From the NCBI GenBank assembly GCA_021201815.1, contig JAJQEC010000066.1, positions 46,258 to 110,257 on the forward strand: a stretch of 64,000 nucleotides of DNA, in the 5' to 3' direction. Below the pieces are notes generated by a model. The model was not told where the DNA came from. It did not search any database and was given only the letters and a program-made list of their open reading frames with translations. This document shows, piece after piece, positions 1-64,000 of the stretch. Each line of letters begins with the position of its first letter. Positions within the stretch are counted from its first letter, which is position 1. Source of the stretch: Candidatus Azobacteroides sp. (GTDB taxonomy: Bacteria > Bacteroidota > Bacteroidia > Bacteroidales > WRGA01). The translations under genes and the position numbers were made by a program.

Positions 1-59
1 TTTCACGATTTTTTAAAATAATTTTTTTAAAAAAAAAAATTATTTGGTCTGTGGTTTGC

Positions 60-97
60 GCCCCACATTATTTTGTGGGGCCCCCACTACGTGGCTG
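60..97. repeat. Hairpin plus half REP-like element upstream of the AraC gene
   Basis: An 8-bp perfect stem (60-67 with 74-81, loop TTATTT) is followed at 85-97 by CACTACGTGGCTG. That string matches the second hairpin of the REP-like element repeated throughout the window. The rest of 1-271 is AT-rich, with long A and T runs, and I see no gene in it. The stretch probably holds the AraC promoter, but no clean TAnnTTTG box is visible. Confidence 0.5.
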
Positions 98-271
98 ATG
101 GTGGAATAGTTTATTAAAATAATTTCTACGTTTTTAATAAGAAAAGAAGATAAGTATTTCAACCATCAGTTTACATAAAGAATAAAAAAATATAAAAGCA
201 CGGACACATTTCCATTTCATATTATTCTCTTTACTAAAAATCATTATATTTAACATCAAATCGGAGAATAT

Positions 272-1180
272 ATGACAGAAAGTCTTGAGGAATTTTATAA
301 AAGGATCAACAGAACGGAAGAGGCATTACAGCATGCCCATCAGAAAGGAAGTGAATATTTTGATATTCAGCTTAGCAGATGCAGTATCGGAAAAACTTCT
401 TTCAGTTACAGGAACTTTTATAAAGTAGCGCTGGTGCTTCATACCGGAAAGCTTTATTATGCTGACAAGTGGATTGAAGTAGACCGTCCGGCCATCCTTT
501 TTTCTACCCCTTTGATTCCTTATGCATGGGAAGCTACAGGAATGGGAGGAGGTCCCGGACATTTCTGCCTGTTTAATGAGCATTTCCTTAAAACAGGGGA
601 TCGCCACAATCCGCTGGCAGATACTCCCCTGCTGGATATATCCAAAGAACGTATTTATTTTATTGACGACAATATGGTCGAAAGGATCCAGGGGCTTTTC
701 CTGAAAATGCAGGAAGAACTGAAATCCGACTATGCCCAGAAATCGGATATTCTCCGGTGTTACCTTCACCTGTTGGTGCACGAAGCCATGAAAGTGCGGA
801 TGACCAGTTCGTATATTCCCCGGAGAAATGCCGGACAACGTACTGCCGAATTATTCCTTGCCCTGTTGGAAAGACAATTTCCGATAGAAATTCCACACAA
901 AATACTCACACTGAAAACCCCCAATGACTATGCCGAACGGCTGTCCGTGCATGTTAATCATCTGAACAGGGTCGTAAAAACAACGACGGGAAAAACCACC
1001 TCGGCGTTAATTACGAACCGGATTGTCCAGGAGGGAGTACAACTCCTTCAACATTCCGATTATTCGGTCGGGGAAATAGCGTTCGCATTGGGCTTTGAAG
1101 AACCGGCTTCCTTTAGCAATTTCATGAAAAAACATACAAACCTGTCCCCTACTTCACACCGGTTATTCCAAACGGTTTGA
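272..1180 (+). CDS. AraC-family transcriptional regulator
   Basis: A 302-residue cytoplasmic DNA-binding regulator. Residues 1-180 form a cupin-like N-terminal sensor region; about 200-302 form the double helix-turn-helix of the AraC/XylS family. The second HTH reads VGEIAFALGFEEPASFSNFMKKHTN, split here as VGEIAFALGFEEPAS then FSNFMKKHTN, which is the typical family pattern. It lies upstream of, and in the same direction as, a flavodoxin/ferredoxin/aldo-keto reductase cluster that starts 88 bp after its stop, behind a perfect palindrome. It is therefore the likely regulator of that cluster (inference). AraC regulators beside flavodoxin or oxidoreductase genes are common in Bacteroidales. The effector is unknown. 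The TGA stop here also shows that TGA is read as stop in this genome. Confidence 0.9.
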   Translation: MTESLEEFYKRINRTEEALQHAHQKGSEYFDIQLSRCSIGKTSFSYRNFYKVALVLHTGKLYYADKWIEVDRPAILFSTPLIPYAWEATGMGGGPGHFCLFNEHFLKTGDRHNPLADTPLLDISKERIYFIDDNMVERIQGLFLKMQEELKSDYAQKSDILRCYLHLLVHEAMKVRMTSSYIPRRNAGQRTAELFLALLERQFPIEIPHKILTLKTPNDYAERLSVHVNHLNRVVKTTTGKTTSALITNRIVQEGVQLLQHSDYSVGEIAFALGFEEPASFSNFMKKHTNLSPTSHRLFQTV

Positions 1181-1228
1181 TTTGAACAAAGGATGGTTTG
1201 ATCTGCAATAGGAAAGAGGTGGGTATCT

Positions 1229-1259
1229 CCTTAATTTTGTATCGATATAAAAATTAAGG
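1229..1259 (+). promoter_or_regulatory. Palindromic operator/promoter of the redox operon
   Basis: CCTTAATTTT (1229-1238) and AAAATTAAGG (1250-1259) form a perfect 10-bp inverted repeat around an 11-base centre. The left arm contains TAATTTTG (1232-1239), a match to the Bacteroidota -7 box TAnnTTTG. The flavodoxin ATG follows 8 bases after the palindrome. No TTTG -33 box sits at the usual 19-21 bp spacing, so an activator such as the neighbouring AraC protein may be needed (inference). Confidence 0.5.
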
Positions 1260-1267
1260 AAATAGAT

Positions 1268-1837
1268 ATGAAAACAACCTCTTTAGTAGTAACCATCATC
1301 ATTATGTTAGTAGGAAATGGAATGAAGACACAGGCTCAGTCTGCCGGTAACGGAAAAAAAATCCTGATTGCTTACTATTCTCTTCGAAATGGCAATACAC
1401 GTATTGTCGCAGAGCACATACAAAAAAACACAGGCGGGGATATATTCAGGATAGAAACTGTAAATACTTATCCCGCAGAATACCGAGCTGTAACCGAGCA
1501 GGCAAAAAAAGAACTGGAAACAGGCTACAGGCCGGCACTGAAAAATAACATCCCGGATTTTGGCCAATACGATATTATTTATCTGGGTTCTCCCAACTGG
1601 TGGAATACCATCGCCCCGGCTGTATTTATCTTTCTGGAAAGTTACAATTTTAAAGGCAAAACCATCGTCCCCTTTATTACACATGAAGGCAGCCGGCTCG
1701 GAGCCAGTGTATCGGATATCCGGAAACTGGTACCGGAAGCCACCGTATTACAAGGACTTCCCATCCGGGGAAGCGCAGTAGCAGACGCCATGCCGGATGT
1801 TCAAAAATGGCTGAAAGACCTGGAAATGATAAAATAA
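1268..1837 (+). CDS. Exported flavodoxin-like protein
   Basis: A 189-residue flavodoxin-family electron carrier. The first 25 residues (MKTTSLVVTIIIMLVGNGMK, then TQAQS) look like a Sec signal peptide, so the flavodoxin fold (KKILIAYYSLRNGNTRIVAE onward) would act outside the cytoplasm. The FMN phosphate-binding loop is YSLRNGNTR, and a second flavin loop contains GSPNWWNT. It resembles the flavodoxin_4 group. The next reading frame opens before this one ends, but the better start of the next gene is 51 bp after this stop. Together with the next two genes it suggests a redox operon. The partner and direction of electron flow cannot be read from the sequence. The family call is firm; the exported location is inferred from the N-terminus. 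Confidence 0.85.
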   Translation: MKTTSLVVTIIIMLVGNGMKTQAQSAGNGKKILIAYYSLRNGNTRIVAEHIQKNTGGDIFRIETVNTYPAEYRAVTEQAKKELETGYRPALKNNIPDFGQYDIIYLGSPNWWNTIAPAVFIFLESYNFKGKTIVPFITHEGSRLGASVSDIRKLVPEATVLQGLPIRGSAVADAMPDVQKWLKDLEMIK

Positions 1838-1887
1838 ATATATATCATTCCGTTAAACCCAATTCATTCACATTTTATATAAGAAAT

Positions 1888-3417
1888 ATGATAAAAAAGA
1901 TCAGGATTATAATGGCAGTCATATTCTTCCTGCCGGTCACTTTATTGTTCCTTGACTTTACAGGAAGCCTGCACCGGTGGTTCGGCTGGATGGTAAAAAT
2001 ACAATTGATTCCCGCACTGCTGGTAGTAAATATCTTCCTTATCATTCTTCTGGCATTCTTAACTCTGGTATTCGGCAGAATATACTGTTCGGTTATATGT
2101 CCGTTAGGGGTCTTTCAGGATGGGGTTTCTCATCTATCCGGAAAAAGGAAAGGAAAAAAGAACCGGTTCCGGTTTTCGCCGGCCAGGTCATGGTTACGTT
2201 ACGGCATACTGGCATTATTTATTATAGCCTTCCTGCTGGGTATTAGTGCAATCGTTTCTCTTTTAGATCCGTATGCTGCTTACGGACGTATCGCATCCAA
2301 TTTTTTCACACCGTTGTACCGGTGGGGAAATAACCTGCTGGCGTGGTTTGCGGAAAGAGCGGACAGTTATGCTTTCTATTCTACGGATGTATGGATGAAA
2401 GGGTGGATTACCTTCTGTGTTACTGCTATCACGTTGCTGGTCATCAGCATTCTTGCCTGGCGCAGCGGAAGGACATACTGCAACACAGTGTGTCCGGTAG
2501 GTACCCTGCTGGGGTTCCTCTCCCGGTTCTCCCTCTTCAGGTTAACCTTCGATACGGAAAAATGCACCCGGTGCAAAGCCTGTGAGCGAAGTTGTAAAGC
2601 ATCCTGCATAGAGGTAAAAACAATGAAAATCGACCACAGTCGGTGTGTAACCTGTTTCAACTGCATCGAAAAATGTAAGTTCGGAGCGATGAAGTATGCA
2701 CCTGTTGGAATAAAAAAACAAAAAGAAATAACGGAAATAAAAACAACGGAAAATAAGCCCATACCTTTACTTTCCGGAGAACAGCAAGGATTTACACGCC
2801 GCAACCTGCTTTCTCTCATGGGAGTCATGGCTGTAACGAATATCCTGAAAGCCCAACAACTGCACGTGGACGGCGGACTGGCAGAGATAGAAAATAAAAA
2901 GATTCCGGACAGAAAAACGCCTGTTATACCGCCCGGAACCATCAGTGCAAAAAATATGAAAACCCACTGTACGGCCTGCCAGCTTTGTGTATCTGCCTGT
3001 CCGAATAATATCTTAAGGCCGTCCGGAAAACTAGCTACTTTTATGCAACCTGAAATGTCTTTTGAACGGGGATACTGCCGTCCGGAGTGTACCGAATGTT
3101 CGCAGGTCTGTCCTACAGGTGCCATCCGGCCTGTTACCACAGCCGATAAATCTGCCATTTCCATCGGTACGGCGATATGGATAAAAGACAATTGTGTTGT
3201 GAACCGGGATGAAATACAATGTACCAATTGCGAGCGGCACTGTCCGACAGGAGCGATCGTTCTTGTTGCCCGGGACCCGGGATACAGTGACTCCCTGAAA
3301 ATACCGGTTGTGGACAAGGAACTGTGTATCGGCTGTGGTGCCTGTGAAAACCTCTGTCCGGCACGTCCGTTCAGTGCAATCTATGTAGAAGGAAAAATAA
3401 GGCATCATTCCATTTAA
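1888..3417 (+). CDS. NapH/NapG-like membrane polyferredoxin fusion
   Basis: The ATG at 1888 is preferred over an upstream one at 1807 because it places a membrane segment at the N-terminus and avoids overlap with the flavodoxin gene; this gives 509 residues. The N-terminal half has about four membrane helices and two CxxxCP-type motifs (RIYCSVICPLG, RTYCNTVCPVG), then two 4Fe-4S motifs near Cys226 and Cys253, as in NapH/NosR-type quinol-side proteins. At residues 303-307 comes an internal twin-arginine-like stretch, TRRNLLSLMGVMAV, then four more Fe-S motifs starting near Cys361, Cys397, Cys445 and Cys480, as in NapG. It therefore looks like NapH fused to NapG. Its likely role is moving electrons between membrane quinones and exported partners such as the flanking flavodoxin or reductase (inference). 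Confidence 0.8.
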   Translation: MIKKIRIIMAVIFFLPVTLLFLDFTGSLHRWFGWMVKIQLIPALLVVNIFLIILLAFLTLVFGRIYCSVICPLGVFQDGVSHLSGKRKGKKNRFRFSPARSWLRYGILALFIIAFLLGISAIVSLLDPYAAYGRIASNFFTPLYRWGNNLLAWFAERADSYAFYSTDVWMKGWITFCVTAITLLVISILAWRSGRTYCNTVCPVGTLLGFLSRFSLFRLTFDTEKCTRCKACERSCKASCIEVKTMKIDHSRCVTCFNCIEKCKFGAMKYAPVGIKKQKEITEIKTTENKPIPLLSGEQQGFTRRNLLSLMGVMAVTNILKAQQLHVDGGLAEIENKKIPDRKTPVIPPGTISAKNMKTHCTACQLCVSACPNNILRPSGKLATFMQPEMSFERGYCRPECTECSQVCPTGAIRPVTTADKSAISIGTAIWIKDNCVVNRDEIQCTNCERHCPTGAIVLVARDPGYSDSLKIPVVDKELCIGCGACENLCPARPFSAIYVEGKIRHHSI

Positions 3418-3432
3418 AAAGAATACAGGAAT

Positions 3433-4839
3433 ATGAAAGATAAAAAGAAAAAAGAGATAAGCCGCAGGAATTTCCTGAAAACGTTAGGAGTGGGTTCCGC
3501 CGCAACAGCAGCAACATTATATGGATGCAAACCGGACAATACGGCATCCGCAGAAGGGGGCTCCGTCGGAGAAGTCCCTACCGATAAGATGACTTACCGC
3601 ATCAATCCAAACACAGGGGATAAAGTATCCCTTCTAGGATACGGCTGTATGCGTTGGCCGTTAAGGCAGAAACCGGATGGCAGCGGGGAAGAAATTGATC
3701 AGGAAGCCGTAAACGAACTGGTGGATTATGCCATTGCACACGGAGTTAATTATTTTGATGTAGCTCCCACTTATGTCCGCGGATGGTCGGAAGCGGCTAC
3801 AGGGATTGCGCTGAAACGACATCCACGGGATGCTTTCTTTATTGCCACTAAACTTTCCACCCACCGTGAGGACCCGGGACTTAGAACATTTCAGGGTTCC
3901 GTTGCTCTTTACCGCAAATCGATGGAGAATCTCCAGGTAGATTATATCGATTATTATTTGCTGCATGCCATCGGGTTAGGAGGTATGGAAGCCGTGATGG
4001 AACGTTTTTACGACAACGGCATGCTGGATTTTCTGGTAAAAGAACGGGAAGCCGGTCGTATCCGGAACCTCGGATGGTCGTTTCACGGGGATATCGAAGC
4101 CTTCGATTTCCTGTTATCGCAGCAGGACGAAGGAAAAATCCACTGGGATTTCGTCCAGATCCAATTAAACTATATCGACTGGATGCATGCTTCCGGTTGG
4201 AATACGAATGCGGAATATCTATTGGGAGAACTCGAAAAACGGAATATTCCGGCTGTTATTATGGAGCCATTGCTGGGAGGAAGGCTGTCCCGCCTTAGTA
4301 CACAGGCATTAACGCTTCTGAAAGAAATGCGTCCCGAAGAAAGCGCGGCTTCCTGGGCATTCCGGTATGCCGGCACACCGGAAAGTGTGCTGACGGTATT
4401 AAGCGGAATGGTATATATAGAGCATTTGCAGGAAAATATCCGCACCTATTCTCCGCTCGACCCGGTAAATGAAGCGGAATACCAAGCACTGGAGAAAGTT
4501 ACGGAAATCATGATGAATGACGAATATGTGCAATGTACCGAATGTGAATACTGCATGCCGTGTCCGTATGGAGTGGATATACCGGGTGTGTTCGGTCATT
4601 ACAACCGCATTATCAGTGCAGGAAAACGCCTGAAAAGCTCCCACGATGAAAAGTACAAAGAAGCCCGCCGGGCCTTTCTGGTCGGCTATGACAGGACCGT
4701 TCCCAGGCTCCGGCAGGCCAATCACTGCATCGGTTGTGAAATATGCAAACCACACTGCCCGCAAACCATTGATATACCGAATGAAATGAGGCGCATAGAC
4801 CTGTATACCGAACAATTAAAACAAAAACTGAATTTTTAA
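3433..4839 (+). CDS. Tat-signal aldo/keto reductase with C-terminal ferredoxin domain
   Basis: A 468-residue protein. The N-terminus SRRNFLKTLGVGSAATAA followed by TLYGC combines a twin-arginine signal with a lipobox-like cysteine, so it is probably a Tat-exported lipoprotein. Residues about 55-340 are an aldo/keto reductase barrel, with the catalytic Asp/Tyr region FDVAPTYVRGWSE, the lysine in IATKLS and the histidine in LLHAIG. The C-terminus carries two 4Fe-4S motifs beginning at Cys368 (CTECEYCMPCP) and Cys432 (CIGCEICKPHCP). It starts 15 bp after the polyferredoxin gene and is almost certainly in the same operon. NADPH would not normally be available outside the cytoplasm, so electrons may reach the barrel through the Fe-S clusters from its neighbours (inference). 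The substrate is unknown. Confidence 0.88.
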   Translation: MKDKKKKEISRRNFLKTLGVGSAATAATLYGCKPDNTASAEGGSVGEVPTDKMTYRINPNTGDKVSLLGYGCMRWPLRQKPDGSGEEIDQEAVNELVDYAIAHGVNYFDVAPTYVRGWSEAATGIALKRHPRDAFFIATKLSTHREDPGLRTFQGSVALYRKSMENLQVDYIDYYLLHAIGLGGMEAVMERFYDNGMLDFLVKEREAGRIRNLGWSFHGDIEAFDFLLSQQDEGKIHWDFVQIQLNYIDWMHASGWNTNAEYLLGELEKRNIPAVIMEPLLGGRLSRLSTQALTLLKEMRPEESAASWAFRYAGTPESVLTVLSGMVYIEHLQENIRTYSPLDPVNEAEYQALEKVTEIMMNDEYVQCTECEYCMPCPYGVDIPGVFGHYNRIISAGKRLKSSHDEKYKEARRAFLVGYDRTVPRLRQANHCIGCEICKPHCPQTIDIPNEMRRIDLYTEQLKQKLNF

Positions 4840-4846
4840 AAATAAA

Positions 4847-5494
4847 CCGTGGGCTGAGGCAGCACGGCTAATGATATATCGCCACTCCGTGGCTTGTTGG
4901 TAGGGAAAAGATTATTTTTATCGGGTGATGGTATCTAAGAATAGGTTCGTCATAATTTATTCCTAATAAAAACAACCACAACAAAACATTCATCCTCTCC
5001 AAGCCACGGAGTGGCGGAACATTATTAGCCGTGCTGCCTCAGCACACGGAATATAAAATACGGAATATAAAATAAAAAATATCGGACATGCAATATTGAA
5101 TACCAAAGACGCAATATTGAATACAATTCGTATGCGAATAGCCCGTGGGCTGAGGCAGCACGGCTAATGATATATCGCCACTCCGTGGCTTGTTGGCAGG
5201 GAAAAGATTATTTTTATCGGGTGATGGTATCTAAGAATAGGTTCGTCATAATTTATTCCTAATAAAAACAACCACAACAAAACATTCATCCTCTCCAAGC
5301 CACGGAGTGGCGGAACATTATTAGCCGTGCTGCCTCAGCACACGGAATATAAAATACGGAATATAAAATAAAAAATATCGGACATGCAATATTGAATACC
5401 AAAGACGCAATATTGAATACAATTCGTATGCGAATAGCCCGTGGGCTAAGGCACCACGGCTAATGGTATATCGCCACTCCGTGGCTTGGAGAGG
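4847..5494. repeat. Tandem cluster of REP/MITE-like inverted-repeat elements
   Basis: Two near-identical 203-bp elements lie at 4847-5049 and 5143-5345. Each starts with CCGTG...CACGG (first hairpin), CTAATGATATAT, then CGCCACTCCGTGGC (second hairpin), and ends with the reverse complement of this block. The terminal inverted repeats are about 50 bp. With the 93-bp spacer the repeat period is 296 bp (4847-5142 and 5143-5438); I noted one difference, at the base after TTGG. A third, partial copy (head only) occupies 5439-5494 up to the next gene. No coding sequence is visible. Confidence 0.9.
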
Positions 5495-5504
5495 AGCTGA
5501 CGTT

Positions 5505-6131
5505 TCATTCTGTAAAAGACTGATAATTATCTCCCGGCATATAAACCGAGCTATTGGTTTTTCCGTTCCTTTTCAGATACCCTTTTTCTATCCATCCATT
5601 GAGGTCCTGCAAAGCCATTCCTTTCAGTTTTCCTGTTAGTTTCATATACTCAACACGTGTAATAAACGGGTTCTTACTAAGATATTCTATTAATCTCGCT
5701 TTGGATTCCTCTGCAGGAAGAAAAGAAGAATGTTTGAAAGAAGTACCGATAGGAGCGCGCTTTACTTTTCCGCGCCGGACATTTTTGCGTAAGCTTTTTG
5801 CAGGACGAAAAGTGATCGTATCGAAACTAACAGAGACAGAGCGTATTTCTTTTTTATCCATTACCGGCCGTGCTTTGAGGGTCGCTGAGAACTTTCCTAT
5901 TCCATTCAGTTCTACCTGATATCCATCCTGTAAATGATCAGCAATACGATCTGCCAGTGCTACAAGAACAGCCTGTATATCACTGCCTGTCAACGAAGAG
6001 CCATACGTAATTTCGTCAATTAATTTTTCCGTACCGATTACCCCTTTTGATACAATCCGGGGATGTAGCGCCTGTTTTTTTCCGTCGCCTCTGGGATTGG
6101 GATTTTCCCTGAAATCGTAAAATGCTGCCAT
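5505..6131 (-). CDS. HU-family DNA-binding protein with C-terminal winged-helix-like extension
   Basis: A 208-residue member of the long HU-like group found in Bacteroidales (classical HU is about 90 residues). Residues 1-125 contain the HU core: the LTGSDIQAVLVALADRIADH helix and the VELNGIGKFSATLKAR strand region. After a basic linker (RKNVRRGKVKR) comes an extra domain of about 65 residues, with a helix-turn-helix-like pattern around YMKLTGKLKGMALQDLNGWI and a wing-like NGKTNSSVYMP. It probably binds or bends DNA; a nucleoid or repeat-binding role is inference. It sits alone among repeats, with a 22-bp-period array directly upstream of its start, which may be its own control region. Confidence 0.85.
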   Translation of the reverse strand: MAAFYDFRENPNPRGDGKKQALHPRIVSKGVIGTEKLIDEITYGSSLTGSDIQAVLVALADRIADHLQDGYQVELNGIGKFSATLKARPVMDKKEIRSVSVSFDTITFRPAKSLRKNVRRGKVKRAPIGTSFKHSSFLPAEESKARLIEYLSKNPFITRVEYMKLTGKLKGMALQDLNGWIEKGYLKRNGKTNSSVYMPGDNYQSFTE

Positions 6132-6190
6132 AAATCATGTGATGCTAAAAGTTTATATTCGGATAAATGAACAAATAAAATTAAACGGGT

Positions 6191-6350
6191 AATTAAGCAA
6201 AATTGAACGTTCAATTAAGGATAATTGACCGCTCACCTAAGTAAAATTGACCGCCCAACTATATTGTCTTTCAATTGAAGTTCGATTGTCTTTCATCTGT
6301 AATTCGATTGTTTCTCAGTTGAAGTTCGATTGTCTTTCACCTGAAAGACA
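6191..6350. repeat. 22-bp-period degenerate tandem array upstream of the HU-like gene
   Basis: Units of 22 bp start at 6191, 6213, 6235, 6273, 6295 and 6317, with one 16-bp unit at 6257 and a partial unit at 6339. Units share a pattern like AnCTnAAGTnnnnTTGnnnnTC; three carry TTCGATTG followed by TCTTTC or TTTCTC. The period is two helical turns. The unit starting at 6235 begins ACCTAAGTAAAA, close to ACCTAGGTAAAA in the array at 55258-55411. There are no unique spacers, so it is not CRISPR. It lies between the HU-like start codon and the transposase gene. Confidence 0.75.
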
Positions 6351-6826
6351 TTTTATAACATTTCCCTACCGGGGCATGTAGGAAAAACATAGTTATATCC
6401 GGGGATTGTAAAGGTACAAAATTATTAGTTGATTTGCAAGGGATACAGGCTATAAAAATAAAATCGGTTACCGTTTTTTACTTTTCTTCTTTTTCACCGA
6501 ATTTTTCACCATGTTCCCGGAGCAGGGCTTTTTCTATTTCCGCAACCATGCTCTCATATAAGCATTCCGGTTCCTATCACCAACAAATGAATAAAATAAA
6601 AATCAGTTGTATTCAAGAAACTAATTTTTATTTTCCGGATTATAACAATTCAACTATCTGTTTAATTCATATGAAAGACAATATTCTTTTTTCTTATAAC
6701 AATTAATTATAAATCAAATAAATAACAATACTTCTTAAGATGCGTATGTATTTTACTACTATTTATTCCCGGTTGGTATTGTGATTTATAAAAAATACCT
6801 TTACATACATAAAAACCGAAAACAAA
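6351..6826. other. Intergenic stretch with a possible gene fragment
   Basis: No convincing gene is present. On the minus strand at 6478-6549 a 23-codon frame, MVAEIEKALLREHGEKFGEK and three more residues, has protein-like composition. It is closed upstream by a stop at about 6574 and may be the tail of a decayed gene. The rest is AT-rich and presumably holds the promoter of the transposase gene. Confidence 0.3.
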
Positions 6827-7279
6827 ATGGCAAATACGTACACCCGGCTTTATATCCATATTATCTTCTCCGTCAAGGAAAGAGCATGTTTGATTGAAGA
6901 AACATTCAGGGAAGAACTTCAACGGTATATATGTGGGACCACACGTCATTACAAATGCAAATCTCTTGCGATCTATTGCAATCCGGATCATACTCATATT
7001 CTGTTAAGTATAAAACCCTATATTGGTGTTGCGGATATAGTCCGTGTGATCAAATCCATGTCATCAAAATATATTAACGAGCAAAACCTTACTCCTTATC
7101 ATTTCCACTGGCAGGATGGGTACAGTGCCTTTTCCTGTTCTTATGCGGAAATAGAAAAAAAGATAGTCTATATATTAAATCAACCCCGCCATCATAAAAC
7201 AATCTCTTTTGAAGAAGAATACAAACAGCATCTACGGGAATTTGGTGTTTTGTATGATGAGAAATATGTTTTTGACTGA
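6827..7279 (+). mobile_element. IS200-like Y1 transposase, probable REP-associated tyrosine transposase
   Basis: A 150-residue single-strand transposase of the Y1/HUH superfamily. The metal-binding HUH motif is His55-Thr-His57 in NPDHTHILLS, and the likely nucleophile is Tyr115 in VYILNQPRHHK. Length and motif order fit complete IS200/IS605-type TnpA, and no frameshift is seen. There is no TnpB and no clear insertion-sequence boundary around it. Instead it is flanked on both sides by clusters of two-hairpin inverted-repeat elements (4847-5494 and 7323-8225). That layout is the hallmark of RAYT proteins, which process REP hairpins in trans. Assigning these repeats to this transposase is inference from proximity and architecture. 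Confidence 0.88.
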
Positions 7280-7322
7280 TGGGATAGGGTTCGGGATTTA
7301 TGTTTTATATTTTAAATCCGAA

Positions 7323-7879
7323 CCGTGGGCTGAAATAATCCGTGGGCTGAGGCGCCACGGCTAATAATATATCGCCGCTCCGCGGCTTGTGGGTAAGGAA
7401 AATCTTTTTTTAGCACGTGATTATATCTAAGAATACCTTCCGCATATTTATGGCTGATAAAGGCAATTACAATAAAAAATTAATCGTCTCCCAGCCACAA
7501 AATAATCCGTGGGCGGAGGTAGCACGGCTAATAACATGTCGCCACTACGTGGCTGATTGGCAAGAAGACCGGGATTTTTTTCTGGGGTTGGGATTAAACA
7601 ATATATTCCTTATATTTATTGGGAATAAAAGCAATTATATTAAAAATCCATCTCCTCCTAGCCACGGAACAGAATCCGTGTGCTGAGAGGCGCCACGGCT
7701 AATAATATATCGCCGCTCCGCGGCTTGTGGGTAAGGAGAATATTATTTTTATCCGGTGATGGTATCTAAGAATATATTCCGCATAGTTATGGCTAATAAA
7801 GGCAATCATAATAAAATATCTATCCTCTCCTAGCCACGGAGTGGCGGAATATTATTAGCCGTGCTGCCTCAGCACACGG
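7323..7879. repeat. Cluster of REP/MITE-like elements next to the transposase
   Basis: Element heads (CCGTG...CACGG plus GCC-loop-GGC hairpin) begin at 7323 (truncated after 14 bases), 7340, 7507 and 7675. The copy at 7675-7879 is full length with both ends, 205 bp, closely matching the 4847 copies including the internal TATCTAAGAAT. The 7340 and 7507 copies lack the far inverted repeat beyond the AGCCAC core. The second hairpin varies between CACTCCGTGG, CGCTCCGCGG and CACTACGTGG while remaining self-complementary, so pairing is kept as sequence changes. Confidence 0.88.
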
Positions 7880-8021
7880 AATATAAAATACGAAAGATGA
7901 AATACGAGACATAAAATACGGAATACACAATATCAAATCCAATTTATATTCAAAATATCCATTCCCTATCCACCGACCCATAGGGTATTTTCTATCCGGT
8001 ACGTCTTTTATTATATATAAC

Positions 8022-8225
8022 CCGTGATCGGAGGCGACACAGGTAATGATGTATCACCACTACGTGGCTTTTTGGAAGGAAGAATATTATTTTTATCCGG
8101 GAATGATAGCAAAAGAAAATTGTTCCTTATATCCTTTGCTAATAAAAGCAATCACCATAAAAAATTTATCCTTTCTAAGCCACGAAGTGGCGGAATATAA
8201 TTAGCAATGCTGCCTCAACACATGG
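8022..8225. repeat. Degenerate full-length REP/MITE-like element
   Basis: A 204-bp copy with both terminal inverted repeats but several mismatches (CCGTGATCGGAGGCGACACAG at the head, 21 bases, weakening the first hairpin). It ends 43 bp before the GH87-like start codon. Between it and the preceding cluster (7880-8021) is AT-rich sequence without a gene. Confidence 0.8.
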
Positions 8226-8268
8226 AATACCGGATTTTTAATAACCTTTACAATACACCTTTATTATC

Positions 8269-10266
8269 ATGAGAAAAAAACAGTTCTCCATTCTTATTTC
8301 CTTTTTCTTTCTGTCCATGTTTTTATCGGCCCAGCATATTCCTTTTCCCGACGACGAAAAGGAAAGAGGCTATTACAACCGTCCGTACAAAAGATACGAG
8401 GCCGAGCCCGGGAAATGTGTAACAAACGGAATATTCCTCGATGCAACTCATAACCAATCGGCATTGCAAAGCGAGGCATCCAACCAGATAGCGTTGCAAC
8501 TCATAGAGCGTGGTTCCTATGTAGAATGGACGATCGATGAAGAAGCAGATGGACTGACCCTTCGCTTTTCACTGCCCGACAATGAGGATGGCACAGGAAC
8601 CAGAGGTAGCTTTGCTCTCTATATAGATGATGGGTACAACCGGAATATTTCTTTAAACTCTTACTGGTCGTGGCAATATTTCCCAAAAACAGGAAGCGGT
8701 CATGCCGATAACCAACCGGATGATAGTAAATTTGCACGGATGCGTTTTGATGAAATGCATGTAAGGTTAAAAAAGAAAATCCCGGCCGGAGGAAAGCTTA
8801 AACTGGTGAAAACAGAGGATAACACGATCCCTTATACCATTGATTTCATTGAACTCGAAAATGTTCCCGAGCCTGTTGTCTTCGAAGAGATAGAAGACCG
8901 GAATAAAATCATGTATGACTCTTCTGTCGATTTATCGGAATTTGTAAGAAATAACGGGGGAAAAACCATCTACGTTCCCGAAGGAAAACATGAGGTATAC
9001 GGCCGCATATTTATCACAGAAGACAACACAAAAATTATCGGAGCAGGTATATGGCATACCGAATTATACTTCAATGCATCGTCTGACAATATACATACCT
9101 ATGTAAACCGCGGAATAGAAACATATTGTAATAATATTACTGTCGAAGGGCTGTATTTGAATACGGTAAACAACAAACGTTATTATGATAATAATGAAGC
9201 TTATCAGGTAGGCAAAGGCTTTATGGGCAGTTTTGGGAATAACTCCGTGATACGGGATGTATGGGTGGAGCATTTTGAGTGTGGCGCCTGGCTGGGTAAT
9301 TACAAACAAACAGCATCCGGTAATCTACTGGTGGAACATTGCCGATTCCGGAATAATTATGCGGATGGACTGAACCTGTGCAGTGGGATGAAAAATGCCG
9401 TCGTACAGTATTGCAGCTTCCGGAATAACGGGGACGACGATATGGCTTCGTGGTCATCAGATACCATGTGTGAGAATAATACATTTCGTTATAACACTGC
9501 CGAAAACAACTGGCGTGCGTCCAGCATCGGCTTCTTCGGAGGAAAACAGAATACAGCACACCATTGCGTCATCCTGGATGCTATGGAAGCCGGCATACGG
9601 GCAACATGCGATTTCCGTGGAACAGGTTTCAGTACGGAAGGATACTGCAGCTTTTCGGATATATCTATTTACCGTTCAGGCGCTATAGGCGGAACACCCG
9701 GAATAAGCGGCGACCTATGGGGAAACCAGCAGGGAGCCGTACAGTTGTACAGTACACAGGAGTATGACCTTACAAATTTTAAACTAGCCAATATAGATAT
9801 ATACGATGCTAAAAACGATGCTATCCTAATTGCCAGCCATGGTAAAAAGTTCAGGAACCTGGTATTGCACAACATACATATCGAAGGTGCAGGACGCTGG
9901 GGTATTTACTATTATCAACCTGAAGGAGATGCGACCTTCTGTAACCTATCTTTCAACAGGTTAGGTACTGACGGGATGTTTAATTATATCCCCTCTCCTA
10001 CCGTATTCTCTTTTACCGAAGATTGCGACCGGGTAGATATCGTAAAAAAGAAATGCAATGACAACCTATCTTGTTATACAAGAGAAAAAACGATTATTGT
10101 GGAGGGGGCATTGCATTCCTCGGTTATGGTATATGATACACTGGGAAAGATAAGATATGATTCTCATGTCTTATCAGAAAGGACAGTTATTGAAGATGTG
10201 TATCCGAATATCTATTTTGTGCGGGTAAATAGTCATGATAAGGTGTTTAAGGTGTGGGTGAGGTAA
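8269..10266 (+). CDS. Secreted right-handed beta-helix glycoside hydrolase, GH87-like (alpha-1,3-glucanase/mycodextranase type)
   Basis: A 665-residue protein. Residues 1-22 are a signal peptide. Residues about 40-205 form a CBM6/35-like beta-sandwich starting at RYEAE. Residues about 215-600 are parallel beta-helix rungs. Asp366 in YADGLNL and Asp389-Asp391 in NNGDDDMASWS match the spacing of catalytic acids known in GH87 alpha-1,3-glucanases; this assignment is from memory of the family and is moderate. The last 60 residues (VMVYDTLGKIRYDSH to FKVWVR) look like a T9SS sorting domain, so surface display or release is likely. It points toward the minus-strand glycosidase operon and converges with it across a repeat cluster. 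A pectate-lyase-like or epimerase beta-helix is the main alternative. Confidence 0.65.
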   Translation: MRKKQFSILISFFFLSMFLSAQHIPFPDDEKERGYYNRPYKRYEAEPGKCVTNGIFLDATHNQSALQSEASNQIALQLIERGSYVEWTIDEEADGLTLRFSLPDNEDGTGTRGSFALYIDDGYNRNISLNSYWSWQYFPKTGSGHADNQPDDSKFARMRFDEMHVRLKKKIPAGGKLKLVKTEDNTIPYTIDFIELENVPEPVVFEEIEDRNKIMYDSSVDLSEFVRNNGGKTIYVPEGKHEVYGRIFITEDNTKIIGAGIWHTELYFNASSDNIHTYVNRGIETYCNNITVEGLYLNTVNNKRYYDNNEAYQVGKGFMGSFGNNSVIRDVWVEHFECGAWLGNYKQTASGNLLVEHCRFRNNYADGLNLCSGMKNAVVQYCSFRNNGDDDMASWSSDTMCENNTFRYNTAENNWRASSIGFFGGKQNTAHHCVILDAMEAGIRATCDFRGTGFSTEGYCSFSDISIYRSGAIGGTPGISGDLWGNQQGAVQLYSTQEYDLTNFKLANIDIYDAKNDAILIASHGKKFRNLVLHNIHIEGAGRWGIYYYQPEGDATFCNLSFNRLGTDGMFNYIPSPTVFSFTEDCDRVDIVKKKCNDNLSCYTREKTIIVEGALHSSVMVYDTLGKIRYDSHVLSERTVIEDVYPNIYFVRVNSHDKVFKVWVR

Positions 10267-10276
10267 TAATTGAGTG

Positions 10277-10714
10277 CCGTGGGCTAATTAAGAGGACCGT
10301 GGGCTGAGGCAGCACGGCTAATAATATGTCGCCACTACGTGGCTGTTTGATATGGATTTTCCGGATGTTATTTATTATTTTTGTTTTTAATAGGAGGCCT
10401 GGAAAAGAGATAGATATCTAAGCTTCTGCAAATTATTTTATTTGAGTCACGGAGTAGCGGCATATCATCAGAACACCGTGGGCGAAAGCGCCACGGCTAA
10501 TAATGTATCGCCACTACGTGGCTGTTTGATACGGATTTTTCCAGGTTTTATTTATTCGTTTTGTTTTAATAGGGAAACTTGGAATATATATATATTTATA
10601 AGCTTCTGCAAATTATTTTATTCAAGCCACGGAGTGGCGGCATATTACCAGAACACCGTGGGCGAAAGCGCCACGGTGCTAGTGATATATCGCCACTCCG
10701 TGACTATTTAATAC
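10277..10714. repeat. REP-like elements in tandem, period about 180 bp
   Basis: Heads start at 10277 (truncated), 10297, 10476 and 10656. The two complete repeats (10297-10475 and 10476-10655) share the interior AAGCTTCTGCAAATTATTTTA and differ from the 203-bp family in the interior while keeping the two end hairpins, so this is a second subfamily. The cluster fills the gap between two convergent genes, where the hairpins could also end transcription. No gene is visible here. Confidence 0.85.
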
Positions 10715-10743
10715 GGATTCTTTCCATAACAACCTTATCATTC

Positions 10744-12069
10744 TCACATTTCCACTTCCAAAAGCACCAATTCTCCCCCTAATTCCATAGTGACAGCATG
10801 CTGATTCTGCCAGGTCTGCCGGATTTCCTGCGATGTGTTGGGAACATACATATTTATTGTTTTCGCCTTATTCTGTAACGTTAATGAAATAGTAGCTTTC
10901 TGAATGGGCTTGGGCATCAGGAAATCGGGGTTGTATATTTCCGTGGTACGGTATATGGCAATCCACCATTTTCCATTGCTTTTCTGCAAAAGAGTATATC
11001 GCAGGTCATTTTTTACGATGGTACTTTCCGCATCCAGCGCAAAAGCAAGGGAAGAGGGCTTAAAGCCTTCATCCGTATCGTCGATCAATGCAATCAGGTT
11101 TTTCAATGCATAAAAAGCAGGCTTGGCTTCTCCATCGGTACGTACCAGTCCGAAATGCCATTCGAGTTCCGGAGCATCCGCCCATTCACTCCGAACATGC
11201 TGATCGAGGAATTCATATATGTAAGTTCTGACAATGCCTTTATTGAAGTATTCAAAAAACAAATGAGGCAGGTATATGGCTGACACGTCTTCCGGAACAC
11301 CCATATGCGATAACCCTTGTTGTTCATAGTTGTGATACCCGGCCTCTGTAGCCATCAACGGTTTATTACCGAATACTACCTGTGCCCGTTGTGAAATTTC
11401 ATCCCAGGTAAGTCCGTATCCCCAATGGTTTGCAGGATGCCTGGCGGAAGCATAGGCATGGATATTTCCATAATCCACCCAGCCGGATAAATCCCCGATC
11501 AGACCGGCATTATCTTTCAGGTTTGCCAACGAAAGTCCCACCACCGGCAAATGGCTGTACTTCGGGGTATTTTTAATGAAGGTATACAATTCTTCCTGCT
11601 TCTGCCTTCCGTAAGGCACCCATACTTCCGGATTATTATCCGGGTCGATGCTCAGGTCTACTTCGTTTATAGCTTCTACTCCGGAAAGATAAGGCAGCAG
11701 AGCATCCAGCTTCGGTGTAAGTTCTTCGGGCGTGTCCGTGGTTACACTTAATAATAATTTTATCCCTGCTTTTCCGGCTTCTATAAACCGTTCTTCTCCT
11801 AACGGAACCCGGTATCCGTATCCGTCACGGATATGCTTTACTCCCAGTTCTTTCAGACGTGGAAAAGTAATTTCTTCCCATTTATCCCAGTAATTGGTTT
11901 CGTAAAAACCGAAATGCGTGTTTACTCCGATGGAGTTGACGAAATCAAAGGCACTCTTTGCTTCCACCGGAAGAATAGGACTACCCGGATCCACTCCATT
12001 ATTATCATCGTCACTGCACGCAGCAGTAAACGTAATAAAAAGGCTCAATAATAAATAAATTCGTTTCAT
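10744..12069 (-). CDS. Lipoprotein clan GH-A glycoside hydrolase (family uncertain)
   Basis: A 441-residue protein. The lipoprotein signal ends in FTAAC (Cys18) followed by acidic residues SDDDNN, a surface-export-like pattern in Bacteroidota. The body reads as a TIM barrel: NTHFGFYETNYW near the start, Glu136 in GVEAINEVD as the likely acid/base on strand 4, and Glu242 in LMATEAGYH as the likely nucleophile on strand 7. NE and TE motifs of this type define clan GH-A (GH5, GH39, GH128 and others). The family cannot be fixed by eye. A short beta-sandwich follows at the C-terminus. It is the last gene of the minus-strand operon, 128 bp after the esterase gene, and its product probably cleaves or trims the same glycan. 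Confidence 0.7.
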   Translation of the reverse strand: MKRIYLLLSLFITFTAACSDDDNNGVDPGSPILPVEAKSAFDFVNSIGVNTHFGFYETNYWDKWEEITFPRLKELGVKHIRDGYGYRVPLGEERFIEAGKAGIKLLLSVTTDTPEELTPKLDALLPYLSGVEAINEVDLSIDPDNNPEVWVPYGRQKQEELYTFIKNTPKYSHLPVVGLSLANLKDNAGLIGDLSGWVDYGNIHAYASARHPANHWGYGLTWDEISQRAQVVFGNKPLMATEAGYHNYEQQGLSHMGVPEDVSAIYLPHLFFEYFNKGIVRTYIYEFLDQHVRSEWADAPELEWHFGLVRTDGEAKPAFYALKNLIALIDDTDEGFKPSSLAFALDAESTIVKNDLRYTLLQKSNGKWWIAIYRTTEIYNPDFLMPKPIQKATISLTLQNKAKTINMYVPNTSQEIRQTWQNQHAVTMELGGELVLLEVEM

Positions 12070-12197
12070 GGTTATCTGTTTATTATTTATATTTATAAAT
12101 TATACATTCACTGAATTCTTTAAAGCAATAATCCGATTAAGTCTTTTCTTTTTCTTATTTAAAAACAACTCCTATCTTTTAAAATTACTGAATTATA

Positions 12198-13181
12198 TCA
12201 CTCATTAAATACCTGTTTTGCCATAGCAAGAACGGTAAGGAGCATAGGCTCTACCAGATCCGTACCCAAAAATCCGGCATGGGAGTAGTATTCTTTTTCT
12301 ATTGTTTTAAAAGGAATATGCCGGTTAATAAGCTCCTTTTCAAAGCTCCGTATCTGTTCTTTATCTATCAGATAATCTCCGGAACTGTACGTCAGCAGGC
12401 AAAACGGAGCATGCGGATGTACAAAGGAAACAGGAGAAGCAAACTCTTTTTCTTCTTCCGTCGTCCCGAAATACGGTTCATGGTCTTTTCCGGGCACATA
12501 CCCTAGCAATACATTCCGAATGTCATATATGCCGTTAAAAGCTGCCAGAAATTTACATCCCGGAGTACGCATGGCAGCATACGCAGCCAAATGGCCACCG
12601 GCCGAATGCCCGGCAAACCCGAAATTTGTGGTATCAAGCTTTAGCTCCACCGCATGTTCCTTTATAAAACCTACCGCATCCTGTATATCCTGCCAGGTAT
12701 CGGTAAAGGTGGCTCCCTGTGACAGCAGGGAATAGGAAATCCGCACCCCTGCAATTCCATGGGAAGCCAGAAAAGTAGAAAAGTGCTTATGTCCGTACAG
12801 GTCTCCCCCATGCCATCCGCCACCATGTATCCAGATGATGTAAGGACAAGGGCCTTCCTCTTGAGGGAGATCCGCTTCCAGGGAAAGTTCATAACCCGGG
12901 TATTTTTTGAATACAAAACGTTTGGTCTTACATCCGGCAAACTCCTTTTCTGCAAGAAAGTTCCCGGTGTTTTTGTAAGGAAGATACATATCACACGGAG
13001 CCTCATCCGGATTAAACCCGGCATGTTTACGTATAGCTGCTTCCTCTTTCAGTATATATCTCCCATCACTTTGTTCAAGGAGAAATCCATACCGGTTGTA
13101 TATTTCCTGACCATGAACCTGCAGGGAAAAAACAAACAGGAGTATTCCTATGAAATAGCTATGTTTATTACTTGCTCTCAT
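12198..13181 (-). CDS. Secreted alpha/beta-hydrolase esterase (BD-FAE/Aes-like)
   Basis: A 327-residue protein with a signal peptide (residues 1-24). It has the oxyanion motif HGGGW (119-123), the nucleophile elbow GHSAGGH with Ser193, and the remaining triad candidates Asp269 (SSGDYLID) and His301 (YSHAGF). This pattern belongs to the carbohydrate-associated esterase/lipase group that removes acyl groups (acetyl or feruloyl) from glycans. It lies 13 bp after the SGNH esterase gene, so the two deacylases are co-transcribed, which suggests an acylated substrate (inference). The exact acyl group is unknown. Confidence 0.85.
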   Translation of the reverse strand: MRASNKHSYFIGILLFVFSLQVHGQEIYNRYGFLLEQSDGRYILKEEAAIRKHAGFNPDEAPCDMYLPYKNTGNFLAEKEFAGCKTKRFVFKKYPGYELSLEADLPQEEGPCPYIIWIHGGGWHGGDLYGHKHFSTFLASHGIAGVRISYSLLSQGATFTDTWQDIQDAVGFIKEHAVELKLDTTNFGFAGHSAGGHLAAYAAMRTPGCKFLAAFNGIYDIRNVLLGYVPGKDHEPYFGTTEEEKEFASPVSFVHPHAPFCLLTYSSGDYLIDKEQIRSFEKELINRHIPFKTIEKEYYSHAGFLGTDLVEPMLLTVLAMAKQVFNE

Positions 13182-13194
13182 TTATAAAGGATGA

Positions 13195-14763
13195 TTACTC
13201 TTTCATTATTCTGCACACTTCACTGCCGGATTTTACAAGATATATTCCATCCGGAAGAGAAGAAATATGCACGCTATTTTCTTTCGTTGTAAGTACTTCT
13301 ATACCTGTCAGGGTAAAGATAGAGATTGCCTCGGCCTTGTTGTTCCGGATTTCTATCTTGTCTTTGGCAGGATTCGGAAAAACCGTCATCTTTTCGTTTT
13401 GTTGTACCGTATTGACGGAAGAACTGCCTGATATTTTATGGTAAAAACCGACAGACCAATTCTGCATGGGGTAATGCTGCCCGTATATTTTGTTTCCGTT
13501 TTCATCGGTAGGCGTATAACTTTCTTTATACTCATCGGCAGAATCATCAAAGTAGGTATAAGCCGATGTATAGGAATCATCGCTGTCACGGAGGTTTCCC
13601 GTACCGGTTACCCGGGTTCCGGCATATACGATTTCCACTTCCTTTCCTGTAAGATCTTTATTGGCGGTAATAACTACTTTGTTCTCATCCACAATTTCCA
13701 CACTTTTCAACACAGTGATGGTATGATCATTATATACCGAAAAACCGTTATAAGAGGCTTTGGGGGTAGTCCATGTATCGAACACAAGCGGAGGAGCCGG
13801 GACATGGTATTCAATCGTTATCTTATCCCCCTCCAGTGTAAATGTTTCGGGCTGCACGGGACGATACATTTTTTCATCCACCAGGACATCATATAATGTT
13901 TTTCCTATCATTTCCCCAAACCATCGGTAGCCGTTGGTAGATAAATGTCCGCCGTAATAATCGGGCAATGCATAATGGGGATTCAGCAGGATCACATCGT
14001 CATTTTCCCGTGCAAATTCCAGTTGTGCCATGGAAATAGGAATATCTATATCCCTCAGGTAAGCGCCGCTGCATTGGTAAAGGAAAAATAAAGGTTTATT
14101 CTGTTGTCCGTATTTTTCCATGATGTCAGCCTGCATATTGTTTTTAAGAATCAGGAGCAACCGTTTGTATTCGTCCTTATCTGTAGTCCCGTCAGTACCC
14201 GGGGTAAGTCCTTTTCCTTCATACCAGTCGGGCTGGTTGTAGTTAAATTCACCCTGTACATAGATGATAGCCGGGCAGGATACGGTCTCTCCGTCTTTCA
14301 TCGCACTGACCGTTCTGTCAAGCAATTTTATAAATGTCGGTTCATAAAACCCGTTATTGGTACATTCTTTGGAAAACAGTTCAATGGTCTGCCCTCCTTC
14401 CCCGGCAAACATCCCAATGAACTTCTGGCCGGCTTTTACATTTTCCCGGTACAAACCGGAAAAAACATTTGTACAACTCACCACCGGCTGCTCGCCACCA
14501 CTTTCCCAAAGCGTGGCTACCAATGGATTTAACTGAGTGGATCCGGGAAACCAGCTACGGATCATCGGCATATCTCCCAACATATAATTTCCTTCTACCA
14601 GCTCGGTGGTAATGACGCGGGGTGCTTCCCAACCCATACCTAATGACTGTTCATAAAAAAGAATCTGGATATAATCCGTGTCTTCCACATTTCCTGCATT
14701 CCCTGGTTGTAAGTGAAACAGGATGCAACATAGTATGAATAGAAAAGAATGGAATGTTTTCAT
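13195..14763 (-). CDS. Secreted SGNH (sialate O-acetylesterase-like) esterase with T9SS tail
   Basis: A 522-residue protein: a signal peptide (1-23), an SGNH hydrolase domain (about 30-300), a beta-sandwich (about 315-420), and a C-terminal T9SS sorting-like domain beginning MTVFPNPAKDKIEI. Block I reads FYEQSLGMGWE, with Ser40 as nucleophile, but glutamate replaces the glycine of the usual GQS. IYVQGEFNYN and the GGHLSTNGYRWFGEM block fit the later family motifs. The whole domain set is a paralogue of residues about 500-1037 of the secreted fusion at 55883-58996, where block I is the canonical NGQSLSTGHE. It probably removes acetyl groups from glycans; the variant block I leaves activity uncertain. 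Confidence 0.8.
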   Translation of the reverse strand: MKTFHSFLFILCCILFHLQPGNAGNVEDTDYIQILFYEQSLGMGWEAPRVITTELVEGNYMLGDMPMIRSWFPGSTQLNPLVATLWESGGEQPVVSCTNVFSGLYRENVKAGQKFIGMFAGEGGQTIELFSKECTNNGFYEPTFIKLLDRTVSAMKDGETVSCPAIIYVQGEFNYNQPDWYEGKGLTPGTDGTTDKDEYKRLLLILKNNMQADIMEKYGQQNKPLFFLYQCSGAYLRDIDIPISMAQLEFARENDDVILLNPHYALPDYYGGHLSTNGYRWFGEMIGKTLYDVLVDEKMYRPVQPETFTLEGDKITIEYHVPAPPLVFDTWTTPKASYNGFSVYNDHTITVLKSVEIVDENKVVITANKDLTGKEVEIVYAGTRVTGTGNLRDSDDSYTSAYTYFDDSADEYKESYTPTDENGNKIYGQHYPMQNWSVGFYHKISGSSSVNTVQQNEKMTVFPNPAKDKIEIRNNKAEAISIFTLTGIEVLTTKENSVHISSLPDGIYLVKSGSEVCRIMKE

Positions 14764-14930
14764 AATAAAGTTAGTTAATGGTTATTTCTTTTTCGTAAAC
14801 TAAGACCCCACTCCGGTAACATATCGCCACTCTGTAACTGATTTATAAAGACTGAATCGATAGCCTCTTCCCTGACAGGAAGAATAGTATCTCAAAAGAA
14901 ATAAAGGATACTTTTGCATCTGTCAAAATG

Positions 14931-17171
14931 TTATTTCAATACAAAATGCGCTTGTTTCACATCAGCGGAACTGGACCCGATAAACAGGTGAAAATCTCCG
15001 GGTTCGGATATCCATTCATTCCGGGTATTCCAAAATCGGAGCATTTCCTCTGTTATTTCAAAGCTTACCTCTTCGGATTCTCCCGGTTCTAGGGTAATCT
15101 TCCGGAAGCCTTTCAATTCTTTTACAGGGCGGGTAACGGAACCGCTTACCAAATCCCTTATGTAAAGTTGTACCACTTCTGCGGCTTTATAATTTCCTGT
15201 ATTTTTTACAGTTACGGAAGCCATTATGGGGCTATCCTTTGTTAGTTCATTCTTATCAAGCCGGATACTGGAATATTCAAATGTCGTATAAGACAGGCCA
15301 TACCCGAAAGGATACAGGGGAGAATCGCCGGCATCGAGGTGATAACTGGTAAACCCGATGGAAGTTTGCTCCGCACCGATTTCAATATCATCTATCAGCG
15401 TAATATCAGAAGCAGGACGTCCGGTACTTTTATGGTTGTAATAAATAGGGATTTGTCCTGCCATCCGGGGCATCGTCACGGGTAATTTACCGGATGGCAC
15501 CGCTTTTCCGATTAGTATATCCGCCAGTGCAGGGCCTGCCATGGTACCTCCATGAAAAGCCAACAGGGTAGCATCGGCCATTTCTATTTCTTTGCCGATG
15601 GTCATCGGGCGTCCGCACATCACAATCATGACCACAGGTTTTCCTGTCTGCTTCAATGCTTCCAGCATTTCCGTCTGAGCACCCGGGAAACCGATATCAG
15701 CCCTGCAACGGGCTTCTCCGGACAGGATCGCTTCTTCTCCTGCAAAAAACAAAATCACATCTGCCTGTTTCCCTACGGCAACTGCCTTTTCGATTCCTTC
15801 TTTGTTTTTGTCCCGGCTATAGGTAAGTCCTGCTTCAGTAAGGACTTTTATTTTGCTGCCATATTCTTTTTGTATTGCCATAGCCGGTGTTACGGAATGG
15901 GCAGGTTCTCCATCGAAGCACCAGGTTCCGATCTGGTCTGCCGGGGCATGGCTTAACGGACCGACCACAGCAACAGAGGTGATCGTATTTTGTAAAGGCA
16001 ACACGGAGTTTTTATTATCAAGTAAGATAGTTCCTTCAATAGCTGCCTGCTTAGCAGCTTCCAGCGAAGACTCCCGGTAAAAATCATTGGCTGTCTTTTC
16101 ATCCGCATAGGGATTTTCGAATAATCCCAACCGGAACTTTAACCGCAATATATTGCGGACAGCCTCGTCCAGGAGTTTCTCATCTACAGTGCCTTCTTTT
16201 ACCAACTGCTCTAAGTGATGGAAATATACCTGGTCGTCCATATCCATATCTACTCCGGCTTTTGCCGCTCTTTCTGCCGCTTCTTTTTCGTCTGCACAAA
16301 AGCCATGCATTACCATTTCTTTTACCGATCCCCAGTCGCTGACCATCATTCCATCGTATTTCCATTCATCGCGAAGAATGTCACGAATGAGGAATTCATT
16401 GGCAGAAGCAGGCACCCCGTTCAGGTCATTGAATGCACACATAAAGGTAGCCGCTCCGGCATCCGTTGCTGCTTTAAAAGGAGGCAGGTAAACTTCCCTC
16501 AGGAGTTGTTCCGGAATCCAGGTGGTGTTGTAATCCTTTCCGGCTTCTGCTGCACCATACCCGGCAAAATGTTTTGCACAGGCGGCGATGCTTGTGGGAG
16601 CGGAAAGATTATCTCCCTGAAATCCTTTTATCATAGCTACTTCCATAACGGAGGTAAGGTAGGTATCTTCCCCGCAAGACTCGGCAATTCTTCCCCAACG
16701 GGGTTCACGGGTAACATCAATCATCGGAGCAAACGTCCAGCGTATTCCTGCCGAACTGGCTTCCTGTGCGGCAACCTGTGCTCCTTTTTCCGCAATGGCA
16801 GGATTCCACGACGCCGCTTGTCCCAAAGGGATCGGGAAAATGGTTTTATAGCCATGGATCACATCCCGGGCAAAGACCAAAGGAATTTTCAGACGGCTCT
16901 CCTCCACGGCAATGCGTTGTAATTCATTGATGGTTTTTACGTCTGTGCCATTCAGGATGGAACCGACCTGTCCGTTCCTTACCGCTTCGGCTACATATCC
17001 GGCAGGACGTCCTCCGTTTAACTGATTCATCTGACCTACTTTTTCAGCCAGTGTCATTTGCGAAACGAGGGTTTCTATTTTCTTTTCGGTTTCCGGATCC
17101 TGTTGCGGGTATCCTCCTGTAAAGGAAAAAGTAAAAACCGCTAACAGGACAATCCTATATATACTTTTCAT
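14931..17171 (-). CDS. Glycoside hydrolase family 3, BglX-like beta-glucosidase
   Basis: A 746-residue protein of usual GH3 length with a signal peptide (1-22). The order is a GH3 N-terminal barrel (KIETLVSQMTLAEKVGQMNQ onward, with RDVIHGYKTIFPIPL and KHFAGYGAAE), nucleophile Asp279 in MMVSDWGS, a GH3 C-terminal domain (VILFFAGEEAILSGEARCR), and a fibronectin-like domain (VTVKNTGNYKAAEVVQLY). It probably releases beta-linked glucose, or xylose in some members, in the periplasm. It sits 25 bp after the GH97 gene, inside the operon. The 167-bp gap downstream contains a faint half REP-like string (ATATCGCCACTCTGTAACTG at 14821-14840). Confidence 0.92.
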   Translation of the reverse strand: MKSIYRIVLLAVFTFSFTGGYPQQDPETEKKIETLVSQMTLAEKVGQMNQLNGGRPAGYVAEAVRNGQVGSILNGTDVKTINELQRIAVEESRLKIPLVFARDVIHGYKTIFPIPLGQAASWNPAIAEKGAQVAAQEASSAGIRWTFAPMIDVTREPRWGRIAESCGEDTYLTSVMEVAMIKGFQGDNLSAPTSIAACAKHFAGYGAAEAGKDYNTTWIPEQLLREVYLPPFKAATDAGAATFMCAFNDLNGVPASANEFLIRDILRDEWKYDGMMVSDWGSVKEMVMHGFCADEKEAAERAAKAGVDMDMDDQVYFHHLEQLVKEGTVDEKLLDEAVRNILRLKFRLGLFENPYADEKTANDFYRESSLEAAKQAAIEGTILLDNKNSVLPLQNTITSVAVVGPLSHAPADQIGTWCFDGEPAHSVTPAMAIQKEYGSKIKVLTEAGLTYSRDKNKEGIEKAVAVGKQADVILFFAGEEAILSGEARCRADIGFPGAQTEMLEALKQTGKPVVMIVMCGRPMTIGKEIEMADATLLAFHGGTMAGPALADILIGKAVPSGKLPVTMPRMAGQIPIYYNHKSTGRPASDITLIDDIEIGAEQTSIGFTSYHLDAGDSPLYPFGYGLSYTTFEYSSIRLDKNELTKDSPIMASVTVKNTGNYKAAEVVQLYIRDLVSGSVTRPVKELKGFRKITLEPGESEEVSFEITEEMLRFWNTRNEWISEPGDFHLFIGSSSADVKQAHFVLK

Positions 17172-17196
17172 TCTTCTTTTATTATCTTATCCGTAC

Positions 17197-19185
17197 TTAC
17201 TTCACAGGAATTATCCGCATGGCATATCCTCCTCCGGAAGCCATCGTTGCCTGTATCTTTTTATCGGCTCTTAGTGGTATGGTCTCTTTTTTGTAATCGC
17301 TGGCTGCTTTGTCCGCATTTACTCCGTCCCGAAAAATTTCGGCCACGTAGTTTCCTGCTCCCAGGAAGGATAAATCCAGTTCAACCGTACGGGCATTCCA
17401 GTCAGTCATAGCTCCCACATACCAGCAGTCTCCTTTCTGACGGGCAATGGCAATGTATTCTCCTATTTTCCCATCCAATGCAATGGTATTATCCCACACA
17501 GTCGGAATTCCGGCAATAAAAGCGGTACACTCTTTTTCCCGCTCGTAATTGGACGGACTGTCACACAACATATTGAGCGGGGATTCGAAAACAATATAAG
17601 TTGCTAACTGCCGGCATCGTGTCCCCTGACTCATCGGCTCGCCATATACGGGCCTGAAATTTTCTTTGGAGGCATTCCGCATCGCTCCTTGTGTATAATC
17701 TACCGGACCCGCTATCTGCCGTATAAAAGGAAAGGTTACATCATATTCTACCTGATCGGCGTCCGTCGGGAACTTCAATTGTTCCAGTCCATGTACGGCT
17801 TCGAAGTTCAGCACATTGGGATAAGTACGTTGTAATCCGGTTGGCTTGTATGATCCGTGGAAATCAATCAACAGCTTACATCGTGCAGCCGTTTCGGCTA
17901 CTTGTGTGTGGAAATCAACCATCGGCTGGTCGTCCCGCTCCATAAAGTCAATCTTAAACCCTTTTATTCCCAGTTCGGAATAATGCCTGCAGACTCCTTC
18001 TATATCCTTATTAAAACCGATATAACCTCCCCACAGAATAAGTCCTACGTTTCTGCTATCTGCATAGGCAACCAACTCTTTCAGGTCTATTTCCGGAACC
18101 ACATTGAACAAGTCATTTGTTCGGGGAACCGTCCAGCCATCATCCAGTATCACATATTCGATGTTATTTTCCGAGGCAAAATCGATATAGTACTTATAGG
18201 TTTGATTATTTACTCCTGTTTTGAAATCTACTCCACACAGATTGGAATTATTCCACCACTCCCAAGCTACTTTTCCCGGTTTAATCCAACCGATATCCGT
18301 TATCCGGGAGGGAGTGGCCAGCTTGTAAACCATATCGTTATCTGCCAGCTCTTTGTCATTTTCAGCTACAATGACAATGCGCCAGGGGAATGTCGTATTC
18401 CCTTTGCATCGGGCAATATAATCACGTCGTTCGGTAACCAGCATCTGCACCGGATTGTATTTATTTTGCTGTTCTTTATCCGGATACCCGGCGAATATCC
18501 CCTTCAGGGTAACCGATCCGTCCGGGTTACAAAGAAACATACCGGGGTAACTGAAAAGGTCCGATTCGGCAATGGCTATTTTTTTGCCATTTTCCCTGTT
18601 GATAACGACAGGCGAAAAGGCCAGTTTCTTTTTATCCCACCCTGTTACCTGTTGTTTGCTATATATATTTTCAAAACCATTACAGAATTGTTCTTCGTAT
18701 GTACTTCCCTCACTCCTTACATAAGGGATAAAGGCTTCACTGTCGTATCCGAGATTGAAACTCGCTTCTTCATCCAATACTCTGAAATCTTTTTTTCCTG
18801 TTGTTACAAAACGGTAGGCCATGCCTTCATTGTAGGCACGGAACCGGATTTCAAAATCGCCTTTGAATGCAAGGATTAACTCATTGTAATGGTCTGTAAT
18901 CCGGGAACGCTTATAAAACGGAGCCCGAATCTCCGTATTCACGGTGTTGGTTTTCTGCTTTTTTACGACAGGCCGGTGACCTAATACATTATCTTCCAGT
19001 ATCAGGGATATAGGAGACGGATAAAGTACGGTATCCTGCTTGTGTTTCAGAAGATACGTTATGTTATCACCTACCGAGATCTCTACTACCAGGTTCTTAT
19101 CCGGTGATGCAAGTTGAAATTTCTGTGCATGTACGAATAAAGGGAAAAATACAAATAGCAATAGGAATAGTTTTCTATTTTTCAT
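17197..19185 (-). CDS. Glycoside hydrolase family 97, retaining (alpha-galactosidase-type) subgroup
   Basis: A 662-residue protein with a signal peptide (1-20), a GH97 N-terminal beta-sandwich (about 22-280), a catalytic barrel (about 285-560, with WEWWNNSNLCGVDFKTGVN and VILDDGWTVP), and a C-terminal beta-sheet domain. Asp413 in GIKGFKIDFMERDDQ matches the aspartate that is the nucleophile in the retaining alpha-galactosidase of Bacteroides thetaiotaomicron. In the inverting alpha-glucosidase SusB that position is not a nucleophile. I therefore infer a retaining enzyme on alpha-galactosides or related sugars rather than SusB-like starch trimming. A GH97 beside a GH92 and GH3 suggests a mixed-linkage glycan. 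It is in the operon, 243 bp after the broken GH92. Confidence 0.88.
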   Translation of the reverse strand: MKNRKLFLLLFVFFPLFVHAQKFQLASPDKNLVVEISVGDNITYLLKHKQDTVLYPSPISLILEDNVLGHRPVVKKQKTNTVNTEIRAPFYKRSRITDHYNELILAFKGDFEIRFRAYNEGMAYRFVTTGKKDFRVLDEEASFNLGYDSEAFIPYVRSEGSTYEEQFCNGFENIYSKQQVTGWDKKKLAFSPVVINRENGKKIAIAESDLFSYPGMFLCNPDGSVTLKGIFAGYPDKEQQNKYNPVQMLVTERRDYIARCKGNTTFPWRIVIVAENDKELADNDMVYKLATPSRITDIGWIKPGKVAWEWWNNSNLCGVDFKTGVNNQTYKYYIDFASENNIEYVILDDGWTVPRTNDLFNVVPEIDLKELVAYADSRNVGLILWGGYIGFNKDIEGVCRHYSELGIKGFKIDFMERDDQPMVDFHTQVAETAARCKLLIDFHGSYKPTGLQRTYPNVLNFEAVHGLEQLKFPTDADQVEYDVTFPFIRQIAGPVDYTQGAMRNASKENFRPVYGEPMSQGTRCRQLATYIVFESPLNMLCDSPSNYEREKECTAFIAGIPTVWDNTIALDGKIGEYIAIARQKGDCWYVGAMTDWNARTVELDLSFLGAGNYVAEIFRDGVNADKAASDYKKETIPLRADKKIQATMASGGGYAMRIIPVK

Positions 19186-19406
19186 AGGTCATGTTTTTTT
19201 CTTACTGGTATTCCGGAATATTCCATGTTCTTTATTTCAGAAAACCTGTTATTAAATGTTATAATGTAATAATCAATTACTAGTGTATATATTCAAATGT
19301 ATTTATGCAAAATAATGAATGACTACTATCTACAAACTTCTCCATGTCTCTGTCAATGGCCCTGATCTCCAAATTGATGATTCCAATCATTATACAGCGA
19401 AATTAA

Positions 19407-19440
19407 TTGGCACATTGGCACATTATTTCATTGGCACATT
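19407..19440. repeat. TTGGCACATT short direct repeats at the end of the GH92 gene
   Basis: TTGGCACATT occurs at 19407, 19415 and 19431. The last copy forms the final codons (Met-Cys-Gln) and stop of the GH92 frame, so the original end of that gene may have been replaced by repeat sequence. The rest of 19186-19406 shows no gene; it is the GH92-GH97 spacer. Confidence 0.5.
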
Positions 19441-21614
19441 CCTCCATCTGTCATTTCAAATATCAATTCTCCTCCCTGCATGATATCTTTGTGAAGGATT
19501 CTGAAGTCGGTTATTTCCCTGCCATTCAGGGAAACAGATTTTACATATTTATTTTTTTCGCTCAGGTTATGAGCCCTTACAGTAAACGTTTTTTCTTCCG
19601 GAAGTGAGATCGTTACGTGGGGTACCTGCGGGGCACCTACTATATATTCCCCTCCGGCCGGGTTTACCGGGTAAAATCCCATGGCTGAGAATATGTATCA
19701 GGCCGACATCTGTCCGCAATCATCATTTCCACACAGGCCATCCGGTTGAGGGAGATAGAAACGGTCGAAAATCTCACGGATAATCTCCTGTGTTCTTTCT
19801 GGTTTATCCACATAATTATATAAGTAAGGAATATGGTGGCAGGGCTCATTTCCATGGGCATACTGACCGATTAATCCTGTCACGTCTAATACTTCTCCGG
19901 TTTCTTCAATCCCTGCTTCGGTCGTAAAGAGTGCGTCCAGTTTGGCGGCAAATGCTTCTTTTCCGCCTATTAATCCGATCAGGCCTTCTATGTCCTGCAT
20001 CACATGCCAGGTATATTGCCATGCATTTGCTTCGGTAAAATCTCCTCCGATGGTTCCGAAATGTGACAAACGAAGAGGACTGAATGGAGTACGCCAATTG
20101 CCTTTTGAGTCTTTTCCCCGCATAAAGCCGGTGCTAGCATCAAACACATTTTTATAGAATTCCGAACGTTTCATGAAATACGCATAGTCTTCTTTTTTCC
20201 CTAAGGCTTCCGCCATCAGTGCCACACAATAATCGTCGTATGCACTTTCGAGTGTACGGGATACGGATTCATTTTCAAGGATATCAAAAGGATAATAGCC
20301 GTATCTATTATAGGTTTCCCAATCGGAATAAGGATGACTTACAGTAGAGGAAGATTTAATCGCTTCATACGCTTCCTCCGGGTCAAAGCCCCGGAATCCT
20401 TTCAGGTAGGCATCGACAATAACCGGTATGGCATGATTCCCCAACATACAGAAGTTTTCTTTCCCCCATAAGGTCCAGATAGGTAAGTACCCCTGTGCTT
20501 TATGGTGGGCAAGCATTGTCAGGACAAAATCATCGACCATGTCAGGGTTGAGAATGGTATATAACGGATGTGCTGCCCTGTATGTGTCCCACAGGGAAAA
20601 GGTAGAATAGTAGTTTCCGGTGGGAGAAACGCCAATGCTATCGTTTGCCCCTCTGTATTTTCCGTCCGTACCGGCAATATTAGTGGGCTGAATATACAGA
20701 TGGTAAAGAGAAGTGTAAAAATTCGTTTTTTGTGCTTCTGTTCCTTCTACTTTAACCCGGGAAAGAAGTTGATTCCACCGGATACGGGCATTATTTTTCA
20801 CTGCAACGAAATCCCAGCCGGGATTTTCTTTGTTTAACGCATTGATAGCGTCCTCCGTACTAACGGTGGATAACCCTATTTTTATCTGCACGGCTTCTTT
20901 GTCTTTTGTTTCAAAGGCCAGGATAAGTCTTTTTGCGTTAGCGCCTTCTGCCGGTGGCAATTCTTCCGAAACGGTATAGGGTACATCGAATTTGATCACA
21001 TAAAAGAACTGACGTTGTACCCACCCTTTCACTTCATTATGACCGGTGATGGTATATGCATCGGGCATGTCTATCCGGGCAGCTAAAACCCGGTCGGGAG
21101 CATTGGACAATCCTCTTTGCAGGTCGAGCAGCACACGGGCGTCGTTATCTCCGGAAAAGGCATACCGGTGAAAGGCGGTTCGTTCTGTGGCTGTTATTTC
21201 CACTTCTACCACGACATCCGTTAAAGATACGGCATAGTAACCGGGTGTTGCCTGCTGTGATTCCCTATTATATGTGCTTTTATAGTGTCCGTCTATTTTA
21301 CCTGCGGAAAACGGGAACAGAAAGATATCCCCCAGATCGGGCACGCCTGTACCGTTCAAATGGGTTTGAGCAAATCCTTCGATAAAATCATCGTCATAAT
21401 TATACCCCGAGCAATACCTCCAGGAACCGATACCTGATTCGGGACCTGCCTGTATCAACCCGAAAGGGACACAGGCTCCCGGAAAGGTATGCCCGTTATC
21501 GGCGTTGCCGATAAACGGGTTTACATACCGGCAGTAATCCGGTTCTTCCGGTTGGTTACCAGAACAGGATAATAGGAAAATGAAAACAGGAAATATCAAT
21601 AATAGTTTCTCCAT
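19428..21614 (-). pseudogene. GH92 alpha-mannosidase interrupted by an in-frame TGA
   Basis: The preferred start at 21614 (not 21653) gives a lipoprotein signal ending FLLSC, then YVNPFIGNADNGHTFPGACVP and HLNGTGVPDLGD, typical of GH92 calcium-dependent exo-alpha-mannosidases. The frame stops at a TGA at 19695-19697, right after DDCGQMSA. Without a shift it continues YIFSAMGFYPVNPAGGEY for 90 codons to 19428. The conserved family motif is GQMSAWYIFSAMGFYP, so the TGA replaces TGG (tryptophan): one base change. The rest of the sequence is intact and full length (about 730 residues), so the mutation is recent or a sequencing error. TGA is a normal stop elsewhere in the window. The truncated product would lack the end of the catalytic barrel. 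Confidence 0.9.
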
Positions 21615-21634
21615 AATTTTTATGTTCAAGTTCA

Positions 21635-21682
21635 CCGTGGGTTGAGACGCCACGGCTAATGATGTGTCGCCACTCCGTGGCT
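21635..21682. repeat. Single REP-like head between GH92 and DUF3823 genes
   Basis: CCGTG...CACGG, CTAATGATGTG and the TCGCCACTCCGTGGC hairpin occur once, with no far inverted repeat. It lies inside the operon (77-bp gap) and may weaken or process the transcript between the SusCD genes and the enzyme genes (inference). Confidence 0.8.
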
Positions 21683-21690
21683 ATTTTTCT

Positions 21691-22398
21691 TTATATGGTT
21701 ATTCTTACAGGGGGTGCATAATTGTGCTTGGCTTCTGCCTGGGGAGCATCGATCAATGCGCCGATGATAAAATAATAGGGTTTGCCTTCTTCCAGTTCCG
21801 ATGAATAGGAAGTAACATCCAGCCTGATGGTGTATAGTTTATCTTCCGTGGGAACTTCATTGATAGTGGCTTCCACGAAATTCAGCTTTGAACCGTAGCC
21901 TACCGTAGCCTGCTGATGAAAGTATAGGCCTATGGTGGCTACATTATTCGGTACGGTAGTTTCCATATTGAAAGTGGCGGTGATGATGTTATCTTCTTTT
22001 TCTATCTTCGCATTTTTTATGCGGATATAGGGAATGACTTCAAAATTTATCTCGGTATCTCCCTGAACCTTTACTTCTATAGGATCCATCGGGACAAAGT
22101 TTCCCCGCTGCAACTGCATGGTGTAGGTACCGGAAAACATCAGGTTGTTTCTGTAAGTACCGTCGTTTTTAATGATCTGGTACTGGGTAACCGGATTCTG
22201 AAATCCATGTTCTACATATTCGATTTGTGCTCCGGAGACAATGTCCTGCCTAACGAGTTCTTTGGTTTCCATATCATATATTCCGCCGTATATGGTAGCA
22301 TCGGGTCCATCAAAATTATCCAGTTCACAGGAATGAAATAACAGGGTACATATACCTGCAATCAACATATATATCTTTCTACTTCTCATGATTTTCAT
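21691..22398 (-). CDS. DUF3823-type lipoprotein, accessory glycan-binding protein of the PUL
   Basis: A 235-residue lipoprotein: the signal ends TLLFHSC, followed by ELDNFDGPDATIYGGIYD, which marks the DUF3823 family found directly after SusD genes. Two beta-sandwich domains are expected, a carboxypeptidase-regulatory-like fold at about 40-130 and an Ig-like fold at 130-235. In characterised loci the protein in this position (SusE/F-like) is a surface glycan-binding protein; that role is inferred here from position. It begins 11 bp after the SusD stop. Confidence 0.8.
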   Translation of the reverse strand: MKIMRSRKIYMLIAGICTLLFHSCELDNFDGPDATIYGGIYDMETKELVRQDIVSGAQIEYVEHGFQNPVTQYQIIKNDGTYRNNLMFSGTYTMQLQRGNFVPMDPIEVKVQGDTEINFEVIPYIRIKNAKIEKEDNIITATFNMETTVPNNVATIGLYFHQQATVGYGSKLNFVEATINEVPTEDKLYTIRLDVTSYSSELEEGKPYYFIIGALIDAPQAEAKHNYAPPVRITI

Positions 22399-22409
22399 TT
22401 TTAAACAAG

Positions 22410-24356
22410 TTAATACTGGGGATTCTGAATTAATCCGGACGATCCTATTCCCGGAATGGAACGGTAATACTGATAAGGAAGGAAGTTAACAGCATAGGCA
22501 TACCTTATTCTGGTACGTACCATGATATACTGCGGTTTATCTCCCCTCAAATCCAGTAACGGCATTAATCCCAAGCGCTGTTTTCCACCGTCAAATGCCT
22601 CGTGAAATTCTCTTCTTCTTATTAAGTCCCAGAAATGTTTATTCTCGAATGCTAGTTCCACCCGGCGTTCCCTTAATACATTCTCCAACGTAAGCGGTAT
22701 TTCTGTCGTATGTCCGGCCCGGCGGCGGATGTCATTGATTGCTTTAGCAGCCTTAACCTGTGCATTGTCTGCCGTGTATCCGCTTTCCACGACTGCTTCG
22801 GCATAGTTGAGTAATACTTCTGCATACCGCATATCGATATAATCGGTAATGGACTGGTTCCATGTAGGAGTAACATTTACTTTCTCGCTTAAAAACTTAC
22901 GCATCAGAAAACCGGTACGTGTCATATTCCCGAAACCATAGTTGCTGAAACCCGAATATTTCAATGCATTATCGGCACCATAGGTATAATACGTGAGGCC
23001 ATTGTGTTCATACGAATCGTCAACATCCACGATGGCTTCTCCGGTAGGTTTCACAAGGCCGCCCTGTATAATAAGGGTCTCTCCTTTCCACACTCCGCCG
23101 GGATAATTTATCGAAGCAAAGAAACGGGCATCTTTATTCCGAAAGATTTCTTCCGGCGAATCGAATTTGCGGTAACTTCTCAGCCGGTGGTATCCGCCAT
23201 TATCTATTTGTCCGTTTTCCAACGTGATAATCGGAGCTGATTCCCCCGGTTTCGTGTAATCCTCATACATATCCACCAGGTCAAGCGTCGGATTAAACCG
23301 TCCGGGGTGAGGCCATGAGAAAGTGGTCTGGTTCGGGTTATACCAGATATCATAATTATGAGCCGTTCCCTGTCCGGGACGAACAAATCCTTTCAGGAAG
23401 ATTGTTTCTTCACTGGCTACATAAGGAGTTTCGAATAGAGCCTGGTAATTTTCGGCAGCTTCTTTCGGATCGGCAGGTTCCGGCCGGTATAAGGAAAATT
23501 TTCCCGATGCCATGATTTCATGGGAAGCTTTTATACATTCGGAGTAATACCTGTCGGCTTCCGATTCATCAATCCCTACAAGTCCCTGGCTAACGGCCGT
23601 TCCCGAAAGGGTAGCGTTTTTCCAGTATTTTGCCAGGGAAGCAGCATGTAAAGCCGCTCTTGATTTCAGGGCCAGCGCAGCCCATTTGGTTGCCCTTCTA
23701 TCATAATTGCCCCAGGCAGAAGCATCTTCCGGCAGATTGGCGATGGCTTTATCACATTCTTCCAGGATAAAATCCCAGGTTTCTTTCTCCGTACTTCTCG
23801 GTACTTTCAGGTCATCTACTTTACCGGGTATGTATTCCTGAGTTTCTTTAATCAACGGAACACCCCCATATCGTTTTGCCAGACCGAAGTATAAATAGGC
23901 CCTTATAAAGGAAGATTCTCCGATAAGCAGTTTTCTTTCTTCGTCCGACACATTCAGGTGTGGGATTTCGTCAATCAGCAGGTTGACATCCCGATTTAAT
24001 TCGTATCCTTCTGTCCACCATTGGAAATCATTGGCTGTTACTCCGATATGCCAGTCCGAATGAACGCCGTCCAATGTATAGGTGTCCATAATGATTCCGT
24101 TGGTATTATAGTTCGCTTTATTGGTTACGTTAAAGCCGAACTCATTGCTGTAGGGGCAATAATTAAAATCTTCTATCGGTAACTGATAATACAGATTCGC
24201 CATGTATTGTTTTACACCTTCCGGGTCTTTAAACAGGCGGTCTCCATCTATTTTATCTTTCGGATCCAGATCCAGCACATCCGTACATCCTGTAAAAGCC
24301 AACAATATGGTAAGGAAAAAAACGGATATATTTCTATTATTTTTATAATTTTTCAT
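22410..24356 (-). CDS. SusD/RagB-family outer-membrane lipoprotein
   Basis: A 648-residue protein. A lipoprotein signal ends in LAFTGC, followed by TDVLDLDPKDKIDGDRLFKD, the standard SusD start. TPR helices, with the C-terminal signature RRELAFE-like LRERRVELAFENKHFWDLIRR (split: LRERRVELAFEN, KHFWDLIRR), identify the family. It forms the lid over the SusC channel and binds oligosaccharide at the cell surface. It begins 13 bp after the SusC stop. Its length is in the upper part of the family range. Specificity cannot be read from sequence alone. Confidence 0.95.
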   Translation of the reverse strand: MKNYKNNRNISVFFLTILLAFTGCTDVLDLDPKDKIDGDRLFKDPEGVKQYMANLYYQLPIEDFNYCPYSNEFGFNVTNKANYNTNGIIMDTYTLDGVHSDWHIGVTANDFQWWTEGYELNRDVNLLIDEIPHLNVSDEERKLLIGESSFIRAYLYFGLAKRYGGVPLIKETQEYIPGKVDDLKVPRSTEKETWDFILEECDKAIANLPEDASAWGNYDRRATKWAALALKSRAALHAASLAKYWKNATLSGTAVSQGLVGIDESEADRYYSECIKASHEIMASGKFSLYRPEPADPKEAAENYQALFETPYVASEETIFLKGFVRPGQGTAHNYDIWYNPNQTTFSWPHPGRFNPTLDLVDMYEDYTKPGESAPIITLENGQIDNGGYHRLRSYRKFDSPEEIFRNKDARFFASINYPGGVWKGETLIIQGGLVKPTGEAIVDVDDSYEHNGLTYYTYGADNALKYSGFSNYGFGNMTRTGFLMRKFLSEKVNVTPTWNQSITDYIDMRYAEVLLNYAEAVVESGYTADNAQVKAAKAINDIRRRAGHTTEIPLTLENVLRERRVELAFENKHFWDLIRRREFHEAFDGGKQRLGLMPLLDLRGDKPQYIMVRTRIRYAYAVNFLPYQYYRSIPGIGSSGLIQNPQY

Positions 24357-24369
24357 ACGGATAATATTC

Positions 24370-27300
24370 TTAGAATGTGAGGGTTACTCCAAAATTAAAA
24401 CTCTTTGTCAACGGATAATTAAACCCGGCACTGTATGCTCCTTCGATTTTTTCAGGATCAAATGCCTTGACAAAAGAATCGGCAAAAGTGAAAAGGTTGT
24501 GTCCATTGGCATATATACGAAGGTTCTCGATGTAGAACTTTTTCACCAGATCGGCAGGAAGGGTATATCCTATTTCCACACTTTTCAGCCGGAGGTAAGA
24601 GGCATCTCTCCGAAAAGCAGCACTTTCTCTGTACATACCGGCTCCGTTATTGGATGTTCTGATAGAAGGCCAAGCGCCGGGAATCCATTCGCTGTTCAGG
24701 TCGTATGGGTCCGAAAGGTGCCACCTGTCATAAAAATAGGCCGGGGTGTTGGCGTTGAAGGCCAGCATGGATCCGTATACTTCCTGAAACCGCACGGTGT
24801 ATTTAGCCGATCCCTGCAACAACGCATTCAGGTCAAAGCCTTTGTATGCGGCATTGATGTTGATCCCATAATGCAGTTTCGGTTGTCCTCCCCAGAATAA
24901 AGGGACTTCGTCTTTTCCATCAATAACTCCATCGCCATTGATGTCTTTAAATTTAAAGCTACCGGGCAACTGGCGGTTATTTCCATAATTTCCTGTTTCA
25001 TGGAGGGCCGAATTATAAATATCTTCATAGTTCAGGAACTGGCCTTCTATTTCGTATCCCCATAACACATCGCTCCACCGGTTAGACTGCATGTACCGCC
25101 ATCTTTCGTAGCTGCTACCGAATTCGGATTCTTCGACATAGCGGTTCATGGTACGGGCAAAGTTGAAGTTTACACTGATGCCATAGGAAAAGTCTCCGAT
25201 TTTATTCTGGTGATTCACCATAAATTCGATTCCCCTTACCCTGTCGGTATTCAGGTTTTCCTCCGGGAGTTCTGCTCCGAAAGTATTGGGAAGAGAAACG
25301 TTCCGCCGGGAAAGCAAACCTTTTCTGTCGCGTTGGTATACATCAAATTCAATATTCAGGCGATTTTTGAAGAAACTGGCATCCAGTCCGATATCTGCGA
25401 TAGTTGCGGTAAACCAGGTAAGATCCCTGTTGATAATGGCAGGAGAAGAAATTCCGGAAGTATAGGACCCATCACTGAATTCGTATCCGGTATTGCCTCC
25501 TACCGTGTACCCGGCTATATACTGGAAAGGATTTCCTGCATTTTCTCCTACTTTCCCGTAGGAAGCACGGAATTTTAAATTGTCCAGCCATGTCAGATTG
25601 TCTTTCATAAAATTTTCTTCCGAGATTCTCCATCCACCCGATACGACAGGAAAGAAATCCCACCTGTTATCCGGATGGTAGCGGTATGAACCATCATAGC
25701 GGAAGGCAAATTCCAGCAGGTATTTGCCGGCAAAGTCATAATTAAATCTGCCGACATAAGAGCGGTTTCCGGTTTCTTCTTCGTATCCGTCCGTTTCCTG
25801 GTTATCCTTACCGGCCTGATTGATCTGGTCATTGGTATAAAAGTCATACCGGCGTTGCAGCCAGGAATACCGCATGTTTGTTTTTGTCTGCTCATATACC
25901 AGGGTTACGCCTACATTATGGACATCATTAAAGAGTGCTTTGTAGGAAGCCTGTGCCTGGAGTACCATTCTGTCATAATCGGTATTGCTGTTGGAGATAC
26001 GGGCCGGTGTATTTTGTTGTTCTGCCTTATATTCCCCGGTTGCTTCATCGTAGGTATACAGGTTATAGGGTTTTACCAGGTTTTTCGCCAGGGAATTATT
26101 GCTGTCATAGGCAGCCGTTCCCTTAAGCTGAAGTCCCGGGAGGAAAGGAGCATCGTATGTAAGGCCCCATGAGGACTGGAAAGATTTGTTCTTTGAATCG
26201 TTGTAGCCGACTACATCCCGGTTCATAAGGGCAAGCGGATTATCAAACGTGGTTTTTGCCAGATAGTCCGGATTTCCGTTTGCATAAGGGGATTCCGTAG
26301 GAAGGGACATCTGTGCGGCTTTAAATATCCAGTAAAACTCGCCCGGATTTTTCCTTGTATCGTATCTGCCCGATAAAAGGACATCTGCCGTCAGGTATTT
26401 ACTTAATTTGGCTGAAAGGTTGCTTCTTACGGTATAGCGTTCATAATTGATATCATTGCTTTTCACTAATCCTTCTTCGTTGTAGTATCCGAAGCTGACA
26501 AAGTAATCGACCGCTTCATTTCCTCCTGAAACGGAGATGTTATGTTGTGTCTGGAGAGCGTGCTTCTTCATGACCAGATCGTACCAATCGGTACTTTCAT
26601 ACCCAGGCGCTCCCTGTTTCCATTTTTCGAGTTCTTCTTTTGTAATGGACGGAGGCAGCCCCATATTTGCATTCGCATCGGCGAGCATTTCCTGTAGCTG
26701 GGCGGCATTGGCCATTTTGGGAACATTTGTCGGGCTCTGGAACCCGACGCTTCCGTTATATACAAACTTAGGTGCACCTTTGAACCCTTTTTTGGTTGTC
26801 ACGAGAATTACTCCGTTACCGGCATTAAATCCATAAATGGCAGCAGAGGCATCTTTCAGGATAGAGATGCTTTCTATGTCATTCGGGTCCAGCCGCTGGA
26901 ATTCGGAAGCGCCGTCCCGTGCAATTCCGTCTATTACATATAACGGAGCACCGAAACCGCGGACATTGATATTGGTATTGAATTCTCCGGGCTCACCGGC
27001 CTGTTGCCGTATCTGTAACCCGGCCACTTTTCCCTGTAGGCTCTGTGCCAGGCTGGAGTGGGTGGTAGTCATAATTTCATCAGACTTGATAGAGGAAATA
27101 GCACCGGTAAGGTTTCCGCGTTTCTGGGTTCCGTACCCTACCACGACTACTTCGTCCAGCAATTTGTTATCTTCTTCGAGGATAATTTCGAAAAAGGATT
27201 TTGCTCCGACCCGTACGTCTTTTGTCTGGTAGCCGATATAGGTTACTGTTAATACACTCTTATCGGATACAGATAAAGAGAAAGTACCGGACATATCCGT

Positions 27301-27795
27301 AAGGGCACCGTTGCCGGTTCCTTTTTCCACAATACTTACTCCGATCATAGGTTCCCCTTCTTCATCTTTTACGGTACCGGAGATGGTTTTTTTTTCGCCA
27401 AGTGTTTGTTGTCCCTGTGTAGTCATATCTTTCCTGAAAAGGACGACCTGCCGGCCTGTAATTTCATATCCGACATTCGTAGAGGCAAACAACATTCCCA
27501 GAATGGTATCCAGGTTTTTATTCTCTGCCTTGATGCTTACTTTTCTGTCTACGTCTATTAATGTACTGTTATAGAGTAAATGAACATCCGATTTTTCTTC
27601 CAGGTAATTCAGGACCTGTTCTACAGTCACATTTTCCATATTCAACGAGATAGTTGTTTCCTGCGAAGATCCGGGTTGCTGTCCGAAGAGGTTGCAGACA
27701 AATCCTACCAGAAAGAGAGGGATAATTCTTATCCCGACAGGAAGTTTCAGGAACAGGCAATAGCACGTACTGCTGATTTTTTTGTTAGATTTCAT
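24370..27795 (-). CDS. SusC-family TonB-dependent receptor with STN signalling domain
   Basis: A 1,141-residue outer-membrane channel for oligosaccharide uptake. After the signal region (1-40) comes an STN domain (about 47-115: ISLNMENVTVEQVLNYLEEK). Then follow a carboxypeptidase-regulatory-like domain (about 138-210, ISGTVKDEEGEPMIGVSIVE), the TonB-box-like LLDEVVVVGYGTQKRG, the plug (NVRGFGAPLYVIDGIA) and the 22-strand barrel ending in the aromatic FNFGVTLTF. An STN domain is what couples such receptors to FecR/ECF-sigma signalling, in agreement with the FecR gene directly upstream. It heads the minus-strand operon SusC-SusD-DUF3823-GH92-GH97-GH3-esterases-GH. Confidence 0.95.
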   Translation of the reverse strand: MKSNKKISSTCYCLFLKLPVGIRIIPLFLVGFVCNLFGQQPGSSQETTISLNMENVTVEQVLNYLEEKSDVHLLYNSTLIDVDRKVSIKAENKNLDTILGMLFASTNVGYEITGRQVVLFRKDMTTQGQQTLGEKKTISGTVKDEEGEPMIGVSIVEKGTGNGALTDMSGTFSLSVSDKSVLTVTYIGYQTKDVRVGAKSFFEIILEEDNKLLDEVVVVGYGTQKRGNLTGAISSIKSDEIMTTTHSSLAQSLQGKVAGLQIRQQAGEPGEFNTNINVRGFGAPLYVIDGIARDGASEFQRLDPNDIESISILKDASAAIYGFNAGNGVILVTTKKGFKGAPKFVYNGSVGFQSPTNVPKMANAAQLQEMLADANANMGLPPSITKEELEKWKQGAPGYESTDWYDLVMKKHALQTQHNISVSGGNEAVDYFVSFGYYNEEGLVKSNDINYERYTVRSNLSAKLSKYLTADVLLSGRYDTRKNPGEFYWIFKAAQMSLPTESPYANGNPDYLAKTTFDNPLALMNRDVVGYNDSKNKSFQSSWGLTYDAPFLPGLQLKGTAAYDSNNSLAKNLVKPYNLYTYDEATGEYKAEQQNTPARISNSNTDYDRMVLQAQASYKALFNDVHNVGVTLVYEQTKTNMRYSWLQRRYDFYTNDQINQAGKDNQETDGYEEETGNRSYVGRFNYDFAGKYLLEFAFRYDGSYRYHPDNRWDFFPVVSGGWRISEENFMKDNLTWLDNLKFRASYGKVGENAGNPFQYIAGYTVGGNTGYEFSDGSYTSGISSPAIINRDLTWFTATIADIGLDASFFKNRLNIEFDVYQRDRKGLLSRRNVSLPNTFGAELPEENLNTDRVRGIEFMVNHQNKIGDFSYGISVNFNFARTMNRYVEESEFGSSYERWRYMQSNRWSDVLWGYEIEGQFLNYEDIYNSALHETGNYGNNRQLPGSFKFKDINGDGVIDGKDEVPLFWGGQPKLHYGININAAYKGFDLNALLQGSAKYTVRFQEVYGSMLAFNANTPAYFYDRWHLSDPYDLNSEWIPGAWPSIRTSNNGAGMYRESAAFRRDASYLRLKSVEIGYTLPADLVKKFYIENLRIYANGHNLFTFADSFVKAFDPEKIEGAYSAGFNYPLTKSFNFGVTLTF

Positions 27796-28089
27796 ATGTT
27801 ATTTTTATTTTTACATTAAGGTCATATGCAACTGGCATAGTTTAAAATAGCCTCCTATTATGATGGTGTAGATCATGTTTTTCCCCGTTTCGTGAGGAAG
27901 ACCGTTGGTATAGACTTCGTTTCATAGGTTACATTTTCCGGGTAATTGAGTTAGCATCACTGAATGCATTCATCCGGATTAACAAGAAGAACGGAAATAG
28001 AATAAGGGGTTACTCCATTGTCCTTATTATTGAATTTCAGCCTGATTTTTTGTGTATATGTTTCATTTTATTTTACTATTATATATGTG
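27796..28089. other. Leader region between FecR and SusC genes
   Basis: A 294-bp stretch with no gene on either strand. It should contain the sigma-dependent promoter of the SusC operon, but I find no TAnnTTTG box, as expected if a specialised ECF sigma factor is used (inference). Confidence 0.4.
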
Positions 28090-29115
28090 TTATTTTCTGG
28101 TATTGATAATTACCTTCTTTTTTGAGAAACTATAATCCGATCCCTGCTCAGGTTCAATGATGGTGTATTGTACCGGTGCTGTCCTTTTTATCAGCCGGAG
28201 TATTTCGTCCAGGCTTTCTGTGGTAAAAGTAGCGGAGTAAGCATATCCGGGTAATTCTTCTCCTTCCAGTTGTATGTCTACATTGAAATGACGTGAAAGC
28301 CTTCGGGCCACTTCTTGCATACCGGTACGGCGAAAGGCAAGGCGACCGTCTTTCCAACCGGTTTTTTCAATCATATGCACCATCGATACGGCCATGTTAC
28401 CTCCCTGTTTATGATATGCCAGATGTTCTCCTGGCAACAGGTTCTTCTCTATGTTGTTCTTTTTATCCAGCACCTGCACGTTTCCTTCTACCAATGTGAC
28501 ATCGATGCTTTTTTCATCGGTATACCCATTGATATTGAATTCCGTTCCGAATGCACTTACGACTAATTCATTATTAACCAGGACATCAAACCGGTTGTCC
28601 CGGTCGGATTGTACTTTAAAATAGGCTTCTCCCGACAGGTGTACTGCCCGGCTACCGCTTGTAAACCGGTCCGGATAAGACAGGCTTGAGCCGGAATTCA
28701 GCCAGACTTCTGTTCCGTCGGCCAGATTTATTTTTGAAATTGTTCCTGCCGCTGCAGTCACAGTGAATTGCTGAACCGGAGCATCTTTTAATTCCCGGAG
28801 TTCCAGAGCCAATATGCCGGAAAGAATCAGCACCGGCAATAAAAGGATGGCTGCGGCTGAACGGGAAAACATAAGAATGCGGGTTTTTATCCGGTCTTTT
28901 TTTATCCTTTTTAAAAGCTGTTGCCAGTTCTTTTCGGTATCGATGAAAGCTTGCTGCCTGAGTGCGGAAGAGGTTTTCCATAGAAATGCTATTCTTTCTG
29001 CTTCCTGACGAAGCTTTTCGGAATTCCTTATTTCTTTTTCGAATATTTCCTTTTCTTCCGGCGACAACCCGCCTTCTAAATACTTTATTATGTCTTCTGT
29101 TGTTATTTCCACCAT
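28090..29115 (-). CDS. FecR-family anti-sigma factor without an adjacent sigma gene
   Basis: A 341-residue inner-membrane anti-sigma regulator. A cytosolic N-terminal domain (1-80, IIKYLEGGLSPEEKEIFEKE) is followed by one membrane helix (about 84-107, AAAILLLPVLILSGILAL), the periplasmic FecR domain (GTEVWLNSGSSLSYPDRF ... GTEFNINGYTD) and a C-terminal STN-like DUF4974 domain (RLSRHFNVDIQLEGEELPGY). In the common layout, sigma-FecR-SusC, a sigma gene would precede it, but upstream there is only a REP-like element and then an enzyme gene. It is a clear paralogue of the FecR at 35182. It may share the sigma factor at 34587 (inference). Confidence 0.93.
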   Translation of the reverse strand: MVEITTEDIIKYLEGGLSPEEKEIFEKEIRNSEKLRQEAERIAFLWKTSSALRQQAFIDTEKNWQQLLKRIKKDRIKTRILMFSRSAAAILLLPVLILSGILALELRELKDAPVQQFTVTAAAGTISKINLADGTEVWLNSGSSLSYPDRFTSGSRAVHLSGEAYFKVQSDRDNRFDVLVNNELVVSAFGTEFNINGYTDEKSIDVTLVEGNVQVLDKKNNIEKNLLPGEHLAYHKQGGNMAVSMVHMIEKTGWKDGRLAFRRTGMQEVARRLSRHFNVDIQLEGEELPGYAYSATFTTESLDEILRLIKRTAPVQYTIIEPEQGSDYSFSKKKVIINTRK

Positions 29116-29245
29116 CTTTTATTTGCCCTTACATTATCGTTCGGGTTATTTATATTCTTAAGACGTGTGAAATAAGATATACCCTACGGAAAATGTTTTT
29201 TAATTCCGGACAGCTATGGTTTTATTAGTTTTTCAGTTTTGTCAG

Positions 29246-29320
29246 CCGTGGGTTGAGGGTTGAGATATTAGCCGTGGGTTAAGACCGCACGGCTAATAAT
29301 ATACCGCCACTCCGTGGCTG
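29246..29320. repeat. REP-like head upstream of the orphan FecR
   Basis: A truncated head starts at 29246 and a complete head at 29272 (CCGTG...CACGG, then CCGCCACTCCGTGGC). It lies between the FecR gene and the esterase gene, where a sigma gene would be expected. The double head repeats the arrangement at 7323/7340 and 10277/10297. Confidence 0.8.
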
Positions 29321-29331
29321 GCCGATAGGTT

Positions 29332-31845
29332 TTACCGGACAATAAGTTTATGTGTGGTACCATTTATTCTTATCAGATATATGCCAGCAGAGGCAGGATA
29401 CCTGAATTCTCCGGTTGCCGGGCCGGTATATATTGTTTTACCCATGATAGTATAGATTTCTACCGGGATTGTTCCTTCAGTTATAATTACTAACTGTTTC
29501 TCTTCCGCATATACGATAGAGGGAATTTTCACCTTCTTAAGACTTAGTGCTATGCTTCCATCCGAATAATAGCTTGTGCTTTCGGTCACATTCTCTTTTT
29601 CTATCATATCCTGGTCATCTCCTTTGTTAAACTGGATAGAAACCCGTTCTACCGAAGCATCGAAGGTGTAATAATACCAACCTGCCTGCTCAGAGTCTTC
29701 CTGCATCAGGATACCCGGCCACATTTCAAAACCCGGTAAGGGGATACCCAGATCTCCCCAGGCATGGATGTATACAACAGGCCAGTCTACAGGCTTCTGA
29801 AAACGAATCGTAATGCCTTTTTCATCCCGGATATTATTATTTATGCTTCCATCCGAATTGTAATTGGTGCTCTGTGTTACATTTTCTTTGATGATCAGAC
29901 CCTGGTCATCTCCTTTATTAAATTGAATAGATACCTTTTCTACCGAAGCATCGAAGGTGTAGTAATACCAACCGGCATAGTCGGGGTCTGCCTGCATCAG
30001 GATACCCGGCCACACTTCAAAGCCCGGAAGAGGTACACCCTGGTCATCCCAGGCATGGATGTATACGACAGGCCAGTCGGCAGGTTTTTGAAAACGGATG
30101 GTAATTCCTTTTTTATCTCCTATATTATTGTTTACGCTTCCATCCGAATTGTAGTTGGTACTTTGCGTCACATTTTCTTTGATGATCATATCCTGGTCAT
30201 CTCCTTTATTAAACTGGATGGATGCTTTTTTTACCGACCCATCAAAAGTGTAATAATACCAACCATCGTAATGAGGATCTTCCTGCATCCGAATGCCCGG
30301 CCACATCTCAAATCCCGGAAGAGGGATACCCTGATCATCCCAGGCATGGATGTATACGACAGGCCAGTCGGCTGGCTTCTGAAAACGGATGGTAATGGGT
30401 GACGGAGCAGGCTCTCCGGTTCCGATATCCGTGTTGATGCTTCCGTCCGAATTATAATTGGTACTTTCCCTTACATTTTCTTTCACAATCAGCCCATCGG
30501 CATCTCCTTTATTAAATTGGAAAGATACGCTTAAGAAAGAAGGATCGAACGTGTAGTAATACCAGCCCTCGTGCTCAGGATCCGGCTGCATCGGAATACC
30601 AGGCCATGTTTCAAAACCAGGCAGGGGTACACCCTGACCGTCCCAGGCATGGATATTTACGACCGGCCAGTCGGCAGGTTTCCGGAAACGGATGGTAATC
30701 CCTTGTTCCGGTTCTTCGGGCTGATCGGGTATTTCATAGTCTGTCCCGTCTTTTATACTTTGAACCAACGGTTCGAGAATATCGTACAGGTTAGTGACCA
30801 TCTTAGCCGTTCCCTGATTGTTGGGATGTATGCCATCCGAGAAATCACCGGCTTCCAGCCAACCGGTGGAATTGATGAAGTGAACTTTTTTATCACCTGC
30901 TTCTTTCAATTCCTGTACTTTCGAACGAATTACATTTTTAAAGACTTTCGTAAACGGATTCATAATGGTGATATGGGTATCCGGATAATGGCCCCGTATT
31001 CTTTTCAGGAACTTATCCAACCGTTCGGAAAATACTTCATCCGTAGCATTGTATATCCAGGCGACACCATCCGAATCATTGGTTCCCAGAAAGATAAATA
31101 CGATATCCGGCGTATAGGTGGTGAAATCCCACGGGACAAAGGTGCCATCCAGATCCGGCATATACGAATACCTGTAATTCTTCAGCCCGAAATAAAGCGA
31201 ATCCATTCCTACCCGGTCTTCTTCGAAGATGCTGTATCCAGAACAAAGGGCAATAGCGCTGGATGCAATCTGGGTATGGTCACATCCTAACCGATCGGAA
31301 ACCTGCCAGGAATAATTATATGTGTACATTCCGTCAGGGCCTCCGCCTTCTGTGATAGAGTCACCTATGAATTCTATCAATAGTTTCTTTTTGGATTTAT
31401 AGGTTACGGCACCTTGTTCCAATGTAAATCCTTTGAATAATATCTCACTTCCTCCCACACCGGCACCTACAACCAGCGTATGGCGTCCCGGAGCTAAATT
31501 ACCTAAATCCAGGTTCGTTCCGTTCTGAGCATAGACTGCCCTTGGTGCTTCGTCATCTATCTGAATGACAAGGTAAATTCCCTGCTGATTGGCCAGGTTT
31601 ATTTTTACGAAAGTTCCTGTAAAGTCCACGCGCATAGAAGCTGCTGCCCAATGTCCGTGGTAATAATCCGTACGGGTTTTATCCCAACGACCGTTAAATT
31701 GAATGTTCCGGTCTGTGAGGGTTCCATTGCCGGGAGTATTGTATTCTGCATCGTCATCATTTGCCATGGCCGATATCGGAATAGCCAGCAAAAGACTGAA
31801 AAGGAAAAAAGAGAAATACCTTTTTAGAGCTGATATTTTTTTCAT
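29332..31845 (-). CDS. Secreted CE2-like SGNH esterase with four CBM26-like repeats and T9SS tail
   Basis: An 837-residue protein. Order: signal peptide (1-28); jelly-roll domain (about 45-150); SGNH hydrolase (152-360) with Ser163 in FIGDSITEGGG, Asn256 in LGTND, and Asp337/His340 in SDGIHPNN; four starch-binding CBM26-like repeats at 383-475, 484-576, 581-673 and 678-770; T9SS sorting-like end (775-837, IYTIMGKTIYTGPATG). Jelly-roll plus SGNH is the architecture of carbohydrate esterase family 2. Each repeat contains the PADWPVVYIHAWDD and WYYYTFD aromatic blocks. A surface deacylase tethered to alpha-glucan by its repeats is the simplest reading (inference). It starts the group of three minus-strand secreted genes upstream of FecR. 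Confidence 0.85.
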   Translation of the reverse strand: MKKISALKRYFSFFLFSLLLAIPISAMANDDDAEYNTPGNGTLTDRNIQFNGRWDKTRTDYYHGHWAAASMRVDFTGTFVKINLANQQGIYLVIQIDDEAPRAVYAQNGTNLDLGNLAPGRHTLVVGAGVGGSEILFKGFTLEQGAVTYKSKKKLLIEFIGDSITEGGGPDGMYTYNYSWQVSDRLGCDHTQIASSAIALCSGYSIFEEDRVGMDSLYFGLKNYRYSYMPDLDGTFVPWDFTTYTPDIVFIFLGTNDSDGVAWIYNATDEVFSERLDKFLKRIRGHYPDTHITIMNPFTKVFKNVIRSKVQELKEAGDKKVHFINSTGWLEAGDFSDGIHPNNQGTAKMVTNLYDILEPLVQSIKDGTDYEIPDQPEEPEQGITIRFRKPADWPVVNIHAWDGQGVPLPGFETWPGIPMQPDPEHEGWYYYTFDPSFLSVSFQFNKGDADGLIVKENVRESTNYNSDGSINTDIGTGEPAPSPITIRFQKPADWPVVYIHAWDDQGIPLPGFEMWPGIRMQEDPHYDGWYYYTFDGSVKKASIQFNKGDDQDMIIKENVTQSTNYNSDGSVNNNIGDKKGITIRFQKPADWPVVYIHAWDDQGVPLPGFEVWPGILMQADPDYAGWYYYTFDASVEKVSIQFNKGDDQGLIIKENVTQSTNYNSDGSINNNIRDEKGITIRFQKPVDWPVVYIHAWGDLGIPLPGFEMWPGILMQEDSEQAGWYYYTFDASVERVSIQFNKGDDQDMIEKENVTESTSYYSDGSIALSLKKVKIPSIVYAEEKQLVIITEGTIPVEIYTIMGKTIYTGPATGEFRYPASAGIYLIRINGTTHKLIVR
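29536..30699 (-). repeat. Four in-gene tandem CBM26-coding repeats
   Basis: Four units of about 280-300 bp encode the CBM26-like repeats of the esterase. At DNA level, stretches such as ATCCCAGGCATGGATGTATA and CATCCGAATTGTAATTGGT or close variants recur in each unit. The two middle units are the most alike, so duplication is recent and copy number may vary between strains. Confidence 0.8.
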
Positions 31846-31932
31846 AAAGCTATGTTTAAATTATACGGTTATTTATTTCTGACTTACCGGAAAAGAGATA
31901 GGATACGGATAACAAAAATTAACCCGGAAGAA

Positions 31933-31989
31933 AGCCACGTAAGGTTACCGTAAAGGAATCACACGGCTGGTGATAATCATTACGTGGCT
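31933..31989. repeat. Degenerate REP-like inverted repeat
   Basis: AGCCACGTAA (31933-31942) and TTACGTGGCT (31980-31989) are a perfect 10-bp inverted repeat. ACACGGCTGGTGATAAT lies between them, recognisably related to the REP-like family but decayed. It sits between two secreted-protein genes. Confidence 0.55.
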
Positions 31990-32048
31990 ACGCCCGGGTT
32001 ATATCATAGAAACAGATTTAAATATATTCATTCATTAATCTGTTATTA

Positions 32049-33128
32049 TTACTTGATGAACTTCACGATTCCGTCCCCTGTCTTCAGGATATATATTCCT
32101 TTAGGAAATCCGGACATATCCAGGCTGCCTGATTTATCCTGTGCAACGGCAACTCCTGTTATGCTGAAAACAGAAAAAGAAGCGGCATCCACAGTTAAGA
32201 CATCATTTATAAGGGTATATTTCACGTTGGATGGCTGAGCCGGTGTATTTTTTATGCCTGTTGTCCATGGGGCAACCACCTCAAATTCCTGGTCGCCTTC
32301 ATATACAGCCTCTTCCGCTCCGGCAAATTTAAATTGATATTCCATCGTGTTTATAGGATAATCAAAATTTACATCAAAGAAGCGGGAGGGATTGGTAATA
32401 TTAAATACATACACATCGTCTACACCGAAGTAAGTTTTTGCTTTTGTCCGTTCAGGATTTCCTTCATCATACGCTACGGATTTTTCCCAGTCGTTGATTC
32501 CCGAAGTAACGAATAAATCTCCGGTAATATTCGCTCCGACCTGTTCATTGTTCATCAATATAGCTATCGCCGTAGTCGCATTGGCTGCCGGGAGAGATCC
32601 ACCTTCCGGAATAGGATATACCGTTGCAGGGATACCATTTGTTTTTATATCCTGTACAAGCACATGTGGAAAACGGATGTGGAAAGCAGCGCAGTTTATA
32701 TCGGCATCCCGGTCTTTACTGAATACCCGAATGTGCATCACAAAACTTTCACTGTCTGTGGTTGATTCAATGTTACTTACCGCATATAATACACTGGGTT
32801 TCATAGTAATGGAATATACATATCCACCCCGGTGTGTAAGCATCAATTCTGGTTGTGCCAATCCGTATCCCCCGCCAAGATGCCCGTCTCCGGGATTTGA
32901 AGGTACCCATGTCCAGAGAGCCAGGGTAGCTTCATCTAGAATGGCTTTTATATCAGCGGGTTCGTCACTGAGGTCGAAATACCAGGTCACCTCTTCATCA
33001 TAATTGTAAATAACAGGTTCGGTCCATATCCTTTTCGGAACAGAAAGAATCCCTTCCCCCCATTCCTGGGCAACTGAATAACTACCGAATGCAAGACAAC
33101 CCATCAACAAAAAGAATAATTTTTTCAT
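32049..33128 (-). CDS. Secreted protein of unknown function with T9SS-like C-terminus
   Basis: A 359-residue protein with a signal peptide (1-20, LLMGCLAFGSYSVAQ). The body is predicted all-beta, possibly two Ig-like domains, with IWTEPVIYNYDEEVTWYFDL near the N-terminus; this recalls DUF4961-type proteins of Bacteroidota, but I do not recognise it firmly. The last 70 residues (LTVDAASFSVFSITGVAVAQ ... GIYILKTGDGIVKFIK) are a sorting-domain-like tail. It lies between two CBM26-bearing secreted proteins in the same direction, so it is probably part of the same surface assembly. No catalytic motif is seen; a binding role is inference. Confidence 0.65.
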   Translation of the reverse strand: MKKLFFLLMGCLAFGSYSVAQEWGEGILSVPKRIWTEPVIYNYDEEVTWYFDLSDEPADIKAILDEATLALWTWVPSNPGDGHLGGGYGLAQPELMLTHRGGYVYSITMKPSVLYAVSNIESTTDSESFVMHIRVFSKDRDADINCAAFHIRFPHVLVQDIKTNGIPATVYPIPEGGSLPAANATTAIAILMNNEQVGANITGDLFVTSGINDWEKSVAYDEGNPERTKAKTYFGVDDVYVFNITNPSRFFDVNFDYPINTMEYQFKFAGAEEAVYEGDQEFEVVAPWTTGIKNTPAQPSNVKYTLINDVLTVDAASFSVFSITGVAVAQDKSGSLDMSGFPKGIYILKTGDGIVKFIK

Positions 33129-33234
33129 AATACAAATGTTTAATTATTAAAAATAGTAAGTATATAATAATGAGATAAAAGGATCTATATATAGAAAAAC
33201 AGAAATATGAATACTGGTTTATTACATCGTTCAT

Positions 33235-34158
33235 TTAAGGAACCAAAATCTTACAGGTGTCCTTATTTATCCGCAACAGATAGATTCCCGGCTGAACCGG
33301 ATACCTGAACTCATGGGTGGCTGTTCCGGCATATAATAATTTACCTGAAATAGAAAATAAGTGTATCGTAACTGTTTCATTAAAGGAAGCGATAATCGAA
33401 TTTCTTTCTGCACGAACCAGTGGTTTGTTATTCTGAGCCTGCGAAAGAGATACGGTCACATCATAAATAGAACCATCTTCATTATAAGCGGTACTTTCCA
33501 TGCGGTTTGTCATGGTCTGGTCGTTATACAATTCGTTGCTGAAGCCGCCGTTTTCGAAGTCGTTGAAGTTAAAACTTACTATTTTCACAGAGGGCTCAAA
33601 AGTGTATATGTACCAGCCGGGAGCTTCCGCATCTTCCTCCATGATACGGCCGGGCCATGATTCCGGGAATATTACTCCTTCATCGTTCCAGGCATGGATC
33701 CGGATCACATTCCATCCCTCCGGCTTTTTTATCCGGATGGTAATCGAAGCAGGTCCGCTGTAAACAGAGGTGGTGTATTGTGCAGGATCGATTCCGTTTG
33801 CCCAGCCCCGGATCGAAATGCAATTATACGTACCATCATAAGGAATAAATACATAGACTTCATTCTCTTCGTCGTAAAATCCGCCCCATTGGGATGATTC
33901 GCCATCCGGGCCGTACCGTCGCATGGAGATTTCCGTCCAGTCACCATCCGGGACAGTTAATTCATAGAGGTTTTCCTCCGAATCGCTCAGGGAGAACATA
34001 ACCGATTGTTCCGCATTCGCTCCGTCTTTAAAGACCGCACCGAAAGTAGCATCGGCAGCCATCCAGTCCGCACCCGGGAAAAGATAAAATTTGCTGTCGG
34101 AAGCAGATACATGGATTCCCATCCATAAGAGAAGGTAAAACGTAAAGAACTTTTTCAT
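33235..34158 (-). CDS. Secreted CBM26-like carbohydrate-binding protein with T9SS-like C-terminus
   Basis: A 307-residue protein with a signal peptide (1-19). An N-terminal beta domain starts FYLFPGADWMAADATFGAVF. A CBM26-like module follows at about 138-235 (ITIRIKKPEGWNVIRIHAWN ... GWYIYTFEPSVKIVSFNFND), homologous to the four repeats of the esterase at 29332. The tail (VTIHLFSISGKLLYAGTATH) is almost the same as that of the esterase. No enzyme domain is present, so a surface glycan-binding role is likely (inference). It is the first gene of the minus-strand series and is divergent from the sigma gene 428 bp away. Confidence 0.75.
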   Translation of the reverse strand: MKKFFTFYLLLWMGIHVSASDSKFYLFPGADWMAADATFGAVFKDGANAEQSVMFSLSDSEENLYELTVPDGDWTEISMRRYGPDGESSQWGGFYDEENEVYVFIPYDGTYNCISIRGWANGIDPAQYTTSVYSGPASITIRIKKPEGWNVIRIHAWNDEGVIFPESWPGRIMEEDAEAPGWYIYTFEPSVKIVSFNFNDFENGGFSNELYNDQTMTNRMESTAYNEDGSIYDVTVSLSQAQNNKPLVRAERNSIIASFNETVTIHLFSISGKLLYAGTATHEFRYPVQPGIYLLRINKDTCKILVP

Positions 34159-34586
34159 GATATACTTATTAAAAGGTTAAGTAAAATATGTGTTTTTAAA
34201 TTAGACGTACATGAAAAAAAATACCCTATCATTATTTTTAATAAAAATCGGATTTTATGATTTATTTCTTTTTTATCGGATGGAAATAAAAGGATAGATA
34301 CCTTATTTTCAACACATTTCTCAAGTTAAGACTATCTATTTGTTAATAGACCGTAATTTTATGGCTGCCGGCTTGTTTTTATCCGGTAACCTGAACCGGT
34401 GAGAGTACGAAGGAAACGATAAAGTGTTAATTTATAGCGTATGTATGGATTTTTTCTGAATTTTGTATATCTTTACTTTTTAATATCGGGTAAGCAACAT
34501 CCCTATTCCATAAAATGATACCAGGTAAGAATAAAATAGCTATATTAGCTGCGTATAGCCTTAATTTCTATAATTAATTCTCGTTA
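34159..34586. other. Divergent control region between CBM26 protein and ECF sigma gene
   Basis: A 428-bp AT-rich region without a gene. It should carry promoters for both directions. No exact TTTG-N19-TAnnTTTG pair is present; the nearest boxes, near 34460-34475 (ATTTTGTATATCTTTAC), lack the right spacing. Confidence 0.4.
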
Positions 34587-35159
34587 ATGAAAGATTCAAC
34601 AGCAATTGACCAATTATTTTGGAGAATAGCTGTCAAAGATGATGAAAGGGCTTTTCAGGTTCTTTTCTTTGATTTTTTCTCTTCCTTATGTGTGTTTGCC
34701 CATAGATATATAGACAATTGGGAAACCTGTGAGGATATTGTTCAGGATACGTTTTATAAAATCTGGAAAAACAGGAAACAAATAGAAATAAAAACCTCTG
34801 CCCGTAGTTTTCTCCTGACCAGTGTAAAAAATTCGTGTATTGATTATATACGGAAAAAGAATACGGAAATGACATGGGTGGAAAAGGAAACGCAGGACAA
34901 TGCTTTATTAGACAATGCCGGAGATTTGTACTCACATGTGGAACTGGAAGAAATGCTGATGACCGCATTGGCTAAATTACCGGAAAATATCCGGTTGGTA
35001 TTTGAGATGAACCGCTTCGAAGGAAAGACATATAAAGAAATTGCGTCGGAATGCAACATTTCCGTAAAAACGGTGGAGGCATATATGACAAAGTCTCTTA
35101 AATTTCTTCGGAAAGAACTAAAGGATTTCCTGCCATTATTAATTCTTCTATTAATATAG
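34587..35159 (+). CDS. ECF sigma-70 factor (Bacteroidota expansion family)
   Basis: A 190-residue RNA polymerase sigma factor. Region 2 reads FFSSLCVFAHRYIDNWETCE followed by DIVQDTFYKIWKN; region 4 reads LPENIRLVFEMNRFEGKTYK followed by EIASECNISVKTVEAYM. It is followed 22 bp later by a FecR gene, the standard sigma/anti-sigma pair. Substrate binding by a TonB-dependent receptor with an STN domain, such as the SusC at 24370, would release it (known mechanism of the family; the specific link here is inference). The C-terminal LPLLILLLI is unusually hydrophobic but short. Confidence 0.93.
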   Translation: MKDSTAIDQLFWRIAVKDDERAFQVLFFDFFSSLCVFAHRYIDNWETCEDIVQDTFYKIWKNRKQIEIKTSARSFLLTSVKNSCIDYIRKKNTEMTWVEKETQDNALLDNAGDLYSHVELEEMLMTALAKLPENIRLVFEMNRFEGKTYKEIASECNISVKTVEAYMTKSLKFLRKELKDFLPLLILLLI

Positions 35160-35181
35160 GTTACAAATAATACTCCGGCCA

Positions 35182-36198
35182 ATGAGAGAAAAGACGGAAC
35201 ATATTATCGGTTATCTGGAAAAGAGATTATCCCCGGAAGAAAGAAAAGCTTTTGAGGAGGAAATAAATACATCCCCGGAACTTAAAAAAGAAACGGAAGA
35301 TTTCGCATTTATCCTGAAAGCTTCGGAAGAATTTCCGCTTCATAAAAAAATTGATGTAAATAAAAACTGGGAAGCCCTTTCTTCCCGAATAAAAAAAGAA
35401 CGTTCAAAAACCGTTGCTTTAAAATATCTGAGAAATGCGGCAGCCATCCTGTTATTGCCCTTATTGATCCTTTCTGCGGTTTTACTCAAAAAGATGAATG
35501 GCCTGGAACGGGAACCGGCACAGGAATTAAGTGTTTCTGCTACTCAGGGAACAATCTCCCGGATTACCCTATCGGATGGAACGGAAGTCTGGTTAAACTC
35601 CGGCTCCACGCTTTCCTATCCTGATAAGTTCAAAAAAGGCAATCGGATGGTTCGCCTGTCCGGAGAAGCATTTTTTAAGGTATCAGCCGATAAGAAGAAC
35701 AGGTTTACAGTCGTATTATCCGATAGCCTGTCCGTAAGTGCCTATGGAACCGAATTCAACATTTCCTCTTATGAAAATGAGCATGCAACAAAAGTAACCC
35801 TGATTAGCGGAAACCTGGAGATTAAAAAAAACAATACCGAAAACTATGTGATGGAACCCGGACAGGTATTGCTATATGATAAAACGAGCAATCGATTTAC
35901 TATTTCCGAAGCAAATATAGCCGTGGAAACAGGGTGGAAAGACGGAAAACTCGTATTCCGGCGCTCAGATATGATGAATGTGGTAAAACGTCTTTCCCGT
36001 CATTTTAATGTAAATATACAACTGGAAGGAAAGGAACTGTATGATTATGAATATTCAGCCACTTTTACCACCGAAACGTTGCCGGAAATACTGGAACTGC
36101 TTGCAAAAACAGCTCCTATCACCTATGAAATAATAGAAAGGGAGCAATCAACTGACTATAGTTTTCCTCAAAAGAAGATTATACTGAGAATGAAATAG
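35182..36198 (+). CDS. FecR-family anti-sigma factor, partner of the upstream sigma
   Basis: A 338-residue protein with a cytosolic N-domain (1-80), a membrane helix (about 88-107, AAAILLLPLLILSAVLL), a FecR domain (GTEVWLNSGSTLSYPDKF; GTEFNISSYENE) and a C-terminal DUF4974 domain (RLSRHFNVNIQLEGKELYDY). It is highly similar throughout to the FecR at 28090, so the two arose by duplication and probably act in the same circuit. It is co-transcribed with the sigma factor. Confidence 0.93.
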   Translation: MREKTEHIIGYLEKRLSPEERKAFEEEINTSPELKKETEDFAFILKASEEFPLHKKIDVNKNWEALSSRIKKERSKTVALKYLRNAAAILLLPLLILSAVLLKKMNGLEREPAQELSVSATQGTISRITLSDGTEVWLNSGSTLSYPDKFKKGNRMVRLSGEAFFKVSADKKNRFTVVLSDSLSVSAYGTEFNISSYENEHATKVTLISGNLEIKKNNTENYVMEPGQVLLYDKTSNRFTISEANIAVETGWKDGKLVFRRSDMMNVVKRLSRHFNVNIQLEGKELYDYEYSATFTTETLPEILELLAKTAPITYEIIEREQSTDYSFPQKKIILRMK

Positions 36199-36220
36199 GA
36201 AATAAAAACTATTCAAGACA

Positions 36221-36868
36221 ATGGGAAAGACTGAAAATTACGGAATCGTATATGTTTTAAGTAATCCGGCCATGCCGGATCTGGTAAAAATAGGTATGAC
36301 AACGCGTAATGAGATTGATAGCCGTATGCGTGAGTTATATAGTACAGGAGTACCTTTTCCGTTTGAATGTGAATATGCCTGTAAAGTAAGGGTAGATGAT
36401 TGCCTGAAAATTGAAAAAGCATTGCATGTTGCTTTTCATCCGTACAGGGTAAATGCCAGCCGGGAATTCTTTAAAATTCTTCCGGAACAGGCAATTGCCA
36501 TTCTTAAATTATTGGATAAAAACAACGATATCACTCAGGAAGTTACTGCTGAAATCAATGAAGATATTACTACAATAGATAAAATAGCAGCCCGGAAATT
36601 TAAACAAAACCGTCGTCCTCCGCTTAACTTCTCTGAGATGGGAATTCCGGTCGGTTCTGTTCTCCAATTCAAAAAAGACGAACAAACAATTGAAGTTGAA
36701 GTATGTGCGAACAGGAAAGTATTGTTTAATAATACGGAACGTTCCCTGACGTCTGTTACACAGGAATTATTAGGGCTGGATTACAATGTACAGCCTACAC
36801 ATTACTGGACTTACAACGGGGAAAATTTAGGAGATATATACAATAAGACATATACAACAGAAGAATAA
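36221..36868 (+). CDS. GIY-YIG (T5orf172-type) nuclease with RAMA-like C-terminal domain
   Basis: A 215-residue cytosolic protein. Residues 5-95 match the T5orf172/MUG113 branch of GIY-YIG endonucleases: YGIVYVLSNPAMPDLVKIGM, the arginine in DSRMRELYSTGVPFPFE, and IEKALHVAFHPYRVNASREF. Residues about 140-210 (GIPVGSVLQFKKDEQTIEVE; LLGLDYNVQPTHYWTYNGEN) resemble the RAMA domain, thought to recognise modified DNA. Such pairs occur in nucleases of mobile-element or DNA-modification context. It starts 22 bp after the FecR stop and may simply read through from it. The nuclease fold is confident; the RAMA match is moderate. Confidence 0.8.
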   Translation: MGKTENYGIVYVLSNPAMPDLVKIGMTTRNEIDSRMRELYSTGVPFPFECEYACKVRVDDCLKIEKALHVAFHPYRVNASREFFKILPEQAIAILKLLDKNNDITQEVTAEINEDITTIDKIAARKFKQNRRPPLNFSEMGIPVGSVLQFKKDEQTIEVEVCANRKVLFNNTERSLTSVTQELLGLDYNVQPTHYWTYNGENLGDIYNKTYTTEE

Positions 36869-37081
36869 TATGTCATCCTATTAGTTCTTTTTGCAGGAAA
36901 GGTCCTATCCGGTTTTGTTTGAGTTTCAGGAAAAACAGGTCTTTAATTTTTCTAAACAAACATAGGACAGGAATACCAATTTTTTATTCAACTGGTATCT
37001 AGTTGCAGGAAAAGTTTTTCCGTTTTCCAAAAAATTCAGATTATAATCGAAGGAACGATCGTTTTCTATATAAATCTTTAT
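36869..37081. other. Short intergenic region between convergent genes
   Basis: A 213-bp gap between the converging GIY-YIG and leucine-rich-like genes. ATACCA and TGGTAT at 36975-37010 can form a weak stem. Nothing else is recognised. Confidence 0.3.
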
Positions 37082-37909
37082 TTACTCAGACAGATACACA
37101 TACTCTCCAGGAGAAGTTTTAACATGTAACAATTGTATTTTCCTGATTTGTTGTAATTCCGTAAGTTGTTTTCCTGTCATCCGGGAATCCCGGAGAGTGA
37201 AATGGAAATATTTGTAACTGCCAAATACATCGGATTCGAAAAGTAATTTGTAATCCTCAAAAGAGGTAACCGGGAATTTATCTGAAAATCCATCGGTATA
37301 GTCCAGCGCCCGAAGGTTTTTCAAGTTTGTAGAGCCAGCCAGGTTACGGATAAAATGTTGATGGTCCATTCCGGCCTGTACAGTCAGTAATTCTATGGGA
37401 AGTTCTCCTAACTCAAAAAAGGATGAATCCGGAGCAGAGGGCACCTGCAGTTCCCTCAGAACCGGCATCTTTGAAACCAGTTTTGCAATCATTCCTTCTT
37501 CATCATAAGCTGGCCCGATGATACTCATGTTGTGATCACCCGGGTCAGTAAGGGCCACCTTAAACACTTTCAGATTTTCAAATACCACATCCGATCCGGC
37601 AAGCCGTGTAAAATCCCAGTTACGGATACCATTTGCTCCTTCATCCGGCCCTGTAAACTCCAGAGAAAGGATATGAGAAGGATTTTCTATCAGGAAATCA
37701 ATAAAAGCTGCAAAGGCATAATTCTCTCCTTCTTCGTATGCATGTTCTTCTACCGGGCCATCGTCATATCCTTCCCCGTAAAATTGCACGGCATACAACG
37801 CACCTTTCTTTGCAAAACTGACATAAGGCATCTCCTGAAGATAGCCCTCCCATTCTTCTGCATGGAAACCGGAGATCCGTTCCTGTAAAGCAAGTAGTTT
37901 CTCGATCAT
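37082..37909 (-). CDS. Leucine-rich-repeat-like protein of unknown function
   Basis: Translation can be read from 38077, but the ATG at 37909 is preferred: a promoter-like TATATTTG box lies just upstream of it (37955-37962), and the extra N-terminal residues look non-coding. The 275-residue product has irregular leucine-rich segments (FENLKVFKVALTD, MPVLRELQVPSAP, NLKNLRALDYTD) as in solenoid proteins related to WGR/STM4015-type cytoplasmic proteins. There is no signal peptide. It is probably a binding protein; its function is unknown. It has no obvious operon partner. Confidence 0.7.
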   Translation of the reverse strand: MIEKLLALQERISGFHAEEWEGYLQEMPYVSFAKKGALYAVQFYGEGYDDGPVEEHAYEEGENYAFAAFIDFLIENPSHILSLEFTGPDEGANGIRNWDFTRLAGSDVVFENLKVFKVALTDPGDHNMSIIGPAYDEEGMIAKLVSKMPVLRELQVPSAPDSSFFELGELPIELLTVQAGMDHQHFIRNLAGSTNLKNLRALDYTDGFSDKFPVTSFEDYKLLFESDVFGSYKYFHFTLRDSRMTGKQLTELQQIRKIQLLHVKTSPGEYVYLSE

Positions 37910-37954
37910 GGATGATACGTTATTTTTAAATTCCTGAAATAAATGTGTATGTAC

Positions 37955-37986
37955 AAATATACCATTTATTTTTAATACGGAACAAG
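37955..37986 (-). promoter_or_regulatory. Promoter for the leucine-rich-like gene
   Basis: Read on the minus strand, CTTG (near 37983-37986) is followed after about 20 bases by TATATTTG (37962-37955), close to the Bacteroidota TTTG-N19-TAnnTTTG consensus. It gives a leader of about 40 bases to the ATG at 37909 and supports that start. The remaining 37987-38374 is AT-rich with no convincing gene. Confidence 0.5.
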
Positions 37987-38374
37987 AAGGAAAGGATATA
38001 TCATTTATTAAAACAAATAATTTTACCGAGTGTGCTAAGAAAATACGATTAGTGATATGCAAGGCTATACAGTTCATTGATGGTACATTTTTTCTCTTTT
38101 ACGACATGGAAAGTAGTATGTGTTGACTATGTTGTTCTTTTTCCAATGAGATATTAAAGTGTTGACGGTTATTGTAAAGAAATCCCGGATTCTTTTACAT
38201 AAAGTGATTAAAAGAATAAATCCGGCGGAAAAGGAAACGTTTAAACATTCTTTTATCGTATAAGAACCTTCCTCTTTCATATATAAATCCGGGACCTACT
38301 CATTAAAAAACTTATTATTATATTTACTTGTTAATTCATAGCACAAGAAAATATAAAACAATGGAGGTATAATT

Positions 38375-39859
38375 GTGTCAAAGCTTAATTCGTTAATTCT
38401 ATTAATCAAGTCTCTTTCTAAATCAGAAAAGAAGGCCCTGGTACTTCATGCTTCACAGACTGAAGACAGCAAATTATACCTGGATTTGTTCCATATAATA
38501 GACAAAGAAAAATATGCCAGCACAGAAAATATTACCGGAATCTTCCGGAAAAAGCATCCTGCTTCTTTTTTAGCTGCCAATGTCAGGTATCTGTTTGATC
38601 TGATCTTACAGGTAGTGGTGGAACTAAACAGCAAGAAAAATAAAGAATACGAACTGTATCATTCCTATTTGAAAAGCAGAATACTACGGGAAAGAGGGTT
38701 ATACGACGATTATTTGTCTTCTCTTCAGGAGACAAAAGAAAAGGCAAAAGAAATAGGGGAATATACACTTTTACTGACTCTTCAACGGGATGAGTTAAAA
38801 AGTGACTTATTAAATTACTTTGACCAGATTAAAAATGAAGAAGAGTTATTCAGGAAACAACAGGCCATTAATGAAAACCTGAAAATCATCCGGCAGATAA
38901 ACGAACAATCTTTTCTTTATGAAATGCTCCGGTTTAAAGTAGAAAAACAGAAATCTACACAGAGTGACCAGCCGTATGTCTACAATGATTTATTGATCAG
39001 CGAAATGAGCCTGGTATCCAGCCTGAAGAATGAAATCTTCGAAATAAGCCGTCTTCATCAGCTTTTTCAGGCAAATTACTTTATAAATACAGGAAGCTAC
39101 AAAAGTGCACTGAATGCCTTCTCAGAATTAAATCAACTTTTCCTGAAAAATGAAAAATACTGGAATAATCCTCCTGTATATTACCTGATGACCCTGATCG
39201 GAGTGCTTGAAAGTCTTTCCAGAATGAGGCTTTTTAAAGAGATGGATCCTTATAAAAAACAACTGTCCGTACTAATAGAAAAATATCCGTATGTAAGTTT
39301 TGTACTGGAAGTAAATGCGTTCCTTTTTATATATTCTGTCATTCCCCATATGTATAATAAGGAGTATAAAGAATGCCTGCATATCATATCCCGGTATAAG
39401 GAAATCCTTACCGATAAGCTTTTATCACTGCCACCCCGGTTATTTTTAGGTGTTTCGATCTGTCTGGCAGGAATCTATCTTATGAATAAGGAATTCGGGA
39501 AAGCGAAGAAGCAACTCATCCCTATCAGTCATGACAATGCTTTTTCCAGCTTAAAGATATTCCGGTCCGTACAATTAATGAACCTGATTATTTATCACGA
39601 ACTCGGAGATACGGATTATATCGAATCTGTTATACGTTCTATAAAACGCAAAAACAAAAAAACAAATGAAGGTACTCAGGTAGAACGGTTTTTATTCCGG
39701 TACCTGGAGACCGACTGGATACTATTACCTTCCCGGAAAAAGGAGATACAAAAAGAAAAACTCCGAAATGAGATAAAAAATATAAAATACAGCATCGATG
39801 ATCTTCAACTTATCCGGTTCTTTGACTTTTCAGAATGGATAGTGGAAAAACTTCAATAA
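38375..39859 (+). CDS. Bacteroidota-specific helical-repeat protein of unknown function
   Basis: A 494-residue cytosolic protein with a GTG start (38375) preceded by GGAGG at 38363-38367, an unusually clear ribosome-binding site for this phylum. It is almost entirely alpha-helical, with TPR-like pairs (YHSYLKSRILRERGLYDDYL; INTGSYKSALNAFSELNQLF). The N-terminus, LILLIKSLSKSEKKALVLHA, matches a conserved opening (KSLSKSEKR-type) of an uncharacterised Bacteroidota family. No catalytic motif is seen. It is followed by 171 bp and then a separate promoter, so it is probably not part of the nucleoside operon. Confidence 0.75.
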   Translation: MSKLNSLILLIKSLSKSEKKALVLHASQTEDSKLYLDLFHIIDKEKYASTENITGIFRKKHPASFLAANVRYLFDLILQVVVELNSKKNKEYELYHSYLKSRILRERGLYDDYLSSLQETKEKAKEIGEYTLLLTLQRDELKSDLLNYFDQIKNEEELFRKQQAINENLKIIRQINEQSFLYEMLRFKVEKQKSTQSDQPYVYNDLLISEMSLVSSLKNEIFEISRLHQLFQANYFINTGSYKSALNAFSELNQLFLKNEKYWNNPPVYYLMTLIGVLESLSRMRLFKEMDPYKKQLSVLIEKYPYVSFVLEVNAFLFIYSVIPHMYNKEYKECLHIISRYKEILTDKLLSLPPRLFLGVSICLAGIYLMNKEFGKAKKQLIPISHDNAFSSLKIFRSVQLMNLIIYHELGDTDYIESVIRSIKRKNKKTNEGTQVERFLFRYLETDWILLPSRKKEIQKEKLRNEIKNIKYSIDDLQLIRFFDFSEWIVEKLQ

Positions 39860-39963
39860 TAGTAACTTTTTCCATTCTTTTTATTACCTGTATAACAGTT
39901 AATTATAACATAAAATCATTACAAAATCCATAGTTGTGATTTTATTTCCGGGTATTTTTTGTT

Positions 39964-39994
39964 TTTGTATGGTATTTCTTTTTATGTATGTTTG
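39964..39994 (+). promoter_or_regulatory. Promoter of the nucleoside-salvage operon
   Basis: TTTG at 39964-39967, 19 bases, then TATGTTTG at 39987-39994: an exact match to the Bacteroidota housekeeping consensus TTTG-N19-TAnnTTTG. The ribokinase ATG is 36 bases downstream. Confidence 0.75.
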
Positions 39995-40030
39995 AATATC
40001 AAAAAATAATACAACTTGTTTAAATAAACC

Positions 40031-40945
40031 ATGAAGACAAAAAAAATTATCGTTTTAGGCAGCTGTAATACGGATATGGTAATTAAAACCGACCGTTTAC
40101 CTGTACCGGGCGAAACCATCCTGGGAGGAGAATTCCTGATGACTCCCGGTGGCAAAGGAGCCAATCAGGCTGTGGCTGCCAGTCGCCTGGGCGGGAACGT
40201 ATCTTTTATTACCAAAACAGGAAATGATATATTCGGACGTCAATCCCTGGAGTTATACCAGAATGAAAATATCAATACGGACTGTATTTTCTCAGATCCT
40301 GAAAACCCTTCCGGTGTGGCACTGATTACAGTAGATAAAAATGCTGAAAACTGCATTGTTGTCGCCTCCGGCGCAAATAAAACCTTATCGAAAGAAGAAG
40401 TAGATACATGCCGCGCTCATATAGAAAATGCCGATATCCTTCTGATGCAGTTCGAAATTCCGATGGAAACGGTAGAATATGCAGCAGAAATTGCGGCGAA
40501 AGCAGGAGTGAAAGTGATTATTAACCCTGCGCCGGCCTCCCATATATCCGATGAACTGCTAAAAAATACCCATGTCCTTATTCCTAATATGACAGAAGCT
40601 GAAATCATTTCCGGCATCAAAGTCAGCGACTGGGAAAGTGCTAAAAAAGCAGCAGACATAATGAATGAAAAGGGAGTAGATATCATTATTATTACCTTAG
40701 GCTCCTTAGGTGCTTTACTGAAAATGGACGGTGAATATTATGAAGTTCCCGTGGAAGTAAAAGTAAAAGCAGTAGACACAACAGCCGCCGGAGATACATT
40801 CTGCGGAGCTCTTTGTGTAGCGATCTCCGAAGACATGCCTATCCGGGAAGCAATTGCTTTTGCCAACCGGGCAGCAGGCATCACTGTAACTAAAATGGGA
40901 GCTCAGGTCTCCATTCCTTACAGAAAAGATATTACCTTACCATAA
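40031..40945 (+). CDS. rbsK: Ribokinase
   Basis: A 304-residue cytosolic PfkB-family kinase of usual ribokinase length, phosphorylating ribose to ribose 5-phosphate. It carries the N-terminal GSCNTDMVIKTDRLPVPGET, the substrate motif GGKGANQAVAASRLGG, and the C-terminal DTTAAGDTFCGAL with catalytic Asp255. It opens an operon with a sugar transporter (13 bp downstream), a nucleoside hydrolase and a Tsx-like channel, which fits the use of ribose released from nucleosides. Deoxyribokinase or another pentose kinase is a less likely alternative. Confidence 0.93.
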   Translation: MKTKKIIVLGSCNTDMVIKTDRLPVPGETILGGEFLMTPGGKGANQAVAASRLGGNVSFITKTGNDIFGRQSLELYQNENINTDCIFSDPENPSGVALITVDKNAENCIVVASGANKTLSKEEVDTCRAHIENADILLMQFEIPMETVEYAAEIAAKAGVKVIINPAPASHISDELLKNTHVLIPNMTEAEIISGIKVSDWESAKKAADIMNEKGVDIIIITLGSLGALLKMDGEYYEVPVEVKVKAVDTTAAGDTFCGALCVAISEDMPIREAIAFANRAAGITVTKMGAQVSIPYRKDITLP

Positions 40946-40958
40946 AAACACGACGATT

Positions 40959-41966
40959 ATGTTTATAGTAGAAAGTTACGGAGTAGCTATACTCCTTTGT
41001 ATAATTACCATGATTTGCTGGGGTTCCTGGGGAAATACCCAGAAGCTGGCCAGTTCGAAATGGCGGTATGAATTATTTTACTGGGACTATGCGATAGGAA
41101 TGTTACTGTTCTCTGTTATCATGGCCTTTACACTAGGCAGTACAGGGGAAAGCGGAAGAAGTTTTATTCCTGACCTTTTGCAGGCAGACAGTAAAAATCT
41201 TTTAAGTGCCCTGCTGGGAGGAATCATATTCAATGCTTCAAATATCCTGTTATCCGCTTCTGTCTCTATGGCGGGTATGGCTGTTGCTTTTCCGCTGGGA
41301 GTCGGATTAGCCCTGGTGCTGGGAGTATTTATCAATTATTTCGGTGCCCCTCAAGGAGATCCGCTTCTGCTCTTTACAGGGGTTGGCCTGATTGTAGTTG
41401 CGATGATCTTAAACGGATTAGCTGCCGGTAAGAAAGGAAATACCTCCAATGATTCCGGCAAGACAAAAAAAGGAATTATGCTAGCAGCCGTAGCCGGTAT
41501 CCTGATGTCATTCTTCTATCGTTTCGTAGCAGCGGCTATGGACCTGGAAAATTTTGAATCTCCGACAACCGGGATGATTACTCCCTACACGGCTTTTGTG
41601 GTTTTCGCAGTCGGCGTTTTTCTGAGTAATCTTGTATTTAATACCCTGGTAATGAAAAAACCGTTTGATGGAAAACCCGTATCTTATAAAGAGTACTTCC
41701 GGGGATCAGCCTCAACACACATGGTAGGTATATTTGGCGGAGCAGTATGGGCATTAGGTACATTATTCAGCTATATAGCAGCCGGAAAAGCAGGAGCAGC
41801 CATTTCGTACGCATTAGGACAAGGAGCACCGATGATCGCTGCCATCTGGGGAATATTTGTATGGAGAGAGTTTAAAGAGGCTCCCCAAACAGTAAATAAA
41901 TACCTTTCCATTATGTTCATATTCTTTTTAACCGGACTGGGATTGATTGTATACGCAGGCACATAA
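40959..41966 (+). CDS. GRP/ureide-permease-type (DMT superfamily) sugar or nucleoside-product transporter
   Basis: A 335-residue inner-membrane protein with about ten hydrophobic helices. N-terminal ICWGSWGNTQKLASSKWRYE and the later LGTLFSYIAAGKAGAAISYA are typical of the GRP/RhaT/RbsU-like branch of the drug/metabolite transporter superfamily. In this operon it most likely imports the ribose, or base, freed by the lipoprotein nucleoside hydrolase (inference). It is translationally close to rbsK. Confidence 0.82.
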   Translation: MFIVESYGVAILLCIITMICWGSWGNTQKLASSKWRYELFYWDYAIGMLLFSVIMAFTLGSTGESGRSFIPDLLQADSKNLLSALLGGIIFNASNILLSASVSMAGMAVAFPLGVGLALVLGVFINYFGAPQGDPLLLFTGVGLIVVAMILNGLAAGKKGNTSNDSGKTKKGIMLAAVAGILMSFFYRFVAAAMDLENFESPTTGMITPYTAFVVFAVGVFLSNLVFNTLVMKKPFDGKPVSYKEYFRGSASTHMVGIFGGAVWALGTLFSYIAAGKAGAAISYALGQGAPMIAAIWGIFVWREFKEAPQTVNKYLSIMFIFFLTGLGLIVYAGT

Positions 41967-42007
41967 AAATAAACATTTATACATATATCAGAAAAACAAA
42001 AATTCAC

Positions 42008-43057
42008 ATGAAAAATTTAATTTATATGATCAGCATGCTCTTCTTATTGGTAGCATGTACAGAAAAAAATAACGAGGTAAAAGAAGAATCCGGAAACAAA
42101 AAAGTAAAAATGATTCTGGATCTGGATACAGGAATCGATGATGCACTGGCACTTGCTTATGCATTGGCACATCCGGATATTGAACTGATCGGGGTAATGG
42201 CTTCGTTCGGGAATGTAACCATGGAAGAGAGTGTTACCAATACATTGGCACTCCTTGATATGCTTAACCACGCAGAAGTGCCTGTTTTTAAAGGAGCTGA
42301 CCGGGCTACCGGGGAAAAGGAACCGTTTCATGTTCTGGAAATAAGCCGGTTGATCCATGGCAAAAATGGCATCGGAGATGTTAACGTATCTTCCAGTCCC
42401 CGTACAGCGAACAAACAGGATGGGGTTGACTTTATGATAGAGTCTGCCAGAAAATACGGCAAAGATCTGATGATTGTTGCAGTAGGCCCTACTACAAATC
42501 TTAATGAGGCAATAAAAAAAGAACCGGCATTGAAGAACCTGGTAGGAAAAGTGGTGATTATGGGAGGAGCGCTTATTGTAGACGGAAACGTAAATAAGTA
42601 TGCCGAAGCAAATATTTACCAGGACCCGGTTGCTGCAAACGAGTTATTTACCAGCGGGACTCCCCTTACGATGGTTGGGCTGGACGTTACGCAACGGACA
42701 AAGCTGACAAAGAAAGATACGCAGATATGGCGGAACCTCGGCACGACTTCCGGAAAGATATTTGCCGATATGGTAGACTATTATATAGAAGCATACAATA
42801 TAACTTCTCCCAGGCTGAACGGTTGTGCCTTACACGATCCGTTGGCCGTAGCAGTGGCTGTAGATCCTGACCTGGTTAAGATCCTTACCCTCCATATGCG
42901 CGTCGGCACCAGCCAGGAAGACTGGGGCAGAACAATCGGAATAAACGAGAAAATGAATGATCCGGATCCGAATGTATCTGTTTGTGTAGATGTGGAAGTA
43001 GATGAATTTGTTACCCGTTTCATGGATCTTCTCTCTCAGTTATTTAAAGCAAACTAA
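42008..43057 (+). CDS. Lipoprotein inosine/uridine-preferring nucleoside hydrolase
   Basis: A 349-residue protein. MISMLFLLVAC with Cys17 is a lipobox, so this nucleoside hydrolase is exported, unlike the familiar cytosolic enzymes. The calcium-binding DLDTGIDDALAL (Asp38, Asp40, Asp44, Asp45) is intact, as is the NGCALHDPLAVAVAVDPDL block near the active site. It splits ribonucleosides into base and ribose. Its neighbours are an outer-membrane nucleoside channel, a sugar transporter and ribokinase, which together make a complete path from outside nucleoside to ribose 5-phosphate. Confidence 0.92.
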   Translation: MKNLIYMISMLFLLVACTEKNNEVKEESGNKKVKMILDLDTGIDDALALAYALAHPDIELIGVMASFGNVTMEESVTNTLALLDMLNHAEVPVFKGADRATGEKEPFHVLEISRLIHGKNGIGDVNVSSSPRTANKQDGVDFMIESARKYGKDLMIVAVGPTTNLNEAIKKEPALKNLVGKVVIMGGALIVDGNVNKYAEANIYQDPVAANELFTSGTPLTMVGLDVTQRTKLTKKDTQIWRNLGTTSGKIFADMVDYYIEAYNITSPRLNGCALHDPLAVAVAVDPDLVKILTLHMRVGTSQEDWGRTIGINEKMNDPDPNVSVCVDVEVDEFVTRFMDLLSQLFKAN

Positions 43058-43084
43058 TATCCTTTAACATATTAAAGTTCAGCG

Positions 43085-43110
43085 CCCCTCCTGTCACCTG
43101 ACGGGAGGGG
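43085..43110 (+). promoter_or_regulatory. Strong intra-operon hairpin
   Basis: CCCCTCCTGTC (43085-43095), loop ACCT, GACGGGAGGGG (43100-43110): an 11-bp stem with one G-U pair and no U tract. It is placed in the 75-bp gap before the Tsx-like gene, so it may protect the upstream mRNA or reduce read-through rather than act as a full terminator. Confidence 0.7.
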
Positions 43111-43132
43111 ATGCTATCCTATACTATCCACT

Positions 43133-44008
43133 ATGATGAAAAATAATAAATTTATAATAGCTTTATTTTCTTTTTCCTTCTTATTTCTATCGATAACCAA
43201 CGGGCAGGAAAAAGCAAACGAAAAAATAATTCCACCGAACTGGTTTGTACACAATGTAAATATCGTTAAAAGCGGAAATACCCGCTTTGGCCCTACAAAA
43301 ACCGATGACCTGTATCTCGAATACGAATTAATGGGAAGGCAAGGAATATTTGACTTTTACGGATACATCGATTTCCCTAAATTCTTCGGGGTCGGAAGCG
43401 ACCATCTGGCCGGTATCTGGGATAAAGAAGGCACCAGGTCATTTGCCGATTTACAGGGACGTATGTCCATCAATGGGTTATTGGGAAAAGGACAAAACCA
43501 GGGCCTTTTTAAAGAATATTTTATATCCACCAATTATGTAGGAAACTTTGCCGAAGGGTTATCATCCTCTCATGTATTATGGCTGGGGCTGGGAACCAGT
43601 ATCAATACCCATAGTAAATTAAACCTGGACGTGAATTTTTATATCCGGAAAACCTTTTCGGATTATGGTTCTCAAAATGAATATTCCTTACAGGGACACC
43701 GGCTGAAAATGAAATGGATTTATCCCATTACTTCCCTGTTTAACAATCAGGGATCCCTTACCTATATCGGATTCGGGGATTATGATTTTAATCTCGGAAA
43801 AGAACCGAAGGAAAAACCTTCCGATAATATAGGAAGCAATAATGCGTTGCAGATTTCCAATGTGCTCGATGTCTCTTATAAACGTTTCCATGCTGCTGCC
43901 GTAGCGCGTTACTGGTATCATGGAGGAGGAAGCAAAAATAACGGTGGTTCGTTTCCGGTAAATACGAACGGATGGGGATATTACTTCCTTATCGGATACA
44001 ACCTTTAA
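43133..44008 (+). CDS. tsx: Tsx-like nucleoside-specific outer-membrane channel
   Basis: A 291-residue protein with a signal peptide (to about residue 25). It has amphipathic beta-strands (LYLEYELMGRQGIFDFYGYI, FADLQGRMSINGLLG) and a C-terminal GWGYYFLIGYNL with terminal aromatic/hydrophobic residues, as in outer-membrane barrels. The FDFYGYIDFPKFFG segment is typical of the Tsx family. It would let nucleosides across the outer membrane for the lipoprotein hydrolase. It is the last gene of the operon, ending at a rho-independent terminator. Confidence 0.85.
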   Translation: MMKNNKFIIALFSFSFLFLSITNGQEKANEKIIPPNWFVHNVNIVKSGNTRFGPTKTDDLYLEYELMGRQGIFDFYGYIDFPKFFGVGSDHLAGIWDKEGTRSFADLQGRMSINGLLGKGQNQGLFKEYFISTNYVGNFAEGLSSSHVLWLGLGTSINTHSKLNLDVNFYIRKTFSDYGSQNEYSLQGHRLKMKWIYPITSLFNNQGSLTYIGFGDYDFNLGKEPKEKPSDNIGSNNALQISNVLDVSYKRFHAAAVARYWYHGGGSKNNGGSFPVNTNGWGYYFLIGYNL

Positions 44009-44052
44009 AGGTAATCAGAAGATGCGTTAGGTTATTGAACAGATTTTTTTCA

Positions 44053-44088
44053 GGGAGCGTTCCCATTTTTTCCGAACGCTCCCTTTTT
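44053..44088 (+). terminator. Rho-independent terminator of the nucleoside operon
   Basis: GGGAGCGTTC (44053-44062) pairs perfectly with GAACGCTCCC (44074-44083) and is followed by TTTTT. It lies 44 bp after the tsx stop and faces a convergent gene. Confidence 0.9.
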
Positions 44089-44152
44089 ATGCTTTTCCGG
44101 AAGATGATTTTAACTATTGGCAGGAATCCTTCCCTCATCCTTCTTTCTATCC

Positions 44153-44998
44153 CTATTCTTCATCTTCGTCATTTTCTTCTTCTACATATTCCCGGGACAA
44201 TACTTTCTCTATATCTGCTATCTCTTTTTCGTAGTTACTTTTACTGGTTAAACGGTCAATACTCAGGCAGGCTTCTTTTAATGAAGACAATATGATACGT
44301 TCTGTTTCATCCGCACCGACTTCCGGATTCTCTAAAAACCATTCCAGTTCGTCTTCAAAATCTCTTTTTACAGCGTTATAAAAATTAAGAGCTACATCCG
44401 GCTGCCCGATCCGTTCCTTTATGTCCGCAGCCCTTAACATATCCGGTCCTACCTCTTCTTTGTAATGTCCCATAATTGACAGGGTAACCTGGGTACGTAA
44501 TATAGTCACTAAGTGTTCCCTGTTCAGGTCTTGTTTTTCCTTATAATAATAAATCAAAGAGCCCAACCCGCTACGTATACCCGCAGCTTCCATCCACACC
44601 ATTGCATTGATAGAATTAGCGGGATACCCGTTTGCCTGTTTCCGAATATCTTTTACTAATCCGGGTAGAGAATCCACTACCTTATCTGCTACCTGTTGAA
44701 GAAGGTTTTCATATTGTTCGTTTACATCCAATGCAACTACCACCCGGATAAGGGAATTTATCAGAAGGCTGCAATCTGTCCGGATCGTAGTTAAATCCTG
44801 ATTTTCCAGGGTTTCAGAGAATGAACCGGTAAAAAGTTCCTTTAGCACATTTTCTAATACGTTTTCCGGATGTTCATTACCGGAAAGGAAATCGAGTAAC
44901 TCGGTTATCCGGTTTTCAAGAATCATATCCCAGATGAGTTTCCGGTCATTATCAAAAAAGCTTTTCAAATTGTCTGTAAGCCTAAGCTGATGAGTCAT
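44153..44998 (-). CDS. Helical protein of unknown function with acidic tail
   Basis: A 281-residue cytosolic protein, almost all alpha-helix, ending in an acidic run (EYVEEENDEDEE). No domain is recognised. It contains paired helices such as WDMILENRITELLDFLSGNE and NREHLVTILRTQVTLSIMGH. It is encoded alone, converging on the terminator of the nucleoside operon. Low-complexity acidic tails of this sort can mediate protein-protein contacts, but no function can be assigned. Confidence 0.7.
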   Translation of the reverse strand: MTHQLRLTDNLKSFFDNDRKLIWDMILENRITELLDFLSGNEHPENVLENVLKELFTGSFSETLENQDLTTIRTDCSLLINSLIRVVVALDVNEQYENLLQQVADKVVDSLPGLVKDIRKQANGYPANSINAMVWMEAAGIRSGLGSLIYYYKEKQDLNREHLVTILRTQVTLSIMGHYKEEVGPDMLRAADIKERIGQPDVALNFYNAVKRDFEDELEWFLENPEVGADETERIILSSLKEACLSIDRLTSKSNYEKEIADIEKVLSREYVEEENDEDEE

Positions 44999-45059
44999 AT
45001 TTCTATTTTAATTGGTTTATGGATAAGTAAAAGTAATAATATAATTCATATCTGGGCAC

Positions 45060-45389
45060 GGACAGCCAGAACAAATTCTGGTATGAGTATGTAAAGGGTT
45101 TATACTGGCTGGACTTCTCACGTGTATGTTTCGGAAGATAAAAAGCAGGCTGTATTTTTGCCTATAGCCTGTATATTATGGCAGAACCACTTACTTTCAG
45201 CCAATCCTACGTGGACTGGACCCCGACAAAAGATATAAGATAAAAGAACGAAATACCGCAAACGACACCTCTGACTTCCAGGGAAATAACAAAACCTTTA
45301 CAGGTGATTACCTAATGAAGGAAGGAGTGCATCTAAATCTTAATTTACCTTTTGAAAGTATGGCGCTACTCCTTGAAGAGGAAGAATAA
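45060..45389 (+). pseudogene. Decayed C-terminus of a GH36 alpha-galactosidase
   Basis: The frame from 45177 to the TAA at 45387-45389 reads YGRTTYFQPILRGLDPDKRY, then KIKERNTANDTSDFQGNNKT and FTGDYLMKEGVHLNLNLPFE, the end of a GH36-type alpha-galactosidase. Upstream the matching sequence continues in other frames: YVSEDKKQAVF (45125-45157) and FAYSLY, with shifts near the T-run at 45055-45059 plus 100 (45155-45159) and at 45174. No start or catalytic part remains. It is a remnant of a once larger gene. Confidence 0.8.
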
Positions 45390-45478
45390 CATTAGAAGAA
45401 ACAAATTTAAATTTCTCCTTTATTTCTTTAAGTAGTTTTCGACCAGGATGCAGCCTTATGCTATCCCTGACTTTGGCT

Positions 45479-45961
45479 TTATTCCTGATCTGCAAACTTC
45501 TGCTTTTTAGAAAGCCGGATAAGTGTTTTTGCGATTCTGTCTACCTTTGTCTGGTCTGTTTTTGCAGCATAAATCCACTTAATGTAATGATGTTGTTCGT
45601 TTTCTTTAAGGGAATGGAAGAACTTCAACGCTTCAGGTTCATCTTCCAAGCACATCAGGAATTCTTTCGGAATTTCCAGCGGTTCATTGTCGGAATATAA
45701 AACTACATGTACACAATCGCCTGCCTGTTTCTGTATCTTTTTCCGTATTTCCGCTTTTACAGGAAGAAACAGTTCGCCGTTACCAAATGGCATTAAATGA
45801 TATTTTTTGATTTCAAATCCATCAATGGTACCTTTCACTTTCACCCAACCGAAAGGAGCATTTTTGTCCGGTAACACTTCAGGAAGAGAAGCATAGGTCC
45901 AACCGCTTTTTCCAGGAAATTTTTCAAGCAAACATATTTTATCTACCAATGGATTTTCCAT
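45479..45961 (-). CDS. YdeI/OmpD-associated family protein (DUF1905)
   Basis: A 160-residue cytosolic protein with a DUF1905 beta-barrel at 10-95 (WTYASLPEVLPDKNAPFGWV, MPFGNGELFLPVKAEIRKKI) and a YdeI-like helical end (FFHSLKENEQHHYIKWIYAA, VDRIAKTLIRLSKKQKF). The family is widespread, and its biochemical role is not established. A promoter box lies directly upstream. It is monocistronic by appearance. Confidence 0.85.
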   Translation of the reverse strand: MENPLVDKICLLEKFPGKSGWTYASLPEVLPDKNAPFGWVKVKGTIDGFEIKKYHLMPFGNGELFLPVKAEIRKKIQKQAGDCVHVVLYSDNEPLEIPKEFLMCLEDEPEALKFFHSLKENEQHHYIKWIYAAKTDQTKVDRIAKTLIRLSKKQKFADQE

Positions 45962-45977
45962 ACATCTGTATTTGTTA

Positions 45978-45985
45978 CAAATATA
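45978..45985 (-). promoter_or_regulatory. -7 promoter box of the YdeI-family gene
   Basis: TATATTTG on the minus strand, 17 bases upstream of the ATG, matches TAnnTTTG. No good -33 TTTG is seen at 19-21 bp. Confidence 0.4.
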
Positions 45986-46079
45986 TGATTTTTTAATATA
46001 TGGCCATTGGATTTTCGGAGGAATTGCAAGGCATTTTTTTGTGGAGGAAGGAAGTAGAGGGTTATGACCAAACCCCTCC

Positions 46080-46216
46080 CCTTTGACGAAGTCAAAGGTA
46101 CTCCCCTTCTCCGAGGGGAGAGGGGGTGCATTGCTTATCTCCGGGTATATACAAAAGGTAAAATACCAGCGACTCTTCCCTTCCTTGAAGGGAAGTACCT
46201 TTTCCTACGGAAAAGG
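46080..46216. repeat. Cluster of four short perfect hairpins
   Basis: CCTTTGAC-GAA-GTCAAAGG (46080-46098), CTCCCC...GGGGAG (46101-46120), CTTCCCTT-CCTTG-AAGGGAAG (46175-46195) and CCTTTTCC-TAC-GGAAAAGG (46198-46216) follow one another between a divergent and a convergent gene. They look like a pyrimidine-rich dispersed intergenic repeat of the host, distinct from the CCGTGGGC family. Confidence 0.7.
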
Positions 46217-46315
46217 GGTAGGGTTAACCCACGGTTAAACAGTCAGAAAAAAAAGCTGACCAAAACCGGAGAAAACAAAGAAATAACCTTACTTTTCCCT
46301 TATCATCTTGTTTTT

Positions 46316-49300
46316 TTATAAACTCATTTTCTTTGTGTGATCTTCCCTTACTGTCTTCGTCCTGACCATATACACTCCGGTCTTTACTTCCGGGTATAAT
46401 GTAGTGCTTGTCGAGAAAACATTGTTTTTCTTGTATATAAGTTTTCCTGAAACATCGAAAACAGATACTTCAATGATATCACAGGCAGGAGAATTTACAA
46501 TGATACTCTTATTATACTGATAACAATATACACCGTTGTCTACCAAACTACTTTGTGTAATTTCCGAACCATTGTTCCTCAAATAAAGGTAGAAACGACC
46601 TTCATTGTTTTCCAGCATATCTCTTTCAAAGAAAATTTGATTTGATTCCTTTAAATCATATCTTTTATCTTCTTTACTGTCAATTAAAAAGATTTCTGAA
46701 AATGCACTTAACTTATCGGTCCCTTCAACAGTAATGGTAGCAGGTCCACTTAGCTTCGTTTTAATTCCTATCGGAATAATTTTTTCCGATACATCTGTAT
46801 TCAGGCTATTTATTTCTAATGCTGTTTCATCCGATACGGTATATATATCGACCGGCAAAAATTTCTCATGAATAAGTTCGAGACTTTTTTCATCGGAAAA
46901 CAATTTATAAATATCCTCACCCGGATCGTATTCATCTGAGGCCAATGAAGATAAAACAACTAACGCAGTATTTTCTTTATCGCCCATATTTAATTGTACT
47001 CTCACCACATTTTCTTGATTACTACTTTTCCTAGTGCTTCGGAGATTATTCATATCCGGTGCAATTGAAAGATGTTCCGGTATAAAAGCCAATGAAGGGG
47101 TATCTTCCTTAAGATGGATAATAAATGACTCCATAGGACGGATAAGAGTTTCGGAACCTTCTATTTCCAAAGCCGGCATATGTTCTGTTGAAAGGTAGGT
47201 CTGGTAATTAACTCCATCAAATATTCTGAAATAGGGTTGTATTAAATCCAGATTGTCTTCAACGAACATCTTAAAATCGACATACGACATAAGAGGATTA
47301 CCAATAGCGACTGAATTTCCGGCTATCATTTGACCATTTAAAGCAGACAGTGAAGAAATATCAATCTGTTCAACAAGCCTTAGATTGTTATCAATAATCG
47401 TTTTCAACGCATCCGTTTCATAAATAAACCGGTACCGGTGGTCACCTCCCCAGTGGTCGGTGTAAGCTTCCCTTCCCAGACGTTTTTTATTTTCATTTGT
47501 CCATGTAATACTATCCATTGCTTCTTCATTTCCCCGGAAAAGCTGAAATGGAGCATATTCATCCCCGGCACTATTATCAGTTACCCATTCTCCATTATCT
47601 TCATAATGATACATGTATGTTATTTCCTCTCCATCAGCAGTAAGACGGGGAAATCTATAGGTACCATCAAAAGAACTTCCATTTTCTCCGAAGTTGATCA
47701 CAAAACTCTGTCCAAGGGTTAATCTGTCTTTCAGGTTATTCAGAGGTGTTGAAAAATCCCCGACAGAAATAGGGGTTTCCCCATCCATATCGGAATTTGC
47801 TTTAAAATATCGTAAGTAAATACGCGGGTCAATACCGGCATAGGATCCCCAACTAGTGTCGGCATGGTAGTCGGCTGTATAAAGATACTTAAGAGGGGCA
47901 GAAATCATCGACCATATATTTGTTTCAGGTGAAAACTCGACAAAGGCTCTCCGGTAATGTAATTTATGAATTTTTCCAACGGATGCCCCATGTTGAAATG
48001 TAATGTCCCGACATTCATTTCCGTCACTAAGGACAGGATAATGGGAAGCATTAGAAGTGATTACTACGTCCGTACACCAGATTGGGCTTCCTTCCCCATC
48101 GGGGGTTTCCCAGTTATCTTTATTGTTCCAGTCTTCCGCAGCATCTCCGGTTACTGAATTATTCGGCTTCCAGTATGCTAAATCCGGACTTACTACTGTT
48201 TGAAAGGTAAATACATCTCCTCCCACATGTTCAATAGTATATGTATTCTCTCCGGCTACTGCTTCATGAAATGTAATGATGATCGCATTTTCCGTGGGAT
48301 CGTATGTTTTCGTCAAATTAGACATCGAACCACTGCTTTTTGTAAATGTATAGTTATTCGGATTTGTATCTAACGATTCCCCACCTGTTTCATCTTTTCT
48401 GATGACTACCTGAACAGGACATGAGACACAAGAGGCATCTATGGTAAGCTGGAAAGGACACACAGTGATGTAAATATTTGCAGAGTCATGTGAACCGCCT
48501 TCTTCTATAATCGTATAATTAATAACGGGCACCTCTCCCAAAAAATCGGGTGTGGTCTGTAGTACAAGTGTTCCATCGGCAGCAATGGTTAATACACCTA
48601 TTCTATTATTACTTGCATCCGTAACAATGACTCTTTCACCTACCGCATATTTTACACTGTTTATTTCGTAAAAACTAACTGTCACGACTCCGCTTTCTAT
48701 TGCTCCTTCTCCCGAATGGGCTTTATCATTATATAAAATATTATATTCAATACGCGAACCGGGTGTTGTGAGGATTTCATCATCATAAGCCAGGGGTCGT
48801 TTTTCCGGACCAAGGCAGTCTTCACTGATCTCAATGATTGTTATTTCATTTGAAATCATCGGGTTGTCGGAGGTAGTACTTGTGTAAACATATAATTTAT
48901 ATGTACCAGGTGTTGTGCTGGTATAAGTAGGATTGGTAGAAGCACCGGGAGCATTTACATATTCCATACTCTCGTTACGTATTTTCCACTGAAACAAATA
49001 TTTATCTGTAGGATATGCATCTAGTATAGCATTTGTCAAGGTAAAGGAAGGAGCACATTCACCGGCGGAAACATCAATTTTAATTTGTGGGACAATGGCT
49101 TTCACACTAAAGTTATCGAGTGCCAAATCATTCCCATCCCACATATATATATTATTTTTAAAAGCCAAATAGGTATTCTGACTATTCGCTCCGGCAACAA
49201 AATCTATATTATAATTGGTCCATTCACCCGTAGTATCCAGAATATTTCCTGTAGATCCGATCGTAGTAGTGCCAACAAGGAAACTTACATTGGGAGGATT

Positions 49301-49963
49301 AGAATTTTTATTAAGCCGCGCGATATCCACACTTAACCGATACGCCTGTCCGGGAACTAAATCAATATTTTCCTGATAAAAAATATCTGCACTGGTACTG
49401 GCATTTACAATCAGGAAGAAATTACTGGGATTGTTAAAATCTGTTTCATATTTATTATAAACAACATTCCATGTTACCCCATTAAGAGATTCCGGATTAA
49501 ACATTCCGTTAGTGGAAGTTGCGACAATATAGCCATCGGAATCCGGTGCAAGAGGTACCTGAGTATTACTTTCTACAGTCCCATTTGTTTTTGGGAAAAA
49601 AATAGGATCTGACCCTCTGGAGGCAGTCATACCCCATGTATAGGTAGTCTTATTTCCTAAAGAATATCCTATTGTCACACCAGGATTGACTTTATCTTCC
49701 ACATTTCCAAAAACATAATTCCAGCCTGAGTACGCCTCCTTTATCGGTTGATAGTGCACCGGAATATCTTTTCCTGCATTATTAGGGTAAATACTTTTAC
49801 TACGGGAATTCGGCTGATCCAGATCATCGCCGTTTATACCGTCTGCAATTGTTCCGAAAGAACCGTCAGGAAACAATTCCGGCCCGTAAATCTGGGAACA
49901 CAGAATACTGGCATAGCCAAACACGATAAGAAATAATATCGTTTTTTTTGTATTGTTTTTCAT
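46316..49963 (-). CDS. Large secreted adhesin-like multidomain protein with T9SS tail
   Basis: A 1,215-residue protein. Signal peptide 1-22. Residues about 25-290 form a carbohydrate-binding-like jelly roll (GPELFPDGSFGTIADGINGD; LVPGQAYRLSVDIARLNKNS). An Ig/PKD-like part with QIKIDVSAGECAPSF and a cadherin-like repeat (SGVVTVSFYEINSVKYAVGE) follow, then a long beta-rich region with DWNNKDNWETPDGEGSPIWC. The end (VSVFDVSGKLIYKKNNVFST ... YMVRTKTVREDHTKKMSL) is a T9SS sorting domain. No catalytic motif is visible; surface attachment or matrix function is inferred. It is monocistronic. Confidence 0.8.
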   Translation of the reverse strand: MKNNTKKTILFLIVFGYASILCSQIYGPELFPDGSFGTIADGINGDDLDQPNSRSKSIYPNNAGKDIPVHYQPIKEAYSGWNYVFGNVEDKVNPGVTIGYSLGNKTTYTWGMTASRGSDPIFFPKTNGTVESNTQVPLAPDSDGYIVATSTNGMFNPESLNGVTWNVVYNKYETDFNNPSNFFLIVNASTSADIFYQENIDLVPGQAYRLSVDIARLNKNSNPPNVSFLVGTTTIGSTGNILDTTGEWTNYNIDFVAGANSQNTYLAFKNNIYMWDGNDLALDNFSVKAIVPQIKIDVSAGECAPSFTLTNAILDAYPTDKYLFQWKIRNESMEYVNAPGASTNPTYTSTTPGTYKLYVYTSTTSDNPMISNEITIIEISEDCLGPEKRPLAYDDEILTTPGSRIEYNILYNDKAHSGEGAIESGVVTVSFYEINSVKYAVGERVIVTDASNNRIGVLTIAADGTLVLQTTPDFLGEVPVINYTIIEEGGSHDSANIYITVCPFQLTIDASCVSCPVQVVIRKDETGGESLDTNPNNYTFTKSSGSMSNLTKTYDPTENAIIITFHEAVAGENTYTIEHVGGDVFTFQTVVSPDLAYWKPNNSVTGDAAEDWNNKDNWETPDGEGSPIWCTDVVITSNASHYPVLSDGNECRDITFQHGASVGKIHKLHYRRAFVEFSPETNIWSMISAPLKYLYTADYHADTSWGSYAGIDPRIYLRYFKANSDMDGETPISVGDFSTPLNNLKDRLTLGQSFVINFGENGSSFDGTYRFPRLTADGEEITYMYHYEDNGEWVTDNSAGDEYAPFQLFRGNEEAMDSITWTNENKKRLGREAYTDHWGGDHRYRFIYETDALKTIIDNNLRLVEQIDISSLSALNGQMIAGNSVAIGNPLMSYVDFKMFVEDNLDLIQPYFRIFDGVNYQTYLSTEHMPALEIEGSETLIRPMESFIIHLKEDTPSLAFIPEHLSIAPDMNNLRSTRKSSNQENVVRVQLNMGDKENTALVVLSSLASDEYDPGEDIYKLFSDEKSLELIHEKFLPVDIYTVSDETALEINSLNTDVSEKIIPIGIKTKLSGPATITVEGTDKLSAFSEIFLIDSKEDKRYDLKESNQIFFERDMLENNEGRFYLYLRNNGSEITQSSLVDNGVYCYQYNKSIIVNSPACDIIEVSVFDVSGKLIYKKNNVFSTSTTLYPEVKTGVYMVRTKTVREDHTKKMSL

Positions 49964-50277
49964 ACGTTATTTTTATTCACACATTGGTTAATAAGTTAAA
50001 ATTTAATTAAATCGTATCTTCTGATTAAAAAAATCGATAGATTATATATCTAACACCTATTTTTATTACAAGAGATAATTAGAGAGTTATTCCTTTATAA
50101 TCAGTAAAATTTTCGCCAGATGGTTAATTTCCGGCATTACTACACTGAGAGCTTGGTAAATCTATTTATCACTAGAAACCAACATCTATAGCAAAGAAAA
50201 TAAAGGCATTTTTTATTTACTTTAATTGATAGTGATATAACAAAATAAAATGTAAAAGAGTTTTCAGCCGGGAATTC
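49964..50277. other. AT-rich upstream region of the adhesin-like gene
   Basis: About 310 bp without a gene. It presumably holds the promoter of the minus-strand adhesin-like gene, but no TAnnTTTG box is evident. Confidence 0.3.
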
Positions 50278-50530
50278 AGCCGTGTGAGATACAACCGTGT
50301 ACTGAGGCAGCACGGATAGGAATATATCGCCGCTACGCGGCTGCAGGAAAAGCTCAAAGAATAAAATGCGGGAAATATCTTACAAACTATCGGTTTTCCA
50401 CCATGAAAAAGGGTAGCCCAATAATATCCGATAAAAAAGAAAGGCATTACCAAAAAGCCACGTGAGTGGCGTCACATCATTAGCCGTGCTGCCTCAGCAC
50501 ACGGTTAGGAACATGCCGCTACGCGGCTTA
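50278..50530. repeat. Full-length REP/MITE-like element with extra half copies
   Basis: A 210-bp element at 50295-50504 has both inverted ends (head CCGTGTACTGAGGCAGCACG; tail GCCGTGCTGCCTCAGCACAC). A truncated head at 50278 precedes it, and an extra GCCGCTACGCGGC hairpin at 50515-50528 follows. It separates the adhesin-like gene from sbcC. Confidence 0.85.
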
Positions 50531-50587
50531 AAAAAAGGAATTTTACCCCCTTATATAGATAAGACAGGCTTTACTTTCTGCCCTCTC

Positions 50588-53500
50588 CTACCCCACCACT
50601 TGTATGGTACTTCTTCCGTTTGTCAATTTCACAACCTGTATCTGTGTGGTTATCCGTTCCTTCATTTCCTCAACATGAGAGATAACTCCAATTTTCCTTC
50701 CCTGGGTCTGAAGATTATCCAACGCATCCATTGCAATACTTAATGTATCAATATCCAATGCACCGAACCCTTCATCAATAAATAAAGATTCTATTTTCAT
50801 GCGGTTGGATGACAGGGAAGATAAGCCCAGGGCAAGCGCCAGTGAGATCAGAAAAGATTCTCCTCCTGATAAAGAGTGGACTGTCCGTACTTCCCCCAAC
50901 ATATCGTTATCGATTACCTGAAGCGCTAGTGTACCGGCGATTTTTTCCAGTTTATACCGTTGGGTTAATTCTTGCAGATGTTTATTGGCATACGATAAAA
51001 GGACATCCAGGGTATACCCTTGTGCAATTGTTTTAAACTTGTTTCCGGAGGCTGAACCTAAAAGATCATTAAGCTTTGCCCAATTGTTATGTAATTCTGT
51101 CTTCTCATTAAGCTCTTTCTCAAATATTTTTATTTGCTCTTTCCCTCTCTGGTGGATTAAGAGGGAGGCTTTAACTTCATTAAGCCGCCGGTTTATGGTA
51201 TCTGTTTTTTCCGATATATAACCAAGCTGCTGAGAAAGTATTTCTTTGGTTTCTTCCTCTGCCGGTTTATTTTCTGACTGCATATGTTTTTTCAACTGAC
51301 CGGTTCTTTCCTGGCATGTTGTCTGACAGATCAGTTTTTTATTTTTTAATTCGTTCAGGTAACTTTTTTCCTGTTGAATCCAGGCATGTGATTTGCTCAT
51401 CAAGTCTTTCAGTAAACCGGAGGATAATTCGCAACTCCTGCTTTCTAACCATTCCTGTACGGCTGTCTCTAAGCGTTCGATTTCCCGTTTATTTAATTCC
51501 TGATCTTTCTTTAACTGATTTAATGTGCCTTCGGTTACGGATTTTTCTTTCTCTGTTTTTTCCCGCTCATTCCTACACTGTTCGTATAGGCGGGTATGAT
51601 GCTGCCGTAAATCCGAATAATATGCTTCTACTTCCTCAACACACTTATTTTTCAATAATTGTTTGCGTTGTTCTGTATATCCGTTAAATGTATCCTGTAC
51701 GGACTGTTGTACATCTTCTTTTTCTTTTAACCTGGCCCGGATAGTATCCATATTTTTATTTTCGGCATCCAGGCGGACTATAAGATTTTGAATTTGTTGA
51801 TTGTATCTGTCCAACTGCTCTTTGTTCTTATTCCACTGACATATTGTATTTGTGAGTTTTTCCTGTAAAGAGCCATTATGAAAGTCAGCCTCCCACTCAG
51901 GGATATTTGCCAGGGATTCTTTCAGTTGATTGTACGCCTCATCATATTGTTGCAGAAAGTTATCTATATGGACCTCAAATTCCGTAATCCTTTTTCTGGT
52001 TTTCTCTATATTATCCTTTGTCTGAATAATTACATCCGCATTTCTTTTCTTTTCGGATTCCAGTTCTTTTTCTGCAATCCTGTCCTGTTGTTCTTTCTGC
52101 GCCTGCAGAAGATGATGAATACTACCACATACAGGACACGGTTTTCCGTCTTCCAGCTTATTCCGTAAAGTAAGTATTTCAGTAGGTAATAACTGATTCA
52201 GCCGTTGTGTCTCCTGTTCATATTGTTCCAGCTGTTGCGTATAAGTATGAAGGACAGCCTTACTTGACTCCAGTCCGTTTAATGCATTATCACGCTGCTT
52301 TTTTAACGAACCGGAAGTACTTATCAATGAAGAGAGATAGCTTATTTGAGGAGCTATCATTTCATAATTACGATGAGCGGACAACCATTGAGAAATCTCC
52401 TCCCTTTTCTTTTTTATCTCCGCTCCTTCCTTTTTCAGGGCAGCGATATTCTGTTGCGCTTTTTCCACCTGACAGGAATATGTATTTATTTCATTCCTCA
52501 GCTCTATTCCTTTTTCCCGGGCAGCGTCTATTTTAAAATCCAGTTCTTTTGCTTCTGTCAAAGCCGGTTTTAACGCATTGTATTTTGCATCGGTTTCTTC
52601 GAGAGTGGTTCTGGCTCTTATCAGTTCGTTTTCAATCTGCGCAGCCTTATTTAAAATCTCTTTTAATTCATTTTCTTTTGACTCAATGGCAGAAACAAAT
52701 TTTGCCGTTTGAACCTGTTTATTCATTAACTCAATATATGAATCCCTTATTTCCTGTGAGACATCTATCCAGGACATATATTCATAACGCGGTGCAGCTT
52801 CTGTGATTTTTTCCTGTATCACTTGAAGTTCATTTTCAGCCTGTGCAAGTTGAAATTTCAATTGTTCCTCCTGTTTCAGCCAGTCCAGCTTTTTTGCCAT
52901 ACTGTCTTTATGAGGATATAAGCAAGCCAGTTCTTCTTCCAATTGCTGTTTTTCATTATTAAAATCCTCCAGCTCTTCCTCTGTTAATAACCGGACATCC
53001 CTAATCCGCTGACGGATCATCTCCAAGGCATTTTTAGCAGCCATAGCCTTCTGGTAAATCAAAATAGAGATTCTGGAATATATCTCCGTACCTGTCAGTT
53101 TTTCCAGTAATTCTGCTTTTTCATTCTGCCTTGCCTTAAGAAAACTGGCAAAGTCACCCTGTGCCAGTAGCACGGCCCGGGTAAACTGGTCGAAAGTTAA
53201 CCCTATTATTTCTGTTATTTTCTGTAAGATGTCTTTCTTTGTGCCCTGCTCTTGCACACCGTGAGTAAGATTTTCCAGGGAGACAGTCGTTGGTTGCAGG
53301 GTGCCATCGGACTTGTCTCTCGCTCTTCTTACCGTCCACCTGGACCGGTATTGATCGCCATTCAGGGCAATAAAATCCACTTCGGCATATCCTTCCCCAT
53401 TTCCCCGCCTTAATATATTCCTGCAATCTTGAGGAGAGATTTTATCCTGCAGGGTTTCCAAATCTTCTTTCCGGATCAGTTCGGCTTTATTCAGCCGGGG

Positions 53501-53674
53501 AGCATTATCAAACAACGCCAAACACAGCGCATCCAGAATAGTGGATTTTCCGGCACCGGTTTGCCCTGTAATGGCAAATATCCCGGCTGATTTCAGCGGT
53601 TCTGCCATAAAATCTATTTCGAACTCACCATCCAGTGAAGCTAGATTTTTTCCCCTGATCGCCATTATTTTCAT
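50588..53674 (-). CDS. sbcC: SbcC, ATPase subunit of the SbcCD nuclease
   Basis: A 1,028-residue SMC-like ATPase. Walker A is ITGQTGAGKSTILDALCLAL near residue 35. Long coiled coils flank the zinc hook CPVCGS (around residue 510). The signature LSGGESFLISLALALGLSSL and Walker B SLFIDEGFGALD are at the C-terminus. With SbcD it opens and cuts DNA hairpins and cruciforms and helps process ends. The start overlaps the sbcD stop by 4 bp (ATGA), showing translational coupling. Genomes rich in hairpin repeats, like this one, are natural substrates for the complex (known activity; relevance here is inference). Confidence 0.95.
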   Translation of the reverse strand: MKIMAIRGKNLASLDGEFEIDFMAEPLKSAGIFAITGQTGAGKSTILDALCLALFDNAPRLNKAELIRKEDLETLQDKISPQDCRNILRRGNGEGYAEVDFIALNGDQYRSRWTVRRARDKSDGTLQPTTVSLENLTHGVQEQGTKKDILQKITEIIGLTFDQFTRAVLLAQGDFASFLKARQNEKAELLEKLTGTEIYSRISILIYQKAMAAKNALEMIRQRIRDVRLLTEEELEDFNNEKQQLEEELACLYPHKDSMAKKLDWLKQEEQLKFQLAQAENELQVIQEKITEAAPRYEYMSWIDVSQEIRDSYIELMNKQVQTAKFVSAIESKENELKEILNKAAQIENELIRARTTLEETDAKYNALKPALTEAKELDFKIDAAREKGIELRNEINTYSCQVEKAQQNIAALKKEGAEIKKKREEISQWLSAHRNYEMIAPQISYLSSLISTSGSLKKQRDNALNGLESSKAVLHTYTQQLEQYEQETQRLNQLLPTEILTLRNKLEDGKPCPVCGSIHHLLQAQKEQQDRIAEKELESEKKRNADVIIQTKDNIEKTRKRITEFEVHIDNFLQQYDEAYNQLKESLANIPEWEADFHNGSLQEKLTNTICQWNKNKEQLDRYNQQIQNLIVRLDAENKNMDTIRARLKEKEDVQQSVQDTFNGYTEQRKQLLKNKCVEEVEAYYSDLRQHHTRLYEQCRNEREKTEKEKSVTEGTLNQLKKDQELNKREIERLETAVQEWLESRSCELSSGLLKDLMSKSHAWIQQEKSYLNELKNKKLICQTTCQERTGQLKKHMQSENKPAEEETKEILSQQLGYISEKTDTINRRLNEVKASLLIHQRGKEQIKIFEKELNEKTELHNNWAKLNDLLGSASGNKFKTIAQGYTLDVLLSYANKHLQELTQRYKLEKIAGTLALQVIDNDMLGEVRTVHSLSGGESFLISLALALGLSSLSSNRMKIESLFIDEGFGALDIDTLSIAMDALDNLQTQGRKIGVISHVEEMKERITTQIQVVKLTNGRSTIQVVG

Positions 53675-54882
53675 CTGCTTACCTCCTGTATCACCGTTTC
53701 TAATAATGCTTTCATCGTATCCGGCATCTCATTTCCGTATTTATTCAGGAACACATCTTCTCCCATCTCCATCGGATCGATGTTTTTTAGTTCTTCATAG
53801 GTGATTGTTTTAGATTCCCGTTCTCTTTTTATCCTGTAGGGCACAGCATTTGTCAGCCGGACCGCTTTGTTTTTCAGCGCTTCTTCTATCTGATTCCTCA
53901 TAGAAGGTTCCGGTTCTGTTATTAATACTTTCAATTCCAGATAAGGAGAATCCGGTTTTACTTCTCCATCCGGCAGCGTTTTTATTTCTTCTAACAGTTC
54001 TTGTAGTGGCTTCGGTTCTTTCGGTAAGCTGACCAGCTTTACCGGTGGTTCAAAATGAAGCCGTTCCATCTTTTCCAACCGGCCTTCCTTTATTTCAATC
54101 AGGTTGACACCCTGTTTATAATATTTTTCCGAAAAAGACATCGGTAACGGACTCCCTGCATACCGGACATTCTCCCGTCCGGATACCCGCTGCGCTTTAT
54201 GTAAATGCCCGAGTGCCGTATAAACAATGTCGCTTTTATCGAATATTTCAGGAGATATGGATTCTAAGCCTCCGATAATAACTCGTTCCGACCTGTCATT
54301 TTCAGAAATTTCAGAGCCTGTTGCCTGTAAATGCCCCATAAAAATAACAGCTTGTCCCGGTTCTTTCTTAAGCTGAAGTTCGTTGTATAATGCCTCATAC
54401 ATTTCTCTTATCCCTTTAGAATAATTCTCTGCTTCGGGATGATCTCCCTGACGAAGATAGGGAACAGCAATACACCAGGCTTCTGTTTTCCCTTGTGTTT
54501 TCAACGGGATAAATAAATCCCGGTAATTAATTTTTCCTTCGGTATCTTTGGAGACAATCCCTTTTATAGATACATTCATTTCTTCCAGAAGTGGATTTGG
54601 CGCTTCAAGTCTGGCGGCGGAATCATGGTTTCCTGCGGTAATGATGATTTGCAACCCGGGATTTTCCGTCGTCACTTCTTTCAGAAACCGGTAATAGATT
54701 TTCTGGGATTCGGCAGAAGGATTCGGACTATCAAAGATATCTCCTGCCACAAGCAGTGCATCTGCCTGCTGTTCCTTAATGGTCGTTTTAAGCCAATTAA
54801 AAAAACAGATGTGTTCTGTTTTCCGGTTATAACCGAAAAAGTATTGCCCGATATGCCAGTCGGCAGTGTGTAAAATTCTCAT
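53671..54882 (-). CDS. sbcD: SbcD, nuclease subunit of the SbcCD complex
   Basis: A 403-residue Mre11-type metallophosphoesterase. Metal-binding motifs are Asp8/His10 in HTADWHIG, LLVAGDIFDSP, ITAGNHDS, and GHLHKAQRV. C-terminal capping domain about 280-403. It is co-transcribed with and overlaps sbcC, forming the standard sbcDC operon. Confidence 0.95.
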   Translation of the reverse strand: MRILHTADWHIGQYFFGYNRKTEHICFFNWLKTTIKEQQADALLVAGDIFDSPNPSAESQKIYYRFLKEVTTENPGLQIIITAGNHDSAARLEAPNPLLEEMNVSIKGIVSKDTEGKINYRDLFIPLKTQGKTEAWCIAVPYLRQGDHPEAENYSKGIREMYEALYNELQLKKEPGQAVIFMGHLQATGSEISENDRSERVIIGGLESISPEIFDKSDIVYTALGHLHKAQRVSGRENVRYAGSPLPMSFSEKYYKQGVNLIEIKEGRLEKMERLHFEPPVKLVSLPKEPKPLQELLEEIKTLPDGEVKPDSPYLELKVLITEPEPSMRNQIEEALKNKAVRLTNAVPYRIKRERESKTITYEELKNIDPMEMGEDVFLNKYGNEMPDTMKALLETVIQEVSR

Positions 54883-54998
54883 ACGCCCACGTATCTGTTA
54901 TCGCTTTTTATACATAACATTTCCTACCTTCCGGAAGTATCTTCAGGCATTCGTTCCTGAATTTCTAAGTATCCTGAGAGAAATAAAACCGGAAGACA

Positions 54999-55006
54999 CA
55001 AAACTA
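54999..55006 (-). promoter_or_regulatory. Possible -7 box of the sbcDC operon
   Basis: TAGTTTTG on the minus strand matches TAnnTTTG, about 117 bases before the sbcD ATG. There is no -33 partner at the right distance. In 54883-55257 only a 29-codon minus-strand frame (55072-55161) is otherwise visible, with no recognisable product. Confidence 0.35.
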
Positions 55007-55257
55007 CAAAAAATCCGAATTGGCTTTATATTTTTATAACAGGTTATTTCACCGATATACAATAGTAAATTTCAGGGAATCGCTTTTTTATTCCTTCTCT
55101 CCGTAAACCATTCTTTCTGTACTCCTTTAAAGATTGAAATATGTTTCTGTCTCCAGGACATTAAAACAGAATCTGCTGTAGCAAAAAGATGTGTCAAGAG
55201 TATTTCATAAATAAAAGAGAAAGAATTAAAAAAAGAGTGCCAAGAAAGCAAAACTCA

Positions 55258-55411
55258 TGTAAAACAGACCAGAATGTGATGTAAAGCAGAGCAGAATGTC
55301 GTATAAAGCAGAGCAGGATTTTATCGTTGCACCTAGGTAAAACGAGCGTTCGACCTAGGTCAGGCGAACGTTGCACCTAGGTCGAACGTTCGCCTGACCT
55401 AGGTGGGACGA
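55258..55411. repeat. 22-bp-period tandem array with CCTAGG core and 20-bp inverted repeat
   Basis: Seven consecutive 22-bp units start at 55258, 55280, 55302, 55324, 55346, 55368 and 55390. Units 1-3 share TGTAAAGCAGAGCAGAATGT-like sequence; units 4-7 share a central ACCTAGGT. The stretch 55353-55372 is perfectly complementary to 55385-55404 (20 bp, 12-base loop that again holds CCTAGG), so a cruciform can form. Outer TTTTATCGT and ACGATAAAA extend it. Repeat length and the ACCTAGGTAAAA segment link it to the array at 6191-6350. There are no spacers and no cas genes, so it is not CRISPR. Confidence 0.8.
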
Positions 55412-55444
55412 TAAAATGTAAACAATAGGCTGCAATTCCCAAGT

Positions 55445-55536
55445 GGAAACAGGGCACTTCCCTGCTGAAAGAGGAAACAGAAGCTGCCAGCGATAGTTTC
55501 CCGGCAGCATATCCTATGGAATAGCGCCCTGTTTCC
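55445..55536. other. Nested hairpins, possible structured RNA or bidirectional terminator
   Basis: GGAAACAGGGC (55445-55455) pairs with GCCCTGTTTCC (55526-55536), enclosing GCTGCC (55483-55488) and GGCAGC (55503-55508). It lies directly after the 22-bp array, between sbcD's upstream region and the end of a convergent-side gene. No gene is seen in 55537-55882; short frames there overlap the next gene or lack features. Confidence 0.5.
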
Positions 55537-55882
55537 GGAAATATAAAGATACTGCTTTTTCAGCCCGAAGTCAAGTTTTCCTGTTATTTTTTAAGGGTCA
55601 GACCGGAAATAAAAGAGAAATATAAGAGTGGGAATGCAATGAAATGGCTTCTTATCTTATGGACATGTTCCTCTTTTTTATTTATCGAGATACTATTTTT
55701 ATAGGGGAGATAACCAGTCTTTTGTCTAAAAAAGGAAGTTACCTTTCTATTATATACAGGGAGCAATGCTGGACCGAAAAAGCGGACCGGAATATTCCTC
55801 TACTATTTGTAAGTAATATTCCGGTCCTTATCTATAATATTAAAACAGATAATAAACAGTATGTATCTGCTCCGAATATATC

Positions 55883-58800
55883 TTATAACATCACCTTTAT
55901 TGTTTTTGTCTGACGGGCTGTGTTAACTTTCAAGATGTATATACCAGAAGGAACAGAAGGCAACGCATATTGCTTCTTTTCACCTGCAAATTGGTATTGA
56001 CCTGCAAATCCTGTTATTTTTTTACCGGATAAATCATATAATTCAATGCCTACTTCTCCGGCTTCAGGGAGTATGACAAAAAATGATTTGCCGGCTTGGC
56101 GAACACTCAGTTCCTCTTTCATAATTATTTCAGAAGCTGAAACATAAGGCTCTCCTGCAAAATAAGGAATGACATATTCATTTTCGTCTGCATCAATCTC
56201 ATAATAGAATGCAACACAGAAGTTATAAAGAGGATAAGGCTGACCATAGATCACATTTCCGTTTTCATCCTTAGGTTCTCCACTGGGCGGAATGAGAGAA
56301 GCCTTGTCTCCATGAGGAAAGACAAAATTACCATCCGCATCCTTTTTATCCGGATCTTCATAGGTAAAGAATGCCTGATAGGGATCACTGTCTCTCAGGT
56401 TTCCATGTCCTGCCGTAGAGGATGAGGCATACGAAACGGCTATTTTTCCACCTGATAAATCCGTATTGGTGGTAATAGCAATGATACTGTCTTTTACGAT
56501 TTCTATATCTTTAATAGTTTGTATCCGATTATTAGCATACAATGTAAAACCATAATCCGTTACTTTCTTTAAGGTATGTTCATCAAACACCATCGGAGGT
56601 TCCGGAACATGGAAGGTGATATATACCTTCTGGGGATCATTTTCGTCTCTTTGCAGTCTTTTAGGCTGAAGAGGTTTAAAGTCTTCTCCTTCTATTTTGG
56701 TTTTATAATACACTTTCCCCAGTAACTCTCCGTACCAGCGGTAACCGTTTCCATCCAGGTGACCTCCTACGTCTGTCATTTGATAGACAGGGCCCGCACA
56801 AATCACATCCCGATATTCGTTAGAAGCTTCGAGCTGAGCCATTCCGATGGGCAGCCGGATTCCGGCAGTATACTGGGCTCCGACCTGATAGGTGATGAAA
56901 AGAGGTCTTTCATCCTGCCAGTATCTATCCTGAATATCATTCTGCATATCGTTCTTCAACTGAATCATCAGTTTTTTATATTCGTCCTTATCGGTAGTAG
57001 GTTTGGAACCCAAGGTAAGGCCATTGCCATGCCCCTGATAATTCCATTCTCCCTGTAACCAGAAAATAGCCGGACATACAACGGAACTGTTGGTTGCCGT
57101 AGCAATCTTCTTAGTATATTTTAAGGCATCCAGTACATTGCTATAATAATTATCTACCTGGGAATGTTTTGATAAAGCTTCGATAGGTTGCCCGCTTACT
57201 CCTACGGAAGTAGCGATGAAACGATTTTCAATTTCAGGAGATACTTCTTGTTGTTTTAGACGAATATGATTCACGGCTCCATGCAGCGGAGATTCCGAAA
57301 GATCCGGATATCCTATTGCAATAGTGGCTTTTAACGGGTTTAGCTGATCTAAATTCCGGTTTCCTTCGGCATTCCAGATTTGTTCGCCAAGCATGTAATT
57401 CCCCGGGATGTTTTCTGTAGAAACAGGATATGCTTCATGCCCGGTGGATAAACTCTGCCCGTTCATAATAAAATGCTGGTAGTTGTGAGATTCAACTCCT
57501 ACCGGAGGATTCGTAGGAATCTCAAGAGCACCGACCGCACAACGTTCATTTTCAAATTTCCGCACATTCCCTAATTGATCGGTTGAAATGCCGTAATTTT
57601 TCAGATAGGTGGCATCTCCATGCGTTAAAGCTGAAGAATTGTATTCTAAAGGAATGCTATTTTGAGTAGCGATAAAATCTTCATAAGGAGTAGCTAATTC
57701 CGAATATTCTCCTAATCCGTATCCTATTCTGTTATCATTTTCCTTAACGGGAGTATAAATTTCACCGTTATTCCATATATCCCCTACATAAGATTTGTAA
57801 ATAAATAAATCTTTTCCATTTTGAGCCTGGTACCTGAAAGAGAGATCGCTACTTTTCCTCGGAGTCATGGATGCCACATTCGACTCAATAATACAGTTAT
57901 AAAAACTTTTCTTCATTTCTTCCGTTTGTGCACTGAAGAAAAGTCCTGCTCCGTTATTCTCTGTAGCAACTACTTTATTACCGACAATGGTGCAATTTAT
58001 CATATCCACAGTACTTCCACTTGTTGCACTATTAAACCGGAACGCTCCTCCTTGTCCGGAAGTAGGAGCAGCATTTCCGGATACAGTTGTATTAATCAGT
58101 AATAAAAGGATATTATTTCCTTGTGTATCATTTAATATACTTACGGCACCTCCACCGGTACCATTTGAAGAGTTATCAGCGATCAGGCAGGCTTCAATCC
58201 GGATATTTGAAACCAGATTTGTTACCGAACCATCTTCCACCAGATATATTGCTCCTCCTTCATCGTTCACAAGACAATTGCGGATGATGCTGTTTTGCAA
58301 TAATAAATCTGTACAATTAAGCACATAAAGACCTCCTCCGGCTGACCCGGAATAAGACAACTGGTTATCTTCTATTCTTGTATTCAGAATATTCACAGCA
58401 CCTCCGTTTATATACAGGCCACCTCCGAATTGTACCTTATTGTTCTGAAATACACACGAAGAAAAAGTTACTGCCGGACAATTCTGTACAAACACAGTAC
58501 CTTTACTGGCTCTTCTATTACCGGAGTTATCATGAAAGTTACAATTTTCAAATTTTATATTTGAATTGTTTACCGACAAAGCGACTCCTTCACTAATAGA
58601 CGAACTTCCATTTGTGAAGGAAAGGTTTTTAATTATACTTCCCTGATTGGAATCGATATTTAATATCCGTGTTCTCCCACCACCGGAGAAACCGGAAACC
58701 GTACCGTCACCACCATCTATCGTAAGGCTGATCCCCGGGAAATTAATCCCGTCCGAACCGGAAATTTCACCTGAAATATCAATTATTCCGGTTACATGGA

Positions 58801-58996
58801 GTACATCTCCGTTCCCACAAAGACTAAATGCTTTTGTTAATGTTGCTACAGGAGCATTGAACGTAAGGCCTGAGTTCGTATCATTTCCGGATGAAGAAAG
58901 ATAAATATCCTTTGCATATCCCGGAAAAGAGAAAGCAAAAAATAAAATCAATCCTAAAGGAAAGCCAAGTAATTTAGTTTTTCTCATAATATTCAT
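55883..58996 (-). CDS. Secreted beta-helix plus SGNH esterase fusion with T9SS tail
   Basis: A 1,037-residue protein; ATG at 58996 or 58987. Signal peptide to about residue 28. Residues about 30-480 are a right-handed beta-helix of the choice-of-anchor-Q/pectin-lyase-like kind (IYLSSSGNDTNSGLTFNAPV; repeated GGGLYINGGAVNI and GGAIYLVED rungs). Residues about 500-760 form an SGNH esterase with block I FIMNGQSLSTGHEA, IFWLQGEWNYQGHG and GGHLDGNGYRWYGELLG. A beta-sandwich and a T9SS sorting tail (GIELYDLSGKKITGFAGQYQ) follow. The esterase half is a paralogue of the PUL esterase at 13195. It could bind and deacetylate a surface or host glycan (inference). A regulator gene lies 106 bp upstream in the same direction. 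Confidence 0.85.
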   Translation of the reverse strand: MNIMRKTKLLGFPLGLILFFAFSFPGYAKDIYLSSSGNDTNSGLTFNAPVATLTKAFSLCGNGDVLHVTGIIDISGEISGSDGINFPGISLTIDGGDGTVSGFSGGGRTRILNIDSNQGSIIKNLSFTNGSSSISEGVALSVNNSNIKFENCNFHDNSGNRRASKGTVFVQNCPAVTFSSCVFQNNKVQFGGGLYINGGAVNILNTRIEDNQLSYSGSAGGGLYVLNCTDLLLQNSIIRNCLVNDEGGAIYLVEDGSVTNLVSNIRIEACLIADNSSNGTGGGAVSILNDTQGNNILLLLINTTVSGNAAPTSGQGGAFRFNSATSGSTVDMINCTIVGNKVVATENNGAGLFFSAQTEEMKKSFYNCIIESNVASMTPRKSSDLSFRYQAQNGKDLFIYKSYVGDIWNNGEIYTPVKENDNRIGYGLGEYSELATPYEDFIATQNSIPLEYNSSALTHGDATYLKNYGISTDQLGNVRKFENERCAVGALEIPTNPPVGVESHNYQHFIMNGQSLSTGHEAYPVSTENIPGNYMLGEQIWNAEGNRNLDQLNPLKATIAIGYPDLSESPLHGAVNHIRLKQQEVSPEIENRFIATSVGVSGQPIEALSKHSQVDNYYSNVLDALKYTKKIATATNSSVVCPAIFWLQGEWNYQGHGNGLTLGSKPTTDKDEYKKLMIQLKNDMQNDIQDRYWQDERPLFITYQVGAQYTAGIRLPIGMAQLEASNEYRDVICAGPVYQMTDVGGHLDGNGYRWYGELLGKVYYKTKIEGEDFKPLQPKRLQRDENDPQKVYITFHVPEPPMVFDEHTLKKVTDYGFTLYANNRIQTIKDIEIVKDSIIAITTNTDLSGGKIAVSYASSSTAGHGNLRDSDPYQAFFTYEDPDKKDADGNFVFPHGDKASLIPPSGEPKDENGNVIYGQPYPLYNFCVAFYYEIDADENEYVIPYFAGEPYVSASEIIMKEELSVRQAGKSFFVILPEAGEVGIELYDLSGKKITGFAGQYQFAGEKKQYALPSVPSGIYILKVNTARQTKTIKVML

Positions 58997-59023
58997 TTAA
59001 AAAAGTTGGATAATCAAATGTTA

Positions 59024-59031
59024 CAAATGTA
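59024..59031 (-). promoter_or_regulatory. -7 promoter box of the beta-helix/esterase gene
   Basis: TACATTTG on the minus strand matches TAnnTTTG and lies 28 bases before the ATG at 58996. No matching TTTG -33 box exists, which suggests activator dependence; the upstream SARP-like regulator is a candidate (inference). Confidence 0.45.
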
Positions 59032-59102
59032 CATCACACAGATTACCACCAGGATTAGTATCAAGGTTAATTTCAAAAAAAAATCAATTAATATTTTATT
59101 AA

Positions 59103-61646
59103 TTACGAGATTAATTGCTCGAAGGTCGTTTTAAATTCTGTTCCGAACGCTGTTTTATATTCTCTGGCAAACGCCTCATATACTTTTTTAGCCAATCCGT
59201 TTTTTCCGGTTTTCAGCAATTCGACACACTTCATTGTCAATGCATCTTCATTCAGAGAATCATATACAAAAATGGCATCCGCAATCTTTATTTTCAGGGA
59301 GGAAGATACATCAGTAGTCGAATTAACAAAGGCAATCAGTACATCTATTAATCTGTTAGAAAAATCCGCTTTAAAATTATCTGCCCAATCTACCGGAACA
59401 TCTGCCAATAATTCTCCATTAGAAACAATAGTAACCAGCTCTTCAATCACCTGCCGGTTAAACGAATCTTCCATCAAATGCTCCATAAGGGATACGGCTT
59501 TGAAATAATCACAATATACCTCCGTACCCAATTCTATAAACCAATTGGAATTACGGTTATTGATTTCAACATCTCCCACAGTCTCAAAAATAAGCCGTAA
59601 TTTACTGATAGATACTCCCCGATTGTTTTTTGCTTTGTCTTTATCCTTATCGAACCAAAGAATTTCATTTAGTTTTTGCGATGAAATACCTTTCTCATCT
59701 TTATATGTATAAAATAGGATTAAAAGAAACAGATGTTTTAATACAGGGGTAAACTTAGAACTGATATCCGTTCCATTCTTATCCAGAACACGAAAATTAC
59801 CAAATAAAAGGACAGATGACTTCCGGCTTTCATTTTTCTTTTCCGGACTGACAGGTAAATTTTCTTCTTTTGCAGCTATTTCTTTTTTGGATTTGCCCCC
59901 GGATTTTCTTCTTACTTTACGAGTAAGATAAAACAATATAATAAATGCTGAAAAAAAGATAATAAAAATGTTGAATACTTTTTTATCCGGAAGGTGTGTC
60001 TGTTGAAATAAGTCACTCTTTTGAAGAGGTGGGAAATTTAATGAATAAATAGAAATAATGGACGAGGCAGCCTCTTCATCGTTATAAATTGTTACTGCAA
60101 TAAGCCTGGTCGAATCGGCATTCACATATAAATCTGCATAGGAGAATCCGTCGTTAAAAAGATAAGGGATACTATCGGCAAGAAGATCGTAATGAGGCTT
60201 ATCCAATGAAAAACGACAGAGTTGTAACTGAGTGTTAAATTTATGCTGAGGGAAACATAACGCATAAAAACACCGATTAGAGGTATCTACGACTAAGGAA
60301 TTTGCAACTACAAAATCAGTATCCACAAAGGGCAACTCCCATTTTTTCCTTGTCGTTAAAGCCGGAAGATCCACTTCATACAGGTCGTAATAATTCCGGG
60401 GCGATAATTCCTGTTTTCCGGATTCATTTCCATAACCTCCGAAAATAAGGATCGTATTTTCATCCATTGTTCCAAGTCCGCTTAAATAACGGGGAGAAAT
60501 ACCACTTCCCTGCAAAGGCAATTTATTCCACTGCCCGGAGATGAAATTATACACATTCACATCATTTTTGTATATATGAAAACCATATCCGCCAAAAGTA
60601 TACAGTTTGTTTTCCGGAATTGAAAAATAACGGGTATGATGCCAGTAGTGAGAGTCTTCAAATATATTGATATGGTTATTCCATGATTTTGTCTGAGGAT
60701 CATATTGTGCCGCTTTTTTTGTAAAATCATACGTAAAATATGTTTCTTCTTTTTTATTATATATAAGCTGATTGGAAAGATTACCGGTCATGCTGCCTCC
60801 TTTTATTGTGTCGACCCTCAATCCATTCCCGACTTTATAGAAATAGAAGCAACTACTATCAGCAACCACCACGACATCATCATTCGAATTATACGTTACC
60901 TTCGGATATAACTTTGCCGGAAAAGATATTTCTTTTTTCCAATAGGCGTAATTATCTACCAGCCAGACGGGATTCTCTACGCTTGCAAACTGGTGTTTTA
61001 CCGAATCATACACCCCTTTGTCCGCATATTGCGCCAAAGGCCAGGAATACCGCACTTTTCCTTTGTTGTCTTTTAATAGTATGTTTTTTACCGCCATGGC
61101 CGGCACATCACTTACCTGATAAGATAATAGATTATTTTTACCAAAAACAAGATGGATATTTTTGAAACCGCTAAACAGCATGTTCTCAGAATTAAATTCC
61201 TTATCATTTAATTTTATTTCTAACCGGTTCCTTTTTTGATTTATAGCAACACGAACCTTTGTCCACTGGCCATAGTCAACCTGCAACTCATCAAAAGTAC
61301 CTTGATATATTACCTTTCCTCTTTCGTATATAAAAGAAAGATAAGGAGAAAGATCCGGTTCGTCTGTCTTTCTGCCTAATACCAAGTCCAGATGTTGATT
61401 GTCTTCTCCGATAATACGGAATACATAACCGAAAATATGATGTACTCTTTCGAATTTAATATCAAATTCCAAAAGGAAGCCCTCCGGAAATGAAAAGGGA
61501 TTGACGGGGGTAAGATTTAATTCTGTGCGATTTTCCTTTTCTACTTCGTAGGAATGAAATTGTAAGCCATACTCTTTTTCTACCTGAGCATAAACAAGAG
61601 GGATGGAAAAAATAAAATATATTATTAACAAGTATTTCCGAAGCAT
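59103..61646 (-). CDS. Membrane-spanning kelch-repeat/SARP-like transcriptional regulator
   Basis: An 847-residue protein. Signal peptide 1-20; a LamG/concanavalin-like domain at about 25-210 (FPEGFLLEFDIKFERVHHIF); kelch-type beta-propeller repeats at about 240-540 (ENKLYTFGGYGFHIYKNDVN, ENTILIFGGYGNESG); one membrane helix at 557-575 (FNIFIIFFSAFIILFYL) with a positive cytosolic side (RKVRRKSGGKSKK). Next a winged-helix DNA-binding domain at about 611-705 (LLFGNFRVLDKNGTDISSKF ... LNEILWFDKDKDKAKNNRGV ... SKLRLIFE), with the layout of SARP/OmpR-like regulators, and a BTAD-like helical end (712-847). It can sense outside and bind DNA inside without a kinase. It is placed directly upstream of the secreted beta-helix/esterase gene. 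Confidence 0.8.
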   Translation of the reverse strand: MLRKYLLIIYFIFSIPLVYAQVEKEYGLQFHSYEVEKENRTELNLTPVNPFSFPEGFLLEFDIKFERVHHIFGYVFRIIGEDNQHLDLVLGRKTDEPDLSPYLSFIYERGKVIYQGTFDELQVDYGQWTKVRVAINQKRNRLEIKLNDKEFNSENMLFSGFKNIHLVFGKNNLLSYQVSDVPAMAVKNILLKDNKGKVRYSWPLAQYADKGVYDSVKHQFASVENPVWLVDNYAYWKKEISFPAKLYPKVTYNSNDDVVVVADSSCFYFYKVGNGLRVDTIKGGSMTGNLSNQLIYNKKEETYFTYDFTKKAAQYDPQTKSWNNHINIFEDSHYWHHTRYFSIPENKLYTFGGYGFHIYKNDVNVYNFISGQWNKLPLQGSGISPRYLSGLGTMDENTILIFGGYGNESGKQELSPRNYYDLYEVDLPALTTRKKWELPFVDTDFVVANSLVVDTSNRCFYALCFPQHKFNTQLQLCRFSLDKPHYDLLADSIPYLFNDGFSYADLYVNADSTRLIAVTIYNDEEAASSIISIYSLNFPPLQKSDLFQQTHLPDKKVFNIFIIFFSAFIILFYLTRKVRRKSGGKSKKEIAAKEENLPVSPEKKNESRKSSVLLFGNFRVLDKNGTDISSKFTPVLKHLFLLILFYTYKDEKGISSQKLNEILWFDKDKDKAKNNRGVSISKLRLIFETVGDVEINNRNSNWFIELGTEVYCDYFKAVSLMEHLMEDSFNRQVIEELVTIVSNGELLADVPVDWADNFKADFSNRLIDVLIAFVNSTTDVSSSLKIKIADAIFVYDSLNEDALTMKCVELLKTGKNGLAKKVYEAFAREYKTAFGTEFKTTFEQLIS

Positions 61647-61702
61647 CTGAAATTAATAAGACACGGTGTGGGACAATTTTTAATTTCTTATATTCTGATT
61701 TA

Positions 61703-61710
61703 CAAAGATA
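61703..61710 (-). promoter_or_regulatory. -7 promoter box of the kelch/SARP regulator gene
   Basis: TATCTTTG on the minus strand, about 57 bases before the ATG, matches TAnnTTTG. No clear -33 box is present. Confidence 0.45.
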
Positions 61711-61832
61711 AATTTTTTTATTGTTGTTTTTACATGGGTTTGCTATTATGCTAAGGAAAGAGTTTTCTGTTGTATCAAAAGAGGAGCCGGAATGTATTTT
61801 TATATGCCGGACCTACCTGAAATAGATTTATG

Positions 61833-62255
61833 TCATTGAATCTTTACCATCTTATTTTTGATTCCAAGGCATTCTAAACGAGTAAATATTTCTTTTTCTA
61901 TTTGTAAATTTATTTCTTTTTTTCTTGAAATAACATCAAATCCTTGTGGGGTAAAAAATGTTTTATGAAAATGAATAATGGCAATTTTGTGTTCCGGGTA
62001 ATAATCAAGGATTTCCCAACGGCTTTTTATAATTTTCAAAAGCCCTTTACCACGCCATATAAATCCATTATCAGTTATTACATCTGTGCCTTCAATGGTT
62101 TTTCTCTTACCATGCCGGTAATATTCCACGGTATCGGAAAATTTTCCGTTTACAGGTTTCCCGTAATAAAAGAATGGATTCTTTTTATCTCCTTTAATCC
62201 ACATCGGGAAATTCGAATAAATTACATACCATTTACCGGTTAAATCATATTTCAT
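61833..62255 (-). CDS. Lipocalin-like protein
   Basis: A 140-residue protein. The opening YDLTGKWYVIYSNFPMWIKG is the lipocalin GxW motif on the first strand, followed by beta-strands typical of an eight-stranded barrel (VNGKFSDTVEYYRHGKRKTI, FIWRGKGLLKIIKSRWEILD). There is no signal peptide, so a cytosolic ligand-binding protein is likely; the ligand is unknown. It has no operon partner. Confidence 0.75.
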   Translation of the reverse strand: MKYDLTGKWYVIYSNFPMWIKGDKKNPFFYYGKPVNGKFSDTVEYYRHGKRKTIEGTDVITDNGFIWRGKGLLKIIKSRWEILDYYPEHKIAIIHFHKTFFTPQGFDVISRKKEINLQIEKEIFTRLECLGIKNKMVKIQ

Positions 62256-62510
62256 ATTTCTGATCTTTTTAATACCGAATTAAATTATTATGCTCTTCTG
62301 TGTGGATGTAAAACAGGAGCCTATAGGTAATATTGTTTTTTATTGAAACAGGGATAAAATGACTATTGTTCATACCCTATGGACTTGTAAAAAAGGAAGT
62401 TTACGCGAATAACTGTCATTCACTGCCTTAAAAGCCTAAAAGAAATAAAAAAGAATACCCTGCTTTCCGATACGAAGGTGGGAATACTTATTTATATAGG
62501 ATCAGTTAAA

Positions 62511-62745
62511 CTACTTAAAAGTCTTCCCGTAGGTTTTCTTAAACATACGGGAAAAGTGCAAAACATTTTTTAAACCAACATCATAACAGATACCCCTTAT
62601 CTTCCTTCTGCCTGCTCCTATTTCTCATTATACTACTTCAAGCCTTTTGTCAATTATCCATTTTTGGAAAGTAAGGAAACTTATTTTTTCAAGTCTCTTT
62701 TGAATGTAGTAATGCTGTAGCTCTTATTTGTAAATAAATCAATTA
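62511..62745 (-). pseudogene. Remnant of an AraC-type helix-turn-helix regulator
   Basis: One reading frame, without a shift, gives DLFTNKSYSITTFKRDLKKI, then SFLTFQKWIIDKRLEVV, two stops (TAA TGA at about 62625-62630), then GRRKIRGICYDVG and LKNVLHFSRMFKKTYGKTFK, and a TAG at 62511. This is the complete two-helix-turn-helix block of an AraC regulator with only the middle disrupted, and the N-terminal sensor part is gone. The surrounding 62256-62959 holds nothing else recognisable and is very AT-rich. Confidence 0.8.
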
Positions 62746-62959
62746 TATACAAACAGAAAGTAAATATTTTTTCTATTAATCTGTGCAACTTTAAAAATTT
62801 GGCAATCTCTAAGATAGAATAATATCTTAAATACTTTAGTAAATTAATACCTCCGAATTTTAATTACTTTAATTTATTAGAGTTAATGCAAAATTAATAA
62901 CCATCCTAATATTCTTTAATGGTTAATTTCAATTAACAATAAAATTTACACATAAGATA

Positions 62960-64000
62960 CTAATTCAATTGATTGTTAATTTTTAAAAGTTTAGCCAATC
63001 CCTCATTTTCAATAACAGTAATATTCCAACCTAATTTACTTTGCATCCTTTTGATATAATTCATTAGATTTTGGGACGATTTTTTTGCTGTAATAAAAAC
63101 AACTATACAATTATCAAAATGTAAAAAAGGACGAAATATTTGATAAGCAATGTTTTCAGGAACACTATTACCGCTAATTTCAATACCAGACTTAAATGGC
63201 ATACACATATAAAAACTTTGTCCAGATAGTTTAATAGGTATCTCCATATCTGAAATTTCAGAAGCACCATGTGGCTTTTTACTTTCTCTAATTAAAATAT
63301 TGGGATCAACGCCAATTATCGTATTAGCTACTTTCTCTCTCAAAGTATCATCGTTATATTCTAATAACTTTTTCAATTCTTCGGGTTCCAATATTACTGT
63401 AGCGCTTTGGTAGTAATTATGAAATACAGTATTTATATAATCAGAAAAATCAATTTTATTTTTTTGTAATGGTAATAAAGAAAAATCAATACATTGCTGA
63501 TTACCTGTAATTGAATAATATAATATCAAACATTTTAAAAAAAGAAAGTTATTTAAACCAACTCTATTTATAGAGATTTCATGAATAACAGCAGAATATT
63601 TGTGTTCAAAAATTTCAATAAATAATTTTTTATCAAAGTAAAAAATAGAACTTAATATTCTAAGAATATTTTCTGTTGTATAATTATTAAAAGAAGATAT
63701 ATTTGGTAATAGGATAGGCTGTTTAAGATCTAAAACTTCATTTGCGAGAGAAAATTGATATAAATTAAATAGATTAAGTTTTATGTTTTTTAATAAAATC
63801 TGTTTTACAATTGACAATGAATGAAATTTTTCTTGTATATTTAATATCTCTCTTAATAGACGGATGGCATTTTCTTTATATGCTTTGTGTCCTGACTTTA
63901 AGTATACAGAAAGACTTTGACTTAAGTTATAGATTACATAAAGAGAAGGAGTCATTATTTCTTCTCGTTGAGATTTAAGGACAGTGTTTAATCCCCAAAA
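62960..64000 (-). CDS. Partial gene of unknown function, possible restriction-endonuclease-like C-terminus
   Basis: The frame is open through the window edge (FWGLNTVLKSQREEI precedes the ATG at 63955), so the start is outside and the gene is probably longer. The visible 346 residues are helical, TPR-like repeats at first (MTPSLYVIYNLSQSLSVYLK; NIKLNLFNLYQFSLANEVLD). A C-terminal alpha/beta part follows (SEISDMEIPIKLSGQSFYMC, MPFKSGIEI, CIVVFITAKKSSQNLMNYIK) which recalls PD-(D/E)xK nucleases or Mrr-like ends, with low confidence. The codons are much more AT-rich than those of its neighbours and it lies beside a decayed gene, suggesting horizontal acquisition. A defence role is speculation. 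Confidence 0.6.
   Translation of the reverse strand, partial: FWGLNTVLKSQREEIMTPSLYVIYNLSQSLSVYLKSGHKAYKENAIRLLREILNIQEKFHSLSIVKQILLKNIKLNLFNLYQFSLANEVLDLKQPILLPNISSFNNYTTENILRILSSIFYFDKKLFIEIFEHKYSAVIHEISINRVGLNNFLFLKCLILYYSITGNQQCIDFSLLPLQKNKIDFSDYINTVFHNYYQSATVILEPEELKKLLEYNDDTLREKVANTIIGVDPNILIRESKKPHGASEISDMEIPIKLSGQSFYMCMPFKSGIEISGNSVPENIAYQIFRPFLHFDNCIVVFITAKKSSQNLMNYIKRMQSKLGWNITVIENEGLAKLLKINNQLN

Follow-up and report, generated by a model that had tools for sequence, protein, structure and literature searches.

Gene pair and domain layout

The window (the whole 64-kb stretch of DNA that was analysed) contains two neighbouring reverse-strand genes. ORFs at 59103–61646 (−) and 55883–58996 (−) encode proteins of 847 and 1,037 aa and are separated by 106 bp. 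This two-gene layout had been proposed in a preliminary description, and both ORFs are present. The upstream gene is predicted to encode a membrane-bound regulator with the following features.

59103..61646 (−), membrane-bound kelch-SARP regulator gene (ORF; paralogues in the genome, homologues in the order and phylum)
61587..61646 (−), predicted signal peptide, about aa 1–20 (hydrophobic N-terminus after MLRK; helix 2–19 in the model)
60975..61574 (−), LamG-like beta-sandwich, about aa 25–224 (predicted strands; weak Laminin_G matches in relatives)
60027..60938 (−), kelch beta-propeller, about aa 237–540, predicted periplasmic sensor (Pfam kelch motifs; Foldseek)
59922..59975 (−), single predicted membrane helix, about aa 558–575 (hydropathy, charge step, predicted helix)
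59517..59825 (−), winged helix-turn-helix half of the predicted SARP domain, about aa 608–710 (AF2 model, Foldseek, Trans_reg_C in relatives)
59106..59516 (−), helical BTAD-like half of the predicted SARP domain, about aa 711–847 (AF2 model, Foldseek, BTAD in relatives)

The full-length model has a mean pLDDT of 80 and places the sandwich at aa 28–224, the propeller at about 237–540 and one helix at 558–575. Kelch_6, Kelch_2, Kelch_1 and Kelch_4 were above cut-off in Pfam, and the propeller resembles the kelch propellers of LZTR1 and KLHDC2 (Foldseek, E about 1e-10). Laminin_G gave weak matches only, among 11 family members, and a viral Foldseek search returned generic kelch and LamG matches only. 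The kelch part of some relatives matches TIGR03547 (2e-6, 2 of 11) and PF24996 (5 of 11); the curated families nearest to it are the NanM/YjhT kelch mutarotases, by weak, partial matches.

Hydropathy indicates a positive charge step C-terminal of the regulator's predicted membrane helix. The C-terminal domain follows a strong hydrophobic segment in 45 family members, usually with a positive step after the segment, so the propeller is placed in the periplasm and the C-terminal domain in the cytoplasm. Pfam and the models agree with the domain order first described (kelch and LamG-like domains, one membrane helix, winged helix and BTAD). They do not agree with a sensor outside the cell: it is predicted to be periplasmic and anchored in the inner membrane.

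The downstream gene is predicted to encode a secreted protein, which had been described as a beta-helix/esterase and T9SS cargo from its sequence.

55883..58996 (−), secreted beta-helix/SASA-like esterase/T9SS cargo, 1,037 aa, predicted target (ORF, profile matches)
57503..58915 (−), beta-helix part, aa 28–498 (homology to a beta-helix in genome G368)
56687..57499 (−), SGNH/SASA-like esterase part, about aa 500–770 (PF03629 at 0.0074, below cut-off; motifs)
55889..56080 (−), T9SS type A sorting tail, aa 973–1036 (TIGR04183 35 bits, cut-off 23)

That description is upheld by the tail, the beta-helix and the weak SASA-like match. The TIGR04183 tail (Por_Secre_tail, 1e-8) and a hydrophobic N-terminus, taken as a signal peptide, identify the protein as T9SS type A cargo, and GQS, WLQGE and H-GY esterase motifs were read by eye.

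Predicted SARP fold and relation to known regulators

The C-terminal domain modelled alone has an AF2 pLDDT of 92. In a Foldseek search of the PDB, 6 of 742 matches had E ≤0.001, and all were AfsR or EmbR, over about 250 columns. The predicted structure has the arrangement that defines a SARP, an OmpR-like winged helix with a BTAD helical domain immediately after it, and this predicted fold supports the assignment of the domain as a SARP. The preliminary description had called the domain SARP-like, a view to be dropped if it did not fold as a winged helix; since the predicted fold is that of a SARP, with matches to AfsR and EmbR, the view stands. In Pfam the window protein falls below the curated BTAD (PF03704) and Trans_reg_C (PF00486) cut-offs, which are similarity thresholds outside the structural definition of a SARP. 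BTAD is the family most often matched among relatives (9 of 38, best 0.0011, weak), and Trans_reg_C reaches 2.6e-4 in relatives, also weak. Searches of SARP-domain sequences against the PDB gave no match from 12 sequences, and weak PhoB-type and TPR matches from 38. Sequence searches alone would have missed the SARP identity.

The cytoplasmic linker (aa 576–607) is long and disordered in the model, which suits cleavage as well as a tether. Regulated proteolysis on sensing could thus free the SARP domain as a soluble SARP in place of anchored DNA binding. This is unlikely: the neighbourhood lists contain no recurring protease gene, and the proposed targets adjoin the regulator's own gene, which agrees with an anchored protein, though both are weak points.

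The genome encodes two further full-length copies (34% and 33% identical), three altogether. Profile searches found the family in 27 of 393 genomes of the order and the SARP domain in 14 of 394 genomes across the phylum, and the distribution is patchy. Named relatives include Dysgonamonadaceae, Prevotellaceae, another Bacteroidia bacterium and Sphingobacterium records; all titled homologues are Bacteroidota, and the remaining ones are from the same phylum. A minority of the family carries the same SARP domain and membrane helix on another N-terminus, at full length in loci L073–L076, L078 and L079 and in short form in L072 and L077. A 24,366-aa open frame on contig C66 was rejected as an artefact of masked N.

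The winged helix and BTAD fold is common to the regulator and the SARPs (AfsR, DnrI, ActII-ORF4, PimR; EmbR). In contrast to SARPs, the regulator has a periplasmic kelch sensor and a membrane helix ahead of its predicted SARP domain, which is C-terminal. Unlike known SARPs, the present family belongs to Bacteroidota, has AT-rich boxes and is linked to glycan use, not antibiotics. SARPs were called exclusive to actinobacteria in a 2024 review (PMC10972967). Actinobacterial origin, a criterion for SARPs in a review, does not apply to this family; the homologues found are Bacteroidota.

Glycan-utilisation regulators of Bacteroides include SusR-like proteins, HTCS and ECF sigma/anti-sigma pairs (PMC3878776, PMC6874557). 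SusR-like regulators are also membrane proteins with a periplasmic sensor and a cytoplasmic DNA-binding domain, encoded beside susC/susD (PMC3878776). The DNA-binding domain of SusR (BT3705) is described as resembling no other factor; its HTH lies near the C-terminus, and its predicted sites are separated by 67 or 77 bp (PMC3878776). The regulator is set apart from SusR by this description, having a predicted SARP domain and sites 10–12 bp apart. Like HTCS, it combines a large, putative periplasmic carbohydrate sensor with regulation in one polypeptide at glycan loci, including alpha-mannan loci. It differs in having no histidine kinase, receiver or AraC domain, none of which was found by Pfam among 11 family members, and profile searches of the regulator found no FecR-type anti-sigma domain and no sigma-70 regions. 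The HTCS and ECF classes are excluded by this domain content. ToxR/CadC-type one-component membrane activators likewise join a winged helix to a periplasmic sensor through one membrane helix. Here the order is reversed, with the sensor N-terminal, a BTAD domain is added, the sensor is a kelch propeller and the operator is of SARP type.

Tandem boxes at the cargo promoter and across the family

The cargo promoter lies in the intergenic gap and has the following features.

59024..59031 (−), −7 box TACATTTG of the cargo promoter, without a −33 element (sequence; perfect match)
59041..59046 (−), predicted SARP box 1, GTAATC (box pattern)
59053..59058 (−), predicted SARP box 2, CTAATC (12 bp from box 1)
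59065..59070 (−), predicted SARP box 3, TTAACC (12 bp from box 2)
59086..59114 (−), upstream array of TTAATC (59109–59114), TTAATA (59097–59102) and TTAATT (59086–59091)

The promoter reads TTAACC-CTAATC-GTAATC at 59070–59041, then the −7 box at 59031–59024, at a distance of 15 nt. A lone −7 box had been reported here and was found at these positions. It is explained by SARP-type direct repeats that occupy the −33 position at a family-wide spacing. The upstream array is a pattern match (G000:C147:105344-105371), lies in part over the regulator's stop codon and stands about two helical turns above box 3, as read from the sequence.

In regulator-to-next-gene gaps of the family, a Bacteroidetes −7 box is preceded by TTAATC/TTAACC boxes that recur at intervals of about 11 bp. 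The arrangement consists of tandem TTAAYC boxes every 10–12 bp, the last 15 nt from the −7 box, box start to box start. For counting, a box was defined throughout as xTAAYx that starts with T or ends with C, and boxes had to follow one another in steps of 10–12. At least three boxes were found in 16 of 42 regulator-adjacent promoters versus 1 of 137 background promoters; steps of 7–9, 13–15, 16–18 and 19–21 gave 0 of 42. With wider limits the counts were 23 of 57 versus 3 of 327 controls (P about 2e-18, in statistics that ignore kinship). Because the motif had been read off some of the loci, the test was repeated on other loci, where 15 of 36 promoters had at least three boxes (P about 3e-14, again ignoring kinship). 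More than half of the regulator-adjacent promoters are without three clean boxes.

Spacing to the −7 box is also restricted. Perfect −7 boxes lie 15–16 nt from the last box start in 7 cases and at 26–27 nt, one helical turn more, in 4 rows that represent 3 promoters, one of them entered twice; none lies elsewhere between 8 and 39 nt from the last box. The complete arrangement of boxes and −7 box was found in 18 of 325 promoters of regulator loci versus 0 of 278 in the background. Scored over whole sequences, boxes plus −7 are enriched in the order's regulator loci, and not clearly so in the phylum set. Two strict patterns each gave 16 matches in the regulator's own genome, and reversed controls gave 6 and 13 (16 versus 13 for the strict three-box pattern), so the genome-wide patterns are weakly informative. 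Locus L153 (G696) has two SARP-family genes in tandem, one of them preceded by up to five boxes at 11-bp spacing, a layout suggestive of a cascade or of autoregulation.

The operator rule tested comes from Streptomyces, where SARPs have as their sites direct repeats with a period of 11 or 22 bp, and 8 bp separate the last repeat from the −10 element (PMC10936776). SARP operators are typically heptamers with 4-bp spacers (PMC5930380). The Bacteroidota boxes have a spacing of 10–12 bp, and the last box starts 15 nt before the −7 start; read as heptamers, they end 8 bp before the −7 box, an agreement not built into the box search. In both systems, tandem repeats at 11–12 bp replace the −35/−33 element at an equal distance to the −10/−7 box. 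The AfsR dimer, whose protomers are bound side by side, extends over a poor −35 element and makes contact with sigma region 4 (PMC10936776). The absence of a −33 element at the cargo promoter would fit this mode of action.

The sequence by itself is silent on the direction of regulation. A role as repressor or co-sensor in place of activator is highly unlikely, as boxes that stand where the −33 element should be, in constant helical phase with the −7 box, have the layout of a SARP activator. It is also highly unlikely that an ECF sigma factor or a general glycan-utilisation activator reads the TTAAYC boxes while the kelch-SARP protein has another role. Boxes do occur before some GH92 and SusC genes that belong to the same loci but are not next to the regulator. 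However, three boxes were found in only 1 of 12 control GH92 promoters that lie far from a regulator in the same genomes, and in 0 of 7 background SusC promoters. Moreover, these boxes also lie by FGE/NapC genes in the subgroup that has another sensor, so the boxes track the SARP domain and not gene function.

Glycan loci and proposed role

Neighbouring genes were classed with profiles seeded from Pfam-checked genes. Kelch copies adjoin SusC/SusD, GH92, GH125, GH76 and GH99-like genes, that is, genes for alpha-mannoside-type enzymes. A GH92 gene is found no more than 20 kb from at least 19 of the 30 kelch copies, with 2.1 expected (P about 7e-16, in statistics that ignore kinship); the GH92 map of the 27 family genomes used 150 of 202 matches, and the expected number was raised to match. 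A SusC or alpha-mannoside-type gene lies within 5 kb in 31 of 44 family loci and 28 of 120 background centres. Counts for GH99 and GH125 are descriptive, because some seeds were taken from family loci; the GH92 test uses the Pfam family. A GH99-like domain with a weak Pfam GH99 match recurs by kelch-SARP genes in L058, L062, L006, L055 and L064, alone or fused to a beta-helix or T9SS tail.

The preliminary description had asked whether T9SS cargo is always next to such regulators. A T9SS tail lies within 5 kb in 12 of 44 family loci versus 13 of 120 background centres, an excess weaker than that of GH92. The genome (4.2 Mb) encodes a large cargo set: its T9SS sorting tails of type A number at least 150, so having a cargo gene next door says little; T9SS cargo was rejected as the main conserved partner. 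The conserved partners are alpha-mannosidase/SusCD utilisation loci, and NapC/FGE-type genes for the other-sensor subgroup.

None of the 8 members of that subgroup is near GH92, among the matches listed, and in five of its loci an FGE-sulfatase/NapC-type gene lies close by instead. In L073, L074, L075, L076 and L078, the SARP-membrane protein with a different N-terminus adjoins a NapC-cytochrome/FGE-sulfatase fusion gene, with oxidoreductase-like genes next in most. The tandem boxes described above recur at the next gene in L074 and L075, and in L076 at the FGE gene.

One paralogue in the genome lies beside GH92 genes on contig C14; the other is on C117 with two SusC/SusD pairs and several GH92 genes on the same contig. 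Among the matches listed, the GH92 gene nearest to the window copy is 38 kb off and has an in-frame stop, and its locus has its own FecR-type anti-sigma gene. This separate glycan-utilisation locus, at about 14900–29100 (−) of the window, encodes GH3, GH97, GH92, SusD, SusC and the FecR-type protein. In-frame stops (TGA and TAG) occur in 2 of 9 GH92 genes of the genome among the matches listed, at about 19446–21653 (−) of the window and in L043 (G000:C14:21896-23338), and may reflect decay, assembly error or something else.

With so many T9SS cargo genes in the genome, the regulator could be a chance neighbour of an independent cargo gene and have its real target elsewhere. This is very unlikely. 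The cargo promoter is the sole perfect three-box plus −7 site in the 64-kb window. In G368 (L055), a kelch-SARP gene is followed directly, after 136 bp, by a gene whose product begins with a homologous beta-helix (31% identical, 1e-51) and goes on to a GH99-like domain and a T9SS tail; the window arrangement is thus repeated there with a different catalytic domain. In locus L157, which was held out, a SARP-family gene is likewise followed by a T9SS cargo promoter with three boxes.

Domain order, SARP fold, operator architecture and neighbourhood are established by sequence and prediction. They make it very probable that the 847-aa protein is a periplasmic-sensing, inner-membrane, one-component SARP activator of glycan-utilisation genes, here of the downstream cargo gene. 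The one-component trans-membrane regulator of the preliminary description is supported by the predicted SARP fold, membrane helix and kelch sensor, and its idea of glycan sensing fits the SusC/SusD, GH92, GH125, GH76 and GH99-like neighbours. We infer that the regulator binds the boxes, dimerises on binding a ligand, which would be a glycan fragment, and activates transcription. The kelch propeller and LamG-like domain would sense the ligand in the periplasm, most likely an oligosaccharide from alpha-mannosidic or other host or plant glycans. The signal would cross one membrane helix to the cytoplasmic SARP domain. Tandem TTAAYC-type repeats, spaced by one helical turn, would carry SARP domains side by side, and the last repeat lies 15 nt from the −7 box. 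As these repeats would replace the missing −33 element, the activator would take over promoter recognition, as AfsR does. The direct target in the window would be the gene for the T9SS-secreted beta-helix/SASA-like esterase; in relatives, the targets would be SusC/SusD, GH92, GH125 and GH99-like genes.

The preliminary description had held that a membrane-bound kelch regulator of this type may be little described in Bacteroidota, and no description of the kelch-SARP family was found in the openly accessible literature, which is not proof of novelty. With a DNA-binding module and a repeat-based promoter code known from Actinobacteria that make antibiotics, the family would enlarge the small set of regulator classes described for glycan use in Bacteroidota. 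Membrane-bound SARPs are somewhat likely to form a further general class of such regulators, with interchangeable periplasmic sensors and one conserved promoter code (TTAAYC repeats at one helical turn, 15 nt before the −7 box). If so, two phyla that differ in sigma factors and promoter elements, Actinobacteria and Bacteroidota, would share SARP promoter takeover. The family would also extend SARPs to another phylum with the same spacing rule, and it allows one to ask how an activator that evolved with one sigma factor and its −10 element can operate at a Bacteroidota −7/−33 promoter. Because the operator is readable, target genes and regulons could be predicted by sequence and checked in a cultivable relative. 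Overall, the regulator probably detects sugars at the outer face of the inner membrane and, from the inner face, turns on genes for glycan degradation in its vicinity.
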